This document shows positions 1 to 64,000 of a DNA stretch of 64,000 nt, piece by piece. This stretch comes from Verrucomicrobiia bacterium (GTDB taxonomy: Bacteria > Verrucomicrobiota > Verrucomicrobiia > Opitutales > Cerasicoccaceae), in assembly GCA_030425485.1 (NCBI GenBank), contig JAUIAM010000005.1, positions 62,001 to 126,000 of the forward strand. The letters run 5' to 3'. The notes beneath the pieces were generated by a model that worked only from the letters and a program-made list of their open reading frames with translations, searched no databases and was not told where the DNA came from. A program made the translations under genes and the position numbers. The number at the start of each line of letters is the position of its first letter. The first letter of the stretch is position 1.

Positions 1-1
1 T

Positions 2-913
2 TTCTCCACCCTACCCAACACAGCGGCCCACAACACCCCCGAGAACTCACGCTTGATCGCAGTGACCGACGCAGGTGCAGAGCCACGCTCGGACTACGAT
101 GCCGCGGCGGCAGACTTGATGCTAGATGGCGCGTTTAATGTCAACAGCACTTCGGTCGAGGCTTGGCGCGCACTGCTGGCCTCGTTCTACGGCACGGATG
201 TCACCCGCCAAAGCGGTGCAGTCGATACTGCCGATCCGGCTAACCCTACATCCCCCATCCTTCGCTACGATAAGCCCGTCGGCCCCGCGATTGACTCCGT
301 CGACAACCTCCTTTCGGACTCCCAGTACAACGGCTATCGCCAACTTTCTCCGCAGGAGATTGAGCTGCTAGCGCAAGCCATTGTTGAAGAAATCAAAGTA
401 CGCGGCCCCTTCGGCAGCTTGTCCCAGTTTATCAACCGCATGCCCAACCGGCAGGACAACACGTTCTCGGAGCCGACAGACGCCTTTCGCCTGCAGGGTA
501 CCCTGAGCGCCGCCATTGAAAAAGCTGACCTCAATGATCGTTTGCAGACTGCAAATGTAGCCGCCCATACCAGCGGCATGGTGAATACAGAAGCCAAGGC
601 AGAGGCAGGATGGACCACCGAGGGCTTACCCGGATGGCTCACGCAAGCCGACCTCCTCGCCCGGCTGGGTGGCACCCTGAGCGCGCGCTCGGACACCTTC
701 CGCATTCGCGCCTACGGTGAAAATATCAACGCTATGACGGGTGAAAAAACCATCGCTCGCTGCGAGGCTATCGTCCAGCGGCTGCCGGAGTTTGTCGAAG
801 CCAGCGCAAATGTAGCGGAAGCTGACTTCGACGACCTTACAACCACCAACCGCCAGCTTGGCCGCCGCTTTGTGGTCGTAAGCTTCCGCTGGCTGGAAAA
901 CGATGAGCTATGA
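2..913 (+). CDS. Verru_Chthon cassette protein A, C-terminal part (5' end outside window)
   Basis: The reading frame is open from base 2, so this is the tail of a longer protein and the TTG at 53 need not be its start. It carries features I associate with the C-terminal end of Verru_Chthon cassette protein A: FNVNSTSVEAWRALL near the left, RGPFGSLSQFINR in the middle, LTQADLLARLG followed by SARSDTFRIRAYGE, then a CEAIVQRLPEFVE segment. The family is known only as part of a multi-gene cassette in Verrucomicrobia with pilin-like signal peptides; its molecular role is not established. The stop overlaps the next start in an ATGA, so the two are probably translationally coupled. Confidence 0.72.
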   Translation, partial: FSTLPNTAAHNTPENSRLIAVTDAGAEPRSDYDAAAADLMLDGAFNVNSTSVEAWRALLASFYGTDVTRQSGAVDTADPANPTSPILRYDKPVGPAIDSVDNLLSDSQYNGYRQLSPQEIELLAQAIVEEIKVRGPFGSLSQFINRMPNRQDNTFSEPTDAFRLQGTLSAAIEKADLNDRLQTANVAAHTSGMVNTEAKAEAGWTTEGLPGWLTQADLLARLGGTLSARSDTFRIRAYGENINAMTGEKTIARCEAIVQRLPEFVEASANVAEADFDDLTTTNRQLGRRFVVVSFRWLENDEL

Positions 914-1737
914 TGAAATGCCTGCATGCACTCGCCTGTTTCACCCTTCTGGCGACCTCAGCATTCGCCCTCTCCACGGAGGAGGAAGCGGTCTCGATCG
1001 ACTTCCGCATCTTCTACTGGCCAGAACAATCGCGCATCGCCTTCCCCGGGCAACCGGTACCGGAAGCAGCCCCGAGATCGCAACAGCAGAGCCACGAGAA
1101 CATCTCCGCAGAAATCCCGCCCGATGAGCAATTTGTAGCCCCGAAGCTCTACTTTGCCAACGGCCCAGAAGCCGAGGCAACCCTGCTTGACCTGAAGGAA
1201 GGCTTACTCTCGCCCACCTACCAATACCGCGGCGCGCCCCAACTTATCTTCTTCAAGGAAAGCCTGGCCGCGGACAGCACCGTCCTGCGTACCCCGATGG
1301 CGACAACGATGTTACCACGCACAGGCGGCCCGTACGTCCTGATCCTTTACCCGAAGGGTGAGAGCCAGTTCGCTATTTTTGCCCTCAACACCCAATCGCT
1401 CCTGAACCCACGTAACAACGTGATGGCACTCAACCTGACATCATCGCCACTGGAGTGTGCCTTAGGTGAAACCCGCTTCAGCCTCCCGGTTAAGGGAAGC
1501 AAGCTGCTCAGCATCGTGCCCGAAGCGCAATCTTATCATCAGGCCCTGCTGGTTGCCTCCCCCGACATGAACGGTCAACTCAAGAAGCGCATGGCGCAGA
1601 TGATCACCTTGACTGACAGGCAGAAATGGATTCTTCTGCTCTATAATAGAGCGGGCAACGGTGACGGCATCAGCCTACAGAAGATTGACATCGCTCAACA
1701 GTCAGCCAAGCCCGTCACTCCTGACGAGCAGGGCTAG
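910..1737 (+). CDS. Secreted protein of unknown function downstream of the Verru_Chthon gene
   Basis: I do not recognise a family. The 275-residue product starts MMKCLHALACFTLLATSAFA, a plausible Sec signal peptide with an Ala-x-Ala type end, so the protein is likely periplasmic or exported. The rest is soluble and lacks Cys-rich or repeat structure. It overlaps the preceding cassette gene by four bases (ATGA), which fixes the start and implies co-expression with it. A role in the assembly or display of the cassette proteins is inference from position only. Confidence 0.6.
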   Translation: MMKCLHALACFTLLATSAFALSTEEEAVSIDFRIFYWPEQSRIAFPGQPVPEAAPRSQQQSHENISAEIPPDEQFVAPKLYFANGPEAEATLLDLKEGLLSPTYQYRGAPQLIFFKESLAADSTVLRTPMATTMLPRTGGPYVLILYPKGESQFAIFALNTQSLLNPRNNVMALNLTSSPLECALGETRFSLPVKGSKLLSIVPEAQSYHQALLVASPDMNGQLKKRMAQMITLTDRQKWILLLYNRAGNGDGISLQKIDIAQQSAKPVTPDEQG

Positions 1738-1775
1738 ACGAACCGCTCTCTGCATGTATTTCTCCTTTAAACGCT

Positions 1776-4283
1776 ATGTCTCATACAATCTCATCGGCTC
1801 TGCTGAGTCTCGATCTCGGCGCAGGCTGGGAGTTTTTTCACGCCAAGGGCAATGCCTGGTACGGGGCGATTGTGCCCGGCTGCGTACACAGCGACCTCCG
1901 TCGACATGGGCTCATCCCGGATCCGTTTTATGGGCGCAATGAGCGCAACTTGCTGTGGATTGAGCAGACAGACTGGACTTATCGCAACCGTTTCGAAGTC
2001 AGCGCGGAGCTACTCGATGCAGGCAACATCGAGTTGGTGGCCGAGGGGCTAGACACGATCGCTACGATCAAACTCAATGGCGAACTGCTTGCCCAGACCG
2101 ACAACATGTTTGTCGCATACCGCCTGCCGGTTAAGTCTCTGCTCAAGCCCGGCACAAACCTGCTGGAGATCACTTTTGCCAATCCCTGGGACGCCATCCG
2201 CCAGCGCGACCCGAACCCCGAACCGACCGCCTGCGACTGGGTAGGTGGGCGCACGCAACTGCGCAAGCAGCAGTGTTCCTTTGGCTGGGACTGGGGCCCG
2301 CGACTGGCCACGAGCGGCATCTGGCGCCCGATTCGCCTGGAGGCATGGTCAATGAATCGCATCGAGGGCTACCGCGTCAATCAGGTGCATAACACGGGTG
2401 CGTGCACGCTCGAAGTCGATATTGAAACCGCCCGCCGGAGCAAGCAGGATCGCGTCGAGGCGGTGCTTTCGCACGAGGGAGAAGTCGTTGCTCGCGTAGA
2501 GCAAAGCGTTGGGCAGCCGCTTTCGATTGAGGTGGAAAAACCGCAGCTTTGGTTCCCCAACGGACAAGGGGAACAGCCAGTTTACGAGCTTGAGCTCACG
2601 CTCTATCGTGGCGACGATGCACTCGACCGCAAGACCCACCTGCTCGGCCTGTGCGAGATTAAACACGAGATGAAGCCCGACCAGTGGGGCGAGTGCTTTC
2701 AGTTCACGGTCAACGGACGTGCGGTTTTTGCCAAAGGCGCGAACTGGGTGCCGGCGCACAGCTTTGTCAACGAGGGTGAGGCGATGATCCCCGACCTGCT
2801 GGACTCTGCGGTTGAAGCCAACATGAACATGCTGCGCGTGTGGGGCGGCGGCATCTACGAAGTGGACAGCTTTTACGAGGGTTGCCTGCGCCGCGGGCTC
2901 ATGGTCTGGCAGGACTTCATGTTCGCCTGCGTGACTTATCCCGGCGATGAGGGCTTCCTGCGCTCGGTCAAGGCCGAGGCCGAGCACCAGGTGCGCCGCC
3001 TGCGCAATCATGCGCACATCGCCCTGTGGTGCGGCAACAACGAGATTGTTCAGCTCGCGCGCAAGGAGATGCTGGACGATGCCAAGAAGCGTCGTGACTA
3101 CGAGAAGCTTTTCATGGGCGTATTGGAAAAAGCACTACAGAAGCACTGCCCCGGCGCGGACTATATTCACACCTCCGAGTACAACCCGGACGAGTTCCTG
3201 GCCAAGACCAGCAATATGAACTCCGGCGACGCGCACTTCTGGGGCGTGTGGCACTCGCGCGAGCCCATCACCTCCTACGAGGCTCAGCAGCACCGCTTCT
3301 TTTCCGAATTCGGCATGCAGGCCTACCCGCATGTCGAGACCGCCCGCACCTTTACCGAGAGCGAAAATATCTTTAGCCCGGAGATGGACAACCACCAGCG
3401 CAACGGCGGCGGTAATCAGATCATCTTCCACTACGTTTCCGAGCTGTACCGCTTCCCCAAGGATTACCGCTCCACGGTCTATCTTTCGCAGATCATGCAG
3501 GCCTTTACCCTGCGCTTTGGCATCGAGCACATGCGCCGCAGCATGCCGCGCACGATGGGCGCCATTTATTGGCAGCTGAACGACTGCTGGCCGGTGGCTT
3601 CGTGGTCGAGCATCGACTTCGGCGGTCGCTGGAAGGCCCTCCAATACGCGGCCAAGCGGTTCTTCTCCCCGGCTCTGGTCTCAGTCAAATGGCTGGGCGA
3701 GGAAAACCTGCACATCTCGACCAACACCGTCATCAAGCATATTCACGGGCTGGAGATCTATACCGTTTACGACGGCCCCGAAGCCACCGCAGGCACGCTA
3801 AGCTGGCAGCTATGGGACGTATCCAAAAACCGGATACAGGACGAAGGATCGCAGCGGGTAAAACTTTCGAGCAACGACTCAAAGCTGCGCAAAACCCTGA
3901 AGCTACAGAAAGCGATCGCAGCCCACGGGCAGCACAACCTCGTCCTGCGCACGCACTTAAGCACAGACAATGGCCATGCCAGCGAGAACACGACCTTCCT
4001 CACCGCGCCCAAGCGCATCGAGTTCCCCCAAGTCGCAATCAAGCTCACGGTAAAGAAAAGCAGCAAAGGCAGCTACGCCATCACGGCCAGCGCGGACCGC
4101 ATCGCCTATCAGGTTTACCTGAATTTGGACGAAGCCATCCCGCACCGCCTGAGCGACAACTTCTTCGACCTCTTCCCGGGCGAAACCAAGATGCTCACCC
4201 TGCGCACAGAGCAAGACCTGCCCGTAAGCGAAATCCGCAAACTCCTCAGCGCACGCTCCTACGTAGATGCGTACTTGGCGTAA
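1776..4283 (+). CDS. Beta-mannosidase, glycoside hydrolase family 2
   Basis: This 835-residue protein has the typical GH2 beta-mannosidase length and domain order. A sugar-binding jelly-roll lies at about 1-190 (GWEFFHAKGNAWYGAIVPG, then SFGWDWGPRLATSGIWRPI), an immunoglobulin-like domain at 190-300 and the TIM barrel at about 300-640, followed by C-terminal beta domains. The general acid/base is Glu423 in WCGNNE and the nucleophile is Glu511 in FFSEFGMQ; both are present. It should hydrolyse non-reducing beta-mannosides from mannan-type oligosaccharides. There is no signal peptide, so it is probably cytoplasmic and acts on imported oligosaccharides. A convergent aldolase-family gene follows. 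Confidence 0.92.
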   Translation: MSHTISSALLSLDLGAGWEFFHAKGNAWYGAIVPGCVHSDLRRHGLIPDPFYGRNERNLLWIEQTDWTYRNRFEVSAELLDAGNIELVAEGLDTIATIKLNGELLAQTDNMFVAYRLPVKSLLKPGTNLLEITFANPWDAIRQRDPNPEPTACDWVGGRTQLRKQQCSFGWDWGPRLATSGIWRPIRLEAWSMNRIEGYRVNQVHNTGACTLEVDIETARRSKQDRVEAVLSHEGEVVARVEQSVGQPLSIEVEKPQLWFPNGQGEQPVYELELTLYRGDDALDRKTHLLGLCEIKHEMKPDQWGECFQFTVNGRAVFAKGANWVPAHSFVNEGEAMIPDLLDSAVEANMNMLRVWGGGIYEVDSFYEGCLRRGLMVWQDFMFACVTYPGDEGFLRSVKAEAEHQVRRLRNHAHIALWCGNNEIVQLARKEMLDDAKKRRDYEKLFMGVLEKALQKHCPGADYIHTSEYNPDEFLAKTSNMNSGDAHFWGVWHSREPITSYEAQQHRFFSEFGMQAYPHVETARTFTESENIFSPEMDNHQRNGGGNQIIFHYVSELYRFPKDYRSTVYLSQIMQAFTLRFGIEHMRRSMPRTMGAIYWQLNDCWPVASWSSIDFGGRWKALQYAAKRFFSPALVSVKWLGEENLHISTNTVIKHIHGLEIYTVYDGPEATAGTLSWQLWDVSKNRIQDEGSQRVKLSSNDSKLRKTLKLQKAIAAHGQHNLVLRTHLSTDNGHASENTTFLTAPKRIEFPQVAIKLTVKKSSKGSYAITASADRIAYQVYLNLDEAIPHRLSDNFFDLFPGETKMLTLRTEQDLPVSEIRKLLSARSYVDAYLA

Positions 4284-4323
4284 AAGCAGGTGCTGAAACA
4301 GCAGACCAGCGAAACGGGGGCCT

Positions 4324-5244
4324 TTACTTAGCCCACAGTTCCGCGTTGGGCAGGTGACGGAGAGTCTCGATGACCTCGCGTACCCGCTCGATGTCAGCAT
4401 CGTTAAAGGCACGGAAGGGCTGGGCCAGGTGACGTTCACACAGGCCGGAAACCTCCAGCGCACCCTTGATGCCCTTGATGATGCTTGAGCCGTGTTTACC
4501 GATGGTGAAGAGGCGGCAGGATAACTCCAGCACCTCGCGCTGGAGCTCGACAGCGCGCGCTTGCTCGCCCGCGCGCATCGCCTCGTAGATGGAAACGTAT
4601 AGTTTGGGGAAGACGTTGGCCCCGCCGTTGATACCACCAGAGCCGCCCGCCAGCAGGGACTCAGCCAGCAGCTCCTCGGGCCCGATCAGGAGCGTGAGGT
4701 CACGCTCAGCAATCAGGCGATGCACTTTCTTGAAGTACAGGAGATCACCGGAACTGTCCTTGAGTCCGAGGCAGTTTTCATACTGGAAAGCCTCCTCGAC
4801 CACATCGAGCGGGATGGGCAACTTGGTCAGCGCGGGCATGTTGTAGAGGAAGAAAGGCAGCGCGACGCGCTCGGCCATGTCCTTGACAAAGTCCCGGAGT
4901 TCCGGAGCTCCGGGGATAAAGTAGTAAGGCGGCGTAAAGGCTACGCTGTGTGCCCCGGCCTTGCGGGCATGCTCGGCCAGCGAAAGCGACTCGGCATAGG
5001 CGGTATCGCTGATGCTGACGATCACGGGAATGCGGCCATTGACGGTCTCGGTCACATGGTCAATGTATCGACGCCGCAGCTCGTAGCTCAGGTTGGGCCC
5101 TTCGCCGGTTGTTCCGAGGATGAAGAGGCCATGCACGCCGCCCGCGATGATGTGTTCGATCAAGCGTGAGCTGCCCTCAAAATCAAGCGTCTCGTCGGCC
5201 TTGAGAGGAGTTACTAGCGGAGGGATAATACCGTGAATCTTCAT
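4324..5244 (-). CDS. DapA/NanA-family aldolase (dihydrodipicolinate synthase-like)
   Basis: This is a class I, Schiff-base (beta/alpha)8 aldolase of about 306 residues. The GTTGE motif, the Tyr of YNMPA and the Schiff-base Lys of LKDSSGD are all present. The superfamily includes 4-hydroxy-tetrahydrodipicolinate synthase, N-acetylneuraminate lyase and 2-keto-3-deoxy sugar-acid aldolases, which all use pyruvate. The substrate cannot be settled from sequence alone. I chose the internal ATG that begins MKIHGIIPPLVTPL, where family homology starts, rather than the upstream in-frame ATG. Its convergent sugar-hydrolase neighbour slightly favours a catabolic keto-sugar-acid or sialate-type role over lysine synthesis. 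Confidence 0.85.
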   Translation of the reverse strand: MKIHGIIPPLVTPLKADETLDFEGSSRLIEHIIAGGVHGLFILGTTGEGPNLSYELRRRYIDHVTETVNGRIPVIVSISDTAYAESLSLAEHARKAGAHSVAFTPPYYFIPGAPELRDFVKDMAERVALPFFLYNMPALTKLPIPLDVVEEAFQYENCLGLKDSSGDLLYFKKVHRLIAERDLTLLIGPEELLAESLLAGGSGGINGGANVFPKLYVSIYEAMRAGEQARAVELQREVLELSCRLFTIGKHGSSIIKGIKGALEVSGLCERHLAQPFRAFNDADIERVREVIETLRHLPNAELWAK

Positions 5245-5487
5245 GAAAAAAGGAGGGTTGTAGGCAGCGCTGTTGTCCGCCTGATTTACAAGTAAATACA
5301 CTACCTCATTTCGCCGCCATCCGATAGGCCACTTTACGACGAATAGCAGTCAATACACGCCAAACATGCCAACATTTCCACTGAGACCCTCAGAGCCGCA
5401 CTCTATTTCGCGATCGAAGGAGGGGGAGATCACAGAACTCCGCGACAGAGCAGACAGCAACGCCGCAGAAGCGCTATGACTACTCCC

Positions 5488-6072
5488 TCAGGTCTTTTCT
5501 GCCTCGGCGGCTTGGATTTCTGCTTCAAAGGAGTAGATGAACCTTTTGTAGAGAGGCGGACAGATCAGCGTAAACACGACCGCGGGCCCCAGAGAAAAGG
5601 CCGGGGCGAGATTGCCCAGATACTTGGGGAGGTTGGGGTTTTGCGACAGGCAGTAGGCCAGCATGGCACCCCCGAGAAAAGCAATACACCAGAAGCCCGA
5701 AATGAGGTAGTTGATGATGTAAAAGTGCGGGTGCTCCCAGACTGCGGGCGGTGCACTGCGGCGCGCATAGCGCACGGTAAAGGGCTGCCGACGCAGGATT
5801 GATACCAGTACGAAGCTCATCATGGTGAGGTTGGCCAGAATGCCCAGGTAAGGCTCTACACGCGCCCCGCCCCAGGCTAGACCCAATAGCCCGGAGATGA
5901 GAAAAAACGTACTCGCGCCCAGATCGATGATGCCCGGGGTGTTTCTGGCCAGCATAAGCGTTGTCAACATGACCACACCTGCGGACAGGCATGCTGCCGT
6001 GGTGTAGCCCAGGGCTTGCAGCACTCCAAAGGCTACCCAAGGTAAAATTCCCGAGAGCGCATCGGCCTTCAT
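5488..6072 (-). CDS. Polytopic membrane protein of unknown function, next to the GT21 gene
   Basis: The 194-residue product is strongly hydrophobic, with about five to six membrane spans (for example LISGLLGLAWGG, NLTMMSFVLVSIL and FWCIAFLGGAMLAYCL). I recognise no named family. The start is ambiguous. A GTG at 6081 overlaps the glycosyltransferase stop as GTGA, and the ATG at 6072 lies three codons later; longer in-frame versions run antisense-like through the upstream gene and are unlikely. Coupling to the GT21-like gene suggests a membrane partner in lipid glycosylation or transfer of the product, which is inference. Confidence 0.65.
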   Translation of the reverse strand: MKADALSGILPWVAFGVLQALGYTTAACLSAGVVMLTTLMLARNTPGIIDLGASTFFLISGLLGLAWGGARVEPYLGILANLTMMSFVLVSILRRQPFTVRYARRSAPPAVWEHPHFYIINYLISGFWCIAFLGGAMLAYCLSQNPNLPKYLGNLAPAFSLGPAVVFTLICPPLYKRFIYSFEAEIQAAEAEKT

Positions 6073-6077
6073 GCTGC

Positions 6078-7226
6078 TCACCGTGCAGCCTCCTTCGCGT
6101 CGTAGCGCAGGCGAGCCCAGTAGACACCACGCCAACGAACGCCTATGGGCAACCAAACGGCCAACCATACCAACAGCCGCACGGGCGGCACCAGCGGTAG
6201 GGCCAGCAGCGAGGCGGCGCCCTTCATCCCGGCTATACGAAACGCACGGCTCAGGTAGAGGCACTCCAACCAGAGCATGACCAACAGCAGTGGAAGTGCC
6301 GTTGACAGGGGTAGTATAGCAAATCCCAGCAGAGTGAAAGCTAATGGCTGGACCAGCAATTGACAAAAATAGCCCAGCGGCTCCGTCCAGCGAATCGTTT
6401 TCTCCCAACGGTAGTAATGCGACAGGGCGGCACGGGGGCCAGTTGCCCCGGTACGGGTGGTCAGCGTGACGGTGCCGAGTCGCGACGGACTGAGTGTACG
6501 CCCGAGGAAGTTATCATCGGTGAGCTGGCGTCCGAGTTCGCCCCAGTCTACCCTTTTCTGAAAATCCTCCGCCCGGAAAAGCATGCCTGCGCCAAGGGCA
6601 AAACAGAGCTCGGGCTTGTTTCGCATCAGGGCCAAACCGGGCAACATGGTGGCATTGACAAAGGCGGCGTCGAGCAGGCTCCACACGCTCCCGGGCTGGT
6701 CGATGCGGTAGGCATAGGTCATCATGCCGCCGGGGGCAAGCCGGGCTGCATCCGCCGCGAGCGCATCCCCAAACGAAGCCGGTACCTCGATGTCCGCATC
6801 GCTCCAGAACCACAAGGGCTTGGTCGCCTCCTTAGCCAGGCAGTGCATCCAGTCCACCTTCTGGTTGATATGCAGGCCGGGCGGCGTGGCGTAGATAACC
6901 CGCAGGCACTGCTGGCTATCCGTAGCCTGGAGCGCATCGACCCAGGGCGCAAAGCGGGCCTGATCGCAAGCATGGATGCCGACAAGAAGCTCGTCCCCCG
7001 CCGCCAGATGCGGCAAGAGGCTTTCCACAGAATGCTGCCACATGGCGGCTTCGTCGTCGGATCGACAAGCGGGAAAGGCTTTAAAAAACGTGATTTCGGG
7101 ACGCGGCACCGAGGTCCCGCCCACACTGCGTTTGAGCAACGCGCGTATCTGCACCAGCGCGACCACCCACCAACAAATCGCCAACAGGCAACCCACCCCG
7201 ACGAGACTTGTCAGAAGCGCCATCAT
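6078..7226 (-). CDS. GT21-family glycosyltransferase (ceramide glucosyltransferase/HpnI-like)
   Basis: This 382-residue membrane glycosyltransferase has an N-terminal span (about 5-25), a GT-A domain and two to three C-terminal spans. GT21 landmarks are visible: a D2-type motif in WSDADIEVP, a D3-type acid in LTDDNFLGR, and YYRWEKTIRW, corresponding to the (Q/R)xxRW motif. Close relatives include HpnI, which adds N-acetylglucosamine to bacteriohopanetetrol, and ceramide glucosyltransferases. No hopanoid gene is nearby. The divergent neighbour is an HpnK-like deacetylase, so a shared GlcNAc transfer and deacetylation pathway on a polyene lipid is a reasonable inference. Confidence 0.8.
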   Translation of the reverse strand: MMALLTSLVGVGCLLAICWWVVALVQIRALLKRSVGGTSVPRPEITFFKAFPACRSDDEAAMWQHSVESLLPHLAAGDELLVGIHACDQARFAPWVDALQATDSQQCLRVIYATPPGLHINQKVDWMHCLAKEATKPLWFWSDADIEVPASFGDALAADAARLAPGGMMTYAYRIDQPGSVWSLLDAAFVNATMLPGLALMRNKPELCFALGAGMLFRAEDFQKRVDWGELGRQLTDDNFLGRTLSPSRLGTVTLTTRTGATGPRAALSHYYRWEKTIRWTEPLGYFCQLLVQPLAFTLLGFAILPLSTALPLLLVMLWLECLYLSRAFRIAGMKGAASLLALPLVPPVRLLVWLAVWLPIGVRWRGVYWARLRYDAKEAAR

Positions 7227-7402
7227 CGGGTCTTGCGCACGAACAAAGGGGCGCGGTTACTGGAGTGGAAAACAAGTGGTAGCATGCAGTAAAAAGCGTG
7301 GGTGGTTGGCAGCATGTCAGGTCTAGGTACTCGCCCTCGAACTGACGAGGACTTTTTGCAGTCTTGCCACCGCCGGGTGCCGGGTAGTAGCTGTGAAAGT
7401 GG

Positions 7403-8152
7403 ATGATGACGCGCAAGATAGTGTTTACGGCAGATGATTTCGGGCTCTCGGCAGCCACGAACGACGCGATCATGGCCACACATCTGGAAGGCGCACTCAA
7501 CGCCGCCGTGCTGATGACGCATCAGCCCGGCACCGAAGAAGCAGCCGAGTTGACACGCCAGACCCCCAGCCTGTCCGTCGGCATCCATTTTCACCTGACC
7601 GATTCCCAGCCCGCCACGCGGGAAGCCTGGCCCTGGGGCACCTCCCCCGCCGCTGCCGGCTGGGCCATCGGCCTGTCTCGCCAGGCGCGCAAGCTCATGG
7701 TCGACGAGCTCTGGACGCAATGGGTGGCCTACAAGGCCCTGAATATCCGTTGCGACTTCATTACCTTCCACCACCACCTCCACCTGCACCCCTTCATCTG
7801 GCGTGAATTGGTCCGCTTGATTGGCCCGGACTTTCCGGGCTGGGTGCGCATGCCCGTCGTCCACCACTTTGACCCCGGCCCGCAAGCCTGGTTGGCACGC
7901 ACCATCACGCGGCCCGTTCGCCACGGGCGGGCCCGCCGCAGCGGACTGCATCTCTCCGACACACTCTGGGGCGTCGACCGGACCTTTTCCATGCAGGCGG
8001 GAGAGGTCTCCCGCGCTATCAAGAGCCTGCCCGCGCACGGCATCCACGAATTCGTTTTTCACCCGCGGGAAAAAGACGATGCCGACAGCCGCTGTTTGCT
8101 TGAACTTAAACGCACCTTGACGGAAACTGAACGATTCCCCTCAGCAAAATGA
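7403..8152 (+). CDS. YdjC/ChbG-family carbohydrate deacetylase, HpnK-like
   Basis: The 249-residue protein opens with FTADDFGLS, the metal-binding Asp-Asp signature of the YdjC/ChbG/HpnK deacetylases, followed by GIHFHLT and a His-rich HHHLHLHP stretch. HpnK deacetylates the GlcNAc that HpnI attaches to hopanoid side chains; ChbG deacetylates chitobiose. Spacing and wording of the first 75 residues look more like HpnK than ChbG. It heads an operon: its stop overlaps the next start by four bases (ATGA), and the two ketosynthase genes follow. Divergence from the GT21 gene, with a 176-bp gap, makes a shared control region likely. Confidence 0.82.
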   Translation: MMTRKIVFTADDFGLSAATNDAIMATHLEGALNAAVLMTHQPGTEEAAELTRQTPSLSVGIHFHLTDSQPATREAWPWGTSPAAAGWAIGLSRQARKLMVDELWTQWVAYKALNIRCDFITFHHHLHLHPFIWRELVRLIGPDFPGWVRMPVVHHFDPGPQAWLARTITRPVRHGRARRSGLHLSDTLWGVDRTFSMQAGEVSRAIKSLPAHGIHEFVFHPREKDDADSRCLLELKRTLTETERFPSAK

Positions 8153-8886
8153 TCAAAGCAGCCACAGTACAGAGCGCGGTGAAGTCGGCAAAGACGACCG
8201 CACCCGGCTTTTGCATGGGGCGCGACAGCTTTGCCTTTGCCAACGAGACCATCTGGCACCACCCCGACCATCAGGAGAAGCGTCAGCGCAAACGCTTTAG
8301 CCGCTACTGCTTTGTCATGACACGGACTGCGCTCCAGTTTTACCGCTTCGCCCACTTCGACCCGGCGTTAGCGTGGGATGCCTTCCCCCGCAAAGAGCTG
8401 GCCCGCCGCGTGCGAACCATCGCCCGCCTCCCTCTTTACGGGTCTGAGCGTGAGCGCATCGCACTGCCGGGAGGGAATCTCTACGAAGCCAGCGAACACG
8501 ACCCCCTCCTCTTTCAGCAGAACATCGGCCGCCCCTGGACGACCTACATCCGGCTGGGCAACTGGCGGATCCTCCTGCCGGTGAGCAAGGCGCACCAGAT
8601 ACAAGCCTACGAAACGCTCATGGAGAGCCTCCGCGCAGGCATCCCGCGCCCGCTTTGGCTGATCAATTTCCCCAGCCTGGATATTAACCACGCCGTAGTC
8701 GCCTTTGCCATTGCCCGGGAGACCCCCGAGGATACCGTTATCCAAGTCTATGACCCCAACTACAGCGGCTCCGCCCGCGAGCTTCACTACAACTCACTCA
8801 CCCGCAGCTTCAGCTACTGCAGCACCTTTTACTTTGACGGCGGCCCGGTCAAAGTGAGGATACTGTATAGGCACCTCTGTGCCTGA
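8149..8886 (+). CDS. Putative papain-like Cys-His-Asp enzyme in the polyene operon
   Basis: No named family is recognised. The 245-residue soluble protein has a possible papain/C39-like triad: Cys22 in GFCMGRDSF, His181 in INHAVV and Asp202 in VYDPN (Asn204 is also there). The His-Asp spacing of 21 and the DPN turn resemble cysteine peptidases, BtrH-type acyl transferases and related N-C transferases. It is coupled to the deacetylase before it (ATGA overlap) and sits 23 bp before the active ketosynthase. Because the locus lacks a recognisable thioesterase, release or transfer of the ACP-bound chain is a testable guess. The enzyme class is inference from motif geometry only. Confidence 0.6.
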   Translation: MIKAATVQSAVKSAKTTAPGFCMGRDSFAFANETIWHHPDHQEKRQRKRFSRYCFVMTRTALQFYRFAHFDPALAWDAFPRKELARRVRTIARLPLYGSERERIALPGGNLYEASEHDPLLFQQNIGRPWTTYIRLGNWRILLPVSKAHQIQAYETLMESLRAGIPRPLWLINFPSLDINHAVVAFAIARETPEDTVIQVYDPNYSGSARELHYNSLTRSFSYCSTFYFDGGPVKVRILYRHLCA

Positions 8887-8909
8887 GTTAAACTGACTAC
8901 TACCCGCTC

Positions 8910-10130
8910 ATGAATTTCTCCCAAACACCTCCGCCCAAGGTCGTCGTGACCGGTATGGGGGCGGTCAGTGCCTTTGGTGTCGGCCTGCAAGCGCTGATCG
9001 ACGGCCTCCAACGCGGCGAGAGCGCAGTAAAGGACATTACGCTCTTTGACACCAGCGGATGTCTTTCCCACCGAGCAGCTCAGCTAGCCGAAATCGAGCA
9101 CGGCCCCATCGCACGCTCGGCCAAGATGGCGCTGCTGGCCATTGACGAAGCCATGACCGGAGCGGACCTGAAGCATCTTGAAGACGGCCTGGGAGCAAAT
9201 CGGGCCGCGGTCTCGCTCAGCACCACGGGCGGGAGCATGCATTTTTTTGAGAATTATATCCGGGAAAAAATCCAGGGACAGCCCCTGATCGGCAAGGAGG
9301 TGGCCCACTACCACCCGCAGCGGCAAACGCACGACATCCTGAGCTACCTGAACTATCAGGGGCCCTCCTCTCTCGTGGCAAACGCCTGCGCCAGTGGCGG
9401 CAACGCCATCGGGCACGGGCGAGACCTCATCCTGGCCGGACTGGCAGACCGCGTGCTCGTGGGCGCGTTCGAGGAATTGTCCGAGTTGATTTTTGTGGGC
9501 TTTGACCGCCTGCAATCCGTCACCCAAACAAGCTGCCGCTCGTTCGACAAAGAGCGGGACGGGCTCATTCTGGGCGAAGGCGCTGCCTTTCTCGTGTTGG
9601 AGTCGGAGTCCCTCGCCCGCCAGCGTGGAGCAAGCGTGATCGCCGAGATCTGCGGCTACGGACACACCACCGACACGCACCACGTGACTCAGCCTCACCC
9701 GCAGGGAACGGCCCTCGTCGGGGCCATTACCACGGCCACCCGGCAGAGTGAATCGCTCGGCTACCGCCCGTCTGAAATCGGCTATGTCAATGCCCACGGC
9801 ACGGCGACGCCGGCCAACGACCAGATCGAAGCCAGTGTCTTGGACACCTTCCTAAAGACCGTCCACTCGAACGCATCCGTGTCCTCCACCAAGCCCGCCA
9901 TCGGGCACACTCTCGGGGCGGCCGGAGCCATCGAGGCGTGCATTTGCCTGGCAACGATGCAGGGGCGTTGCCTGCCACCGCAGATCAATACCACGCAGCC
10001 GATTGAGGTCATCGCCGAACGCCTTGTCGCCGTCGGGACTACACCCAAGCCCCTGCAACAAGTGCTGAATGTTAACCTGGGGTTTGGCGGGTCAAACTGC
10101 GCCCTGCTCTTTCGTCGCTATGAAGGTTGA
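8910..10130 (+). CDS. Beta-ketoacyl-ACP synthase, catalytically complete (APE KS type)
   Basis: This FabF-like condensing enzyme of 406 residues starts VVVTGMGAVSAFG and carries the full Cys-His-His set: Cys160 in NACASGG, His296 in NAHGTATPAND and His333 in KPAIGHTLGAAGA, with the closing LGFGGSNCALL loop. It should catalyse decarboxylative condensation of malonyl-ACP with the growing chain. It is followed, with an 11-base overlap, by a degenerate ketosynthase. This pairing matches the KS/KS-like heterodimer of aryl polyene systems (ApeO with ApeC in Escherichia coli). FabF of primary metabolism would not normally be embedded in such a cluster. Confidence 0.9.
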   Translation: MNFSQTPPPKVVVTGMGAVSAFGVGLQALIDGLQRGESAVKDITLFDTSGCLSHRAAQLAEIEHGPIARSAKMALLAIDEAMTGADLKHLEDGLGANRAAVSLSTTGGSMHFFENYIREKIQGQPLIGKEVAHYHPQRQTHDILSYLNYQGPSSLVANACASGGNAIGHGRDLILAGLADRVLVGAFEELSELIFVGFDRLQSVTQTSCRSFDKERDGLILGEGAAFLVLESESLARQRGASVIAEICGYGHTTDTHHVTQPHPQGTALVGAITTATRQSESLGYRPSEIGYVNAHGTATPANDQIEASVLDTFLKTVHSNASVSSTKPAIGHTLGAAGAIEACICLATMQGRCLPPQINTTQPIEVIAERLVAVGTTPKPLQQVLNVNLGFGGSNCALLFRRYEG

Positions 10131-11127
10131 TACCCAGATGGAAATCCTGGCGGCTGGCGCCGTCTCTCCCGGTGGCCTTGGCCCGGAGCCGCTGTGTACG
10201 GATCAGCCCTGGCCCGTCGAGGAGGTAGCCTTTCCCTACACAGAAGGACAGAGCATGACTTGCGCCCGCATCGGGGCAGAGGTCCCCATGCCGCGCCACC
10301 GCCGCCTGCGGCGCACCGGACGCATCTCCCGCTACATGGTAGCCGCGACCGAAAACGCCATTGAACGACTCGGCGCACCGCTGAATACCCAGCGCATGGG
10401 TATGGTTTGCGCACTCTCGCTGGGGGGCATCGAGTATTGCCACCGTTTTTTCCAGCAGGTCGTCAAAGAAGGACAGCACTACGCCAGCCCGATCCTTTTT
10501 CCCGACACGGTTTTTAACTCTCCCGCCAGCCATCTGGCCGCGTGTCTGGAGTTCGACGGGCCCTCGTACAGCTTGATCGGCGACGAAAGCGCCTGGGTAC
10601 AGGCCATGCTCACGGCCCACACCTGGCTCAGTATTGGCACCGTGGACCAGGTGCTCCTCGTTGCCGCCACCGAGCTTGAGCCCCTGATTTTTGAAGGCCT
10701 CACCACGATGGGTTGGTGGCGACACGCCAAGCCGAAATTCCGCCCAACAGAGGGCGCCGTCGCGATGGTGCTCCAGCGTGGGAACGGCACTGGGACACAC
10801 ATTGAGACGCTCCAGCTCGGCTTCGACTACGGCTCGCCCCAGGCCCTGCGCAAGCTCCTGCCCAGCATCCGCGCGGAACTGCCAGACGATGCCCGCTACC
10901 TGCAAACGGCCCGAGATTGCTGGACACAATCCTTTGAGCAAAAATGCCTGGCTGAACTTCCACGTCATGGAGCCAGTGGACTTCCCTCGCTCAGCGGGGC
11001 GTGGTCGGCCTCCAGTGCCTGGCACACCCTGCGTTTGCTCGAAACGATGGAGTCCGGCCAGAGCTATTTTCAACCGGTTTGGGGCACGCTAAGCTCCTAT
11101 GCCGGGCTCTCCCTGCGCAAAGATTAA
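10120..11127 (+). CDS. Degenerate ketosynthase / chain-length-factor-like partner
   Basis: The 335-residue protein has a ketosynthase-like N-terminal half (PRHRRLRRTGRISRYM, then ALSLGG), but the active-site region reads LIGDESAW with no cysteine. The NAHGT and GHTLGAAGA histidine motifs are absent and the second half is shortened. It should therefore be a non-catalytic subunit of the preceding enzyme, as ApeC or type II chain-length factors are. The ATG at 10120 overlaps the KS gene by 11 bases; an ATG at 10138 is also possible. Its TAA shares three bases with the TAA of the converging ligase gene. Confidence 0.82.
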   Translation: MKVDTQMEILAAGAVSPGGLGPEPLCTDQPWPVEEVAFPYTEGQSMTCARIGAEVPMPRHRRLRRTGRISRYMVAATENAIERLGAPLNTQRMGMVCALSLGGIEYCHRFFQQVVKEGQHYASPILFPDTVFNSPASHLAACLEFDGPSYSLIGDESAWVQAMLTAHTWLSIGTVDQVLLVAATELEPLIFEGLTTMGWWRHAKPKFRPTEGAVAMVLQRGNGTGTHIETLQLGFDYGSPQALRKLLPSIRAELPDDARYLQTARDCWTQSFEQKCLAELPRHGASGLPSLSGAWSASSAWHTLRLLETMESGQSYFQPVWGTLSSYAGLSLRKD

Positions 11128-12455
11128 GCAAGGTCAAAGGCCTGTAAGACCGCCTCGCGGGTGACTTTTCCGCGGGCATCACGGGGAAGCGCGGCGCAGA
11201 GGTTGAGGTGGCGCGGCACCTGCCATGCAGGCACATGCGCGCTGAGATACGCCAGCACAGACGCGCGGTCAAGCGCTGTAGCCACCGCGGCACACAAGCG
11301 CGGGCGCGACTCGTCTCCCAGCAGGTAAACAAAAGCATCGTCAATGTCCGGATGTTGACACAGGAGTGACTCCAGCTCATCGGGTTTGAGCTTCTTGCCA
11401 TTCAGGTTGAGCAAGCGGTCCAGGCGTCCGCGCAGACACAGGCCCGCGTCGGTCAGCTCTCCCCGGTCCGGCAGCACCCACCGCTGCCCGGGCTTGGCCA
11501 CTGCGGGGCTGCTCACGGTGATCTTCCCGTCCGGCCCAATCTCGACATCAACGCCCTCAAGCGGAGTGCCCACGGCTCGCCCGGTCAGGCTCAACGCACC
11601 ATCGCGGTCGTAGCATATGCCCCCCGTTTCAGACGAACCATAGAAGTTGTGGATACGTCGCCCAAAACGTTGCTCAAAGGCCTGCGCGACCTCTGGCGAG
11701 AGCGGCGCACCGGCTGATATGCAAAGCCTGAGGGCATCCGGCAGCGCATCGACGGCCTTGGTCAGCAGACGAAAAATACCGGGTACGCTGGGCAAAACTG
11801 TAACGCCATGCTGCTCAATCCATACGGGTACTTGCCCGAGAAGGAAGCTGTCGGCATAGACGACTGCACTCCCCTGCAAGAGCAGCGGCAGCACAAGATT
11901 CCCCAAACCATAGGAAAAGCCAAAGGGGATGAGCGCGAGGTTACGGTCGCTGGGCCGTATGCCCATCGTCGCGATGATCTGCCGGCCGTCCGCGATCAAA
12001 TGACTGTCTCGGCAAGGAACGAGCTTCGGCGCCTGCGTCGAGCCAGAAGTCACCTTGCCCACGGCCCAGCCTGTGCCGAGCGAATCCTGCGGGTCGATTT
12101 TTTCCGCCCCATCCTCCGTCACCAACAGCCCCGCACCGAGGCGCGCCGCAGTCGAAGCCGCGTGCTCGCGGTTGGCCGGATCGAGCGGGATAAAAGGCCG
12201 CGGCTCTCGCGCGCAGGCCAGCAACCAGGCCAACCACAACGGGCCATTGGGCAGAGTACAGGCAACCGCCCCCTGACCGGGCTGTGCGGCAAGGGTCAAA
12301 GCCACCTGATCGATGATTTCGCTGATCTCTGCGTGATTGTGGGCGAGGCCATCTTCGGCCCGGATGAGCAGCGGCTGCCCCGCATCGCCTAGCGATGGCA
12401 GGCGCTCCCACAGGCTCCACAGGGTGTGGGTTTCGTGCACGGGGGCCTCACTCAT
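11124..12455 (-). CDS. AMP-dependent acyl/aryl-ACP ligase (ANL superfamily)
   Basis: This 443-residue adenylating enzyme shows the ANL core motifs in order: TSGSTQAPKLV (phosphate-binding loop), NFYGSSETGG, DRGEL followed by GRLDRLLNLNGKK (hinge region), and a C-terminal RGKVTRE containing the likely adenylation lysine. In aryl polyene loci the equivalent (ApeH) activates an aromatic acid and loads it on an ACP. Here it is the last gene of the ACP-led operon and overlaps the LolA-like gene by eight bases. I chose the MSEAPVHE start because family similarity begins just after it. Starter specificity cannot be read from sequence. Confidence 0.85.
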   Translation of the reverse strand: MSEAPVHETHTLWSLWERLPSLGDAGQPLLIRAEDGLAHNHAEISEIIDQVALTLAAQPGQGAVACTLPNGPLWLAWLLACAREPRPFIPLDPANREHAASTAARLGAGLLVTEDGAEKIDPQDSLGTGWAVGKVTSGSTQAPKLVPCRDSHLIADGRQIIATMGIRPSDRNLALIPFGFSYGLGNLVLPLLLQGSAVVYADSFLLGQVPVWIEQHGVTVLPSVPGIFRLLTKAVDALPDALRLCISAGAPLSPEVAQAFEQRFGRRIHNFYGSSETGGICYDRDGALSLTGRAVGTPLEGVDVEIGPDGKITVSSPAVAKPGQRWVLPDRGELTDAGLCLRGRLDRLLNLNGKKLKPDELESLLCQHPDIDDAFVYLLGDESRPRLCAAVATALDRASVLAYLSAHVPAWQVPRHLNLCAALPRDARGKVTREAVLQAFDLA

Positions 12456-13116
12456 GGCGCTGGCGAAAAGGCTCCAAATAGGCCGCATCCGGCACAACGG
12501 ATTTATCGTAGGCGCGAAACTCAAAACGCATGCCATAGCCTTGCGGGAAAGTCAGCGCAACGTGGCGCACATCGAGGCTATCCGTGGCCAGTTCCACTTC
12601 GATCATGGTGGGCAGGTGCGGGTCTTCGCCGGGCTCAAGCGTCAGCACGACACGGTAGGCATCGGGCAGCCCGTAGATACGCTCGTCGTAGCCACCCGGC
12701 AGTTGATCGATGCGGCCGTTGAACAACTCGCGCAGCATGGTTTCCATCGCGGGTTGATCGGGATCGAGCGAGGAGACTTCGACCTCGTCCTCACCGGGGA
12801 TCAATTGCGTGAGGCGGGTGCGCTCGATCAAGACAAAGGCCTCGCCCTCGTAGTCGATCAGGAGGGTATCGGGAGCCAGGTAGGCGACTTCCGCCTCGGA
12901 GACGACGGGCTGGTCTCGCGACGGGCTAATAACCGCCTGCCGCATCTGGCAGGTCAGCCCTTCGATGGCGGCCCGATTCTGCCGGAACGCAGCTTTTAAC
13001 GCTGTAACCTCACGCGCGTCGAGAGCCGTGTCTTCGCGCAGTTCGCTGGCATGAAGCACGGCACTGATCCAACATAGAGTAAGGAGTAATAAAAAAACTG
13101 GCAGTCGGTGGTTCAT
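12448..13116 (-). CDS. LolA-like outer-membrane lipoprotein/lipid carrier of the polyene locus
   Basis: The 222-residue protein starts MNHRLPVFLLLLTLCWISAV, a signal peptide ending near HASEL. What follows is a mostly beta sequence of the size expected for the LolA/LolB fold. LolA-like proteins next to MMPL exporters are standard parts of aryl polyene clusters, where they are thought to carry the lipid across the periplasm. The start is coupled to the exporter stop in an ATGA, so the longer in-frame version, which reads through the exporter gene, is not used. No lipobox is visible, which suits a soluble periplasmic carrier. Confidence 0.78.
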   Translation of the reverse strand: MNHRLPVFLLLLTLCWISAVLHASELREDTALDAREVTALKAAFRQNRAAIEGLTCQMRQAVISPSRDQPVVSEAEVAYLAPDTLLIDYEGEAFVLIERTRLTQLIPGEDEVEVSSLDPDQPAMETMLRELFNGRIDQLPGGYDERIYGLPDAYRVVLTLEPGEDPHLPTMIEVELATDSLDVRHVALTFPQGYGMRFEFRAYDKSVVPDAAYLEPFRQRHE

Positions 13117-15176
13117 GCGGATGGGGTCGATTTTTGGCGGGCACGCTGGTAAAGCAAGCCCGCTCCTGCGGTGAAACAACTGGCCGTAAAGAAGGCGGCA
13201 AAGATACCCGAAGCCAGGGTGAGACCAAAGTTTTGCAAAAGCGGAAATGAACTGAAGCCCAACGCGCCGAAGGCGATGATCGAAGTCGCTGCGGCCAGAC
13301 TGAGCGGTGGCAGTACCCAGGCCAGCGCCCCCTCCTCGGTCTGCCCCATGCATACGGGCAAAGCCACGTGGATCGCGTAGTCGAGCGCCAACCCGAAGAG
13401 AAGCGGCAGGGCCAGCACGGCAAACAGCGTGATGCCACCCCCGAGCCAACTGGCCAGCGCCGCCGTGATAGGCGCACCCACCACGAGCGTGAGCAGGATA
13501 AGCCCCGTCACGGCCACCGAGCGCGAAGCGATGAGCAAGGCGAGCGTGACCGCGCCAAGTGTCAGGCACGCGATCTGCACCAGTTCATGCGTGGCCGCAG
13601 CGGAGAGCTCAACGGGCAGTTTTTCCCACGCCTCGGCGATACTGAAGCGGTCGTAATCCAGGCCCGTTGCATGCCAGGTATCGAGTTCGCGCAAAAGCAT
13701 AACCGAGCTCAGGCTGTCCGGACGTGTAAAGCCATTCTCGCGCAGCAGCTCGAGCGCGCGCACAGTCAACGCGGGGTCCCATGACTGGCGATTCTCGGCC
13801 CGGATCGGGTCGGAAAGTTTTGCCCGCAGCATCGACTCACTTTGCCCGGCCCGAAACTGCTCCGCAAACCATTGGTCCACCTGAGCCGCCTCCAGCTCAC
13901 GCGGGATTAAGTGCTCCGGGCTGAAGTCAAACACCGTACGCCCGAGCAGGCTGAGCCCAAGCCCGCCGGCAATCAGCAAAGCTCCGCCCATGAACAGCGC
14001 GGGCTTACGTGAGAGGGCATTGACCAGTCTCGGGCTACGACCGCCGCGCAATGTTTTTTTGCCAAAGCTCCACCACTCAGGCGGGAGCAGGATAAACAGG
14101 ACGGCTGCTGCGGCCAAGCCCGCCCCGACCAGCACACTGAGTTGACGGATGCCGGGAAAGGCGGAGAGCTGCAGGGTCAGCACCGCGGCAATCGTCGTCA
14201 CCGCGCTCATGGCAATACTTCGCCGTATGCTGCGGCGTTCGTGCGCGGGGCAGTTTCCCACTGCGGCGTGATAACTGAGCAGCCCGAAGTCGATCCCCAC
14301 GCCCAGGATGACACAGCCAAAACTGATCGAGATAATGCTCAATGAGTTGTAGCAGAGCAGGCCGACCAGCAAAGCCACCGCTACGGCAATGAGTTGCACG
14401 ATAAAGATAACCAGCATCCCGCTGAGGCTGCGATAAGCCAACAGAAACAGCGCACTCACGGCCAGGAGCACAAAGCCGCTGCTCAGCACGAGGTCTTGCT
14501 TGAGCACCGTCGCGATCTGATAGTGGTAGGCCGTGCGTCCGCCCATGAGCCAACCGGATTCGCCCCGCAGGCTCTCGATGGCCTGCCCTGTGGCAAGGAT
14601 GTCGCTATCGGTACGGGTCTCGGGCTTGAGCTGCACGCGCACATAGGCCGCACCGGGCATGCTCCGGCCACCACCGGTTTCGCGCAGAAGAAAGTCACGC
14701 ATCCCGAGGGGGTCGTCCATGACCAGTGCGCTTGATCCGCTCCACATGGGGCCACGCATCTTGCGCAGGTTATCGTCCAGCGTTGCCTGTAGCGAGTCGG
14801 GCTGAAAACGCTCAACCATTTCGGCAAAAATCTCCGGCGACAGACGCTTGAGGATGGCCGCTCCGAGGAGGTGCTTTGGCACGGGCGGGTCCGTCGTGAC
14901 TTCCACCGCCGCCACGGTATCAAGCGCGCGCACCTGCGCCGCCAGTTCAGCGATGGGCAACTGCACTACCTCGCCCGGTTGAGTGCTAACCAGGAAAAAA
15001 TCCCAGTCCTCCTCCGCGCCCTCGGACGTGGCTGTCTTGAGATGGCGCACGGACTCAAGCTCTTCGGGGAAAATGGTCAGGATGTCCGTCTCGAACGTCG
15101 CCCCCCGCAACAGCAGAAGTACGAGCGCCACCGATAGGACGCTGAGCGAGAGTACGATGGCCAGCCTGCGTGTCAT
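13113..15176 (-). CDS. MMPL/RND-family lipid exporter
   Basis: This 687-residue inner-membrane protein has the two-fold MMPL layout: an N-terminal span (MTRRLAIVLSLSVLSVALVL), a large periplasmic domain, five clustered spans at about 220-400, then a second span, loop and C-terminal span cluster. It belongs with SSD/RND-type lipid exporters such as those in aryl polyene clusters. Genes for the ACP and flavoenzyme lie upstream and the LolA-like carrier follows with a four-base overlap. I start at the ATG 31 bases after the flavoenzyme stop, where the first span begins. Confidence 0.85.
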   Translation of the reverse strand: MTRRLAIVLSLSVLSVALVLLLLRGATFETDILTIFPEELESVRHLKTATSEGAEEDWDFFLVSTQPGEVVQLPIAELAAQVRALDTVAAVEVTTDPPVPKHLLGAAILKRLSPEIFAEMVERFQPDSLQATLDDNLRKMRGPMWSGSSALVMDDPLGMRDFLLRETGGGRSMPGAAYVRVQLKPETRTDSDILATGQAIESLRGESGWLMGGRTAYHYQIATVLKQDLVLSSGFVLLAVSALFLLAYRSLSGMLVIFIVQLIAVAVALLVGLLCYNSLSIISISFGCVILGVGIDFGLLSYHAAVGNCPAHERRSIRRSIAMSAVTTIAAVLTLQLSAFPGIRQLSVLVGAGLAAAAVLFILLPPEWWSFGKKTLRGGRSPRLVNALSRKPALFMGGALLIAGGLGLSLLGRTVFDFSPEHLIPRELEAAQVDQWFAEQFRAGQSESMLRAKLSDPIRAENRQSWDPALTVRALELLRENGFTRPDSLSSVMLLRELDTWHATGLDYDRFSIAEAWEKLPVELSAAATHELVQIACLTLGAVTLALLIASRSVAVTGLILLTLVVGAPITAALASWLGGGITLFAVLALPLLFGLALDYAIHVALPVCMGQTEEGALAWVLPPLSLAAATSIIAFGALGFSSFPLLQNFGLTLASGIFAAFFTASCFTAGAGLLYQRARQKSTPSA

Positions 15177-15207
15177 GAAATTTTGGATACAACCGGGATT
15201 TTGACCA

Positions 15208-16479
15208 TTATTGCAGCGGGATGCGGGGTGCGACTTTAGTGTATCGCTGGAGCCAGGTCGCGAGGTAAAAGCCCTGGATGCGCATGCGGTCCGGGAAGGT
15301 CGGGTCGAGCTTGCCCGCCAGCAGACGCCCCATGGCGGCAAAAATTTTGGGCGCGGAGTGCGGATTCATAAAGACCTCGAACCCACGCTGATCGTAGAAG
15401 GCTTTAATCATGGGCAACAGGGTATCCGCATCGCGAAAAATACTCTGCTGATAGGTCCGCTGCTCGGATGGCGTAAGCGGTGCCGTGAAGGCTTTCTTAC
15501 CGTTGAGCAAGTCTGCCGCCAGGGCTGCGCTTTTGAAAGCCAGCATCACGCCAGAGGAAAAGATGGGGTCAATGAAGTTGGCCGCGTCCCCCACGATAAA
15601 ATGACGCCGACCCGCTACGGTCTTGTAGCGCGTGGTGTAGTCGGACACCTTGCGCAACTCCCCGACCTGCTCTGCCCGTTTCATGCGAAAGCGTATCTCG
15701 GGCAGTTCGATCAGCGCCTGCGCGAAGAGCTCCTCCATGCTGGAGGCATTGGCTTTGGCCTCAGAAAGATGGCGCACCATGCCGACCGAGGTCAGCTCGT
15801 CGGAGATGGGGATAAACCAGAACCAGCCATGGTCAAAGCGCACGATGCCAACGTGGCCAGACTCCCGGCCCTCACTACGGTAGACCCCCTTAAAATAACC
15901 GAAGCAAACGATCTTGGGCGAAACGCCAAGCTCGACGCGGGGAAGCTTGAGTGCCTTTCCGACGAAGTGCCCCAGCCCGCTGGCATCGATGAGCCACGGG
16001 GCCGTCACCCGGTGCGTGGTCTCGCCCTCGGTAATCTCGACTTCCACATGGTCCTCGTGTTCGCGAAACGTTTTGGCCGATGCCCCGGTGACGACCGTTG
16101 CTCCGCGGGAACGTGCGTTCTCCAGCAGCAGGTCATCGAAGCGGGAGCGCTCGACGTTGAAAGCCGGCCCGGGTTGCTCCGCTTCGGGGAAGAACTCGGC
16201 GAAGTTCACCCGCACCATGCCTACGGAGCTGCTGGGCATAAAGTCCACTCCGAATTTTCGCACGAAGCCCTCGGCCTCAAGCCTGTCGTAGATACCCAGG
16301 CGGCGCAGTACGGCATTACCACAGGGCAGGAGCGACTCGCCTATATGAAAGCGCGGGAAGTGCTCGCGATCAATGACGAGGACTTTTCGACCAACATCCG
16401 CCAGCAGCGCCGCAGCCGTACTGCCCCCAGGGCCACCGCCGACGACGACTGCGTCCCACTTGCGATCACCTAGCTTCAT
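15208..16479 (-). CDS. Flavin-dependent halogenase-like oxidoreductase
   Basis: The 423-residue enzyme has an FAD-binding GGGPGGSTAA near the start, FPRFHIGESLLP, a GWFWFIP segment matching the WxWxIP signature of tryptophan-halogenase-type enzymes, and GDAANFIDPIFSSGV for the second flavin contact. Related proteins chlorinate or brominate carrier-bound aromatic or acyl substrates (CmlS-type), but some family members are reductases or hydroxylases. Xanthomonadins are brominated aryl polyenes, so halogenation of the product here is plausible. The gene lies six bases after the ACP gene, consistent with an ACP-tethered substrate. Confidence 0.8.
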   Translation of the reverse strand: MKLGDRKWDAVVVGGGPGGSTAAALLADVGRKVLVIDREHFPRFHIGESLLPCGNAVLRRLGIYDRLEAEGFVRKFGVDFMPSSSVGMVRVNFAEFFPEAEQPGPAFNVERSRFDDLLLENARSRGATVVTGASAKTFREHEDHVEVEITEGETTHRVTAPWLIDASGLGHFVGKALKLPRVELGVSPKIVCFGYFKGVYRSEGRESGHVGIVRFDHGWFWFIPISDELTSVGMVRHLSEAKANASSMEELFAQALIELPEIRFRMKRAEQVGELRKVSDYTTRYKTVAGRRHFIVGDAANFIDPIFSSGVMLAFKSAALAADLLNGKKAFTAPLTPSEQRTYQQSIFRDADTLLPMIKAFYDQRGFEVFMNPHSAPKIFAAMGRLLAGKLDPTFPDRMRIQGFYLATWLQRYTKVAPRIPLQ

Positions 16480-16485
16480 AGACGG

Positions 16486-16746
16486 CTAATCGTCCAGCTT
16501 ACGCAGGAGCCATTCCTTGAGCGCACTCAGATTCTTCAGAGCGTGCGTCGCCTCTTCGGCCCCGGAAAATTTGACCCCATAGGCTTTTTCCACGCCAACG
16601 GTCATTTGCAGAACATCGAGCGAATCCAGCCCGACGCCGCGTGGGCCCAGCAGTTCGGTCTGGGGACCGATCTCATCCTCGGAGACCTCAAGCATACAGT
16701 TTTCGATAAGTATTTCTTTAAGTTTATCGATAGAAACCTCAGTCAT
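16486..16746 (-). CDS. Acyl carrier protein of the polyene locus
   Basis: This is a small acidic protein of 86 residues with the phosphopantetheine attachment site Ser42 in GVGLDSLDVLQM. It would hold the starter and the growing chain for the ketosynthase pair. It is the first gene of a tightly packed operon continuing with halogenase-like enzyme, exporter, carrier and ligase. I used the ATG of MTEVSIDKL because the longer reading adds a non-ACP stretch. A single ACP is found here, whereas E. coli-type aryl polyene loci have two. The upstream 500 bp holds two palindromic elements that could influence its promoter. Confidence 0.88.
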   Translation of the reverse strand: MTEVSIDKLKEILIENCMLEVSEDEIGPQTELLGPRGVGLDSLDVLQMTVGVEKAYGVKFSGAEEATHALKNLSALKEWLLRKLDD

Positions 16747-16791
16747 AATCGTGCAAAAATGTAGTGTAGAGTAAGGTGTGAACAAACACCC

Positions 16792-16940
16792 GGCGTTGTT
16801 TTCGAAGGAAACGATGTCGGCCTATAAGGCCCTTCACGACTTCTTTCCTTTTTCTCGGCACGTGAATCTAGATTCACAGCACCTCGAAGCCGTAAGAAGA
16901 CCGCTTTCAAACTCATTTCAGATATTGAAAACACCACCTG
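16792..16940. repeat. MITE-like hairpin element, decayed copy A
   Basis: It is centred on the perfect 16-bp palindrome GTGAATCTAGATTCAC at 16862-16877. The outer ends are diverged inverted repeats (GTTTTC near 16798 against GAAAAC near 16927). The stretch right of the palindrome matches copy B (GATTCACAGCACCTCGAAG against GATTCACACCACTTCGAAAG). No open frame of interest lies inside. The copy lies directly upstream of the ACP gene and could act as operator or transcription barrier. Confidence 0.6.
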
Positions 16941-17105
16941 ATGTTCAGCAAAAGAGTAAATTGAATCAGTATAGTTGGTTCAAGCCATTACTTTCGGCAA
17001 CAAAACGGGATAATGCTTAGCCTTCAAAGGGATACGCACCCCATGCCAACCATGGACAATCGTACGACGCCCCCTTTTACATGAATGGACTAGTCGAGGT
17101 AGTTT

Positions 17106-17270
17106 CTAGGCCGTGTCTTCAAATTCATCAAGGTCGGTAGAAAAGGGTCTTTTCGCGTCTTTTTCCGTTTCCTCAGTTCATGAATCTGGATTCACACCAC
17201 TTCGAAAGCCGAAAAAATCCTCAAAATTACCTCTTTTTCCCTCGTTTCTTAATTTGAAGACACTGCCTAG
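17106..17270. repeat. MITE-like hairpin element, copy B with 20-bp terminal inverted repeats
   Basis: The ends are CTAGGCCGTGTCTTCAAATT at 17106-17125 and its complement, with one mismatch, at 17251-17270. The exact centre holds TGAATCTGGATTCA, and the two halves are partly complementary throughout, so a long imperfect hairpin can form. CTAG at both borders could be a target duplication, as some IS5-type elements make; that assignment is uncertain. The right border supplies the TAG stop of the ABC ATPase gene. Together with copy A this accounts for most of the 520-bp gap between the ACP and ABC genes; the remaining 165 bp between the copies shows nothing recognisable. Confidence 0.68.
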
Positions 17271-18049
17271 CCTCTGGGGGCGATCAGCATGCTGACCAAG
17301 CCGTCGGGGTGGACATACTTGGTCGCGCGGACTTCAAAGACATCGCTCACGCGCTCCTCCGTCAGCACTTCCAGGGTGGGCCCGCTGGCATTGACCTGAT
17401 TCTGGTGGAGCAGGACAGTCTCATCGGCGTAGGCCAGGGCCAGGTTGAGCTCGTGCAGCACGGTGAGCACGCCAACGCCTTCGTTGGCCAGTTGACGGGC
17501 AATCTGTAGTGTGCTGTGCTGGTGGGCTAGGTCGAGACCAGCCACGGGCTCATCCATGAGCAGGTAGCGGGGCTCGTCACTGGGCTCGCCAATCTGGGCC
17601 AACACACGGGCCAGGTGGACGCGTTGGCGCTCGCCGCCGGAGAGCTGCAGGTAGCTACGGTCGACAAAGTCCCCCAAGTCAACCTGCTCAAGCGCGCGCT
17701 GGCAGATCTCGCGATCGTGGGTCGTCTCGGCCCCTTTGACATGCGGGCTGCGGCCCATCATGACGACATCGCGCACGGAAAAATTAAAGGCCAGGGTCGG
17801 GGTCTGCGGGAGAACGGCACGCTTGCGAGCCAGAGCCAGCGGTTGCCAGTCAGCCACGGGCTTGCCGTCAAAGGCCACTTGGCCACTGCTGGGGTGAAGT
17901 TCACCGGAAATGGTTTTCAGGAGGGTGGACTTGCCCGCGCCATTGGTGCCCAGCAAGGCTACGACCTTGCCCGGTTCGACCGAAAAGCGAATCGAGTCGA
18001 GGACTTTTCGCGTCGGGTAGGAGAAAGATACATCGTTGATTTCGAGCAT
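17267..18049 (-). CDS. hmuV: Hemin/siderophore ABC transporter ATP-binding protein
   Basis: The 260-residue ATPase has Walker A GTNGAGKST, signature LSGGERQRVHLARVL and Walker B YLLMDEPVAGLD, followed by the switch His in VLHELNL. These match the HmuV/FecE group that energises import of hemin or ferric siderophores. The start lies two bases after the permease stop. The longer upstream reading runs through the permease gene and is discarded. No periplasmic binding protein or TonB receptor gene is beside it, so the exact substrate is uncertain. The stop codon lies within the border of a mobile-like repeat. Confidence 0.88.
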   Translation of the reverse strand: MLEINDVSFSYPTRKVLDSIRFSVEPGKVVALLGTNGAGKSTLLKTISGELHPSSGQVAFDGKPVADWQPLALARKRAVLPQTPTLAFNFSVRDVVMMGRSPHVKGAETTHDREICQRALEQVDLGDFVDRSYLQLSGGERQRVHLARVLAQIGEPSDEPRYLLMDEPVAGLDLAHQHSTLQIARQLANEGVGVLTVLHELNLALAYADETVLLHQNQVNASGPTLEVLTEERVSDVFEVRATKYVHPDGLVSMLIAPRG

Positions 18050-18051
18050 GA

Positions 18052-19110
18052 CTAGAGGGCGAAACGACGTTTCTGGGCCATTAAGAGAAAGAGGAAGAAC
18101 GGACCGCCAATGAGCGCCGTGAGAATGCCGATCTGCAACTCCGCCGGTGCCACCAGCGTGCGTGCCCCAAAGTCGGCCAGGAGGAGGGTGGCCGCCCCCA
18201 ACACACACGAACCGGGCAGCAGCCAGCGGTGGTCCGGCCCCAGCGTCAAGCGCACCATATGGGGAACAACGAGACCGATAAAGCCGATGATGCCGCACCC
18301 AGCCACCGTTATTCCGACCATCGCGGCGCTGATAAAGATCAGGATACGCTTAACCGTCTGCACGGAGACGCCGAGCTGGAAGGCCTCGCTCTCACCCAGA
18401 AGGAAGGCGTTCAGCGCCCGCCCCTGTCGCAAAATGTAGAGAGAACCGGCAACGGCCACCCCTGTCACGGTCAGCGCGCTTTGCCAGGTAGCGCCCATCA
18501 GGCTGCCCAACGTCCAAAACGTAATGCTGCGGATCTGCGCATCATCGGCAAAGCGCGTCACAGCAAAGCCAATCAAAGCCGCTGCCAGCGCATTGACCGC
18601 AATCCCCGTCAACAGCATCGTAGCAATGTGGGTGCGCCCGCCGATACTTGACAGTCGGTAGATGAGAAAAGTCACCCCTACCCCGCCCGCAATGGCAAAG
18701 GTGGGTAAGGCATACTGCACAAAGTCCGGCAAAGTCTGCGCAATGACCCCTCCAAGCAGGATGGCCAGCACACCACCCGCAGCCGCGCCGCTGGATACCC
18801 CGATGATGCCCGGGTCGGCCAGCGGATTGCGAAATAACCCCTGCATGACCGCACCGGACAGCGACAGACTTGCCCCCACTGCTGCGGCCATAATGACCCG
18901 CGGCATGCGCAAATCCCAGATCACGGTTCGCGAGAGCGCATCGGGCTCTGTCGAACTGAGCGAGAGCTTGTAGGCCAGTACCTCAAAAAGCTTGGCCAGC
19001 GGGATTTCTGCCGTGCCAAAGACGAGGTTTGCCCCCGCCGCCAGGAGGGCAAGAACGCCGAAAAAAATCAATAGCGCGGTGCGCGCAGGTGTGCTTCGTA
19101 ACGGAGACAT
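18052..19110 (-). CDS. hmuU: FecCD/BtuC-family ABC transporter permease
   Basis: This 352-residue polytopic protein has the FecCD hallmark sequence around LRMPRVIMAAAVGASLSLSGAV... followed by QGLFRNPLADPGIIGVSSGA, and about ten membrane spans ending at LLMAQKRRFAL. It forms the membrane channel for hemin, B12 or ferric-siderophore import with the ATPase encoded two bases downstream. The hemin assignment rests on the sister ATPase and is tentative. The gene begins 53 bases downstream of the response regulator stop on the same strand and may be read through from it. Confidence 0.86.
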   Translation of the reverse strand: MSPLRSTPARTALLIFFGVLALLAAGANLVFGTAEIPLAKLFEVLAYKLSLSSTEPDALSRTVIWDLRMPRVIMAAAVGASLSLSGAVMQGLFRNPLADPGIIGVSSGAAAGGVLAILLGGVIAQTLPDFVQYALPTFAIAGGVGVTFLIYRLSSIGGRTHIATMLLTGIAVNALAAALIGFAVTRFADDAQIRSITFWTLGSLMGATWQSALTVTGVAVAGSLYILRQGRALNAFLLGESEAFQLGVSVQTVKRILIFISAAMVGITVAGCGIIGFIGLVVPHMVRLTLGPDHRWLLPGSCVLGAATLLLADFGARTLVAPAELQIGILTALIGGPFFLFLLMAQKRRFAL

Positions 19111-19163
19111 AATCTCAATAAGCCACTATGAGGTGGCCTCGGCTGGGCTGGCAAGTGACAAAG

Positions 19164-19874
19164 TTAGCCTGCCTGCGGTTCGTAGCGATAACCGTAGCCG
19201 TGCACGGTGAGCAGGACGGTCGGCCTGGCCGGATCGGTCTCGATCTTGCGCCGCAGTTGGGAAACATGCTGGTCGAGCGTGCGCGTGGTTCCGGCATAAT
19301 CCACGCCCCAGGCGTGGTTGAGCAAAAAGTCCCGACTGAGCGCGCGATCCGCGTTTTCATGAAAGACCATAAGCAGCCGGTACTCCAATTGGGTCAGAGG
19401 AATGGTCTCGCCTTCACGGGTAAGCTGCCGCCGCGTGGTGTCCAGCTCGGCCTGCCCGAAGCGCAAGTGAGCGGGGACCTCGGGCCGCTCGGCTCGGGTA
19501 TGCTGGCTGCGGCGCAGGATCGCTGCCACACGGGCCAGCAGCTCATGCACGCCAAAGGGCTTTGTCAGGTAATCGTCGGCCCCGAGTTTGAGCCCGAGCA
19601 CCTTGTCAATCTCTTCGCTTTTGGCCGAAAGCATGAGCACTGGTACGCCGAGGTCGCAACGGCGGATCTCCTGCAGGACATCGTAGCCACTGAGCTTGGG
19701 CATCATGATGTCAAGCAGCACAAGGTCCGGCCCATGCTGATCGTAACGTTCCAGAGCCTCGCGCCCGTGCGCGGCTTCGACTACGCGGTAGCCCTCGCCT
19801 TCGAGGGTATCGACCAGCCCGAGGCGGATGCTGGGGTCGTCTTCGGCCACGAGGATGCAGGTTGGTTTATCCAT
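19164..19874 (-). CDS. OmpR/PhoB-family response regulator
   Basis: The 236-residue regulator has a receiver domain with acidic pair Asp12-Asp13, phospho-acceptor Asp55 in LVLLDIMMP and the conserved Lys in YLTKPFG. A linker leads to a winged-helix domain ending with TVHGYGYRYEP, the usual OmpR-type tail. It should bind DNA as a dimer when phosphorylated by the kinase whose gene overlaps its start by eight bases. Its targets are unknown. The preceding vWA gene and the downstream iron-type transporter are obvious candidates. Confidence 0.92.
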   Translation of the reverse strand: MDKPTCILVAEDDPSIRLGLVDTLEGEGYRVVEAAHGREALERYDQHGPDLVLLDIMMPKLSGYDVLQEIRRCDLGVPVLMLSAKSEEIDKVLGLKLGADDYLTKPFGVHELLARVAAILRRSQHTRAERPEVPAHLRFGQAELDTTRRQLTREGETIPLTQLEYRLLMVFHENADRALSRDFLLNHAWGVDYAGTTRTLDQHVSQLRRKIETDPARPTVLLTVHGYGYRYEPQAG

Positions 19875-22047
19875 GAGAGTCTTGTGAGGAAACGTTCAGG
19901 GTGAAGCAGCAGCCACTAGGGGAAACCGGGCTCAGGGTGAGCTCGCCACCCATGCCACGGGCCAGGCGAGTAGCAATACTCAGGCCCAGGCCGCTGCCGG
20001 GCCGCTCGGCGGTCAGGCGATCGTCCACCCGGTGAAAGGCTTCGAAGACGCGCTTACGCTCTGCCGCAGCGATGCCCGGACCAAAGTCCCGCACGGACAA
20101 GGCCCATCGCTCAGAGCTGCCCGTGAGCGCAACGATGGCCCGTTCGCCCTCGGAAGCGTACTTGGCCGCGTTGTCGAGGAGGTTGAGAAGAATCTGCTCC
20201 AGCGCGTCGCGGTCGACCTCAGCGTGAAGCGGCTCCGTGGGCAACTCCAGCTCGACCGTGAGCCCCTCGCCTGCCAGACGCTCCTGCTGGGCTGTGACGA
20301 GCTCCTGCACAGTATCGACGAGCTCGATCCGCTCGTGCTGGTAGTCGCGCTTACCGCGCTCAAGGCGGCTAAAGTCGAGGACGTTGTTGACGAGGCGAGT
20401 TAAGCGCTGGGTCTCGTTGAGCATGGTGCGCAGGTAGCGCTGTTGCTTGGCGGGGTCCTTGGCCCGGCCGTCGTGCAACATCTCGGCAAAGAGCCGGATA
20501 CTGGTCAGCGGTGTTTTCAACTCGTGAGAAACGTTGGCCACAAAGGTCGTCTTACGCTGGGCCTCGGTGGCGTCCTTGTGGGCCTGCCAAAGCAAGAGCG
20601 AACCGCCCAGGAGCATGGCTAGGCACAAGCCCGCCACCACCACACCGCCAAAGAGCACGAAGCTCCGCCCGAAGGGATTGCTCCCGCTCAGGGACCATGC
20701 CTCGATACGCCAGCCCGGCAGGGAGGTGCCCACTTCGAGCGAGAGCTCGGGCGAAGAGGCATAGCTGCGATGGGAATTCATGGGCCGCTCGCCAATCACG
20801 CCCTTTCCTTCGCCGTCGATGAGGACAAAGCGAAGCTCCTTGCTTTGGTTAAAAGACAAGGTCTTGGCCAGCTCGGACAGGACCGCCTCGCGGCTGAGAA
20901 AGGCGCCGATGTGGTCGTCTCCCGACCCCGGCAGGTTGACCCATGCCAGCCACTGCGGCACGCCCGCCTCCTCGACCATCGTCCAGCCCTGACGGAGAGG
21001 TGTTCTGGCCAGAGACGGTTCAATGCGTCCCCGCTGTGCGCTTTGGGACATGGCTTCGTCGACGGCCAGGAGCGGCTCCATCTCGCTGAGGTAAGGGCCC
21101 GACCGAGCCTCGTAAATTTCAGAAAAGTCCAGTCTATCCGCCGCACTGCGCCTCTCGCTTTTGGATTTTTCCTCATTCTGATCAAAGAGTCCTTTAGCGA
21201 TCTCGGGCGCATTAACCACGAGTGGCTCGAAGTCGGAGAAGCCAAGGAGTTCAGGTTCCGCTTGTGCGGCTGCTTCACCTTCCTGGGCAACTGACGTCGT
21301 GGGCTCGGCAGGGGCAAGCCCAAGTGAAGGAAGGGGCGCGGAGAACTCTGGGACGCCCGCATCGCTTTCCTCCATCGCGGTGTCGAGCTCGGCCTGCTGC
21401 TCTGCCACGGCAAGCTGGTTCTGGGTGTTAACCTTGCGCACGGCGGCGCGCTGCTGCTTGAGGGCGACGTTCGACTGCACGGCCAGATTACCCTGAAACG
21501 ACGAGGAGTGACCGTCTGCTTGCACCTCTGAACGCTGAGGATTAGCCACCAACTCGATAGCATCGCTGGGAGCGGCCAAGTCATTCTGAACAGGCATAGC
21601 AGCAGCGGTTTCCTCCACTGATTTTTCTTCTATCATGGGCTGGACAGACCAAGGGTAGCCGTACTCCACATCCCCCGTGCGGCAGGCAATATCCAACATA
21701 CTGGGCAAATCACCCTTTCGGCCAAACCAGAGCGTGACCTTGTCCGTGCCGCGAAAGAACAAACCCGCGCGCACATAGGGATTCCCCGAGACAAAGGTCT
21801 GCAGGGCGCTGTTAGTGTCTGGTGCCTCTCGAACGGAGAGCAGCCCATCACTGACCCCGGTACGGATTTCCTCCATGAGCAGGTCGACGTTTTCCGCCAC
21901 GGTGGCGGTGCGGTTAGCCAGGGTGTTGCTGGCCAGCGCCTCGATGCGATTCGCCTCGCGCCCAAGCAGCCACCAGGCAACGCCGCCCATGGCGAGCGTG
22001 GCCCCGATAAGCAGCAGGCAAGCGAGAAGGAGGAGTCGGGAGCGCAT
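19867..22047 (-). CDS. Membrane sensor histidine kinase with large periplasmic domain
   Basis: This 726-residue kinase has a first span at about 3-28, a periplasmic region of about 430 residues, a second span (LFGGVVVAGLCLAMLLGGSLLL), then dimerisation and ATPase domains. His508 sits in VSHELKTP; the N box is LLDNAAKYA and the G boxes are DFGPGI and GSGLGLSI. The periplasmic part contains an Ala/Glu/Gln-rich low-complexity insert (about residues 160-320), unlike typical PAS/Cache sensors. I start at MRSRLLLLAC, which begins the signal anchor. Upstream is a periplasmic vWA gene, 84 bases away, that may supply or modulate the signal. Confidence 0.88.
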   Translation of the reverse strand: MRSRLLLLACLLLIGATLAMGGVAWWLLGREANRIEALASNTLANRTATVAENVDLLMEEIRTGVSDGLLSVREAPDTNSALQTFVSGNPYVRAGLFFRGTDKVTLWFGRKGDLPSMLDIACRTGDVEYGYPWSVQPMIEEKSVEETAAAMPVQNDLAAPSDAIELVANPQRSEVQADGHSSSFQGNLAVQSNVALKQQRAAVRKVNTQNQLAVAEQQAELDTAMEESDAGVPEFSAPLPSLGLAPAEPTTSVAQEGEAAAQAEPELLGFSDFEPLVVNAPEIAKGLFDQNEEKSKSERRSAADRLDFSEIYEARSGPYLSEMEPLLAVDEAMSQSAQRGRIEPSLARTPLRQGWTMVEEAGVPQWLAWVNLPGSGDDHIGAFLSREAVLSELAKTLSFNQSKELRFVLIDGEGKGVIGERPMNSHRSYASSPELSLEVGTSLPGWRIEAWSLSGSNPFGRSFVLFGGVVVAGLCLAMLLGGSLLLWQAHKDATEAQRKTTFVANVSHELKTPLTSIRLFAEMLHDGRAKDPAKQQRYLRTMLNETQRLTRLVNNVLDFSRLERGKRDYQHERIELVDTVQELVTAQQERLAGEGLTVELELPTEPLHAEVDRDALEQILLNLLDNAAKYASEGERAIVALTGSSERWALSVRDFGPGIAAAERKRVFEAFHRVDDRLTAERPGSGLGLSIATRLARGMGGELTLSPVSPSGCCFTLNVSSQDSHG

Positions 22048-22131
22048 CGGGATTGAGTGTGTCAGGCTGGGGGGCTGAGAAAAGCCCGAAATGCACACGG
22101 CATTCCGGGCTCCCATCAATACCAGGAAGAT

Positions 22132-23481
22132 TTACTTATACGAAGATTGCTGGTTCGTGCTCTGGTAGCTATCGGCCCGGTAGGCCTTGCGGGTTTCGTT
22201 GCTCATACCATCTTGCTCAAGCTTCTTGGCCTCTTCCTCCAGCTCTGCCGTGGGCGCACTCGGAGGAGCAAGGCCGAGGCTCAGGTAGTTGCTCTGGATG
22301 TAAAGGTTTCCCGAAAGCATGCGCTGAGCGGCGCCCTTGTTATCCCCCTGGTCAGCCAGTATAATGGCTTCCTGCTTCGACTCGGCCACGATGTTGACGG
22401 CCACGTTTTCGACGATGTCCATGCGGGCGGCCTGCACGACTTCCTCCTCGCGCTCGGTGTAGCTGATGGGCACACTGACGGCTTGCTGGCGCGGCTGAGT
22501 CGAGCCCACAGGCAGGTAGTTCACCTCGACCTCGACCAGTTCACGGGCGTCCCCCGCCACCCCGGCCGGAGCTTGAATTTCCAGCAGGGCGAGCTTGTCC
22601 GCACCCCCATAAACCTGGGGCAGGCGGAAGCGGGCCGTATCGCCCTCGATCTCGGCTTCGCGGCCTACGCCGCGGATGACCTTAGCCCCGCCCTTGGTGC
22701 GAATGATGATCTCGACATCAGTCGCGGCCACGTTGACGGCATCGCCCAGCTCACCGGCAAAAATCTGCGGCAACTCGCGGGCCGTCTCGACGAAGTAGGT
22801 GTTGCCCTGTCCGGCTTGGGCGAGCGTGGCCATGATGTCCTCGTTGTAGCCCATGCCGAGCCCAACCGTGCTGACCACAATGTCCTCACCGGCAAAGGCG
22901 CGTCCGAGCGCGGCAAAGTCTGCCACCGTGCTGGGGCCCTCGTTGGCCTTGCCATCGGAGAGCAGTACGATGCGGTTGATCGAGGTCTCGCTCTGGTGGC
23001 GTCGCAGCTCCGCCGCGGATTGGTTCAGCCCGGCGTAGATAGCCGTGCCGCCCCCGGCCTGCACCTCACGCAGCGCACTGCGGATGCGGGAGATATTCGC
23101 CCGGGTGGCGTACTGCGCCGGAGCCAGGGTATGAACCGAACTGTTATACACCACGACCGAGACGATGTCCTGTGGACTAAGGCGGGCCAGGGCTTCCTCG
23201 GCGGCAAGGAGGGCCTGTTCGATTTTTTCGCCCTGCATGGAGCCAGAGCGGTCGAGCACGATAGAGAGATTGACGGGAGGCCGATCGGTGGCGGTAGCAA
23301 CGACCTCGGGTGTGAGCTTGATCTGGACGACGACGTTCTGGTCGCGCTCGGCCGGGATGACCGGGCGGTCCAGCGCGGCATCCACTTGAACGGTGGCCTC
23401 GGCGGGTTTGGCCTGCCCGATAAGCGGCAGGAAAAATGCCAGCATGGCCAGCAGGGTTAGGGAAGTACGACGAATTTTCAT
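22132..23481 (-). CDS. Exported von Willebrand factor type A domain protein
   Basis: This 449-residue protein has a signal peptide (MKIRRTSLTLLAMLAFFLPL, cleavage near GQA) and a vWA domain with an intact metal-ion site: DRSGSM at about 76, the Thr of GGGTAIYAGL and the Asp of LLSDGKANEG. The C-terminal half resembles the beta-rich region of periplasmic vWA proteins, and the tail is rich in Gln, Ser and Glu. Such proteins bind partners through Mg-dependent adhesion. It heads an operon with the sensor kinase and regulator, which suggests sensing of an envelope state. No lipobox or sorting signal is seen. Confidence 0.85.
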   Translation of the reverse strand: MKIRRTSLTLLAMLAFFLPLIGQAKPAEATVQVDAALDRPVIPAERDQNVVVQIKLTPEVVATATDRPPVNLSIVLDRSGSMQGEKIEQALLAAEEALARLSPQDIVSVVVYNSSVHTLAPAQYATRANISRIRSALREVQAGGGTAIYAGLNQSAAELRRHQSETSINRIVLLSDGKANEGPSTVADFAALGRAFAGEDIVVSTVGLGMGYNEDIMATLAQAGQGNTYFVETARELPQIFAGELGDAVNVAATDVEIIIRTKGGAKVIRGVGREAEIEGDTARFRLPQVYGGADKLALLEIQAPAGVAGDARELVEVEVNYLPVGSTQPRQQAVSVPISYTEREEEVVQAARMDIVENVAVNIVAESKQEAIILADQGDNKGAAQRMLSGNLYIQSNYLSLGLAPPSAPTAELEEEAKKLEQDGMSNETRKAYRADSYQSTNQQSSYK

Positions 23482-23611
23482 GACAGAATCGGGTTAAGGT
23501 TTTGCTTCACTTGACCCGTCCATCATAGCAGGCCGCCCGCGAAATGTCGTCAGGACGGCGTAAAACCCTTGTCAGGAATTTGTCATGAAATGCATGCCTT
23601 CACCACCGGAT

Positions 23612-26086
23612 CTAATCGTCCGTGAAGTCACTGATCTGGTACTTGGCAAATACCTCGTCGCCGTAGTCTTGCGTCATCTTGTAGTACTGGCTCCACACAT
23701 CCCAGGCGTTTTTATCCTCGCCCAGCCTGCGGTGCAGCTCGCCCTTCCAGTAGTAGACATAGGGCGGAATGGCCTCTTGCCGGAGCATCATCTCGGTCGT
23801 GCGCAGTGCCTCCTGAATCTTGTCGGCGTTGATCTGACGGCGCAGGAGCTCCGAACCGCGCAGGACATCTGTCGGCGTACTGATAAACATGCGGCGATGC
23901 TCCTCCAGCGATACGCTGGCGTACTGATTTGCCACTGGAATAGGCAGCGGCTTGATCCGCGGGGAAAGCGTCTCTACCGCCAATGCGTATTCTTCGTTTT
24001 GCGCGTAAGCGATGGCGCGGAAGAACCAGTCGTCCTCAATGGTCTGCGGGTGCTTGTCCAGGTGTTGGATGAGTGCCTTGGCGTTACCCTCGCGAGCCCA
24101 ACGCTCAAGGATGTCAAACTTCTGGTCCTCAGTGTAGCCCTCTAGGGTAGGCGACTCCATCACATCGATCTCGACCGCTTTCTTAAACGTGTCGGTGTTA
24201 CACCGGGCGAGGAAGTAGTGGCGGAACTCCTTATCAAAGCGGGTCAGGTCTGCCAGACGCTCCTGAAACAGCGGGTATGGAACGCTCTTCTCCATCATTT
24301 TCCGGTAGAGATCCTGCTTGTTGGGGTCCTGCCGATTGAGTGCATCCCTCCACGCCGAATAGGCATGAGGGAAGCTGTAATTCAACCACGCGGTCCCCTC
24401 GAAAAAGGAAACTTCAGAGGAGGTTTTTTCCAAAAAGCGCGCCCGACGGAAGTCGTCCAAGGCGGACTTGTCATCGCGCTGCATGAGGTGTGCGTCTGCC
24501 CGTACACTGTAGAGCCACCACCAGAGCGTATCGAAGGCGATAGCGTCGTCGATCTTCTCCAGCATGACCTCCGGATCGGGCCGCTTGGCTTCGGCTTGTC
24601 GCGTGGCCTCGGCCACGATCAGATCCCGGGCAACCCGAGACTGAATGGGGAGTTCCAACAACGCAGCAGCCAGCCAGGTCGCCCCCCCAAGAAACGTAAT
24701 CAAACCCACAGGGCGCCACCACTTGGGGCCGAAGACGGGGAGCTTCTGGCGTTTACGCTCGGGCGCAGAGAGGCGGTAGGCCAGCATGGCCAGCAGCACC
24801 GTGCCAAAGCGGTGCCCCGAGACATCGAAGAGGGTGTGGACTAAAAAGACGATAAAGGCCACAGCGGCAGCAGCCCGAAAAGGTGCAGTGCGGTCCTCAC
24901 CAAAGGGAACGTAGCGCGCGAGCAGGAAGAGCACTCCGGCAAGCAGGAAAAAGAGCCCGAAAATCCCCATTTCCGCCAGTACCCACACCCAGTCACTTTC
25001 CGCGTGGATGATAGATTGAAACACCGCAGAGTCATCGCGGAACTGCGGAAATACACCGGAGAAATTCCCCAGCCCTACCCCGCCAATGGCATGCTTGGAG
25101 GCCATGAGGGAGGCGTCGTGATAAACCCCAAGGCGCAGGTCGATCATCTCGGCCGGCGAGTTCGTATTCCAGAGCTTGAAACGCTCCAGCACGCGCTGAC
25201 CGAAAATGGACAAGAGCGCCAGGCAGATAATAAAGATCGGCACACCGACCTTGAAGAAGAGGTTTACCCGGGATACGCGCAGACGAAAGAAGAACCAGAG
25301 CACACAGCCAAAGGTAAAGAGCAGGATGCCCGCACGGGACTCGCAAAAGACCAACCCAACGAAGATGACCAGAGTATTCATCAGGGCCAGAATACCCGCC
25401 AGGCGCGCCTTGCGCATGCCCTGCATGGCCAGTGCAAAGGAAATCAGCCCGCCCATCACCAGCACGGTCGCCATCTGGTTACGGTTCTGGAAAAAACTGA
25501 ATACATCCGAAGTCTCAGCCAGCGGATATGTCATGCCGTAGTAGGTACCGATCGAGACGGCGAGCGCCATCAGCCCGATCATGCAGGACAGGAACCAGAG
25601 CACGCGGCGGTAGTCCTCTCCCTCGATACGCCACTGCCAGATAAGGTAGGCCCAGAGCGTACCCCCGAGCAGCAAGAGCATGCCCTCCAGGGTCTTGAGC
25701 GGCTGCGGCGTGTAGGTAAAGGGCAGGTCGATGCCCAGCTCTTTGGCACTCCCCCACCAATTTGGGTGCCCCAGGATGAAACCCGGCAGAAACGCCAGGC
25801 AGCCTGCAACCAGTAAACCGATAACAGCCCAATCAAAGTTGCGGTCCGGGCTGCTCCTTGGTGGCTTGAGCAAACCGGTGAGCCCACCCACGATGAGCAC
25901 CACAGCCTGCGCCCAAACGGGCATCCCCCCACCCGCCAGAATGACGAGCACGACGAAGCACGGGATAAGCATCAGGCGCAGCTGAGCCCGGTAGAACTGA
26001 GCACCGCGATAGGTGATCTGCTCTTCACGAATGCGGCCGCGAGAACTACGCTTGCGACGGCGTTTTCTGTGATGGGAATCAGGCAT
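23612..26086 (-). CDS. O-antigen ligase/polymerase-family membrane protein with C-terminal TPR-like domain
   Basis: The 824-residue product begins with a basic cytoplasmic tail (HRKRRRKRSSRGR), followed by about ten to twelve spans. A periplasmic loop holds the Wzy_C-type sequence around GVGLGNFSGVFPQFRDD and HAESDWVWVLAEMG. The last 300 residues are soluble and helical, with TPR-like repeats (DDAIAFDTLWWWLYSVRADAH, then FFRAIAYAQNEEYALAVETL). The family joins polysaccharide to a lipid carrier or polymerises repeat units. It ends the barrel-Wza-Wzc-like operon, so it probably acts on the same exopolysaccharide. Confidence 0.85.
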   Translation of the reverse strand: MPDSHHRKRRRKRSSRGRIREEQITYRGAQFYRAQLRLMLIPCFVVLVILAGGGMPVWAQAVVLIVGGLTGLLKPPRSSPDRNFDWAVIGLLVAGCLAFLPGFILGHPNWWGSAKELGIDLPFTYTPQPLKTLEGMLLLLGGTLWAYLIWQWRIEGEDYRRVLWFLSCMIGLMALAVSIGTYYGMTYPLAETSDVFSFFQNRNQMATVLVMGGLISFALAMQGMRKARLAGILALMNTLVIFVGLVFCESRAGILLFTFGCVLWFFFRLRVSRVNLFFKVGVPIFIICLALLSIFGQRVLERFKLWNTNSPAEMIDLRLGVYHDASLMASKHAIGGVGLGNFSGVFPQFRDDSAVFQSIIHAESDWVWVLAEMGIFGLFFLLAGVLFLLARYVPFGEDRTAPFRAAAAVAFIVFLVHTLFDVSGHRFGTVLLAMLAYRLSAPERKRQKLPVFGPKWWRPVGLITFLGGATWLAAALLELPIQSRVARDLIVAEATRQAEAKRPDPEVMLEKIDDAIAFDTLWWWLYSVRADAHLMQRDDKSALDDFRRARFLEKTSSEVSFFEGTAWLNYSFPHAYSAWRDALNRQDPNKQDLYRKMMEKSVPYPLFQERLADLTRFDKEFRHYFLARCNTDTFKKAVEIDVMESPTLEGYTEDQKFDILERWAREGNAKALIQHLDKHPQTIEDDWFFRAIAYAQNEEYALAVETLSPRIKPLPIPVANQYASVSLEEHRRMFISTPTDVLRGSELLRRQINADKIQEALRTTEMMLRQEAIPPYVYYWKGELHRRLGEDKNAWDVWSQYYKMTQDYGDEVFAKYQISDFTDD

Positions 26087-26145
26087 GTAAGCCGTGCAAT
26101 TTGGCTAAGTTACCCGGGCAGGGCAACGTCGAAAAGCGCACTGCC

Positions 26146-28374
26146 TTATGCCGTCGAGGAGGGCTTGTCTGGCTTGTTAGGGCCCGACTTCATGTCCTGC
26201 GGGGAAAGCTTTTTGAGGTCCATTTCCTTGAGCAAGTCCCTCTCCAGCTTGTCCTGATTTTGCTTCTTCTCCTCTTCCCGCTCACGGTTACCCGCCTTGG
26301 GGGCGTAGGAGCGGTATGAGTAGTAGTCGTAGTACTTGTAGTAGTAGTGGTTCGGCTCGCGGTTATCCACGAAGTTCAGGACGAAACCACGCACCTTGGT
26401 GCCACGCAGTTCGAGCGCATCAACCGACGACTTGATCTGTCGCGTACGCGTGTAGGTGGAACGCACCATGAAGATGACCGCATCGGCCTTGGTGGCGAGC
26501 GAGGGGGTGTCGTCCGTGGCCAGCACCGGCGGGCAGTCAAAGATGATGTAGTCGTAACGCTGCTTGAACTGGGCAACAATCTGGTCGAAGCGGCTGCTCA
26601 TGAGCAACTCACCCGGGCGGTCCGGGTACTCCCCGGTTGCCAGCAGGTCGAGCCCTTCGTAAGAGGTGGACTGGATAAGGGGTTCGGCCTCCAGGCTCTC
26701 GTCCATGAGCAGCTCGGACAGGCCGATCTCGGCACTGAGGCCAAAGGCACGGTGCGCCTTACCACGGCGGAGGTCACAGTCGATGAGCAGCGTGCGTGAC
26801 GAGGCAAATGCCAACGTAATGGCGAGGTTGGCCGACAAGGTGGACTTCCCCTCCGCCGGAATGGAGCTCGTGACCAGAATGGTCTGCGGGCGCGGCCCCT
26901 GCCGGTCCATAAAGAGCAGCGAGGAGCGAATGTTTCGGCAGGACTCGGCGAACATCAGGCGGTCGTCATTAGGCTGCAAGAGCATGACTTCGCCGTTGCG
27001 CTGCTTTTGCAACGGGATGATACCGAGTACGGGTGTGTTAAAGCGCTGGGTGAGGTCCTCGACCGAGACCAGTCGGTTATCCATCATGGCAAAGATGAAC
27101 AAGAGACCAACACCGAATGCCAGGCCGACGAGACCACCGGTGCCGATCTGCTTCACCATGTTGATCGGGATAGAGGTCGCCTTGGTGGCTTGCTCGAGGA
27201 TGGTTACCGGCTCCTGATGGATGTTCTTGTTCTGGTCGAGCGACTCCATCATCTTGAGGTAAGAGTCGTGCCGGTTAGAATAGCTGTCCAGGCGGGAATT
27301 GATGCGCTCGAACTCGGCCATCATCGTGCTGTACTTGAGGGCCTTTTGCTCGGTTTCCTCGATCACGACTTCCAGATTGGCCAACTCGCCGCTGAGAATC
27401 TTCTTGCGGTTAACGACCTGATTGAGCGTTTGACGACGGATGATCTTGAGTGCGTTTTCCTGACGCTCGATCTCGCGCTGAAGCTCGATAATCTTCGGGT
27501 GCTTGGGCTTCATGTAGATGGAGAACTCCTCCAACTCGGCCCGCAGGCGATCCAGCGCGCGACGCGCCTGCCCGTATTCGCTATCGGTCATTGAAAGCAC
27601 GTTTTCGATCAGAGCCTGCTCGTCGCCCGGAGGCAGCCCTTCGTCCACAAAGCGATCCAGATCGATCTCCTCCAACAGGCGCAGCTTGGTCTTCAGTACG
27701 GACTGCTGGTCCTTGAGGGAGGCGAGTTGGGCGCCCGCGGTGTTGCCCTGCTCCTGGATAAAGATGATGTTGTTCTGCTTCTGAAACTCGAGCTTTTGCT
27801 GCTCAAGCTCATCGATCTGGCGCTGGTATTCGAGCAGGTTTTCCCGCAGGGAGTAGAAGGTGTCCTTGGCCTTGCTCTCGCGGCGGTTACGCTTGAAGTT
27901 CAGGTACTCGTCCATGACCGCGTCAAGGTAGGCGCGGGTGTAGTTGGGCTCCGTGCCCCAGGCGGTCAGGTTAAAGATATTGGCATTCTGCGACTGCGAA
28001 ACGCTCAACGTAACATGGCAGGGCTTGTACTCGGGGTTAAAGGACTGCACACGCTTGGCGGCATCGCGCTTGACCGCACTGCTGGTCATGAGCTGCACCT
28101 GCGTACCGTAGAAGTTGGCGTAAACCTCGCTGTACTGAGCCGAGGCGTTGTCTGCCAGCACGATCTGGCCGTCGACGATCATCTTGGCTCGGGACTCGAA
28201 GATTTCCTGGCGGTTGATCTGCTTGTACGCCTGAAAGGCAATCCCACCGGCGATGGTGATCAGAAAAATCCACCACATGCGCTGGAACACAATGCGCCCC
28301 TTGAAAAACCAGGAGTGCATCATCTCTGACCAGTCAAAATCGCCCTCGGTCTCTTTTGTGCCAAACTCTGCCAT
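26146..28374 (-). CDS. Polysaccharide co-polymerase / bacterial tyrosine kinase (Wzc-like)
   Basis: This 742-residue inner-membrane protein has a Wzz-type N-terminal domain with a first span at about 33-50, a long coiled-coil periplasmic region (about 170-400), a second span (VKQIGTGGLVGLAFGVGLLF), and a cytoplasmic BY-kinase. Walker A is SIPAEGKSTLSANLA, Walker A' is LLIDCDLRRG and Walker B is YIIFDCPPVL. A tyrosine cluster (HYYYKYYDYYSYRSY) near the end is the autophosphorylation tail, followed unusually by about 45 charged residues. It controls chain length and export together with the Wza-like gene upstream. Confidence 0.92.
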   Translation of the reverse strand: MAEFGTKETEGDFDWSEMMHSWFFKGRIVFQRMWWIFLITIAGGIAFQAYKQINRQEIFESRAKMIVDGQIVLADNASAQYSEVYANFYGTQVQLMTSSAVKRDAAKRVQSFNPEYKPCHVTLSVSQSQNANIFNLTAWGTEPNYTRAYLDAVMDEYLNFKRNRRESKAKDTFYSLRENLLEYQRQIDELEQQKLEFQKQNNIIFIQEQGNTAGAQLASLKDQQSVLKTKLRLLEEIDLDRFVDEGLPPGDEQALIENVLSMTDSEYGQARRALDRLRAELEEFSIYMKPKHPKIIELQREIERQENALKIIRRQTLNQVVNRKKILSGELANLEVVIEETEQKALKYSTMMAEFERINSRLDSYSNRHDSYLKMMESLDQNKNIHQEPVTILEQATKATSIPINMVKQIGTGGLVGLAFGVGLLFIFAMMDNRLVSVEDLTQRFNTPVLGIIPLQKQRNGEVMLLQPNDDRLMFAESCRNIRSSLLFMDRQGPRPQTILVTSSIPAEGKSTLSANLAITLAFASSRTLLIDCDLRRGKAHRAFGLSAEIGLSELLMDESLEAEPLIQSTSYEGLDLLATGEYPDRPGELLMSSRFDQIVAQFKQRYDYIIFDCPPVLATDDTPSLATKADAVIFMVRSTYTRTRQIKSSVDALELRGTKVRGFVLNFVDNREPNHYYYKYYDYYSYRSYAPKAGNREREEEKKQNQDKLERDLLKEMDLKKLSPQDMKSGPNKPDKPSSTA

Positions 28375-28412
28375 GATATTACCTTATCAAAAAATCCTTG
28401 CTGCGCGATACC

Positions 28413-29324
28413 TTAGAATTGAATCCAGTTTTCGGAAACGATGATGCGGTCATCGGGCTGGAGCAGCAGGTCGTCGTCGCGCAGGCCTTCCTCCAAGATG
28501 TTGCCCACGGCGATTTCAAACTCCTTGCGCACGCCATTCTCGTCATAGCGGATGACTTTGACGCCGTTCTTGGCCGCAAACTCGTTGAAGCCACCCGCCT
28601 TCAGAATAGCCTCGCTCAAGGTGATCTGTGTGCCCATGGGCAACGGATAGATACCGGGACCGCGGACGGCACCCGTTACGGTGTACTCGCCGCTGGAATC
28701 ACCGGCCTGGGCGATAAAAATAAAGTCGTCGGGCTGGATGACGAGGTCGTCCTCAAGCTGTCCGGTTTCCAGGATACGGGCCACGTTGACCTCGGTCTTG
28801 ATCTCCTTCTGCCCCGGGCCGCCACGGCGGATCAGGGTCACGCGGGTCGGGTCCGCATTTTGGGTAAAACCACCGGCACGGAGGATAGCCTTGCTCACGG
28901 TGAGCACCTCACCCGGAGGGATCGTCAGGGTGCCCTGACGCACGACTTGGCCAAGGAGGAATATCTGACCACGGTTGCTCATATCCTTGTATTCGGAGAC
29001 GTGGACGGTGGCTTGATAGTAGTAATCCACCTCCAGCTTGTCGCTGACGCGCTCGGCCAGCTTGCGCGCGGTCAAGCCCGCGGCATCGACCTTGCCCGCC
29101 AGCGGCACGTCAATCCTGCCCCCTTCATCCACCATGACGACGATGGCCGGGGTGCGGTCTTCTGCGACCATATACGCGAGCTTATCCCCCACCTGAATGA
29201 CTTCGGTGTCGTCGAGCAAGGACATGCTGTCGACGCTTTCTTCCACATCAAATGGCGCCAGCCCGGTCATACCGACCAGGGCCTGAACAGTCATGAGGAA
29301 AAGGATAAATAGGGTGCGGGTCAT
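28413..29324 (-). CDS. Polysaccharide export protein with SLBB domains (Wza-like)
   Basis: The 303-residue exported protein has a short signal peptide (MTRTLFILFLMTVQALVGM), a Poly_export domain at about 40-110 (DKLAYMV, then DVPLAGKVDAAGLTARKLAE) and two SLBB domains at about 118-205 and 212-295, each with the GxVxxPGxYxL-type pattern. It should form the periplasmic or outer-membrane exit for exopolysaccharide. Unlike E. coli Wza there is no lipobox cysteine, so the outer-membrane portion may be provided by the upstream beta-barrel. The Wzc-like gene follows after 38 bases. Confidence 0.9.
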   Translation of the reverse strand: MTRTLFILFLMTVQALVGMTGLAPFDVEESVDSMSLLDDTEVIQVGDKLAYMVAEDRTPAIVVMVDEGGRIDVPLAGKVDAAGLTARKLAERVSDKLEVDYYYQATVHVSEYKDMSNRGQIFLLGQVVRQGTLTIPPGEVLTVSKAILRAGGFTQNADPTRVTLIRRGGPGQKEIKTEVNVARILETGQLEDDLVIQPDDFIFIAQAGDSSGEYTVTGAVRGPGIYPLPMGTQITLSEAILKAGGFNEFAAKNGVKVIRYDENGVRKEFEIAVGNILEEGLRDDDLLLQPDDRIIVSENWIQF

Positions 29325-29396
29325 GGGTTGAATGTATGCTAAGACCCTTAAAACTCGGGTGCTACAGTAAAAAATTAAGTGTTTTTACCTTATTTT

Positions 29397-30617
29397 TTAA
29401 AAATCGTATCGGAAATCGAGGATGACCTGATTGCGCGTAAACGTACGCTCCTGCAGGTTGGAGTTACGGTGCGTCCAGGCGTAGGCGATGTTTGTGCTTA
29501 GGCGGCGGGACAGGCGGTAGTCGAAGCCAAACAAAAAGCGGAAGGCATCGAAACGCTCGGGGTCCGGGCCTCCCGAGTCAAAGCCATGCTCATAGGTAAA
29601 GGAGAAGTTGGGCACGAAACGGCGCGAAAGCTGGTAGGAGGCGGCATAGCCAATGGACTCAATCGTGGTGGCATTACTCAGGTAACCTGCCGAGATAACA
29701 CGCGAGTAGTTCAGCGAATGCTGGTAGCGGTTGCTCAGGCGGTGCGTGATCGAAACATTGGCCTGGATGCCGTTGGGATTTGAGAAGTCCCCAATCGTAC
29801 CGGTCTGCTCCACAGCATACCAGGTGTAGTTCATACTTGCCTGCACATTAACCAGCGTAGAAACCTGCCAGACCATCATCGGCCCGAGGAAGTAGGTCAT
29901 GCGGTTGTTGTTCAGGTTTTCCGCGTACTCGGTCCAGGAGAAGCCTCCGGTCAGCCCCAGCGTGAGCTGCGGCGAGATGAGCATGCGCGGGCCACCGGAA
30001 AAGGTGTAGCTGGTCCGTTGGGTAAAGGCAAAGTCCTGCTGGGTCGGTAAAATGTCTAACCGTGAGAACGAACCAAAGAGGACGACATCGTTAAAATCCG
30101 CCTCGACATTGATCCCGGCGATGTTGGTAAAGCGTCCGTAACGGTCGGTATTGGGCACGAGGTTGCCCGCAGCGTCGAGCCGGAGGGCGTCGGTGGCGTC
30201 AATTTCGTAGCTGATGCGGTCGAAGACCTCAATTTCGACGTTCTCGATGAAAAAGGTGAAGGCCAGCTTCGTGTCCGGAGAAATGTTTACGAAGTTGTTA
30301 ATCGAGCTCATTTCCGGGTGGTTAATGTACCACTCGTAGTAAAGACCGAGGTTAATGCTGACCGCGTTGTAGTCCGAAATACGGTAGCGGGTCCCGATCG
30401 ACACCCCGGGACTGATGATGAAGTCCGAGAGCGCATTGGTGGTCGAGCCGTTGATGTTATCATTGTACTCAAACCCCAGATGCGCAGCGACATCGAAGTA
30501 CACCGGTCCGGCCCGCAAATTCTCTCCCTGAGCCCTCGCAACCGAAGGCAACAGGCAGGCCAGCAGGGTGAAAAAGGCACCAAAAAGACCCGTCACGCGC
30601 ATTCGCGTGGCATTCAT
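29397..30617 (-). CDS. Outer-membrane beta-barrel protein of the exopolysaccharide operon
   Basis: This protein of about 406 residues has a signal peptide (LFGAFFTLLACLLPSVARAQ) and a body of alternating aromatic and polar beta strands that ends in Phe (FRYDF), the usual outer-membrane barrel terminus. It resembles the BBP2-type barrels seen with SLBB export genes. Several starts are possible (30659, 30617, 30602); I took MNATRMRV because a normal-length signal peptide follows. As first gene of the operon it may form the secretion pore with the lipobox-less SLBB protein. Confidence 0.75.
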   Translation of the reverse strand: MNATRMRVTGLFGAFFTLLACLLPSVARAQGENLRAGPVYFDVAAHLGFEYNDNINGSTTNALSDFIISPGVSIGTRYRISDYNAVSINLGLYYEWYINHPEMSSINNFVNISPDTKLAFTFFIENVEIEVFDRISYEIDATDALRLDAAGNLVPNTDRYGRFTNIAGINVEADFNDVVLFGSFSRLDILPTQQDFAFTQRTSYTFSGGPRMLISPQLTLGLTGGFSWTEYAENLNNNRMTYFLGPMMVWQVSTLVNVQASMNYTWYAVEQTGTIGDFSNPNGIQANVSITHRLSNRYQHSLNYSRVISAGYLSNATTIESIGYAASYQLSRRFVPNFSFTYEHGFDSGGPDPERFDAFRFLFGFDYRLSRRLSTNIAYAWTHRNSNLQERTFTRNQVILDFRYDF

Positions 30618-30796
30618 GGGGAATAAAGCTACCCGCCCGGGTATCTTGGCAAAAGCCATAAGGGATTCAGTGTGTATCGTTTGCAATTAGGTCAAACCAC
30701 TGTTGCCAGTGATTTACACTATTTCGGTACATAGGGAATTATCTTAATTGTTTTGCTAAAATGACGAGTAGAAACTAGTAATTAACACGACTTTCG

Positions 30797-32566
30797 ATGG
30801 ATAAGCGCTCGACAACCATCGCAGGACACAGCCTGCGCTCCCTCTGCCTTGCAGCCTTCTCGCTGGCAACACCGCTGGTTTTTGCCCAGACTCAGCCTGC
30901 AAGTCCCGATACCACCGCCCTGCCCTCACCGGAGCAACCGGCAGCCATACCGGCCACCAAGGACGCCACCGGCCCCTTCGCCGCGGGCAAGAACGCCAAG
31001 GGTGAAGACGTGGACTTTAACAACCACGGCCCCAAGGAAGAATACGAGGGTGAAACCTACGAGATGATCCAGGTGGAGGAGATCGACCACGAGGAATTCC
31101 TCGACAAGCCCATGAACCTCGCACGCTGGGTCATGGGGGCAAAACTCTACACCTATGAAACCGGTCACCTCGAAATGGCCCGGGAAAACGACCTCGAAGA
31201 AGGCAGCCCCTCCGTCCTGTTGACCAAGGACCCCGCGGCTCGCTATCCCATGTACGTCGATTCGTACAAGTTCGTTATCGATCTGGGCGACTACTGGATG
31301 ATTAACATGTTCGAGTTCATGAACTACGGTGCCCAAGGGCGCGCCCAGGTCTTTTACTCCGACGTCCTGCAGGACCCCAACTCCAGCCAGTGGAAGCCCG
31401 CTTCCCCCATCGTGCCCTTCTCGCGCGACGGCAAGATCCCCCTCTATCTCGGGCAGCTCGACACCCGCTTCGTCATGATTGTCATCGACAACATGGCCCG
31501 GGGCGAAATCGGCTCCTTCTCCGTCTACGGTGACCTGAAGATGTCCCAGATGCGCCTCGCTGGCGGCGGACTTTCCCAAAAGGAGCTCGAAGGCTTGTCC
31601 ATGAAGGAACGGGAAAAATACCGTCCCGTCCGCTACGACTGGGCCACGCTGCACAGTGGTTGCCGCATCAGCCACGTCTCCTCGGGCGATCCGCGCTACA
31701 GCAACGCCATGATCGACGATGACCCGGACACGATTCACCAGTTCAAGCAGGAGCCCGAAACGCTCATCATCATGGACTTGATGGAGGAGCGCGAGTGCAA
31801 CCGCATGTCCATGCTCTTCAGCTCCGACCCGGGCCTGTTCGAAATCTATTTCGTCCACAAGCTGCCCGACGGGATGCGGACCAAGGTCCCTACTGTCGAG
31901 GAAGAAGCCGCTGAGAATGCGGCCGAAGAAACGGCCTCCCTCGGACTGCCCCTGCCAGACAGCCGTTACCTGGCCAGCGGGAAGGGTTCGCTCGGCGAAT
32001 TCCTGGCCCTCTCGCAGTTTGCCCAGCAGAGCAAAAGCACCTCGGACGAGTTGCCCATCCACATTACCTATATGCCCCGTGAATTCTTCAAGAAGACCAA
32101 ACCGCACCTGACCTATGTCTCAGACGGCGGCCAGGTCTCCTTCCGCATCGAATTCCAGGACATTTCGGGACGCTGGGCCATCATCCGTTACCGACGTAAC
32201 TTTAACAGCCCGGAACGCCACGGCATGCTCGATACCATTCCTGATATCCGGGACGGTGCCATGCCGCTGAGAGTTTCCCCCCTGGGTATCGCACCCTCCC
32301 CGCTCACCCTGCTCGGGCAAACGGGTGCCGATGACAGCGAAACCTCCAACGGCCTGCGTGTCTCCGAAATCAGCATCTTTGGCGACATCTTCGTGGTCGG
32401 CGATACGCTTTCGCCCGTCCAGGGCGTCCAAGGCGGCGGCGGTGAAGGTGGCGGCGCTCCCGGCGGTGGTGGTGGCGGCCCGGCTCCTGCTCCCACACCT
32501 CCCGGCGGTGGCGGTGGTGGCGGCGGCGGCTACCCGCCTCGTCCCCCAGACCCCGTCAGCCAATAG
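30797..32566 (+). CDS. Large exported protein of unknown function with Gly/Pro-rich tail, divergent from the exopolysaccharide operon
   Basis: I do not recognise the family. The 589-residue protein has a signal peptide (LCLAAFSLATPLVFAQ), an Ala/Pro linker, an acidic stretch, then two beta-rich regions that look like discoidin-type folds (about 95-250 and 280-360). A third segment around HITYMPREFF precedes a long Gly-rich and Pro-rich tail (about 545-589). Such tails are often flexible or surface-associated. Divergence from the barrel gene, with about 180 bp between starts, suggests shared control and a matrix-related role, which is inference. Confidence 0.65.
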   Translation: MDKRSTTIAGHSLRSLCLAAFSLATPLVFAQTQPASPDTTALPSPEQPAAIPATKDATGPFAAGKNAKGEDVDFNNHGPKEEYEGETYEMIQVEEIDHEEFLDKPMNLARWVMGAKLYTYETGHLEMARENDLEEGSPSVLLTKDPAARYPMYVDSYKFVIDLGDYWMINMFEFMNYGAQGRAQVFYSDVLQDPNSSQWKPASPIVPFSRDGKIPLYLGQLDTRFVMIVIDNMARGEIGSFSVYGDLKMSQMRLAGGGLSQKELEGLSMKEREKYRPVRYDWATLHSGCRISHVSSGDPRYSNAMIDDDPDTIHQFKQEPETLIIMDLMEERECNRMSMLFSSDPGLFEIYFVHKLPDGMRTKVPTVEEEAAENAAEETASLGLPLPDSRYLASGKGSLGEFLALSQFAQQSKSTSDELPIHITYMPREFFKKTKPHLTYVSDGGQVSFRIEFQDISGRWAIIRYRRNFNSPERHGMLDTIPDIRDGAMPLRVSPLGIAPSPLTLLGQTGADDSETSNGLRVSEISIFGDIFVVGDTLSPVQGVQGGGGEGGGAPGGGGGGPAPAPTPPGGGGGGGGGYPPRPPDPVSQ

Positions 32567-32740
32567 GCGCAGGGCGGCGCTAAACTCAGTCTTGAGTGAC
32601 TGGATAAGAGCGTAGCCAGAGACGGCTATAAACTTTGATCACCTCGTGGGGATCTGCGGACAACCTCGTGCTTAAGCATGAGCACGGGTCGCAGCGATGT
32701 CCTGCACCGTGCATTTAGCTCGGCTGAAAAGACGCCCCCC

Positions 32741-34225
32741 CTACTCCGCTCGCGATAGCTCCAGGTATTTTTTAACCGTACGGCGGTCCAGCCCGAGCCT
32801 GCGTCCCAGCTCCTCGTAGTTCGGTATTTTGGTGTACTGGTCGGCCACGTAGCGGGCCAGAAGGGACTCCGCGGTATAACTGCCCGCATCCCAGGCATGC
32901 AGGAGACTGGCCTCTTTACCCTGCCCCGCACTCCGGCTCTCCGGCTCGTACTTTCCGTGTACGGTGATGTTGCGCACGCACTGCTCCAGCTCGCGAAAAT
33001 TACCGGGCCAGGGGTAGTCCGTCGGCAGGTGCTTGTGTATCCAGGCGCAGACTTCATCCGTCAGGCGCGGTCCCTCCTCGGGTCCGGCCAGCTTGGTGGC
33101 AATGTGCGCGACCAGCGTCTCAAGTTCGCCGGGGGATTCCCGCAGGATTTCGCGCAAAGCCGGCGTCTGCACACGGTCTGCGTTGAGCCGGAAATAGAAG
33201 TCCTCCCGGAAGCGTCCGGCAGCAATCTCTTCAACCAGATCGCGATTGGTCGCCGCCATGAGCTTGCCCTCGAAACGGCGCGGCGCGGTCTCACCGATCG
33301 GCACAAAGAGGCGCGACTGAAGCACACGCAGGAGCTTTACCTGAATCTCCGGCGCGGTCTCGCCAATCTCGTCCAGAAAGACCGTGCCGTAACGACCACA
33401 GGTTTCGAAGTAGCCGCGCCGGTCCTGCATGGCCCCGGTAAAGGCTCCCTTGCGGTGCCCGAAGAGCTCGGACTCGATCAAGGTGGGCGATAGCGCCGTG
33501 AGATTGATCGGGTAGAAAGCTTTGACGAAATCCTCGGCAAACTCCCGCCGATTTGGGTCGAAAACGATGAAGCGCGAAAGCCCGATGCCCTGCGCCACCA
33601 GTTCCTTGCCCGTGCCAGACGGCCCCGTAATCAGCGTAATCACGTCCCCCATCCTGTCTGCCAATACCCGCTGATAGCGGTTCATGTTGTGGGTAAAAAT
33701 GGACTGCCAGATGCGCTCGCGCAGGCGGTTGGCCGCCTCGGATTTTCCGATGAAATAGCGGTGGATGTGCAGGTAGGCGCGCCGCACCTGGAAGTAGACC
33801 GCAAAGAGCCAGTCGAAACCGATCCCGGCAAACTCGCCCTCCAGCCCGTCCGGCAGCCAGTGCTCCGCCTCCTCGATAAAGGTGTCGTAAAAGGCCATCC
33901 GCTGCCCGGCGTGCCCGCGAGCATGGGCTTGCTCAATCACGCGGTCGAAGTCCTCAATCAGCAGGTGAAAGAGGCGAAAGAAGACCATATCCTGGTATAG
34001 CCTGCGGTCTTCAACCGAGCCGCTGCCCTTAACGTAGGCCCCACGCACCCCGTTCAGCAACTGCTCCAACAGGGCCAACACCGCCTCCAAATCACCAGAA
34101 GCCGCACCCGCCTGCAGTTGCGCATCTAGCTCGGCCCGGCGGGCAGAAAACGGGTTCAACCAGGTCAGCTCAGCGAACAACTTCGCCTGCGCGCCATGAC
34201 TCCCAAACAACGAAGCACTTGCCAT
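32741..34225 (-). CDS. Sigma-54-dependent transcriptional activator with novel N-terminal domain
   Basis: This 494-residue AAA+ activator carries Walker A GPSGTGKE (about 204), the sigma-54 contact loop GAFTGA in HRKGAFTGAMQ (about 262), Walker B VFLDEIGE and the arginine-rich NWR-type PWPGNFRELEQC segment. It ends in a helix-turn-helix (YEELGRRLGLDRRTVKKYLE). The first 190 residues are helical and match no receiver, GAF or PAS domain that I know. No partner kinase is adjacent. A divergent 47-residue membrane peptide with a -24/-12-like promoter is the likely target. Confidence 0.88.
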   Translation of the reverse strand: MASASLFGSHGAQAKLFAELTWLNPFSARRAELDAQLQAGAASGDLEAVLALLEQLLNGVRGAYVKGSGSVEDRRLYQDMVFFRLFHLLIEDFDRVIEQAHARGHAGQRMAFYDTFIEEAEHWLPDGLEGEFAGIGFDWLFAVYFQVRRAYLHIHRYFIGKSEAANRLRERIWQSIFTHNMNRYQRVLADRMGDVITLITGPSGTGKELVAQGIGLSRFIVFDPNRREFAEDFVKAFYPINLTALSPTLIESELFGHRKGAFTGAMQDRRGYFETCGRYGTVFLDEIGETAPEIQVKLLRVLQSRLFVPIGETAPRRFEGKLMAATNRDLVEEIAAGRFREDFYFRLNADRVQTPALREILRESPGELETLVAHIATKLAGPEEGPRLTDEVCAWIHKHLPTDYPWPGNFRELEQCVRNITVHGKYEPESRSAGQGKEASLLHAWDAGSYTAESLLARYVADQYTKIPNYEELGRRLGLDRRTVKKYLELSRAE

Positions 34226-34306
34226 GCATTAGATGCATAGACGATGGACATTTTTTGTCAACCAAAGACACCATCGTTCGACCCCGCACGCCCTAATAAA
34301 CCCACA

Positions 34307-34364
34307 TCAAGCTGACTGACAACAGCTTGACATTTCAAGCACCCAGATTGGCACGCACGCTGTT
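34307..34364 (+). promoter_or_regulatory. Candidate activator sites and sigma-54-like promoter for the small membrane peptide
   Basis: The hexamer TCAAGC occurs at 34307-34312 and 34335-34340, with its complement at 34325-34330, giving two overlapping inverted repeats upstream of TTGGCACG (34348-34355), a perfect -24 box. The -12 region reads CTGTT, with GT where GC is expected, so the promoter match is incomplete. The start site would fall almost on the ATG. Confidence 0.4.
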
Positions 34365-34376
34365 AATGCCATCGGC

Positions 34377-34520
34377 ATGAAGCCGAAAACCTCACTCAAA
34401 TCAAACCACTCCACCCAGCAACAGGACAGCAGACTACCGCGTCGCTGGTTCCTGCTTCCGCTGGCCATCGCGCTTTTCGCTGCCTTTGTGGCCCTCCTCG
34501 ATTGGGGGCTGCATTACTAA
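34377..34520 (+). CDS. Small membrane peptide (47 residues) divergent from the sigma-54 activator
   Basis: The frame encodes a polar N-terminal half, the basic patch RLPRRW, then a single hydrophobic span (FLLPLAIALFAAFVALLDWG) and a HY tail, which is the layout of a one-pass inner-membrane microprotein. A perfect intrinsic terminator follows 30 bases later, and a sigma-54-like element and dyad repeats precede it, so the region has the parts of an independent transcription unit. No homology is known to me. A stress or envelope sensor-effector role is only inferred from the neighbouring activator. Confidence 0.5.
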   Translation: MKPKTSLKSNHSTQQQDSRLPRRWFLLPLAIALFAAFVALLDWGLHY

Positions 34521-34550
34521 GACCAACCTCCCGCCAACTGATAAACCCAA

Positions 34551-34577
34551 GGGCACCCGCTACCGGGTGCCCTTTTT
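34551..34577 (+). terminator. Intrinsic terminator after the small membrane peptide gene
   Basis: A perfect 9-bp stem GGGCACCCG/CGGGTGCCC with a CTAC loop is followed by TTTTT. It separates the small unit from mreB. The rest of the stretch up to 34698 shows no further feature that I can name. Confidence 0.9.
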
Positions 34578-34698
34578 CTCTATTCGTCTCTAAGCCTGAA
34601 CTAAGAGGACGCTGCTGACGCGTAAATAATTGGCCTTAATGCGCCTCTGGCTCGAAAATGCTTTTGACAAGTGCACGCGTTAAGGTGTTTCTATCAAC

Positions 34699-35706
34699 GT
34701 GCTAGGATTTCTATCCAACGACATCGGTATCGACCTCGGCACGGCGAATTCGCTGGTTTTTGTGCGCGACAAAGGCATTGTCCTGCGCGAGCCCAGCGTT
34801 GTTGCCGTGTATAACAACACCAAAAAAGTCCGCGCTGTCGGTCTGGAAGCGAAGCGCATGCTTGGCCGTACACCAGGCAACATCACCGCCCTGCGCCCGA
34901 TGAAGGACGGCGTCATCGCCGACTTCGAGATCACCGAGGCCATGCTGCGCCACTTCATCAAAAAGGTCGCGCACAACACAAAATTTGTCCCGCCGCGCGT
35001 GGTCGTGGCCGTTCCCTCGGGCATCACCGAGGTCGAGCGACGCGCCGTAAAGGAATCCGCTATCCATGCCGGAGCCCGCGACGTTGTCCTGCTCGAAGAG
35101 CCAATGGCCGCTGCTATCGGCGTCGGTCTCCCCATTGACGAACCCGCTGCCAACATGATCGTGGATATCGGCGGCGGTACGACCGAGGTGGCCATCATCT
35201 CACTGGCTGGGGTCGTCTTTACCCGCAGCCTCCGCGTGGGCGGAGACGAGATGGACAACGCCATCATGGCCTACATGAAGCGTGCCTACAACCTCATGGT
35301 GGGTGAGCGCACGGCGGAAGAGATCAAGATGCGCATCGGCTCGGCCTACCCGCTGGAGGAAGAGCTTACGCTGGAAGTCAAGGGCCGCGACTCCGTGGCC
35401 GGGCTCCCCAAGACCCTGCACATCACCTCGCAGGAAATCCGCGAAGCCCTGGCTGACGTGTTCAACTCGATTATCGAGGTGGTGCGTTCCGCACTGGAGC
35501 GTTGCCCGCCCGAACTTTCCGCTGACCTCGTCGACCGTGGCATCGTTATGGCCGGAGGCGGCTCCATGGTTCGCAACCTGGACAAGCTTTTGAGCGAAGC
35601 CACCGGGCTGCCGGTCATCATTGCCGAGGACCCACTCAGCGCCGTGGCCAACGGCACCGGCATGGTCTTGCAGGACCTGAGCTGGTGGATCGAAAACTCC
35701 AAGTAG
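34699..35706 (+). CDS. mreB: Rod-shape determining protein MreB
   Basis: The actin-like ATPase has 335 residues, the normal size. It shows the phosphate-1 motif [13 protein letters not shown], the connecting region, phosphate-2 [16 protein letters not shown] and the adenosine motif [16 protein letters not shown]. It forms membrane-associated filaments that steer lateral wall synthesis. The start is a GTG at the onset of homology ([13 protein letters not shown]). It leads a group with mreC, mreD and the PBP2 gene, interrupted by two unrelated-looking genes. Confidence 0.97.
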
Positions 35707-35731
35707 GGACGGAACGTCTCGCGTAGTCAGC

Positions 35732-36280
35732 GTGGGCAAGGTTTACGAAACGATCGACGACAAGCTTCGACAGTGGGTCGAAGCACAGAAGATGTTTATC
35801 GTGGCCACCGCCCCCCTCAGCGGCGACGGGCTTATCAACTGCTCGCCCAAGGGCATGGATACCTTCCGCATTCTGGGCCCGACCACCGTCGCCTACCTGG
35901 ACCTGACCGGAAGCGGCATCGAGACCATTGCCCACCTCAAGGAGAATGGCCGCATCATCATCATGTTTATGGCCTTCGAAGGTGGCCCGAAAATCGTCCG
36001 CTTTCATGGTAAAGGAGTTGTCTATGAAAAAGGCTCGGACGACTTCGCACGTCAGGCGCAGCACTTCCCAGACCTGCCGGGCGCACGAGCTGTTATCCAG
36101 ATCGAGGTCAACCGTATCGCTGACTCCTGCGGCTTCAGCGTTCCGCTCTACGACTACGTTTCCGATCGGGACATCCTCGTGGATTTTTCGAGAAACCTGG
36201 GCGAAGAAAAGCTGCAGTACTACCGTGAGAATAAAAACAGCCGCAGCCTGGACGGGCTACGCGGCTATGAAGGGAAATGA
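35732..36280 (+). CDS. Pyridoxamine 5'-phosphate oxidase-fold protein (PNPOx-like, putative FMN-binding)
   Basis: This 182-residue protein has the split-barrel PNPOx-like fold pattern: FIVATAPLSGDGLINCSPKG at the front, AYLDLTGSG, a beta stretch with GRIIIMFMAF and a C-terminal segment ending GLRGYEGK. This subgroup is usually annotated only as pyridoxamine 5'-phosphate oxidase family, and the substrate is unknown. The start is a GTG 25 bases after mreB. Its insertion between mreB and mreC is unusual; a link to shape control is not supported by the sequence. Confidence 0.82.
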   Translation: MGKVYETIDDKLRQWVEAQKMFIVATAPLSGDGLINCSPKGMDTFRILGPTTVAYLDLTGSGIETIAHLKENGRIIIMFMAFEGGPKIVRFHGKGVVYEKGSDDFARQAQHFPDLPGARAVIQIEVNRIADSCGFSVPLYDYVSDRDILVDFSRNLGEEKLQYYRENKNSRSLDGLRGYEGK

Positions 36281-36359
36281 GTTTCCGGATATGGGCGCTT
36301 GTCAATCCCTGCAGGCTGGTAAATGCTGAGACTTCCGTGCAATCCCTTCGTCTCACCAC

Positions 36360-37214
36360 ATGGCCTTAAAACGACTGAGCCAACTCAAGCCCGTTGCTGT
36401 CCTGATGGCGTTCCTTATCGCCTGGTGGGTGCTGCCTGTCGTCCTGAAGCGTTGGGTTAAGACCGGCTTTTACGAATTCCAAGCCCCCATCTTTTACCTC
36501 GAATCCCAGGCAGAAGATTTGCAGAGCTACTGGACCCTCCGCGGGCAGTCGAAGCGCGAGATGATCGCCGCTGGCCGCGACCTGGCCCGTGAAAACGCCC
36601 GCCAAAGCGTCCAACTGCAGGAAGCCCGCAACCTCGCGCGTGAAGTCGAACGCCTGGAGTCGATCCTGGACCTGCCCTCACGCCCAGACTACCATTACGA
36701 AGTCGCCCGCGTGGCCCAGCGGGATCTCTCCGCCTGGTGGCAGCAGATCACCATCCGCAAGGGAGCCAATTATAACATCCCCGTCGGTGCAGCCGTAGTC
36801 TACCGGGGCGGCGTGGTCGGGCGCGTGCGCGAAGTCCACGCCTACACCTCCACGGTCGAGCTGGTTTCGAGCAGTGGCTTTCGCATGGCGGCGACCGTTT
36901 TGGGTGAAGACCGTCCCGTCACTTATCAGGGCCTCATCAACCCACCCTTCAGCAACCCGCTGGGCGAGGTGCTCAATGTTCCGGCAGACATCAAGCACAC
37001 TGGCGGACAACCGCTGCTGCTCGTTTCTTCCCCGCTGGGCGGCATCTTTCCCGCCGGGCTGACCATCGGGGAGATTGTCAGCCTCGCACCTGGTTCGGAC
37101 GGTTTTTTCCAGCGGGGCAGCGTGCGGCTCAACCCCGACCTGGGCAGCCTGCGCGAAGTCGCCGTCGTCATCCCCCTTTACGAGGAAGAGGAGGCTCGCA
37201 CCGATGGAGATTAA
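36360..37214 (+). CDS. mreC: Rod-shape determining protein MreC
   Basis: The 284-residue bitopic protein has a membrane span at about 12-30, a coiled coil at about 62-105 (ARENARQSVQLQEARNLARE) and the periplasmic MreC double beta-barrel with GVVGRVREVHAYTSTVELV and GLINPPFSN. MreC links MreB, MreD and PBP2 in the elongasome. The stop overlaps the mreD start by 11 bases. The 79-bp gap before it contains no named signal. Confidence 0.9.
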   Translation: MALKRLSQLKPVAVLMAFLIAWWVLPVVLKRWVKTGFYEFQAPIFYLESQAEDLQSYWTLRGQSKREMIAAGRDLARENARQSVQLQEARNLAREVERLESILDLPSRPDYHYEVARVAQRDLSAWWQQITIRKGANYNIPVGAAVVYRGGVVGRVREVHAYTSTVELVSSSGFRMAATVLGEDRPVTYQGLINPPFSNPLGEVLNVPADIKHTGGQPLLLVSSPLGGIFPAGLTIGEIVSLAPGSDGFFQRGSVRLNPDLGSLREVAVVIPLYEEEEARTDGD

Positions 37215-37728
37215 CCTCCGCTGGTGGATACTGGCCCTGTGCAACCTGCTGTTGTTCTGGCTGCAAGGCATGGTGGGCGACGCCACCGGAGCACTCGGCC
37301 TGACCCTGAGCGTCAACGCCCTGTACGTCATCATGCCCGCGGTCTGCCTCAGTCAGGGCTGGGGCCTGGTGCTCATGTTCCTGGCCGGGCTATCGGTCGA
37401 TGCGGGCTTGCCCATCGGCTTTGGTTTCCACGCCGTCATGTTCGCCGTCGCCCTGACGGTTCTCCACGCCTACCAGCGCAGTTTGCAAAAAGCGGGCCTC
37501 GGGCAACTCATCGCACTGACCATCGGCCTGAACATCATTTTCCAACTGGTGGAGGCCGTGCTGCTGGCCGGCCCGCTCTCCTCTTACGGTGAATACTGGC
37601 TGCGCATCGGCAGCGACCTCGTCGCCTCCACCCTCGCCACCGGACTCGTCGGCTGGTGGTTCCTCAGCCTGGAGCACTGGCTGCTGACCATCACCGGGCA
37701 GGAGATGGCCGAGCCGGAAAACGTGTAG
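37204..37728 (+). CDS. mreD: Rod-shape determining protein MreD-like membrane protein
   Basis: The 174-residue protein has about five membrane spans (WWILALCNLLLFWLQG, then LYVIMPAVCLSQGWGLVLMF, and LIALTIGLNIIFQLVEAVLL), as MreD does. Sequence conservation in MreD is low, so the call depends on topology, size and position directly after mreC with an 11-base overlap. A longer reading upstream lies inside mreC and is rejected. It should help assemble the elongation complex in the inner membrane. Confidence 0.82.
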   Translation: MEINLRWWILALCNLLLFWLQGMVGDATGALGLTLSVNALYVIMPAVCLSQGWGLVLMFLAGLSVDAGLPIGFGFHAVMFAVALTVLHAYQRSLQKAGLGQLIALTIGLNIIFQLVEAVLLAGPLSSYGEYWLRIGSDLVASTLATGLVGWWFLSLEHWLLTITGQEMAEPENV

Positions 37729-37776
37729 CGCATAATTGCATTGCCCAACTGCCGGGATGCTCCAAGGCTTCATCCT

Positions 37777-39177
37777 ATGAAGTACGCCGCTATCCTATCG
37801 CTGTTTACCCTGAGTTGCCTCTTTACGGGCGGATGTAGTGAAAACAAGGACCAGCAGTCCGCTCCCGCGAAAGCAGATGTCCCCAAGCCACCTCCCTCTC
37901 CCAATCAATTTTCGGGCCTGCAAGAGATCGGCAACGAGCTCAATGAGCTGATCGTGGCAGGCGATTACGCCCCGGTGACCGCGCAACTGCTGGAGCTGCG
38001 CGACAACATCGTTAAAACCAACGACGGGTTTAATGCCTACTTTGCCATTACCAGCAGCATGACGGAAAACGCTGAAATGGGCGATGCCTACCTCCAGTGG
38101 CTGAAGCAGGAACCCGACAACCCAATCCCGCATGTGCTCTATGGGCTCTGGTGTGTTAACGAGGCCTGGAATCATCGCGGTGGCGGCTGGGCCTACCTCG
38201 TCTCCGAAATCGGCTGGGAAAACTTTGAACGCTACTTGCTCGAAGCCAAAGGCCACCTGGTTAAAGCCTACGAACTGGACCCGAAGGAGTACGCAGCTTG
38301 CGCTCAAATGATAACCGTGTCCATGGGAGACAGCGACAAGGGAGATGTCATGATGTGGCTTGAGCGTGCCACTGAACACAATCCAACCTTTTACATGGCA
38401 TATGACAAAGTGGCCTACGCGCTCTACCCGCGCTGGCAGGGGGAAGACGGCGAATCCCTCGCCTTTATTAAAGAGCATATCGACATCGACCCCACCTTCC
38501 AGTGGATGCTCGTTGATTGGATCGAGTCCGAGAGCGACGACGCTGATAAGCTAGAAGACAAAGACTCGCAAACCGCCCTTCGCATTGCCCACGAGATGGT
38601 CGAGCGCTACCCGGACTCCGGCTTTGCCGAGCGTCGCCTGGCCGTTTTGCTCCGCTGTTACGGTATGGACGAAGAAGCTATGGTCCACTACCAGAAGGCC
38701 GTAGAGAAAGACCCATCGGTTAAGAACCTGCGTGCCTACGCCTATCGGCTCTACAAGCTCAACCGCGCTGTGGAAGCACTGGAATTGTACGAGCAAGCAC
38801 TCGAACTTGAGCCCAACAATATTGAGACGCTGGAGGCAATCGCCAGATGCTATCACTACGGCGACGGGGTCTACAATCTCGATAAGGCCATCGAGCTCTA
38901 CCAGCTCCTGATGAAACTCCAGCCCGGAGATCGCTGGACGCCCATCAACTTGGGGGACTGCTACCTCTGGCTCCATCAATACGAAAAGGCCCTGAATGAA
39001 TACCAGTATACCGTAAAAACCTGGCCCAGGTTTGGCGCAGCTTATTACCGGCTGGGCAAAGCCTACTACCTCATGGATGATAAGACAAAAGCCGAACTGG
39101 CATTTACCAAGGCCATCGATCTTGATCCGGACTATGAGGACAACATCGCCCGATTCCTGAAAGAACAGGGCGAATAG
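37777..39177 (+). CDS. TPR-repeat lipoprotein in the elongasome operon
   Basis: The 466-residue protein starts MKYAAILSLFTLSCLFTGGC, a lipoprotein signal peptide with the lipobox Cys at residue 20. An acidic, largely helical body ends in about four to five tetratricopeptide repeats (from about 320: VKNLRAYAYRLYKLNRAVEAL onward, then YRLGKAYYLMDDKTKAELAF). It lies 48 bases after mreD and 92 before the PBP2 gene. TPR lipoproteins often scaffold envelope machines, so a link to the elongasome is suggested by position but not shown. Confidence 0.8.
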   Translation: MKYAAILSLFTLSCLFTGGCSENKDQQSAPAKADVPKPPPSPNQFSGLQEIGNELNELIVAGDYAPVTAQLLELRDNIVKTNDGFNAYFAITSSMTENAEMGDAYLQWLKQEPDNPIPHVLYGLWCVNEAWNHRGGGWAYLVSEIGWENFERYLLEAKGHLVKAYELDPKEYAACAQMITVSMGDSDKGDVMMWLERATEHNPTFYMAYDKVAYALYPRWQGEDGESLAFIKEHIDIDPTFQWMLVDWIESESDDADKLEDKDSQTALRIAHEMVERYPDSGFAERRLAVLLRCYGMDEEAMVHYQKAVEKDPSVKNLRAYAYRLYKLNRAVEALELYEQALELEPNNIETLEAIARCYHYGDGVYNLDKAIELYQLLMKLQPGDRWTPINLGDCYLWLHQYEKALNEYQYTVKTWPRFGAAYYRLGKAYYLMDDKTKAELAFTKAIDLDPDYEDNIARFLKEQGE

Positions 39178-39269
39178 CCCGTGCGCGCGTATTACCGCTG
39201 CATGCGCGCTTGAAAAGTGAACGTCGGGGCAACTATGTTGTCTGTCTTCTTAGTGACAACGCGCCTCCG

Positions 39270-41198
39270 ATGAAAGTCCACCACTTCAGTAACTGGAACC
39301 CCCGCCTCAACCTGTTCTTTTACGTGTTCGGGCTGATGATCCTGACCCTCGTCTGTGGGCTGGCCTGGCGACAGCTCCTCTTGCAAGGCGAATGGAAGGA
39401 AAAGGAAGAACGGCAGAACCATCGACGTATCATCCAGCCCGGACCGCGGGGCAATATCTTCGACCGCCACGGGCGCATCCTCGTCGGCAACCGTCCGAAC
39501 TTCTCCGCCGTGGTTTACCTGCGCGAGTTGCGCAACGAGTTTGACAAGGAATACGCCGACCTGCTCAACACCCGCCGTGAGGAACACTACGCCGCCCACC
39601 CGGACGAAACCTTTCGCTTCGACTGGGAAGAACTCATCTGGGAGTCACGCCAGCGCGTGCTCCAGCGTTACCTCGACCAGATAAACGGCATCCTCGGCAC
39701 GGACGAAAAGATCAGTATTCGCGACCTCCAGCGTCACTACTGGAGCCGCCTGCTCATGCCCTTCCCCCTCATGAGCGACCTCAAGCCACAGCAGTACGCT
39801 GAGCTCATCGAGCAGCTCCCGCTCGGCTCCCCCATCGATATTTACACCGACACCGCCCGCGACTACCCCTACGAGAACGTGGCCAGCCACACCCTCGGCT
39901 ACGTCGTGGCCAACCCTACCGCGCTCGATGAGTCCACCATCCCCGGCGAGGAGTTGAAGACCTTTCACAACAAAACCGAGGTGGGCAAAAACGGCGTCGA
40001 GTATGCCTTTGACGAAACCCTCCAGGGCGTCAGCGGGGGCGAAATCTGGGTCGTGGACCGCTTCCAGTTTCAGTACGACAAGCCCTTGGTCGAGATACCA
40101 GCCAAGCCGGGCAAGGACGTCATCACCAGCCTCGACATCGACCTCCAGCTTGCCGCCGAAGAGGTCATCGGGGACAAAACCGGGGCCGCCGTCGCCATCG
40201 AAATCAAGACAGGTGAAGTTCTCGTCATGGCGAGCAAGCCAGGCTACAACCTGAACGACTTTTCCCCCTTCATCCGCCAGGAGGCTTGGGACAAGGCGAT
40301 GGAGGAAGGTGCACTCTACAACCGCGCCTCGCAGGGGCTCTACGCCCCAGGCTCGACCTTTAAAATGATCACGGCCATTGCCGCCATGCGCCATAACGAT
40401 CTCGACCCCACTGCTGTTCTCGAATGCGGCAGCCACTACCGCGTGGGCAACCGCCTCTTTCCAGAGCACAGCCGGGCTAGTTTTGGCGAAGTCGACCTGC
40501 GCAAGGCCCTCCAGAAAAGCAGCAACGTCTACTTTTATCAGGTCGGGCTGGCGACCGGCATTGACAACATCAGCGCCGAGGCCATGCGATTCGGTCTCCA
40601 CGAGCCCACCGGCATCGAAGTCCCCTACGAAGCCACCCGCATGATTGTTCCGACCAAGGAGTGGAAGAAAGAGCGTGATGGCCGCGGCTGGGTGCCCGGA
40701 GATACAGCAAACGTCTCCATTGGCCAGGGCGATCTCTTTGTCACTCCGCTCCAGATGGCGGCCTACATCGCCTCACTCGCGCGAGGCGAGACCCGTACCC
40801 GCGTCACCATCGTGCACGACCCTGAGGGCAAGCCCGTCGACCACGGCGGCGAGCCCATCGGGCTCAGCGATGAGCAATACGCCGAGCTGATTGGCGGAAT
40901 GGAGCAGGCCGTCAGCCGTCAGGGCACAGCCCGTTTTGCGATGGTGGACGGCATCCGCATTGCGGGAAAAACCGGCACCGCCCAGGTCAAGCGCCCGAGC
41001 GGCAAGATCACCCTGGCATGGTTCGTCGGCTTTGCGCCGGTGGAGGACCCGCAGATCGCCGTCGCTGTCGTCATGGAGGGGCTCGTCCCCGGTGACCACT
41101 ACGCCGGTGGCAAGACCGCTGCTCCCGTTGCCCAGGCTATTTTCGAAGCCTACTTCGCCGACCGCACGATGGACGACCTGCTCTCGATGGGACGGTAG
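39270..41198 (+). CDS. mrdA: Penicillin-binding protein 2 (peptidoglycan DD-transpeptidase)
   Basis: This class B PBP of 642 residues has a membrane anchor (about 12-35), a dimerisation domain with GPRGNIFDRHGRILVGNRP, and the transpeptidase domain. The catalytic set is intact: Ser362 and Lys365 in APGSTFKM, Ser417-Ser-Asn419 in KSSNVYF and Lys567-Thr-Gly in IAGKTGTAQ. It cross-links new wall in the elongasome with RodA, whose gene is not in the window. I start at MKVHHFSNWN, which places the anchor at a normal distance, rather than the in-frame ATG 60 bases upstream. Confidence 0.93.
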   Translation: MKVHHFSNWNPRLNLFFYVFGLMILTLVCGLAWRQLLLQGEWKEKEERQNHRRIIQPGPRGNIFDRHGRILVGNRPNFSAVVYLRELRNEFDKEYADLLNTRREEHYAAHPDETFRFDWEELIWESRQRVLQRYLDQINGILGTDEKISIRDLQRHYWSRLLMPFPLMSDLKPQQYAELIEQLPLGSPIDIYTDTARDYPYENVASHTLGYVVANPTALDESTIPGEELKTFHNKTEVGKNGVEYAFDETLQGVSGGEIWVVDRFQFQYDKPLVEIPAKPGKDVITSLDIDLQLAAEEVIGDKTGAAVAIEIKTGEVLVMASKPGYNLNDFSPFIRQEAWDKAMEEGALYNRASQGLYAPGSTFKMITAIAAMRHNDLDPTAVLECGSHYRVGNRLFPEHSRASFGEVDLRKALQKSSNVYFYQVGLATGIDNISAEAMRFGLHEPTGIEVPYEATRMIVPTKEWKKERDGRGWVPGDTANVSIGQGDLFVTPLQMAAYIASLARGETRTRVTIVHDPEGKPVDHGGEPIGLSDEQYAELIGGMEQAVSRQGTARFAMVDGIRIAGKTGTAQVKRPSGKITLAWFVGFAPVEDPQIAVAVVMEGLVPGDHYAGGKTAAPVAQAIFEAYFADRTMDDLLSMGR

Positions 41199-41250
41199 AG
41201 CAGACGTACACCACTCGTTTGCTCAGGATGACAACCGACGAGCCTTCAGC

Positions 41251-42216
41251 TCAGTCTTGTTCAGGCACGGCCAGCGCGTCGCGTATCGTATCGGCCACGG
41301 TGCCCACTTCCAGCGCGGCCAGATTTCCCTCCGGCGCAGGCAACACGTGGTGGTGCGGGTTATCCAGCGGCCAGGGGCCGAATCGCTCGGGCGGCGTGGG
41401 TCCAAATATCGCCACCAGTTCCGTCCCCATGGCCGCAGCCAGATGCATCGGTCCGCTGTCGTTGCACACACATAGCCGGGCATTGCGGATCAAGGGCACG
41501 AGCTGTTGCAGCTCGGTAACTCCGGTCAGGTTGAGAAAGCGCTCCTTCGGCCACTTTCCAGCAGGCTCGACCTCCTGGTCTCCGGCCCAGACAATGCGGG
41601 TATCGGGCAACTCATCGAGCAAACGCGCCGTCAACTCCTGAAATCCCGGCCACTCTTTCTCTGCCCGTCGACTGCCAGGAAACAGGACGACCGCCCCCTT
41701 CGTCCGCTCAGGCAAACGGGCAGTCAAGCCACTGGGTTCGCGAAAGGCCAGCGGTCCGACCAACTCTGGTTTCAGCCCTAGCAAGGGCAAGAATTGGAGT
41801 AAAATTTCCAGCGCGTGCGCCTGCTTCCCCTTGGTAGGGAGCTTGGGCTTAATGAAATAGGCTAACTGGGCACCCTCGCGGCCATCGCGTCGCCCGGCCT
41901 TCTTTTTTGCCTTGGCGTGCCAGGCCATGTACGCGCTGCGAGCCAGCCCCTGCATGTCCAGCACCCAGTCGTACTCGCGCTGTTTGATCTCACGGATGCA
42001 CTCGCGCATGCCGCGCAGCCCGCGATTGCGGGGAAAAACAATCACCTCGTCCACACAGGCACAGACTTTCACCAGCGGGGCGAACAGCTCGCGCACCACC
42101 CAGGTGATGCGTGCCGAGGGCAGCTGTGCCTTGAGCGACTGCACGACCTGGAGCCCGTGGATGATGTCTCCCAGCGAAGACGGTTTGATGATGAGAATTT
42201 GCAAGCGCGTATTCAA
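41251..42216 (-). CDS. Lipopolysaccharide heptosyltransferase, GT9 family
   Basis: The 321-residue cytoplasmic enzyme has the ADP-heptose transferase pattern: ILIIKPSSLGDIIHGLQVV at the start, WVLDMQGLARSAY in the first domain and CNDSGPMHLAAAMGTELVAIFGP in the nucleotide-binding half. It transfers a heptose or a related sugar during inner-core LPS assembly. The wording is closest to the WaaC (heptosyltransferase I) group, but that is tentative. It diverges from a second GT9 gene that is fused to an acyltransferase, with 72 bases between starts. Confidence 0.88.
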   Translation of the reverse strand: MNTRLQILIIKPSSLGDIIHGLQVVQSLKAQLPSARITWVVRELFAPLVKVCACVDEVIVFPRNRGLRGMRECIREIKQREYDWVLDMQGLARSAYMAWHAKAKKKAGRRDGREGAQLAYFIKPKLPTKGKQAHALEILLQFLPLLGLKPELVGPLAFREPSGLTARLPERTKGAVVLFPGSRRAEKEWPGFQELTARLLDELPDTRIVWAGDQEVEPAGKWPKERFLNLTGVTELQQLVPLIRNARLCVCNDSGPMHLAAAMGTELVAIFGPTPPERFGPWPLDNPHHHVLPAPEGNLAALEVGTVADTIRDALAVPEQD

Positions 42217-42288
42217 AGCCGGACTGCCCCGCTTCGTCCACCTGTTTTTTTACTTGGGCAAAACGTTGGATATGACATTGCTTGTGGG

Positions 42289-44202
42289 GTGACTGGATTT
42301 TTCCTCGACTGCCTCGGACGCCTCTTCGCCGCCATGCCCACCGCACTGGCGGAAGCCTTCTGCAAGGTGATCGGCGACCTCATCTACTTCGGGCTGAAAA
42401 AGAAACGCCGCGCCCTGCTCTCCAACCTCCACCACGCCTTTCCCGACAAACCCCGCCAGTGGCACCAGAAGATCGCGCGCACCAGTTGCCGTCGCACGGT
42501 CGAGCTCGGGCTCTTCGCCCTGGTCAGCCCGGCCTTTTCCCAAAAGCGTCTGCGCCGCCACTTCACTCTGGGCGAGGGGCTAAAAAAGGAACTCGCTTTC
42601 GCGCTGGAGACGAAGGAGTCGGGCGTCATTCTCGTGCCACACTTCTCGCTCATGGAGGCGCTGACCACCCTGCCCGCCCACTTCGACGAGCCCATCATGC
42701 CCGTCGGCGTGCTCTACCGCCCGCTCAAGCAGGCATCGCTCGACCGCTACGTCAAGCGCACCCGCGAACGCTTTGGCATCAAACTCATCTCCCGACGCGA
42801 CGGTTTTGACGCGCCCATGCAGATGCTCCGCGAGGGCGGACTCGTCGCCGTGCTCTTTGACCAAAACGCCGGGACCAGCGGCGTGCTCACCACCTTCTTT
42901 GGCCGCGCCGCCTCCACCACCGACCTGCCCGGGCTCATCGCCCAGCGCTTCAAGACCCGCGTCGGCGTGCTCTACACCGAGCGCACGGGCTTCTGGCAAG
43001 GCACCATCCACCTCGACATCCTGGCCAACAAAGCCCGCGCCACCCAAGTCGTGCTCAAGGGCAACCAATGGCTGGAAAACCGCCTCAAGACCTCGGATGA
43101 CATTTGCGCGGACTGGCTCTGGCTTCACAGCCGCTGGCGTTGCCAGGACATCCCCGAAAAGCGACTCCGCCTAGCGGCCAAGCGCGACGCCATCGTGGAC
43201 ACCTGCGAGTTCCACGGCTGGGATGCCCTCCCCCGCACGACGCGCTTCTGGGTGCGCATGCCTAACTGGCTCGGGGACGTCGTCATGGCCCTGCCCCTCC
43301 TGCGCGCCCTGCGCCTTTCCCGGCCCGACGCCGAGCTCACCCTGCTGGCTCAGCCGCATTTTCTGCCCCTGCTGGAGAAGCTGCAGGTAGCCGACCGCCT
43401 CCTACCCCTGCCCAAGAAGGGCACCAGTGGCTACTTCAAACCCTTTCGCGCATGGGCTCACCAATACCCCGACGTGCAGCTGCTCTTCACCAATTCCACC
43501 CGGGGAGACCTGGAGGCCAAGTGCATCGGCGCGCCCCAGCGCTTCGGCATCGCCCGCCCGGGTAAGCCCCGCCGCAACCTGACTCACACCTGGACACTGC
43601 CCGATGGGCTGAATGAGGCCGAGTTGCACCAGACTCGCCTCTGGGAGCAGTTTTTCCAGCACTTTGGCCTGCGCGGCGAGCTCGACCTCTCTCCCATCCC
43701 TTGGCCAAATGCCAACACCCGCGCCAAGTCCGCCCCCCGCATCGGGCTCATCCCCGGCACGGAAAACGACCCCTCCAAGCGCTGGCCCGTCAGCCACTGG
43801 CACGCCCTGATCGAGCAGCTTCTAGCGGAAAAGCCCGAGGCTCAGCTCACCACCTACGGCACGGCCCGCGACGTGGACATCACCACGCTGGTCGTCGAAG
43901 GCTATCCCACCGATCGCGTGACCGACATGGCCGGCAAGACTGGGCTGGTCGAGTTTATGGACGAGCTGTCAGGCCTCGACCTGCTGATTTGCAACGACAC
44001 CGGCGGCATGCACCTGGCCAACGCCATCGGCACCCCCGTGCTGGTTATCTTTGGCCCGACCAATCCCATCCGCACCGGGCCGATCTTCGACGCGCCCGCC
44101 GTCCTCCTCCAACCCGAAGGCTGCCCCCCCACCGGCGGTATGCCTATCGATCAGGTCGCGCCCGGACGCGTCGCGGCTGAAGCCGTGAAGCTGCTGGGAT
44201 AG
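42289..44202 (+). CDS. Fusion of lipid A-type acyltransferase (LpxL/HtrB-like) and heptosyltransferase (WaaF-like)
   Basis: One continuous frame of 637 residues encodes two LPS enzymes. Residues 1-300 are a lysophospholipid acyltransferase-type domain with the catalytic HX4E at His118-Glu123 (PHFSLMEAL) and the substrate loop around FDQNAGTSGVLTTFFGR. Residues 320-637 are a GT9 domain with RMPNWLGDVVMALPLLRALR and CNDTGGMHLANAIG. I use the GTG at 42289, since no ATG suits the onset of homology. Acylation of lipid A and addition of core heptose are normally done by separate proteins. Confidence 0.85.
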   Translation: MTGFFLDCLGRLFAAMPTALAEAFCKVIGDLIYFGLKKKRRALLSNLHHAFPDKPRQWHQKIARTSCRRTVELGLFALVSPAFSQKRLRRHFTLGEGLKKELAFALETKESGVILVPHFSLMEALTTLPAHFDEPIMPVGVLYRPLKQASLDRYVKRTRERFGIKLISRRDGFDAPMQMLREGGLVAVLFDQNAGTSGVLTTFFGRAASTTDLPGLIAQRFKTRVGVLYTERTGFWQGTIHLDILANKARATQVVLKGNQWLENRLKTSDDICADWLWLHSRWRCQDIPEKRLRLAAKRDAIVDTCEFHGWDALPRTTRFWVRMPNWLGDVVMALPLLRALRLSRPDAELTLLAQPHFLPLLEKLQVADRLLPLPKKGTSGYFKPFRAWAHQYPDVQLLFTNSTRGDLEAKCIGAPQRFGIARPGKPRRNLTHTWTLPDGLNEAELHQTRLWEQFFQHFGLRGELDLSPIPWPNANTRAKSAPRIGLIPGTENDPSKRWPVSHWHALIEQLLAEKPEAQLTTYGTARDVDITTLVVEGYPTDRVTDMAGKTGLVEFMDELSGLDLLICNDTGGMHLANAIGTPVLVIFGPTNPIRTGPIFDAPAVLLQPEGCPPTGGMPIDQVAPGRVAAEAVKLLG

Positions 44203-44207
44203 TTTTT

Positions 44208-44237
44208 CATCTGCGGGAATCTGTGTAATTTGCGGAC
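44208..44237. repeat. Short REP-like intergenic repeat (TCTGCGG type)
   Basis: The stretch CATCTGCGGGAATCTGTGTA runs on to TTTGCGGAC. It closely resembles the 56223-56293 element, which has TCTGTGTGAATCTGCG. It lies in the gap between the acyltransferase fusion and the convergent aminotransferase gene. Confidence 0.45.
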
Positions 44238-44281
44238 AAATCACCGTTTGTCAGCTCACGGTTTAAAAGCCTCTAGCGTCT

Positions 44282-45394
44282 CTACGAGCCGAAGAAACTC
44301 CGGATGCTGGTGATGACGTGGGCCTGTTGCTCCTCGCTCATGCTGGGGAAGATGGGCAGGTTGATAACCTCGCGGGCGGCGCGCTCGGACTCCGGCAGGC
44401 TGCCTTCCTTGTAGCCGAGATCGGCGTAGCAGGGTTGCAGGTGCAGGGCGCGCGGATAGTGGTTTGATGTCCCGATGCCTTTTTCGCGCAGGTAGGCGAT
44501 GAGCTCGTCGCGCTTGGGCATGCGCAGGGTATAAAGGTGGTAAACGCTCTCCGCGCCGGGAGCCTCCTGCGGGAGCTCGACCGGGAGCCCGGCCAGGGCC
44601 TCGGTGTAACGCTTGGCCTGTGCGCGGCGGGCATGCGTCCACGCCTCAATGTGTGGCAGGAGGATGTTCAGCACCGCGCCCTGGATGGCCTCCATGCGGT
44701 AGTTAAAGCCGACCTCGTTGTGGTAGTATCGCTCGAAGGAACCATGATTGCGCAGACCGCGCAGACGGTTGTCCAGCTCAGCGCTGTTGGTCACGACCGC
44801 TCCGCCCTCGCCACAGGCCGGGAGGTTTTTTGTCGGATAAAAGCTAAAGCAGGTCAGGTCGCCCACGTTCCCTACGCGGGTGCCGTTGAGCCGAGCCCCG
44901 TGAGCCTGAGCGGCGTCCTCGATCAGCCCAAGGCCGTGCTTGTCGCATATGGCGCGCAGCTCATCCATGGCCGCCGGGTGCCCATAGAGGTGGACGGCTA
45001 CGACGGCCTTGGTCTTGGGTGTGATGGCCGCCTCGACCGCCTTCGGGTCGAGACAGAAGGTGGCCGGGTCGATGTCGACAAAGACCGGAGTCGCCTTCTC
45101 GTAGGAGGCGCACCAGGCCGTCGAGGCAAAGGTATAGGCTGGGACGATGACCTCGTCGCCCGGCTCCACCCCGAGCACGCGCGTAGCCAGGTGCAGAGCC
45201 GAGGTGCCGCTGTTAACCCCGACGCAATGCGCGGCCTCGCAGTAGGCGGAAAAGGCCGCCTCGAAAGCTTCGACCTTGGGCCCGAGCACGAAGTAACACG
45301 AGTCGATGACCTCGTTGATTTCGGCAGCGATTTTCTCGCGGTGCGGAGCTAGCAGGCTCTTTAAATCCAAAGGCGGTACGGATATGTCACTCAT
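44282..45394 (-). CDS. DegT/DnrJ/EryC1-family sugar aminotransferase
   Basis: This 370-residue PLP enzyme has the family layout: GVNSGTSALHLATRVLGV near 65, VIVPAYTFASTAWC, the acidic IEDAAQAHGA contact and the Schiff-base Lys189 in SFYPTKNLPACGEGG. It aminates a keto group on a nucleotide-activated sugar. The motif context resembles WbpE/VioA-type enzymes that make amino sugars for LPS or capsule. The start is MSDISVPPL, seven codons inside the longest reading. Position next to the LPS genes agrees with that role, but no partner dehydrogenase gene is adjacent. Confidence 0.88.
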   Translation of the reverse strand: MSDISVPPLDLKSLLAPHREKIAAEINEVIDSCYFVLGPKVEAFEAAFSAYCEAAHCVGVNSGTSALHLATRVLGVEPGDEVIVPAYTFASTAWCASYEKATPVFVDIDPATFCLDPKAVEAAITPKTKAVVAVHLYGHPAAMDELRAICDKHGLGLIEDAAQAHGARLNGTRVGNVGDLTCFSFYPTKNLPACGEGGAVVTNSAELDNRLRGLRNHGSFERYYHNEVGFNYRMEAIQGAVLNILLPHIEAWTHARRAQAKRYTEALAGLPVELPQEAPGAESVYHLYTLRMPKRDELIAYLREKGIGTSNHYPRALHLQPCYADLGYKEGSLPESERAAREVINLPIFPSMSEEQQAHVITSIRSFFGS

Positions 45395-45491
45395 CAACCA
45401 TGAAGCGTGCGCCAAGCCCGCCCCGCGGTCAATACAGGAGAATCGAGGAGCTATTTAACAGGAAGCACGGGAAGGTCAGGAAGAAAATTGC

Positions 45492-45621
45492 CTCACGCCC
45501 GCTACGCTCAAGCCGCAAAGCTGCAATCTGTCCGCAGATTATACAGATGCTATTCTAACTATCCTGAATAGCTGTAATATCCGTGGTTAAAAATCTTTGC
45601 GGCTCTGCGGCTTTGCGTGAG
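45492..45621. repeat. Inverted-repeat intergenic element with AGCCGCAAAG arms
   Basis: The arms CTCACGC and AGCCGCAAAG on the left (45492-45498, 45511-45520) are matched exactly by CTTTGCGGCT and GCGTGAG on the right (45595-45604, 45615-45621). The interior contains ATCTGTCCGCAGATT and a GTGGTTAAAAAT stretch, sharing words with other repeats at 50.4 and 56.2 kb. It belongs to the dispersed non-coding repeats of this genome and lies upstream of the aminotransferase gene. Confidence 0.6.
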
Positions 45622-45674
45622 ATAATTTAATCTCCTTAATCTGCCTGCTCTTTCCGACCTTACAGTTGAAAAAA

Positions 45675-47564
45675 TCAGTGCTCGGGGGCGTCATCCACGT
45701 TGATTGCCGGGCTCAGGCCTTCGGGCTCGCGCACCGCATCGACCATCTCGCAGACGGCCTCCGTCGGCGGCTTGGTGAAGGGCGTCAGGATGATGGTGAC
45801 AGCAAAGTTGACCAGCATACCAAAGGCACCGATGCCCTGCGGGCTGATGCCGACATCGCTGATGCCAAGCGTCCACTTATCCATGCCCATGAAGACCGTG
45901 CCGATGATGTAGTACAGGGTAAAGCCCATGCCCGCGATCATGCCGCAGATGGCGGGCACCGTCCCCACGCGCTTGCTGAAGACACCCAGCACGATAACGG
46001 GGAAGAAGCTCGCCGCACCCATGCCAAAGGCAAAGGCCACGACTTGCCCGACAAATCCCGGCGGGAAAATCCCAAAGAGTCCGGCCACAATGACCGCGAT
46101 ACCGATCACGCCACGCCCAACCAGCAGACGCTTTTTTTCCGAAGCCTCGGGGTCGATCACCCGGTAGTATAAGTCGTGGGCTACACTGGAGGAAATGACC
46201 AGCAACAAGCCACTGGCAGTGGAGAGCGCGGCCGCCAAGCCCCCGGCAGCAACAAAGGCGATGATCCAGTTCGACAGCTCGGCCATCTCGGGCGAAGCCA
46301 GCACAATGATGTCCCGGTCCGGCCCGGTCAGGCCCAGTTCGCGCAGGGTCACGCGGGCGTCTTCGCCCTTGGCACCGTTCGTATCCAGCCACTGCTGGTG
46401 AAGCTTATTCAGGGTGACGAACTCCGCCTCGCCCATGCTCCCGCGACGGAAGACCTCGTTCTCGGCATTGTTGGTGTACTCGAGCTTTTCGTCGCCGTCG
46501 TCAAACCACAGCACGAGCCCGGTTTGCTCCCAGCTTTTAAACCAAGAGGGCAGCTCTTGCTGCGTCGCGCCGTTGAGCGACATGAGCATGTAGTAGCGGG
46601 CAAACCCCGAGAGCGCGGGCGCCGTCAGGTACAGCCCCGCGATAAAGAACAGGGCCCAAAATCCACTCCAACGCGCCGCGCTGGGGGACTTTACGGTGTA
46701 GAAGCGCACGATAACGTGCGGCAAGCCCGCCGTGCCACACATCAAGGCCAGGGCCACGAGGAAGACGTTGGCCATATCCCAACTGCCCTGGAAAGCCTGC
46801 GTGTAACTGCCAAAGCCGAAGTCCTTTTGAATCTGGTCGAGCTTGTCGAGGAGGAAAACGCCCTCGCCCACCACCTCGGCACCGAGCCCGGCCTGGGGCA
46901 GAAAGCTGCCCGTCAGCTTAATCGAAATGGCAATCGTGGGCACGAGGAAGGCCGTAATCAGCACCCAGTACTGCGCCACCTGCGTCCAGGTGATGCCCTT
47001 CATCCCGCCGAGGGTGGCGTAGACAAAGACGATGGCCATGCCGATGACGACCCCGATGTTGATGTCCACCTCAAGGAAGCGGCTAAAGACCACGCCCACG
47101 CCGCGCATCTGCCCGGCCACATAGGTAAAGCTGACAAAGAGCGCGCAGATCACGGCCACCAGACGCGCGGGATTCCCCTGGATGCGCTGCGCGAGCGTCG
47201 GGTTTTGAATCCCGGCCAGAGTACGCGTGCCAAAACGGTCGCCCACGAAGTCCGGCACCGTAAAGTGCCCGAACTTACGCAGGTAGGGCGCGATGAGCAG
47301 CGAGAGCAGCACAAAGCCGCCTGTCCAGCCCATCAGGTACACCCCGCCGGCATAGCCCATCGTGGTGATGAGCCCGGCCATCGAGATAAACGAGGCCGCG
47401 CTCATCCAGTCCGCCGCCGTTGCCATACCGTTAGCCGCCGCAGGCACGCCGCGCCCGGCCACATAAAAGCCCTTGGTATCCGCTACCCGACTCCACCAGG
47501 CAATGCCCAGGTAGATCGAAAACGTGATGCCGACAAAAATCCAGGTCCAGGTAAGGATGCTCAC
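45675..47564 (-). CDS. Sodium/solute (acetate-type) symporter, large subunit
   Basis: The 629-residue SSS-family transporter has about 13 spans and typical landmarks: FYVAGRGVPAAANGMATAADWMSAASFI at the front (quoted only in part in the family motif), GWTGGFVLLSLLIAPYLRK, and MRGVGVVFSRFLEVDINIG. A hydrophilic loop at about 340-440 is typical of the large form paired with a small DUF4212 subunit. Its start overlaps the stop of that subunit gene by four bases, so both form one unit. The likely substrate is acetate or a short carboxylate, taken up with sodium; this is inferred from the ActP/MctC relatives. Confidence 0.9.
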   Translation of the reverse strand: MSILTWTWIFVGITFSIYLGIAWWSRVADTKGFYVAGRGVPAAANGMATAADWMSAASFISMAGLITTMGYAGGVYLMGWTGGFVLLSLLIAPYLRKFGHFTVPDFVGDRFGTRTLAGIQNPTLAQRIQGNPARLVAVICALFVSFTYVAGQMRGVGVVFSRFLEVDINIGVVIGMAIVFVYATLGGMKGITWTQVAQYWVLITAFLVPTIAISIKLTGSFLPQAGLGAEVVGEGVFLLDKLDQIQKDFGFGSYTQAFQGSWDMANVFLVALALMCGTAGLPHVIVRFYTVKSPSAARWSGFWALFFIAGLYLTAPALSGFARYYMLMSLNGATQQELPSWFKSWEQTGLVLWFDDGDEKLEYTNNAENEVFRRGSMGEAEFVTLNKLHQQWLDTNGAKGEDARVTLRELGLTGPDRDIIVLASPEMAELSNWIIAFVAAGGLAAALSTASGLLLVISSSVAHDLYYRVIDPEASEKKRLLVGRGVIGIAVIVAGLFGIFPPGFVGQVVAFAFGMGAASFFPVIVLGVFSKRVGTVPAICGMIAGMGFTLYYIIGTVFMGMDKWTLGISDVGISPQGIGAFGMLVNFAVTIILTPFTKPPTEAVCEMVDAVREPEGLSPAINVDDAPEH

Positions 47565-47887
47565 AAGAGGCCTCCCTTCCGCTTGATCGCGTCAATCTCC
47601 TCGTGGTGGTGGCGGTCGATGCGGTTCATGCTCAGCGCGTAAATCAAGATAAGCACGACAAAGATGATGATCGACCCCTGCTGGGCAAACCAGAACCCGA
47701 GCGGGTAACCCGTACCCGGCAAGCGGTAGGCGTTGAGCACGTCCGCCAGCAAGATGCCACAGACCAGGCTGACTAAGGCCCAGACGATAAGCAGTGCGCC
47801 CATCAAGAGCAGGTTTTTGCGCCAGTAGCGCTTCAGTGATTGCCGCATCTCTTCGCGGCACCGTTCAGGAGAATCCGAATCAGGCAT
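47561..47887 (-). CDS. Small subunit of the sodium/solute symporter (DUF4212)
   Basis: This 108-residue protein has two spans (LLLMGALLIVWALVSLVCGILL and GSIIIFVVLILIYALSM) joined by RLPGTGYPLGFWFAQQGS, the hallmark of the DUF4212 family. It ends in a charged tail. The family is found directly upstream of large SSS transporters, as here (ATGA overlap). I start at MPDSDSPERC; the longer reading adds a poorly conserved 14-residue leader. It is probably needed for assembly or activity of the transporter. Confidence 0.9.
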   Translation of the reverse strand: MPDSDSPERCREEMRQSLKRYWRKNLLLMGALLIVWALVSLVCGILLADVLNAYRLPGTGYPLGFWFAQQGSIIIFVVLILIYALSMNRIDRHHHEEIDAIKRKGGLL

Positions 47888-48189
47888 AGGGGAATTGTTG
47901 AGATAAAGGGGTGCACTAACCATTGCCACTCAGCCACAAGCGTCAAGCGTAAGTATGGGTGAAGCTTCTCAAGCAGAATCCCAAAACTGTACCAACCTTG
48001 GTACATAAAGCGTAACGCGCAGCATCACAGCACCGGACCTTTCCCCGCTGCACGCTTGCAGGTCAAACATCACCCCAGCCTCGTGCGACTACTTAAAACG
48101 AAAGCGTGCAAAAAGTGTGCTGTGCCGCGAGCAGCCCCACGTAAACATCCAGCCCCCAAAGGATGATGCTCCCGCATGGCGAATGCACA

Positions 48190-48239
48190 GGGAGCGTAGG
48201 GGCAGAGCCCCTCAAATCAGGTCAAGCGCTGCGCGCTTG
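48190..48239. repeat. REP-like palindromic unit, copy 1 (GGGGC-AGA-GCCCC plus CAAGCGC-TGC-GCGCTTG)
   Basis: Two hairpins with three-base loops lie back to back, and the second abuts the HNH gene stop. The same unit recurs at 56455-56500 with compensatory changes (CAAACGC/GCGTTTG) and, in part, inverted at 56069-56094. The remaining gap from 47888 to 48189, upstream of the symporter pair, holds no recognisable gene; it includes only a short CATCCAGCCCCCAAAGGATG dyad. Confidence 0.75.
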
Positions 48240-48827
48240 CTACTTGAGGAAGTAGTCCCAACCGTCTTCGCGCTCCTCCTCCGGGACGGCATGCACGAAG
48301 GGACGCCAGCGCGGGCGATCCGGCTTGCAGCGCAGGTGCATCCCGGCCTGGTGGGGCAGACGGTTGGCCTTGCGCGTGTTGCACTTGATGCACGAGGTGA
48401 CGATGTTCTCCCACGTGGTCTTGCCGCCCATATCGCGCGGAATGATGTGGTCGAGGTTCAGGTCGCGCTCGTGAAAGGCGTTTCCGCAGTACTGGCAGGT
48501 ATGCCCGTCGCGCTCGAAAACGGTGTGGCGGTTGAACTTCACCTCCTTGGTCGGCACGCGGTCGTAGTGACGCAGCAGGAGCACGTGAGGCACGCGCAGC
48601 TTGAGGCGTACGGTATGGACCGAGTCGGCGTCGTTCTGCGGAGGGTTGGCCACCGAGTAGTCGATCCACTGCTCGGCGTTGAGGATGTTAAAATTCCCGT
48701 CGCTCGTATCGATGGCCTGCGCGTGTTCCTGCATGAGCAGGGCGAAGGCGCGCCGCACGCCCACGATATTGACAGCCTGCCAGAGGCGGTTCAAAACCAA
48801 GACCCTTCTGGATAGCGCGTCATTCAT
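48240..48827 (-). CDS. HNH endonuclease family protein
   Basis: The 195-residue protein has an N-terminal region (LSRRVLVLNRLWQAVNIVGV) followed by an HNH nuclease module: Cys-x2-Cys in TCQYCGNAF, the catalytic His in LDHIIPRDMGG and a second Cys pair in SCIKCNTRKANR. This long-N-terminus type is common across bacteria as a stand-alone HNH protein of unclear role; it is not tied to a mobile element. I start at MNDALSRR because homology begins there. The stop is flanked by a REP-like unit. Confidence 0.85.
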   Translation of the reverse strand: MNDALSRRVLVLNRLWQAVNIVGVRRAFALLMQEHAQAIDTSDGNFNILNAEQWIDYSVANPPQNDADSVHTVRLKLRVPHVLLLRHYDRVPTKEVKFNRHTVFERDGHTCQYCGNAFHERDLNLDHIIPRDMGGKTTWENIVTSCIKCNTRKANRLPHQAGMHLRCKPDRPRWRPFVHAVPEEEREDGWDYFLK

Positions 48828-49063
48828 ACGATGACGCATGAGATAGCCAGCGGTTGTGAATAAGTCAAAGAAAAAGTTGACCGCCATGCGTTTGTCACAG
48901 CCCCTAAACACGCGCGGGCAACCCCATCAGCCGTCCGCGGCTGCCTGGGGCAGGCAGCCCTACCCGGCCACTGACTTCATTTTTTATGTACAGACGGTAT
49001 AAGATGGCAGAACGACTTGGCGGCTTTGCGCCTTGGCGTGAAATATATAGGCAAAATGGCTGC

Positions 49064-49756
49064 CTAGAACTCGACCGACTCACTGCTACCGAGGACGTGG
49101 ACCTCGCAGACCAGGGGCGAGTCGTCGATCTTGGCCGCGAAGTCCTTCGGGTCGCACTCGATGGGCGGGAAGGTGTTGTAGTGGCAGGGCACGACGCGCT
49201 TGGGCTTGAGATACTCGACCGCCTTGACGGCATCGTCCGCGCCCATGGTAAAGTTGTCCCCAATGGGCAGCATGGCCAGGTCGATGTCGTTCATCTCGCC
49301 GATGAGCTGCATGTCCAGAAAGAGCCCCGTGTCCCCGGCGTGGAGAAAGGTGCGGTTGTCCGCCTTGACCAGGATGCCCGCGGGCTCCCCGAGGTAGATG
49401 GGTAGGCCGTCCGGCCCGGGGTAGCTGCTGCCGTGGTGGGCGATGGTCAGCTTGACGCGCCCAAAGTCAAAGTCGTGCCCCCCGCCGATGTGCATAGGGT
49501 GAGTCTTCAGTCCCTTGCTGCCGCAGAAGGACGAGAGCTCGTAGTTACAGATCACGGTGGCATCGTTGGCCTTGGCGATGACCTCAGTGTCGCCAAAGTG
49601 GTCAGCGTGCCCGTGGGTGAGCAGGATGTAGTCACACTGGATGTCCTCGGGCTTGACGTCGCACAGGGGGTTGTCCGAGAGAAAGGGGTCGAAAAGGAGC
49701 TTGTGGCTCGCAGTTTCCAGCAGGCAGGCGGAGTGTCCGAAATAAGTCAGTTTCAT
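49064..49756 (-). CDS. Metal-dependent hydrolase of the UPF0173 family (metallo-beta-lactamase fold)
   Basis: The 230-residue protein shows the family signature: MKLTYFGHSACLLE at the start, the zinc-binding HGHADH in LLTHGHADHFGD and the later HAGDTGLF and PCHYNTF motifs. The substrate is not known for the family. It lies divergent from a polyketide-cyclase-like gene with 147 bases between. The N-terminus is fixed by the conserved beta-strand that begins at residue 1. Confidence 0.9.
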   Translation of the reverse strand: MKLTYFGHSACLLETASHKLLFDPFLSDNPLCDVKPEDIQCDYILLTHGHADHFGDTEVIAKANDATVICNYELSSFCGSKGLKTHPMHIGGGHDFDFGRVKLTIAHHGSSYPGPDGLPIYLGEPAGILVKADNRTFLHAGDTGLFLDMQLIGEMNDIDLAMLPIGDNFTMGADDAVKAVEYLKPKRVVPCHYNTFPPIECDPKDFAAKIDDSPLVCEVHVLGSSESVEF

Positions 49757-49903
49757 ACGGAGCAGTTTACGATGCGGGCGATTGCTTGAACAGAAAGAAA
49801 TCCCGCGGGCCTGAGATTAGCGCAGCTTCGCCCCAGCATTAGCCTGCACTAAAAACTATCGGCAGGCATTTGCACTCGGCCCGCTTTCGGCAACCTTTAC
49901 CGC

Positions 49904-50362
49904 ATGTGGCACAGCTTCCGTACCGAGCTCGAACTCCCACTGCCCGTCGAGGACGTTTTCAGCTTTTTCTCCAAAGCCGATAACCTTGAGCGCATCACGC
50001 CGCCCAATCTCGGGTTTCAAATCCTGACCCCGCGGCCAATCGAGATGCGGCAGGACGCCGTCATCGACTACCGCATCAAGCTCTCGGGCATCCCCATGCG
50101 CTGGCGATCGCTCATCCCGGTGTGGAACCCACCGCACGAATTCGTGGACGAGCAAGTCCACGGTCCCTACAAAACCTGGATACACCGCCACAGCTTTACC
50201 AACCTTGGCGGGCGCACGCGCATGACGGACTACGTGCGCTACGAGCTTCCTTTTACCCCGCTGGGCGACCTCGCCTACCCGCTGATCAAAAAACAGGTCC
50301 GCGACATCTTCGCCTTCCGCAACAAGCGCATCCCCGAGTTGCTGCTGGAGGGGCTGGAGTGA
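49904..50362 (+). CDS. SRPBCC-superfamily protein (cyclase/dehydrase-like)
   Basis: This 152-residue protein is a START/Bet v1-type helix-grip fold with the pattern typical of the cyclase/dehydrase subgroup: ELPLPVEDVFSFFSKADNLERITPPNLGF at the start (quoted here only as ELPLPVEDVF and ITPPNLGF in the family sense), IDYRIKLSGIPMRWRS and FTNLGGRTRMTDYVRY. The family binds hydrophobic ligands, but the ligand is not known. It is often found next to a photolyase or an NAD-dependent epimerase; neither is seen here. Confidence 0.82.
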   Translation: MWHSFRTELELPLPVEDVFSFFSKADNLERITPPNLGFQILTPRPIEMRQDAVIDYRIKLSGIPMRWRSLIPVWNPPHEFVDEQVHGPYKTWIHRHSFTNLGGRTRMTDYVRYELPFTPLGDLAYPLIKKQVRDIFAFRNKRIPELLLEGLE

Positions 50363-50402
50363 CGGGACCCAACTCGAACAGAGGCACGGGGCACACGGAG
50401 TC

Positions 50403-50547
50403 TTTTTAAACCGCAGAGGCGCAGAGCGCAGTGGGTTTACGAAGACCAAAGTGATTGGTGTAAATTACCTGTACTTTTTGAATAAGATAAAGGCATCTTC
50501 CGAGATGTACACTGTCTAACTGCGCTCTGCGCCTCTGCGGTTAAAAA
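50403..50547. repeat. Long inverted-repeat element with 24-bp perfect arms (CCGCAGAGGCGCAGAG type)
   Basis: Left arm 50409-50432 and right arm 50519-50542 are exact inverse complements over 24 bases, and flanking T5 and A5 runs extend the pairing with one bulged base. The loop is 86 bases. The right end abuts the FucU stop, so it could also work as a strong transcript end for the converging genes. The words match other CGCAGAG repeats nearby. Confidence 0.8.
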
Positions 50548-50979
50548 TTACGCGACTGGCGTAACGCCTTTTTTCAAGATGATGTTGCCGTACTTGGCCA
50601 GCTCGCCCGTCATCACACAGGCATAGGCTGCCTTGGCCCGGTCATAAAAGGCAAAGCGATCGATGCGGCTCGGAGCTTTAACCTCCGGGGCAGACAGGTG
50701 AATCGCTGCCAGGTAGCGCTCCTCGACCGTGGGGTCGAGCGTATCGCCCTCCACCGCCGCCATCATAACCAACGGCTCGGCGTAGCTATCCAGCTCAAAG
50801 AGCGGCAGGATGCCCTCCAGTAACGTCGGGATGCCCAGCCCGTCGGCCCGCAGTACCCTCTGGCAAAAGGTGTGCCCCGGAAAGTGCGCATCGGCCAGCA
50901 CGATCTCGTCACCGTGCCCCATCTCAGCCAGCACTTTTAGTAACTCCGGACTAATCGCAGGGTGAATACCTTTCAGCAT
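50548..50979 (-). CDS. fucU: L-fucose mutarotase (RbsD/FucU family)
   Basis: The 143-residue protein has the size and pattern of Fuc[29 protein letters not shown] containing the catalytic-site histidine, and a C-terminal [15 protein letters not shown] stretch with the conserved Tyr. It interconverts alpha and beta anomers of L-fucose (or ribose in the RbsD group). The upstream 27-residue extension lies in the repeat-rich region and is discarded. No fucose catabolic gene is adjacent, so it probably acts as a stand-alone helper for sugar use. Confidence 0.87.
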
Positions 50980-51047
50980 GGGGACAAGATAGATAGGCGA
51001 CAGTACGGTGGGCAATGTGTTTCGCCAGTGAGGGTAGAGATATTTTG

Positions 51048-51235
51048 AACCGCAAAGCACGCCAAGAGCGCCAAGTTATAAATACATTTTAACAGGAAGG
51101 CCGGGAAGAGCGGAAAGTTTTATCCGGCCTTCCTGCTCAAGCATTCTCATAACAACCGACTTTGCGTCTTGGTGTCTCTGCGGTTACATCACAAAAACGA
51201 GCCCTCCTTGGTGGTCTTGGTGTCTTGGTGGTTAA
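51048..51235. repeat. Composite repeat element: AACCGCAAAG inverted repeat with nested 12-bp palindrome
   Basis: An imperfect inverted repeat joins AACCGCAAAGCACGCCAAGA (51048 on) to the complement near 51160-51185. Nested inside is a perfect 12-bp pair CAGGAAGGCCGG/CCGGCCTTCCTG (51093-51104, 51124-51135). A third related stretch (TTGGTGGTCTTGGTGTCTTG) follows at about 51208-51228. It fills most of the FucU-aspS gap (50980-51336), leaving about 100 bp before aspS without a clear signal. Confidence 0.65.
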
Positions 51236-51336
51236 TAAATCGCATTCTCCATCCTCCTGTCCGCACATCCGCCCCCCCTGAAAATCCCCCTTGCCACTGG
51301 CGCGTGTTTCTGCCTGAGTTTTTGGCTTTTCCTCTC

Positions 51337-53145
51337 ATGAAACGCACGCACCACTGCAACCAGCTTACCGCTGCCGACGTCGACAGCAACGTGACCCTCA
51401 TCGGTTGGGTCGAATCCGTCCGTGACCACGGCGGGGTTCTCTTCGTCGACCTGCGCGACCGCGAGGGCATGACCCAGGTGGTTTTCCACCCGGATTACCC
51501 CGAGATCCACGACGCCGCGGGCAAGCTCAAGGACGAGTCCGTTATCCTCATCAGCGGGATCGTGAAGCCCCGCGAGGCCAACACCGTCAACCCGAAGATG
51601 GCCACCGGCGAGATCGAAGTCTCCGCCCGTAGCCTGACAGTGGAAAACATGGCCGACACCCTGCCCTTTCCGCTGGAGGACGCCAAGGCCGACAAGGTCA
51701 ACGAAGACCTCCGCCTGCAGTACCGCTACCTCGACCTGCGCCGCAACCGCATGCGCAAGCTCCTCAAGCTCCGCAGTGACGCCAACAAGTCCATCCGCGA
51801 CAGCCTGGCCGACGAGGGCTTTCTCGAAGTCGAGACCCCCATGCTCTTCAAGAGCACCCCGGAAGGTGCCCGCGAGTTTCTCGTGCCCAGCCGCCTGAAC
51901 CCGGGCGACTTCTACGCCCTTTCCCAGTCCCCCCAACAGTACAAGCAAATGCTCATGGTGGCCGGGGTCGAGCGTTACTACTCCATGGCCCGTTGCTTCC
52001 GCGACGAGGACCTCCGCGCCGACCGTCAGCCGGAGTTCACCCAGGTAGACCTGGAGATGTCCTTCATCGACCGCGAGGACATGTACACACTGATCGAGAA
52101 AGTCCTCTCCCGCCTGTGGAAGGACGTCATGAACATCGAAGTGCCCACGCCCTTCCCGCGCCTGACCTACCACGACGCCATGAACCGCTACGGCGTCGAC
52201 AAGCCCGACACGCGCTTTGACATCGAGCTGGCCGACCTGTCCGAGATTTTCCAAAACACCGGCTTTAAGGTCTTCAAGTCCGTCCTCGAAAGCGGCGGCG
52301 TCATCAAGGCCATCAACGCCAAGGGCCTCGGCGACATCTCCCAGGGCGAAGTCAAGGCGATGGAAGACGTGGCCAAGACCATGGGGGCCAAGGGCTTGGC
52401 CTACATCGTCGTCCGCGGAGACGACCCGGCAGGCTGGCGCTCCCCGCTGCTCAAGTTTTTCTCCCCGGAGGAGCTCGCCGCCATGCGCGAGCAAATGGGC
52501 ATCGAAGACGGCGACCTCATCCTCTTCGCCGCGGCGGATTGGGAAAAGGCCTGCACCATCCTGGGCCGCATCCGCCTGGAGTGCGCTCAGCTCCTCGTCA
52601 AGCGCGAGAAGCTCAGCATCTCCGGCGACCAGTACAACTTCCTCTGGGTCGTGGACTTCCCGCTCATGCTCTTTGATGAGGACGAAGGCCGCTACGTGGC
52701 TGCTCACCACCCCTTTACCGCGCCGCACCCGGACGACCTCGACAAGCTCGACGCGGACACGCGCAACTGCCGCTCGCAGGCCTACGACATCGTGCTCAAC
52801 GGCTCCGAAATCGGCGGCGGCTCCATCCGTATTCACCAGCCCGAGCTGCAAGACCGCGTGTTTAAAAACGTCCTCGGCCTCGACCCGGCCAAGGTGGACG
52901 AGCTCTTCGGCTACATGCTCAAGGCCTTCAAGTTCGGTGCTCCGCCCCACGGCGGCATCGCGCTCGGCTTCGACCGCCTCTGCGCGATCATGGGCAAGGC
53001 CAAGTCCATCCGCGACGTCATCGCCTTCCCCAAGACCCAAAAGGGTCAGGACATGATGACCAGCGCGCCCGGACCGGCCACCCCGAAGCAACTCCGCGAT
53101 CTCCACATCGCCACGGTTGACCTGGCCCAAGCACCCGACGCGTAA
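51337..53145 (+). CDS. aspS: Aspartyl-tRNA synthetase
   Basis: The 602-residue bacterial-type class IIb synthetase has the OB-fold anticodon domain (about 1-110: VTLIGWVESVRDHGGVLFVD), motif 2 with CFRDEDLRADRQPEFTQVD, the GAD insertion domain (about 300-410) and motif 3 GGIALGFDRL. It charges tRNA-Asp, and possibly tRNA-Asn if Asn-tRNA is made by amidation, which the sequence does not settle. I use the ATG of MKRTHHCNQL; the longer reading crosses repeat sequence. Confidence 0.96.
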   Translation: MKRTHHCNQLTAADVDSNVTLIGWVESVRDHGGVLFVDLRDREGMTQVVFHPDYPEIHDAAGKLKDESVILISGIVKPREANTVNPKMATGEIEVSARSLTVENMADTLPFPLEDAKADKVNEDLRLQYRYLDLRRNRMRKLLKLRSDANKSIRDSLADEGFLEVETPMLFKSTPEGAREFLVPSRLNPGDFYALSQSPQQYKQMLMVAGVERYYSMARCFRDEDLRADRQPEFTQVDLEMSFIDREDMYTLIEKVLSRLWKDVMNIEVPTPFPRLTYHDAMNRYGVDKPDTRFDIELADLSEIFQNTGFKVFKSVLESGGVIKAINAKGLGDISQGEVKAMEDVAKTMGAKGLAYIVVRGDDPAGWRSPLLKFFSPEELAAMREQMGIEDGDLILFAAADWEKACTILGRIRLECAQLLVKREKLSISGDQYNFLWVVDFPLMLFDEDEGRYVAAHHPFTAPHPDDLDKLDADTRNCRSQAYDIVLNGSEIGGGSIRIHQPELQDRVFKNVLGLDPAKVDELFGYMLKAFKFGAPPHGGIALGFDRLCAIMGKAKSIRDVIAFPKTQKGQDMMTSAPGPATPKQLRDLHIATVDLAQAPDA

Positions 53146-53231
53146 CCCGCTCCGGCTGGAGCAGCACTCAAGGACTGCGCTCCAACGGCGCTGAATGCGT
53201 CTACCCCAGACGCGATAGACCATTTCTTACC

Positions 53232-53264
53232 AAAGCATGCCTACATTGTGGGCATGCTTTTTTA
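53232..53264 (+). terminator. Intrinsic terminator after aspS
   Basis: A perfect 10-bp stem AAAGCATGCC/GGCATGCTTT with a nine-base loop is followed by a T run. It lies between aspS and the convergent lipoprotein gene, whose stop lies within the T run. It is best suited to ending aspS transcription. Confidence 0.88.
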
Positions 53265-53726
53265 TTGGCCGGAGGTGCCTGCCTCCGGTGCGAGGACTTC
53301 GATCCAGAACCAGTCGTCGACTTTAACTCCGCTCGGAGGGCCAGCATTGGCTTGGCCTCGGGGGAAGGTGGCCGCATTGCCGTAGTAGGCCTTGGTTTTG
53401 CCCGGCGCGATGGCGGTCAGGATCGTGCCTTCAAAATAGGAGTCCAGCGGCTCGGCCCGAGCCACGCTGGTATCCTCCACCCAAATCGCCTTCCAGTAGC
53501 CCGTCGGCCCGATGCCCTGTGCAGGCTCGACGGCGACGAAGGACTCGCCCTGCACCATGGTCAGGGTCGGAAACTGGCGCATCGGCAAGGGCCCCTCGTG
53601 CTCAGGCTGGGCGTCCAGAAAGGCCTCGTGGCTTTCGATGTGGTAGGTCGGCGTACTAGAGCAGCCGATCAGGCCAAAACAAATGGCCAATAGCAGGCAG
53701 GTATTTGAGAGGTGATTCATCATCAT
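53262..53726 (-). CDS. Predicted lipoprotein of unknown function
   Basis: The 154-residue protein begins with a short lipoprotein signal peptide (LLLAICFGLIGC; lipobox Cys at about 22). The mature part is small and beta-rich with QFPTLTMVQGESFVAVEPAQ and an Ala/Gly-rich end. I recognise no family. Three ATG codons in a row at the start make the exact N-terminus uncertain by two residues, with no effect on the lipobox. Its promoter shares the gap with that of amt. Confidence 0.65.
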   Translation of the reverse strand: MMMNHLSNTCLLLAICFGLIGCSSTPTYHIESHEAFLDAQPEHEGPLPMRQFPTLTMVQGESFVAVEPAQGIGPTGYWKAIWVEDTSVARAEPLDSYFEGTILTAIAPGKTKAYYGNAATFPRGQANAGPPSGVKVDDWFWIEVLAPEAGTSGQ

Positions 53727-53960
53727 GACGGGTTTGCCTGCCTATGTCATAACGGGAGTGCGCATCCACTGGCAAGCTCAGGCCTTGCGATGGGCACATA
53801 CGGGTTTACGCAAATTTATCATTCATCTCAAAAAGGCCGAATGGAATTACGCATCACACTGTTAAATAGCAACTTACCCCAAAACGACCCATATAGAAAG
53901 GCTGTGCAAAAACGCGCACGGGATAAGTTTTTCCACCCTCAGGGAGAGCGTGAAATCAGG

Positions 53961-53977
53961 TTGGCATGCTCATTGCT
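53961..53977 (+). promoter_or_regulatory. Sigma-54 promoter of the ammonium transporter gene
   Basis: TTGGCATG-CTCA-TTGCT has GG and GC exactly ten bases apart, as sigma-54 needs, and lies 79 bases before the amt ATG. It fits nitrogen control of amt-glnK. The rest of the 330-bp gap (53727-54056) has no gene I can support; a GTGCAAAAACGCGCAC half-dyad at about 53901 is too far from the NtrC consensus to call. Confidence 0.75.
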
Positions 53978-54056
53978 AAATGTACCTGCCTAAACTCTAA
54001 AAACCTGAAAACAGAAACACACGCTCTGATTTCAATTCTGAACCCTGAACAATATC

Positions 54057-55580
54057 ATGATTAAGAAACTCAGTCTCCTGAAGTTCCTCGTCCTTTCACT
54101 CGGCTTGATGCTAGCGTCCGCTGGCTTTAGCCCGGTAATGGCGCAGGACGCACCGACTGCTGACGATGCGGCTGCCGCAGAGGAAGCAGCTCCCGAACCG
54201 ATTCTCCCGGGCTATACCGATGCTATCATCGACAGTATCTCCGTAGACGAAGCGTTGTCTGACGAAGAGAAAGAAGAAGCAATCGTAGGCTACAAGGAGT
54301 TGATTGTCGAATTTAACGACCTGCACGAACCTTACGGTCCTACCTTCGACTTCTTCACCGTCAGTAACCTCTGGATCCTCATCGCGGCTGCTCTGGTCTT
54401 CCTGATGCACCTCGGCTTTGCCACGCTTGAGTCCGGCCTGACCCAGTCCAAGAACACGGTGAACATTCTCTTTAAGAATGTGTTCATCATCTGCATGGGT
54501 CTGCTGACTTATGCACTGTGGGGCTTCAACGCCATGTACCCGGGCGACTTCAACGGCTTCTTTGCCACCGGCTCGATGCTCTCCTCCGCTGACTACGGTG
54601 GCACTAACTTCACCTATGGTGGTGTTGGCCTGGCCATGACCGGCTGGACGGACTTCATCTTCCAGGCCATGTTTGCTGCTACTGCCGCGACCATCGTTTC
54701 CGGTGCTGTGGCAGAGCGTATCAAGCTCCCGAGCTTCATGATTATCGCCACGTTGCTGGTCTGCTTCGCCTACCCGATCAGCGGTTCCTGGAAGTGGGGC
54801 GGCGGCTGGCTCGACGGTATGGGCTTCTACGACTTTGCTGGTAGCTCACTCGTTCACGCCTTCGGTGGCTTTGCCGCTTTGGCCGCAGTACTCTTGCTCG
54901 GACCCCGCAAGGGCAAGTACGTTGGCGGCAAGATTAAGCCGATCCTCGGTCACTCCATGCCGCTTGCAACGATGGGTGTCTTCCTCCTGTTCCTCGGTTG
55001 GTTCGGGTTCAACGGTGGTTCCGTCCTGAGCGCTGCCCCGGAAGGCGTTTCCTTCGTCTTTGTAACGACTGCCCTCGCAGCCGCAGCCGGTGGCCTCGCC
55101 TCCATCGCGGTTTCCTGGGGTGTAATCAAGAAGCCTGACCTCTCCATGGCCCTCAACGGCATCCTGGCCGGTCTGGTTGGCATCACTGCCGGTGCTGACT
55201 CTGTCACACTGTGGAGCTCCGTTATCATCGGCGCAATCGCGGGTGCCATCGTAGTCTTCGCCATCCTGTTCTTCGACAAGATCAAGATCGACGACCCGGT
55301 AGGTGCTATCTCCGTCCACGGTATCTGTGGTATCTGGGGCACGATTGCAGTTGGCCTGCCGTTCTTCAACGGTGGGAACGAAGACCTGAGCTTCGTCACA
55401 CAGGTAATCGGTACCCTCTCGGTATCCGCCTTCGCATTCATCGTCTGCTTCATCATCACCGCCATCGTGAAGGCCGTCATGGGCATCCGCGTAAGCGAGG
55501 AAGAAGAAGTCGAAGGTCTCGACATCGGCGAGCACGGTCAGGAAGCCTACCCGGACTTTGCACCGTCCATTAAGGGCTAA
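54057..55580 (+). CDS. amt: Ammonium transporter with signal peptide and acidic N-terminal extension
   Basis: The 507-residue Amt protein has the family core of 11 spans with the twin pore histidines in SSLVHAFGG and ISVHGICG and the gate region around FQAMFAATAATIVSGAVAER. In front is a signal peptide (LKFLVLSLGLMLASAGFSPV, cleavage near MAQ) and an acidic segment of about 70 residues, longer than in AmtB. The likely regulator is the PII protein encoded 65 bases downstream. A sigma-54 promoter precedes it. Confidence 0.95.
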   Translation: MIKKLSLLKFLVLSLGLMLASAGFSPVMAQDAPTADDAAAAEEAAPEPILPGYTDAIIDSISVDEALSDEEKEEAIVGYKELIVEFNDLHEPYGPTFDFFTVSNLWILIAAALVFLMHLGFATLESGLTQSKNTVNILFKNVFIICMGLLTYALWGFNAMYPGDFNGFFATGSMLSSADYGGTNFTYGGVGLAMTGWTDFIFQAMFAATAATIVSGAVAERIKLPSFMIIATLLVCFAYPISGSWKWGGGWLDGMGFYDFAGSSLVHAFGGFAALAAVLLLGPRKGKYVGGKIKPILGHSMPLATMGVFLLFLGWFGFNGGSVLSAAPEGVSFVFVTTALAAAAGGLASIAVSWGVIKKPDLSMALNGILAGLVGITAGADSVTLWSSVIIGAIAGAIVVFAILFFDKIKIDDPVGAISVHGICGIWGTIAVGLPFFNGGNEDLSFVTQVIGTLSVSAFAFIVCFIITAIVKAVMGIRVSEEEEVEGLDIGEHGQEAYPDFAPSIKG

Positions 55581-55639
55581 TCGTCAGGAATTAACCTTGA
55601 TTCCCAGTCACCAAACCTGAAAAATCACCTAAAAGGTAA

Positions 55640-55984
<345 letters not shown>

Positions 55985-56015
55985 GGCACCAAGCGACCAC
56001 AACAGTCATTTCCGC

Positions 56016-56048
56016 AAGCCGGAGTCCACTACGGACTCCGGCTTTTTG
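56016..56048 (+). terminator. Intrinsic terminator after glnK
   Basis: An 11-bp perfect stem AGCCGGAGTCC/GGACTCCGGCT (56017-56027, 56033-56043) with a five-base loop is followed by TTTTTG. It ends the amt-glnK unit. The further 56049-56481 stretch has no gene; it holds three groups of repeats listed separately. Confidence 0.92.
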
Positions 56049-56068
56049 TTTGGGGCCAAACAGGCCAT

Positions 56069-56094
56069 TGAGGGGCTAAAGCCCCTACGCTCCC
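56069..56094. repeat. REP-like palindromic unit, inverted copy
   Basis: TTGAGGGGCTAAAGCCCC followed by TACGCTCCC is the reverse complement of the first half of the 48190 unit (GGGAGCGTAGGGGC). The loop here is TTTA rather than AGA on the matching strand. Confidence 0.65.
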
Positions 56095-56222
56095 GATGGT
56101 CGCTACCCCTAGAAGGCAGGAGTAGTCCAGTATCATTTACCTAGGCTATTCACACCTGTACGGGTACAGACAGTCCCTTAGGCAGTTTAAATAAAAATGT
56201 AGCCGGAGATGTCTCTATATTT

Positions 56223-56293
56223 TAACCACGGATCACACAGATGTTCACGGATAACCCCGGAATCATCTGTGTGAATCTGCGAAATCTGCGGAC
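56223..56293. repeat. Inverted repeat TCACACAGATG/CATCTGTGTGA with TCTGCGGA words
   Basis: Arms at 56233-56243 and 56264-56274 pair perfectly over 11 bases, and the right side runs into GAATCTGCGAAATCTGCGGA. The same words occur at 44208-44237. No coding potential is seen. Confidence 0.6.
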
Positions 56294-56337
56294 ACAATAT
56301 TTCTTAAAATGCTCTAGTATTTGAGATATCACCGACC

Positions 56338-56500
56338 ATGCCTCCGCATAAAGCGGGGGCATAAGTGATCCACAGGATAACGGGTGAAGGGCATGCCCTT
56401 CATCACGGGTGCAGGACTATGTCCTGCTGGGCGTTTGGGGTAGGCGCAACGCGCCGTAGGGGGCAGAGCCCCTCAATCAGATCAAACGCTGCGCGTTTGG
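56338..56500. repeat. Array of six consecutive short hairpins, ending in REP copy 2
   Basis: Hairpins in order: ATGCCTCCGC-loop-GCGGGGGCAT (56338-56362); GAAGGGC-AT-GCCCTTC (56386-56401); GCAGGAC-TAT-GTCCTGC (56411-56427); GGCGC-AAC-GCGCC (56443-56455); GGGGC-AGA-GCCCC (56460-56472); CAAACGC-TGC-GCGTTTG (56483-56499). Most have three-base loops. The last two repeat the 48190 unit. The SDR gene stop lies between the final two hairpins, so its last codons come from repeat sequence. Confidence 0.75.
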
Positions 56501-57186
56501 ATGCGGAGGGATTGGCCGCTTTGCTCGACGGTGAGGCCGAGGATGTAGTCCGCCGCGTAGCTGGCCCAGGTCTGGGGGTCGTCGTGCTGGCTGGAGCGCT
56601 CCTCGCCCCAGTGGCGCTGTAGCAGCTCCGTGTCGATCGCGCCCGGAGCCAGCGGGATGCAGGCCAGCCCGGGCGGGAGGTCTTTGGCCACGGCCTTGCT
56701 CAGCCCCTCGATAGCGTGTTTAGAGGCCACATAGCCGGAAAAGTTCTCCACTGCACGCTGCCCTACGCCCGAGCTCATATTGACGATGATGCCGCTGCCG
56801 CGCTCGATCATGGCAGGCAGAAAAGCACGCATGACGTGGGCCACGCCCTTGATGTTGGTGTCGATAACGGCGTCAAACTCCTCCATGGGCACCTCCCAGA
56901 AGGGCAGGCTGGCATGCCCCACTCCGGCATTGTTGATAACCAGATCGGGCGCACCGAAGCGGTCGAGCACATCGAGCGCCCACTCCTGCACAGCGGTGGC
57001 GTCGCTCACGTCAGCGACGGAAAAGTAGGGCTCGGGGTCCAGCGCACGTCGCACGGCTTCCACGGCCTCGAAGCGGCGCCCGCAGCCAATGACGGTGTGG
57101 CCCATGCCGACCAGCTTCTCCGTCAAAGCCCGGCCCAGACCGCGCGTTATCCCGGTGATGACAATTTTACGCACCTCATCAGTCAT
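56482..57186 (-). CDS. Short-chain dehydrogenase/reductase
   Basis: The 234-residue SDR has the classical cofactor motif TGITRGLG, NNAGVG in the fourth strand, catalytic Ser in VNMSSGVG and the YVASK active-site Tyr-Lys. The substrate is not known; the classical SDR group is very broad. The C-terminal six or so residues (QTRSV) are encoded by the REP-like hairpin, and the stop codon lies inside it. That suggests a repeat insertion that slightly changed the end of the protein. Confidence 0.88.
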   Translation of the reverse strand: MTDEVRKIVITGITRGLGRALTEKLVGMGHTVIGCGRRFEAVEAVRRALDPEPYFSVADVSDATAVQEWALDVLDRFGAPDLVINNAGVGHASLPFWEVPMEEFDAVIDTNIKGVAHVMRAFLPAMIERGSGIIVNMSSGVGQRAVENFSGYVASKHAIEGLSKAVAKDLPPGLACIPLAPGAIDTELLQRHWGEERSSQHDDPQTWASYAADYILGLTVEQSGQSLRIQTRSV

Positions 57187-57309
57187 AGAAGGAGTATGCC
57201 TCGGGTGCGTTGGAATTGCCAGTCGGAGCGCTGATTTTCTGACGATTCGGTCACGGCGCGCTTTTTGCTTTCGTCACCCGGGACTTCTCTATTCGCTACG
57301 CAAGAGGCT

Positions 57310-58089
57310 ATGGACATCACATTTCTAGGAACGGGCACATCGCAGGGCGTCCCCATGATCGCCCACGACAACGCAGGTTGCGACCTGAGCAATCCGAAGA
57401 ACTGGCGGACTCGCTGCTCCATGCACATCGTGATGGACGGCTGGCACATCCAGGTGGACGCCGGCCCGGAGTTTCGCCTGCAATGCCTGCGCAATAATAT
57501 CACCAAGATCGATACCTTTCTGCTCACACACGGGCACGCCGATCACGTCATGGGCATGGATGACCTGCGCCGCTTCTGCGACTTGAAGGACTTTGGTGCG
57601 ATTGACGTGTACGGCTCAGAGGAGGGCCTGCTCCGCGTGCGTTCGGTCTTTCCCTATGCCATTTCCGACCGTCCCAAGATCAAGGGCTACCCCGCCTTTA
57701 TCCTCCATGACATGCCGCCCGCCCTGGAGCTGCCCGGTGGCACAGTCTACGCGACCATGCTCCCACACGGACGCTTTGAAACCATCGGCATGGTCTTTGT
57801 GGAAAAATCCAGCGGCAAAAAGTGCGTCTATTATAACGACTGCAAATCGCTCACCGAAGAGGCCTACCGACTGGCCCAGGGGGCAGACGTCGTCATCCTC
57901 GACGGCCTGCGCCCCCATGCCCACCCCAGCCACATGACGGTAGATGAGGCCGTAGCTGCCGCCCAGCGCATCGGCGCACCGCAGTCCTGGCTGACGCACA
58001 TGACCTTCCTCGTCGACCACGACACCTGGACGGTCAAGCTGCCCGAAGGGGTTCATCTTGCCTACGACGGACTGCAGCTTAGCCTGTAG
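57310..58089 (+). CDS. Metallo-beta-lactamase-fold hydrolase, PhnP-like
   Basis: The 259-residue protein starts MDITFLGTGTSQGVPMIA, typical for the PhnP/RNase Z-like subgroup, with the zinc motif in LLTHGHADHVMGMDDLR and later motifs MLPHGRFE, YNDCKSL and LTHMTF. PhnP is a cyclic phosphodiesterase, but related members have other or unknown roles. The chosen ATG begins the conserved beta-strand. No phosphonate gene is nearby. It leads a small plus-strand pair with the following membrane protein gene. Confidence 0.85.
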   Translation: MDITFLGTGTSQGVPMIAHDNAGCDLSNPKNWRTRCSMHIVMDGWHIQVDAGPEFRLQCLRNNITKIDTFLLTHGHADHVMGMDDLRRFCDLKDFGAIDVYGSEEGLLRVRSVFPYAISDRPKIKGYPAFILHDMPPALELPGGTVYATMLPHGRFETIGMVFVEKSSGKKCVYYNDCKSLTEEAYRLAQGADVVILDGLRPHAHPSHMTVDEAVAAAQRIGAPQSWLTHMTFLVDHDTWTVKLPEGVHLAYDGLQLSL

Positions 58090-58122
58090 ATACGATAAGA
58101 CCAACCCCGACCTCTCGACCTC

Positions 58123-59163
58123 ATGTCCAAGCCCTCGCTTCCTTCTGGAAAAATCACTTTTGCCAAGCCCGTTAAAACGCGTGTCGCCGTGTGCCGCCTT
58201 CTGGGTTACGTGCTGCTGATTCTGGGCGCAGCCACCTTCTTTGGGCTGACCAGTGAGCTGCTCGACGGGAAACAAATGAAGCTAAACGCCATTGTCTTTA
58301 GCCTCCTCTTTACCGTAGCCATGCTCTACCTGGGCTACTGCCTCGTCACTGCCATGCCTGGCTGGAAGGTCATCCTCACACCAGAGGGCAGCGACAACGG
58401 CACCGAGCATTTCCTGCCGAGCGATCAGTACGTCGCCCTGCGCAAGACCCGCGGCGGGCTGGCCGAGACGGACGAAAGCCTGATCCAACGTCAAAAGCAA
58501 GCCATCGGCATGCACCGCATCGCCGCAGGGAGCATCATGGTGGCGTTTTTCGTCATTATGGTCTCCGGCGGGTTCAACGTGGACAAGACCACCGTCGTCA
58601 TAACCATCGAGGATTACCAGGAGGCCTACCGCTACACGGGGCTGGAAGAGGATGACTACGCCTTGCAGCGTGTGAGCGGATCGGCCAGGCTGGTCATGAC
58701 CGAGGGCGATAAACAGCTACTGAGCCGGGAAATCAACGCAGCTGATCTGGAACATCCCGCAATCAGGCTCCAGACAGCCCAGCAAGGGACGCAGGCGACG
58801 CTGACTTTTACCGAAAACCCCGCTGAGGGCGACGATGTCACCTACGACTGGTTTATCGCCACTGACAAGGACAGCTACGACCGTATGATAACCGGTAAGG
58901 CCGTCCAGCAACCAACTGAGGAATCCTTTAAAAAGGCCCTACGCAAGCAGCACGAAGACAGCGTCATCACGATGGCTTACGTCCTCGGCGTCCAGCCCTC
59001 GCAGGTAGAGCTCATGGACTATAGTTTTCCCCTGCCACATATCACGGGCAACTTTGTAGAAAAGCCAGACGGCAGCTTTGATCTGAGCCTGATTATCAGC
59101 TACAGCGGGGAAAGTCGCTGGCGATTCGAAGTCCTCTCCGAGGCGCTGCAAAAAAAGCAGTAG
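58123..59163 (+). CDS. Membrane protein of unknown function
   Basis: I do not recognise the family. The 346-residue product has three likely spans (LLGYVLLILGAATFFGLTSEL, then AIVFSLLFTVAMLYLGYCLV, and IAAGSIMVAFFVIMVSGGF) within the first 155 residues and then a soluble, probably extracytoplasmic domain of about 190 residues with a beta-rich pattern. It follows the MBL gene after 33 bases and converges on accA with eight bases between stops. No lipobox or repeats are seen. Confidence 0.7.
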   Translation: MSKPSLPSGKITFAKPVKTRVAVCRLLGYVLLILGAATFFGLTSELLDGKQMKLNAIVFSLLFTVAMLYLGYCLVTAMPGWKVILTPEGSDNGTEHFLPSDQYVALRKTRGGLAETDESLIQRQKQAIGMHRIAAGSIMVAFFVIMVSGGFNVDKTTVVITIEDYQEAYRYTGLEEDDYALQRVSGSARLVMTEGDKQLLSREINAADLEHPAIRLQTAQQGTQATLTFTENPAEGDDVTYDWFIATDKDSYDRMITGKAVQQPTEESFKKALRKQHEDSVITMAYVLGVQPSQVELMDYSFPLPHITGNFVEKPDGSFDLSLIISYSGESRWRFEVLSEALQKKQ

Positions 59164-59171
59164 GGCCTGAA

Positions 59172-60143
59172 CTAGCTCTGGACTACTTCGAAGACCCCCA
59201 TCTTGCGGAACTTCTCGTAACGGCCATCGAGCATCTTCTTTTCCGTAAGCTTGCTCACCGCGCTGAGTTGCTTGCTCAGGACTTCACGGAAACTATCTGC
59301 CGTCACCTCCGGGTCGGTATGGGCACCACCGAGGGGCTCCTCGATGACCTCGTCCACGATCCCCAGCTCGATGAGCTTGTCCGCCGTGATCTTGAGCGAC
59401 TCGGCTGCGCGGGGTGCGTGCGAGCGGTCCTTCCACAGAATCGCAGCGCAGCCCTCGGGCGAAATGACCGAGTAGTAGGCATTTTGTAAAATCAGGACGC
59501 GGTCTGCCACGGCAATGCCCAGCGCTCCGCCGGAGCCCCCTTCGCCGATGACGGTGGCAATGATCGGTACGCGCAGGTTGCTCATCTCGCGGATGTTGAC
59601 CGCGATGGCCTCCGCCACATGACGCTCCTCTGCCCCCACGCCGGGATAAGCCCCGGGAGTGTCAATCAGGCAAATAACGGGCAGTTTGAACTTTTCGGCC
59701 ATTTTCATCAGGCGCAGGGCCTTGCGGTAGCCCTCCGGGTTGGGGCAGCCGAAGTTGCGAGCCAGATTTTCCTTGGTCGAACGTCCCTTCTGCTGGCCGA
59801 TGACCATGACGGGCTTCCCCTCAAAGAGAGCAGTGCCGCCGACGATGGCCTGGTCGTCACGGAACTGGCGGTCACCGTGCAGTTGCTGAAAATCCTCAAA
59901 CAGCGCCGCGATGTAATCCAGCGCGTAGGGACGCTGTGGATGGCGGGCGAGCTGCACCTTCTGCCAGGGCGTCAGCTCGGCGTGAATGCGCTTCTTCGTC
60001 TCGATGATTTTCTCCTCGATGGCTTGAATCTCCTTGGAGACGTCGAGGTTATTTTCCTCTGAACTACGCTGCAGCTCGGCGAGCTGGTCGCGCAGGACCT
60101 TGATCGGCTTTTCGAATTCGAGGGTAAAAGTGGCTTTTTCCAT
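59172..60143 (-). CDS. accA: Acetyl-CoA carboxylase carboxyltransferase subunit alpha
   Basis: The 323-residue protein matches the normal AccA length (about 319). The N-terminal helix pair (FEKPIKVLRDQLAEL onward) is followed by the crotonase-type core with AIVGGTALFEGKPVMVIGQQKG, IDTPGAYPGVGAEERHVAEA and GEGGSGGALGIAVADRVLIL. With AccD it transfers the carboxyl from biotin to acetyl-CoA in fatty-acid synthesis, so it also provides malonyl units for the polyene ketosynthases. accD is not in the window. Confidence 0.96.
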   Translation of the reverse strand: MEKATFTLEFEKPIKVLRDQLAELQRSSEENNLDVSKEIQAIEEKIIETKKRIHAELTPWQKVQLARHPQRPYALDYIAALFEDFQQLHGDRQFRDDQAIVGGTALFEGKPVMVIGQQKGRSTKENLARNFGCPNPEGYRKALRLMKMAEKFKLPVICLIDTPGAYPGVGAEERHVAEAIAVNIREMSNLRVPIIATVIGEGGSGGALGIAVADRVLILQNAYYSVISPEGCAAILWKDRSHAPRAAESLKITADKLIELGIVDEVIEEPLGGAHTDPEVTADSFREVLSKQLSAVSKLTEKKMLDGRYEKFRKMGVFEVVQS

Positions 60144-60172
60144 AATGTAACAGGTGCCGTAGACTGTGCGGT

Positions 60173-60532
60173 TTAATCAGAGTCTTTCAACTCTTCTTTC
60201 CAGCCAAGGGTACGCGCCTTGGCTCCAAAATGTTCTGCCATCTGCTTGTCCCCCTTGCGCATCCAGATGCGGGACAGGCTGGTGTTGATGTGGGCATCGG
60301 CCGGGCGCAGCTCAAAGGCTTTGCTGGCGGCCTCCAGGGCATCGTCGTATTTTTCCAGCGCGTAGTAGACTTCGGTCATGGCGTGCCAGGCTTCGAAGCA
60401 ATCGGGCGCCTGCTCGGTGGCAAGCCGGAGCTTGCGCAGGGCATCGTCGTTATCCCCCATCGTGAAGTCGAAAGTGGCATCCTCGACCAGGGTGATGGGA
60501 TCGCGGGCGGGCTCGTTCTGATATTGCGGCAT
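60173..60532 (-). CDS. Small tetratricopeptide repeat protein
   Basis: The 119-residue soluble protein consists of about two and a half TPR units (ALRKLRLATEQAPDCFEAWH, then VYYALEKYDDALEAASKAFELRP and a third helix pair). The start at MPQYQNEP is used in place of an ATG eight codons earlier because the extra part overlaps the divergent aat promoter. It lies 29 bases before accA on the same strand and may be co-transcribed. A partner is not known. Confidence 0.78.
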   Translation of the reverse strand: MPQYQNEPARDPITLVEDATFDFTMGDNDDALRKLRLATEQAPDCFEAWHAMTEVYYALEKYDDALEAASKAFELRPADAHINTSLSRIWMRKGDKQMAEHFGAKARTLGWKEELKDSD

Positions 60533-60564
60533 GAGAGAATCTGTCAAATGATGCATCTTGAAGC

Positions 60565-61242
60565 ATGAATTCGCGTTTTACAAACGCTTTTCCCGATCCA
60601 TATGAAGCCCCCGCCGACGCCCCCCTGGCCTTCGGCGGTGACCTCAGCGTGCCCCGGCTGCTGGAAGCCTACCGCAGCGGTATTTTCCCCTGGTTCAGCG
60701 AGGGAGAGCCCATCCTGTGGTGGTCACCCGACCCGCGCTTTGTCCTGCGCCCGCAGGAGTTAAAGGTCTCCCACAGTCTCAAGCGCAGCCTGAAACAGCC
60801 GCACTGGAAAATCACCTACGACACGGCCTTTGAGCAGGTCATCCGGGCCTGTGCCGCGGCCAAACGCCCCGGGCAGCACGGCACATGGATCGTGGACGAC
60901 ATGATCGAGGCCTACACTAAGCTCCACCGCGAGGGCTTTTCCCACAGCGTGGAATGCTGGCGCGACGGCGAACTCGTGGGCGGTCTCTACGGGGTTTCCC
61001 TCGGAGCCGCTTTCTTTGGCGAAAGCATGTTCCACCGCTGCGATGACGCTTCCAAGGTGGCCTTTGTCCACCTCGTCCAGCGCCTCATCCGCTGGAAGTT
61101 CCAGTTTATCGACTGCCAGCAGCCCACCCGCTACCTGGAAAGTTTTGGTGCCACCTGCTGGCCGCGCACGACCTTTCTGCACGCGCTGGAGGATGCCCTG
61201 GACGAGCCCACCCGGCGCGGCAAGTGGACCCAGGCCCTGTAA
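60565..61242 (+). CDS. aat: Leucyl/phenylalanyl-tRNA--protein transferase
   Basis: The 225-residue enzyme has the family motifs FPDPYEAPADAPLAFGGDLS, YRSGIFPWFSEGEPILWWSPDPR and GGLYGVSLGAAFFGESMFHR, and the conserved IDCQQPTRYLESFGA near the end. It adds Leu or Phe to N-terminal Arg/Lys of proteins as the N-degron signal for ClpAP. The 33-base gap to the divergent TPR gene implies a compact shared promoter region. Confidence 0.94.
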   Translation: MNSRFTNAFPDPYEAPADAPLAFGGDLSVPRLLEAYRSGIFPWFSEGEPILWWSPDPRFVLRPQELKVSHSLKRSLKQPHWKITYDTAFEQVIRACAAAKRPGQHGTWIVDDMIEAYTKLHREGFSHSVECWRDGELVGGLYGVSLGAAFFGESMFHRCDDASKVAFVHLVQRLIRWKFQFIDCQQPTRYLESFGATCWPRTTFLHALEDALDEPTRRGKWTQAL

Positions 61243-61363
61243 ACACACCTCAAGCTCACAGCCTGGGCTTTTCTGCGGCCACTTCCGGGCTCAATCAATC
61301 TTGGGGCATCGACTTGTGCATACCAATGTATTTTTAGCTTTTTGCATTTAAAAAGTCTGTTTG

Positions 61364-62458
61364 ATGGCCCAATCTAAGGCTATGCATAAGAATGCACCAG
61401 GCGCTAAGGTCAATATGACCTACGTGGCCAAAGTGGCTAACGTCCATCAGGGTACCGTTTCACGAGCCCTGAGAAATGACCCCCGTATCGCCAAGAAAAC
61501 CCGCGAACACATCAAAAAAATCGCGGAAGAGCTGGGATATCGCCCCAATCCCCTTGTTTCCGCGCTGATTGCGGAGAAGAAAAAAGGCCGCCCCAGCGGT
61601 TACGGCTCGACCCTCGCCTTTTTAACCTCGGGAGAAACGCGCGAGTTCTGGCGTGAGTCCTCGCCCAAGTACGCAGCCATGCGGGAGCACCTCCGCGAGC
61701 ACGCCTACAAGCGCGGCTACAACCTCGAAGATTTCTGGATAAACGAATCGGACATGTCACCGCAGCGCATGCGCCAGATTCTGCAATACCGGAGCATCCT
61801 CGGCATCATTGTTTGTCCGCTGCCGGGAGACCACTCCACCATCAATTTCGACTTCTCGGATTTCGCCTCTGTCGCCATCGGCTACACCCTGCGCGACCCA
61901 GTCCTCGACCACGTCTCGGTCGACTACTACATCGTCATGAAGCGCATCCTCAAGCGCATGCACAGACGCTACGGATTCAAGCGCATTGGCTTCACCACTT
62001 CGCGCCAGATCAGCATTCGTGTTCACGATCTGTCCCTGAGCGCTTATCTCAGCGAACACTTTGAGAATAAAAGCGTCATTCGCGCGCCACTGGTCTATGA
62101 TGAGCGCCTGCAAAAGGAAGATTTCATCCCCTGGTTTGAGGCCGAGCAACCCGAGGTCATCATCTGCCCGACGCATGCCGTCTGCATCCAAATCACGCGC
62201 ATGTTGAAATTACTCGGGAAAAGCGTGCCGGACGATGTCTCCATCGTCTCGGCCGATTGCCACACGGACAACGAAACCAGCGGCATCCTGCAAGACCTCG
62301 ACGCCGAGGCATCCGCCGTCATCGAGCTTTTGACCAACCGCGTCGAACACGGCATTTTTGGCATCCCCACGCAACCGCAGACTATCCTCGTCAGCGGCAC
62401 CTGGCGCGACGGCAACACCGTAAAGCCCAAACGCGAAGCCGTGCAGGCCAGCAACTAA
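61364..62458 (+). CDS. LacI-family transcriptional regulator
   Basis: The 364-residue regulator has an N-terminal helix-turn-helix (YVAKVANVHQGTVSRALRND), the hinge helix (YRPNPLVSALIAEKKKG) and a periplasmic-binding-protein-like effector domain. Compared with LacI, the hinge reads PNPLVSAL, as in many Verrucomicrobia LacI-type regulators. The likely effector is a sugar. It precedes a TIM-barrel enzyme gene after 144 bases, so it is the probable regulator of that gene. An ATG at 61382 is an alternative start. Confidence 0.88.
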   Translation: MAQSKAMHKNAPGAKVNMTYVAKVANVHQGTVSRALRNDPRIAKKTREHIKKIAEELGYRPNPLVSALIAEKKKGRPSGYGSTLAFLTSGETREFWRESSPKYAAMREHLREHAYKRGYNLEDFWINESDMSPQRMRQILQYRSILGIIVCPLPGDHSTINFDFSDFASVAIGYTLRDPVLDHVSVDYYIVMKRILKRMHRRYGFKRIGFTTSRQISIRVHDLSLSAYLSEHFENKSVIRAPLVYDERLQKEDFIPWFEAEQPEVIICPTHAVCIQITRMLKLLGKSVPDDVSIVSADCHTDNETSGILQDLDAEASAVIELLTNRVEHGIFGIPTQPQTILVSGTWRDGNTVKPKREAVQASN

Positions 62459-62602
62459 GCGCTGCCATTAGCGCATCCTTGTCCACCATGCACACCGCAT
62501 CGGAGGCAACGCCACGTTCATCCATGTCACTTTCATCAGCCCGGACGCATGCCCATGCCACACCCGGACGCAACTCACTTCACGAAACTAGACCGCACAC
62601 AC

Positions 62603-64000
62603 ATGTCTCCCTTCCGCATTATCCTCCGCTACTTCATCGATCCGGACTCCCAGTCGACGGACGATGCCATCAAGGAGTTGGCCGCGTTTTGCCTCTCCTC
62701 CAAGATCGAGGAAGTCATGCTCCTGCTCGCTGCCGAGGAGCTGAGCAACGGACACATGACCGACGAGGAGGTGGTCAAATACTGCGCGTTGGGCAAGCGG
62801 CTTAAAGCTGAGCTCGACCGCAACGGCATCGGCCTCAGCCTCAACCCCTGGACCACCCTTTATCAGGTCCCCCGGGGCAGAAAGCTGCACACCGGACAAG
62901 ATTACCGTACGATGGTGGGTGAAAGCGGACAAACCAGCCCCCTCGTCGCCTGCCCCCTGTGCCCGACCTGGCAGAGCCAGCTTGCCACCACCTTTGCCGC
63001 TCTGGCCAAAGAAATTCAACCGCTGGCCATTTGGATCGAGGACGACTGGCGCCTGCACAACCACGGCCCGGAACAGGGTTGGGGCGGGTGCTTCTGCGAA
63101 GAGCACTTGGCGCGCTTTTCGCAGGCGGTCGGCACCCGCGTCACCCGCGAGGAGCTGTTGGATAAAGTCCTCCAGCCCGGCAAGCCCCACCCCTGGCGCG
63201 AAGTATGGTTCGAGCTCTCCCGCCAAACACTGCTGGAGCCGCTGGCAGTCGTCCGCTCGGCCATTAAAGCGGCTAACCCGGCCACCCGCCTCGCCCTCAT
63301 GAGCTCCCGTCCCGACCAGCACTCCATCGAAGGGCGTGATTGGCAGGCGATTCAGGATGGCTTCGGCTACGAGCCCGGCTTTTTGATCCGCCCGCACATG
63401 GAGCCCTACACCGAGGAGCGTGCCATGCGCACCACGCTTTCCGTCACCCGCCAGACCATTGCCTGCCTCACGGGCAAGCTGGAGGTCTACCCCGAGCTGG
63501 AGAACTCCCCCCGCTGCGGTGTCTACTCCAAGAGCGCCCGACACATCGTTTGGCAGATGCTGGAATCCGCCGTCATCGGCAGCGACGGGATTGCCATCAA
63601 CCACTTTGACAACATGGGCAACGGCATCGACCTCGACCCCGGCATTGGCCAGCACCTCGCCGCGATCAAGCCCCAGCTCAACGCCCTGGTCGAACTCCAG
63701 ATGGATGACCGACAGGCCGACGGCGTACAGGTGCTCTTTTCACCCAAGGTAGCCAGCCATCTCGAACTCCCCGACTTTGGCAAAAAAGCGCAGATCGACC
63801 TCGAAGCCCTTTCCCTCCAGATGCAGCAAAATCCCTCCGGTGGCAGTGCGGAGGGCTTTGCCGGGAGCATGCAGAGTCTGGTCAACCCCTCACCCATCTG
63901 GGCGGAAACCTGCGCCATACTCGGCATCGCCCACCGCCTCACTGCAAACATCGAGCCCGAGCGCGGCCCCATCCTGGTCAATGCACAGACCTTGAACGCC
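62603..64000 (+). CDS. Predicted TIM-barrel glycosidase-like enzyme, 3' end outside window
   Basis: The frame runs from the ATG to the last base without a stop (466 codons seen), so the gene is truncated by the window. It has no signal peptide. Features include LRYFIDPDSQSTDDAIKELA near the start, IWIEDDWRLHNHGPEQGWGG with two acidic residues at a barrel-strand end, a following CFCEEHLARF, and AINHFDNMGNGIDLDPG. The pattern resembles uncharacterised TIM-barrel glycoside-hydrolase-like proteins of Verrucomicrobia/Lentisphaerae. The catalytic class is inference. The LacI-type gene upstream supports a sugar-related role. Confidence 0.68.
   Translation, partial: MSPFRIILRYFIDPDSQSTDDAIKELAAFCLSSKIEEVMLLLAAEELSNGHMTDEEVVKYCALGKRLKAELDRNGIGLSLNPWTTLYQVPRGRKLHTGQDYRTMVGESGQTSPLVACPLCPTWQSQLATTFAALAKEIQPLAIWIEDDWRLHNHGPEQGWGGCFCEEHLARFSQAVGTRVTREELLDKVLQPGKPHPWREVWFELSRQTLLEPLAVVRSAIKAANPATRLALMSSRPDQHSIEGRDWQAIQDGFGYEPGFLIRPHMEPYTEERAMRTTLSVTRQTIACLTGKLEVYPELENSPRCGVYSKSARHIVWQMLESAVIGSDGIAINHFDNMGNGIDLDPGIGQHLAAIKPQLNALVELQMDDRQADGVQVLFSPKVASHLELPDFGKKAQIDLEALSLQMQQNPSGGSAEGFAGSMQSLVNPSPIWAETCAILGIAHRLTANIEPERGPILVNAQTLNA

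Follow-up and report, generated by a model that had tools for sequence, protein, structure and literature searches.

Why a GT21 glycosyltransferase and a YdjC-type N-deacetylase should adjoin ketosynthase genes of the aryl polyene type is the question raised by positions 5488 to 16746 of the window, a 64,000-nucleotide stretch of DNA from a Verrucomicrobiia bacterium. We lean modestly towards reading the locus as a compact, probably acquired aryl-polyene-type cluster in which GT21 and YdjC serve as an amino-sugar module. Each gene named in the preliminary description was found as an open frame, and the two converging operons that it had reported do have overlapping stops, the KS-like gene ending at 11127 and the ligase stop beginning at 11124. 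The plus-strand operon is headed, as had been described, by the HpnK-like (YdjC) gene (7403..8152, ATG at 7403 or 7406), and continues with a conserved gene missing from that account (UNK, 8149..8886), the ketosynthase (KS, 8910..10130) and a chain-length-factor-like (CLF) KS-like partner (10120..11127). The opposing minus-strand genes encode an AMP-forming acyl ligase (11124..12536, likely start 12455), a LolA-like carrier (12448..13116), an MMPL/RND exporter (13113..15176), a FADH2-dependent halogenase-like flavoenzyme (15208..16479) and an acyl carrier protein (ACP, 16486..16746), upstream of whose gene a search for repeats found none. The GT21 gene (6078..7226, minus strand) diverges from YdjC with 176 bp in between, again as noted earlier, and its end is overlapped by a gene for a 207-aa membrane protein (5488..6111, minus strand). 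The latter is distantly VC0807-like (VC0807_fam 22.5 bits, cut-off 65), and its homologues adjoin the CLF gene in two loci, L085 and L086, that carry the module B introduced below; its identification as ApeG was rejected, there being neither a profile match nor a common family.

The core genes were compared with the apeA-R cluster DNA of Escherichia coli CFT073, with gene names following PMC8253772. As judged by eye, the KS keeps its active-site Cys/His/His as NACASGG, NAHGTATP and GHTLGAAG, whereas its partner has SLIGDESAW at the expected Cys position and thus lacks the active-site residue, in agreement with the active and degenerate pair first proposed. The KS matches PF00109/PF02801 and is 33% identical to ApeO over 320 aa (7e-49); the partner matches PF00109 at 2.3e-6, and its profile gave no match to ApeC. 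Family profiles likewise uphold the ACP (DSLD serine motif; PF00550 9e-6, ApeE 4e-18), the ligase (PF00501 6.7e-35, ApeH 2e-29) and the MMPL exporter (PF03176 5.7e-8, ApeM 2e-47), the last scoring 71 bits with HpnN against a cut-off of 752. For the LolA-like carrier the assignment depends on its relatives, whose profile matches ApeL at 9e-13, while the sequence alone matches no Pfam model. The core is therefore homologous to that of E. coli at five genes (ApeO, ApeH, ApeM, ApeL and ApeE), as the aryl-polyene-type label implied. Hallmarks of FADH2-dependent halogenases are a WxWxIP motif and a conserved Lys. The flavoenzyme, earlier called halogenase-like, matches PF04820 at 1.5e-30 and has the halogenases 8zop, ChlB4, PltA and CmlS as its nearest PDB relatives; its GWFWFIP and GFVRKFG align to the same sites in 8zop and ChlB4, so that the halogenase motifs are kept, and it may be predicted to halogenate the lipid.

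Genome searches took in the class, the host order and a selection of further genomes. Among the 286 class genomes, 17 carry a polyene-linked GT21 gene (E ≤2.7e-41, the next match following after a gap at 7.5e-23). UNK is present in all 17 of these strong-GT21 genomes and the KS-like gene in 15, the exceptions being G048, where the GT21 contig is 15.5 kb, and G121, where the contig ends inside the KS. On the GT21 stretch itself UNK is found in 14/17 and YdjC in 11/17 genomes, and some cluster-type gene lies near GT21 in every genome except G126, although in G187 this is a NodB-type deacetylase only, and in G084, where GT21 is without YdjC, a NodB-type gene lies ~9 kb away.

In close relatives of the cluster the GT21 and YdjC genes are replaced by what we term module B, comprising a GT2 that matches the N-terminal half of ApeJ (2e-65), a NodB-type deacetylase and an ApeD-like acyltransferase (AT; ApeD, 5e-47). 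In a 29-row KS clade, 11 stretches have GT21 or YdjC, 10 have GT2 or the ApeD-like AT and none has both; across 101 labelled stretches the counts are 15, 22 and none, with many stretches ≤20 kb or reaching contig ends, which makes absences on them weak. The KS tree took one KS per locus (profile bits >200, length >330, fused proteins trimmed to 450 aa), giving 86 locus rows plus FabF and ApeO and omitting loci with a truncated KS or none (for example L066, L083, L094, L095, L117, L153 and L159-L165). An ApeJ-like GT2 (E<1e-30) was found in 6/17 strong-GT21 genomes versus 16/16 others (Fisher 9e-5, uncorrected for kinship), these others being ten module-B genomes, G165 and five f14 g63 genomes, with G018, which has neither module, omitted. 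The two modules are thus not exclusive at genome level, six of the 17 GT21 genomes having both, and L179 is alone among 26 named stretches in carrying GT21, YdjC and GT2 together. No ApeJ-type GT2/acyltransferase was found in the locus, and the host has no module-B GT2 match at E ≤1e-15; the module-B GT2 profile gives 78.5 bits to a GT2 encoded close to the FabA-like/KS set of host contig C17, compared with 218 bits for ApeJ.

The preliminary description held that relatives carrying the KS pair without GT21 and HpnK genes beside it would count against its reading, and taken literally such relatives exist: the KS-like profile matches 110 of the 286 class genomes at E ≤1e-5 (13 of them no better than 1e-8), and strong GT21 is found in only 15 of these. 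Of the 18 rows in the close KS clade that lack GT21/YdjC, 10 carry module B. Because GT21 and YdjC are replaced in close relatives by an ApeJ-like GT2 and an N-deacetylase, the alternation fits an amino-sugar head group, and we conclude from the sequences that GT21 and YdjC putatively serve an aryl-polyene-type glycolipid cluster as its alternative amino-sugar module. The amino-sugar polyene lipid proposed earlier gains from this swap, while its claim to novelty does not survive, the joining of some aryl polyenes to N-acetylglucosamine (GlcNAc) by ApeJ being described in passages of PMC8776678. What appears to be new is the exchange of enzymes, GT21 and YdjC for GT2 and NodB, the head-group idea being already in print.

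The main rival, since hopene cyclase is present in all 17 GT21 hosts, is that GT21 and YdjC are hopanoid enzymes making bacteriohopanetetrol glucosamine, mere neighbours of the polyene genes that perhaps share the MMPL exporter. This is chemistry that HpnI and HpnK do perform, passages of PMC12583986 describing the addition of GlcNAc to bacteriohopanetetrol by HpnI and its deacetylation by HpnK. Hopene cyclase occurs in 17/17 GT21 genomes, compared with 6/10 module-B genomes in which it exceeds the cut-off (Fisher 0.012, uncorrected for kinship), HpnH is above cut-off in 15 of the 17, an HpnA-like epimerase (249-271 bits, cut-off 368) precedes GT21 in three relatives scanned, and at E ≤1e-10 no further GT21 was found in the host, which leaves it without an alternative HpnI candidate. 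Against it stand the proteins themselves. The GT21 and YdjC families were correctly named (PF13506 2.8e-19; PF04794 6.3e-33), but the scores fall far short of the HpnI and HpnK cut-offs: GT21 scores 91 bits with HpnI (TIGR03472, cut-off 310) and three relatives 102-137, while YdjC scores 117 bits with HpnK (TIGR03473, cut-off 232.6) and two relatives 132 and 147. By comparison, four HpnI-like proteins from the same class reach 287-316 bits, one of them above 310, with an adjoining HpnK at 256, and in the GT21 tree, which omits the G052 fragment, a 100/100 branch separates 16 polyene-linked rows from seven HpnI-like ones. In addition, GT21 lies on a different contig from the over-cut-off hopene cyclase in 17/17 genomes (the cyclase being in pieces in G084) and from HpnH in all 15 with HpnH over cut-off, points that draft contigs weaken, and the KS-like gene is missing from three congeners that do possess hopene cyclase and HpnH, GT21 being absent in the two checked. 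We therefore regard hopanoid decoration as unlikely. A radical SAM gene of the relatives was considered as HpnH or HpnJ and rejected, the four scanned being HydE/PylB-like (HydE 199-211 of 254.6; HpnH ≤29); the host has no good counterpart, the best match being 3.8e-7.

For the preferred amino-sugar module we infer substrates, order of steps, product and function as follows. The ligase would load an acid starter onto the ACP, and the KS/KS-like pair would elongate it, host fatty acid enzymes supplying the reduction and dehydration steps, while the flavoenzyme may halogenate the chain. GT21 would then move an N-acetylhexosamine, most likely GlcNAc, onto the lipid or a precursor, YdjC would deacetylate the sugar and so expose its amine, and LolA and the MMPL exporter would deliver the glycolipid to the outer membrane. 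GT21 and YdjC would thereby fill the role held in sister clusters by an ApeJ-type GT2 and a NodB-type deacetylase. No ketoreductase (KR), dehydratase (DH), methyltransferase or LpxL-type acyltransferase was found in the locus (5.4-16.8 kb for KR and DH). That the product is aryl and a polyene is thus what we infer, given the absent KR and DH, and for the same reason we call the locus ape-like rather than an ape cluster. The missing KR and DH, together with a KR on only 1/29 clade stretches, would suit a non-polyene product, such as a reduced or poly-keto aryl lipid decorated by the sugar genes, but a FabA/ApeI-like DH occurs on 19/29 of those stretches, and two other host contigs encode a second ACP-FabA-like-KS set (C17) and a KR-ACP-KS region of FabG/FabF-like type (C28), which leaves a non-polyene lipid quite unlikely.

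The KS-like gene was found in just one of 273 genomes of the host order, and the cluster was therefore probably gained by acquisition. A clean empty site was not found in the congeners, the flanking genes lying at 2.74 and 1.98 Mb in G122 and on separate contigs in G208. A chance neighbourhood or assembly artefact, to which the lack of the KS-like gene in the other 272 genomes might point, is barely credible, since the same linkage recurs in other genera and families and is therefore not chance, one gene per flank shares 69-77% identity with its G122 and G208 counterparts, and the GC and GC3 of the locus match the rest of the window.

Papain-like enzymes carry Cys, His and Asp/Asn in that order at set structural elements. 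In the alignment of UNK, C54, H181 and D202 are invariant and follow this order, and in its structure model (pLDDT 85.9) a helix begins at 54, a strand begins at 180 and a strand ends at 201. The top VIA-align rows of the model are papain-like (Z 8.7, 162 residues at 4.5 Å), the best Foldseek match is weak (E 0.21) and PDB sequences gave none; on this model and alignment UNK is predicted to have a papain-like fold. Cys22 of the window copy was dropped as the catalytic residue after the alignment showed Cys54 to be invariant, and identity with the E. coli ApeA lipoprotein was rejected as no profile match was found. Of the 26 named relatives with UNK, all labelled as Verrucomicrobiota, 23 entered the structure alignment (L185, L195 and L201 omitted), and several coincide with contigs already represented among the G-handle loci and hence are not independent; a first scan of genome contigs with UNK as sole query gave no match. 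UNK might acylate the amine freed by YdjC, in which case GT21, YdjC and UNK would fully replace GT2, NodB and the ApeD-like AT and yield an amide-linked polyene glycolipid. In favour, 12 of the 29 stretches in the KS clade have UNK and 10 have the ApeD-like AT, with no overlap. Against this, signal-like N-termini in 16/24 aligned rows (absent from the window copy) imply an extracytoplasmic location for many copies, a different KS clade (L102-L104, L142, L146, L150) has UNK together with GT2, and 16/26 named UNK stretches have no KS, so that we hold the acylation step to be very doubtful. The papain-like fold of CtaG (PDB 9qvj and others), an amide-forming enzyme of closthioamide biosynthesis, is comparable to the one predicted for UNK (Z 6.0), the signal-like N-terminus of many UNK homologues being a difference.

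If the alternation is true, two unrelated glycosyltransferase/deacetylase pairs exchanging for one another would independently indicate that the lipid needs a de-N-acetylated amino sugar, and would supply defined genes to test; GT21 and YdjC in a genome annotation, moreover, need not signify hopanoid decoration. Our literature search found no paper combining aryl polyenes with YdjC and, among the matches listed, none combining them with hpnK. An antiSMASH aryl polyene cluster is reported for a verrucomicrobial isolate in passages of PMC9865893 that do not name its genes, and a passage of PMC7356697 names aryl polyenes merely as a possible source of yellow colour. As of 2021, according to passages of PMC8253772, what anchors aryl polyenes in the outer membrane of E. 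coli had yet to be identified.

Relative to apeA-R of E. coli CFT073, the locus has the KS, degenerate KS partner, ACP, acyl-ACP ligase, LolA and MMPL genes in common and lacks the ApeJ GT2/acyltransferase, ApeD, ApeK, KR, DH and methyltransferase; unlike apeA-R, it includes GT21, YdjC, the predicted papain-fold gene and the halogenase-like enzyme, and its genes are fewer and arranged as two converging operons. The hopanoid HpnI/HpnK pair is also a GT21 with a YdjC-type deacetylase giving a glucosamine-type head, whereas the pair of this locus adjoins KS genes, with neither hopene cyclase nor HpnH found beside it. A Xenorhabdus aryl polyene lipid was reportedly the subject of a 2020 preprint by Grammbitter et al. 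In that lipid, as relayed in passages of PMC8776678, GlcNAc is joined by a glycosyltransferase, much as proposed here; the Xenorhabdus lipid uses ApeJ for this, in place of which GT21 and a deacetylase would act in the present locus.

The locus comprises eleven genes at 5,488-16,746 of the window. Genes for a membrane protein and a GT21 glycosyltransferase lie on the minus strand; diverging from GT21 across 176 bp, a YdjC/HpnK-like deacetylase, a conserved gene designated UNK (8149-8886), a ketosynthase (KS) and a degenerate KS partner (KS-like) occupy the plus strand, and a minus-strand set of ACP, halogenase-like flavoenzyme, MMPL, LolA-like and AMP ligase genes converges on them. Start/stop overlaps or near-contacts at several junctions are operon-like, and by GC content (61%, versus 59-60% elsewhere) the cluster does not stand out. 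The neighbouring stretches (1776-5301 and 17267-19110) hold a glycosyl hydrolase family 2 gene, a DHDPS-family gene and, by eye, apparent ABC ATPase and permease genes. The palindrome TGAATCTAGATTCA at 16863-16876 and its near copy at 17181-17194 precede the ACP operon by 117 and 435 bp; 4 strand matches were counted, in 2 places, against an expectation of 0.06, and the pair is a possible operator.

Close relatives carry, instead of GT21/YdjC (module A), a GT2 transferase, a NodB-type polysaccharide deacetylase and a PlsC-type acyltransferase (AT; module B). The N-terminal half of ApeJ corresponds to the module-B GT2 (profile match 2e-65), its C-terminal half to the LpxL-type acyltransferase present in many loci (4e-21), and ApeD to the PlsC-type acyltransferase (5e-47). 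In a KS tree of 88 rows made by a quick method, in which long branches (window KS 1.3, ApeO, L158) leave exact placements unsure, the window KS takes the basal position in a clade of 29 rows (SH-aLRT 99). Stretches of this clade carry GT21 or YdjC in 11 cases, GT2/AT with a NodB-type gene in 10 and neither, as far as seen, in 8; GT21/YdjC and GT2/AT occur together on none of the 29, nor on any of the 101 stretches labelled in total (15 with GT21/YdjC, 22 with GT2/AT). Outside the clade are two GT21 loci (L100, L121) and one GT2 locus with a NodB-type gene (L114), and L065 is mixed, with GT21 and UNK, without YdjC, and a NodB-type gene ~9 kb off. Over the starred branches of the whole tree, at least five label changes are required for module A and at least three for module B, and the modules have therefore been gained, lost or exchanged several times. 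Alternation is looser at the genome level: an ApeJ-like GT2 is found at E<1e-30 in 6 of 17 GT21 genomes and at 2e-16 in one more, with none in 10, and is present in 10/10 clade module-B genomes, in G165, whose KS locus has a NodB-type gene, and in all five f14 g63 genomes searched (no module at the KS locus). The class genome search found neither GT21 nor an ApeJ-like GT2 in G018. The cluster with GT21/YdjC is real, conserved and informative, and we lean towards reading the pair as an alternative amino-sugar module of aryl-polyene-type clusters in Verrucomicrobiota. Our confidence is slightly lowered by L179, one of 26 named UNK stretches, where GT21, YdjC and GT2 are all present, and by a weak GT2 (78.5 bits with the module-B GT2 profile) near a second ACP/FabA-like/KS set on host contig C17.

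Among 286 class genomes searched, 110 gave a KS-like match at E<=1e-5 (13 of them nothing better than 1e-8), and 17, the host included, gave strong GT21 matches (E<=2.7e-41), followed by G136 at 7.5e-23 and 23 matches at 3e-15 to 5e-11. GT21 shares its fetched stretch with UNK in 14/17, with YdjC in 11/17 and with one or more cluster-type genes in 16/17; the companions are ligase, DH (dehydratase), LolA, MMPL and a NodB-type deacetylase in G154 and solely a NodB-type deacetylase in G187, and the G126 stretch showed no clear cluster-type companion. UNK is present in all 17 strong-GT21 genomes and in 47/286 overall. Its 26 named relatives are, by title, all Verrucomicrobiota (6 of them Methylacidiphilales or Methylacidiphilum), with GT21 on 8 of their stretches, YdjC on 10 and KS on 10; no KS was seen on the other 16, e.g. 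in Spartobacteria. Stretches L186-L189 and L191-L199 hold UNK homologues without KS (Spartobacteria and others), and the UNK family is therefore wider than this cluster.

That GT21 and YdjC act on hopanoids must be taken seriously, although we consider it unlikely. A hopene cyclase occurs in 17/17 GT21 genomes (16 over the cut-off; in pieces on two contigs in G084) and HpnH exceeds its cut-off in 15, yet GT21 never shares a contig with the cyclase (0/17) or with these HpnH genes, a point weakened by draft contigs. The cyclase also exceeds its cut-off in 6/10 module-B genomes, and is found without the GT21 module at the locus in 5/5 f14 g63 genomes and 3/3 congeners of the host. An HpnA-like epimerase directly precedes GT21 in three relatives scanned (L065:12829-13857, L079:5897-7204, L100:12746-13870); the window locus lacks one. 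Against the hopanoid reading, four polyene-linked GT21s score 91-137 bits (HpnI cut-off 310), whereas four HpnI-like proteins from the same class reach 287-316 (one over), and a 100/100 branch separates the GT21 groups (16 versus 7 rows). Three deacetylases similarly score 117-147 as HpnK against a cut-off of 232.6, compared with 256 for a canonical neighbour. The GT21/YdjC module was likely recruited from hopanoid-type enzymes within hopanoid producers.

UNK (245 aa) has no Pfam or NCBIfam match at E<=0.001 and no PDB sequence match. Two overlapping alignments (24 rows) keep C54, N180-H181 and D202 invariant, and in the model (pLDDT 85.9) C54 starts a helix, H181 starts a strand and D202 directly follows one; the catalytic residues of papain occupy comparable element positions. 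Foldseek returned nothing significant (best E 0.21). A second comparison gave mostly papain-like rows (streptopain Z 8.7, staphopain 7.0, ComA peptidase 6.0, CtaG 6.0), where the tool itself warns that Z 7-8 is usual for models without a clear match. The modelled fold is likely papain-like; UNK is a candidate peptidase, amidase or acyltransferase. In 16/24 rows, the window's not among them, the domain follows a signal-like hydrophobic stretch, though many of these rows have unsure frame starts.

The window covers positions 62,001-126,000 of contig C57 (225,709 bases; host genome 3.81 Mb, 98% complete). This contig belongs to the host genus, as one gene on each flank is matched at 69-77% identity in congeners G122 and G208. 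The KS-like gene was found in only the host among 273 order genomes searched, and in none of three congeners or six further family members. The best identities seen for cluster proteins are 26-48% (KS 48, ACP 48, UNK 46, ligase 44, flavoenzyme 41). KS-like reaches 43% along part of the protein and GT21 37% along its length, and LolA and MMPL are 26-27% identical to those of a single relative; the donor lineage is therefore unsampled.

The preliminary description proposed a polyene lipid with an amino-sugar head group from the HpnI/HpnK-like genes beside the KS pair. Its strongest argument is now the occurrence, in one kind of cluster, of two mutually unrelated transferase/N-deacetylase pairs that point to a common head group, which would be a free-amine hexosamine on a putative polyene. 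Passages of PMC12583986 describe GlcNAc addition to hopanoids by HpnI and subsequent removal of the acetyl group by HpnK. The head-group idea is not new, as PMC8776678 already describes some aryl polyenes linked to N-acetylglucosamine via ApeJ.

The closest solved-structure relatives of the flavoenzyme are halogenases, and two alignments with these show retention of the WxWxIP and Lys sites, the halogenase motif. Elsewhere, family f12 encodes KS and KS-like partner as one fused ORF of ~750 aa (L079:8415-10667, L081:8278-10533, L084:9862-12123), and the MMPL ORF at L066:11611-15000 has 1129 aa, compared with 687 aa in the window, possibly through a fused acyltransferase domain. On 16/29 KS-clade stretches there is a HydE/PylB-like radical SAM gene (e.g. 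L079:16613-17635, L082:11837-12898, L086:7318-8325, L092:11128-12144). The window locus, in contrast to many relatives, is without this gene, an LpxL-type acyltransferase and DH; it also has no ketoreductase (KR). The missing KR and DH steps could be served by host sets on C28 (a FabG/FabF-like KR-ACP-KS region) and C17 (ACP, FabA-like dehydratase and KS; L002:8055-10869 and 11902-12663). With the ape cluster of E. coli CFT073 as reference, profiles built from relatives of the window genes (E-values for a nominal 5000 sequences) matched ApeO (KS, 4e-74), ApeH (ligase, 2e-29), ApeM (MMPL, 2e-47), ApeL (LolA-like, 9e-13) and ApeE (ACP, 4e-18). KS homology alone carries little information because the KS profile matches host FabF better (6e-110) than ApeO, and the ApeH/L/M combination tells more. 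The KS-like profile did not match ApeC. Judged by these matches, the core of the locus is ape-like in gene content, with a KS partner of a different lineage.
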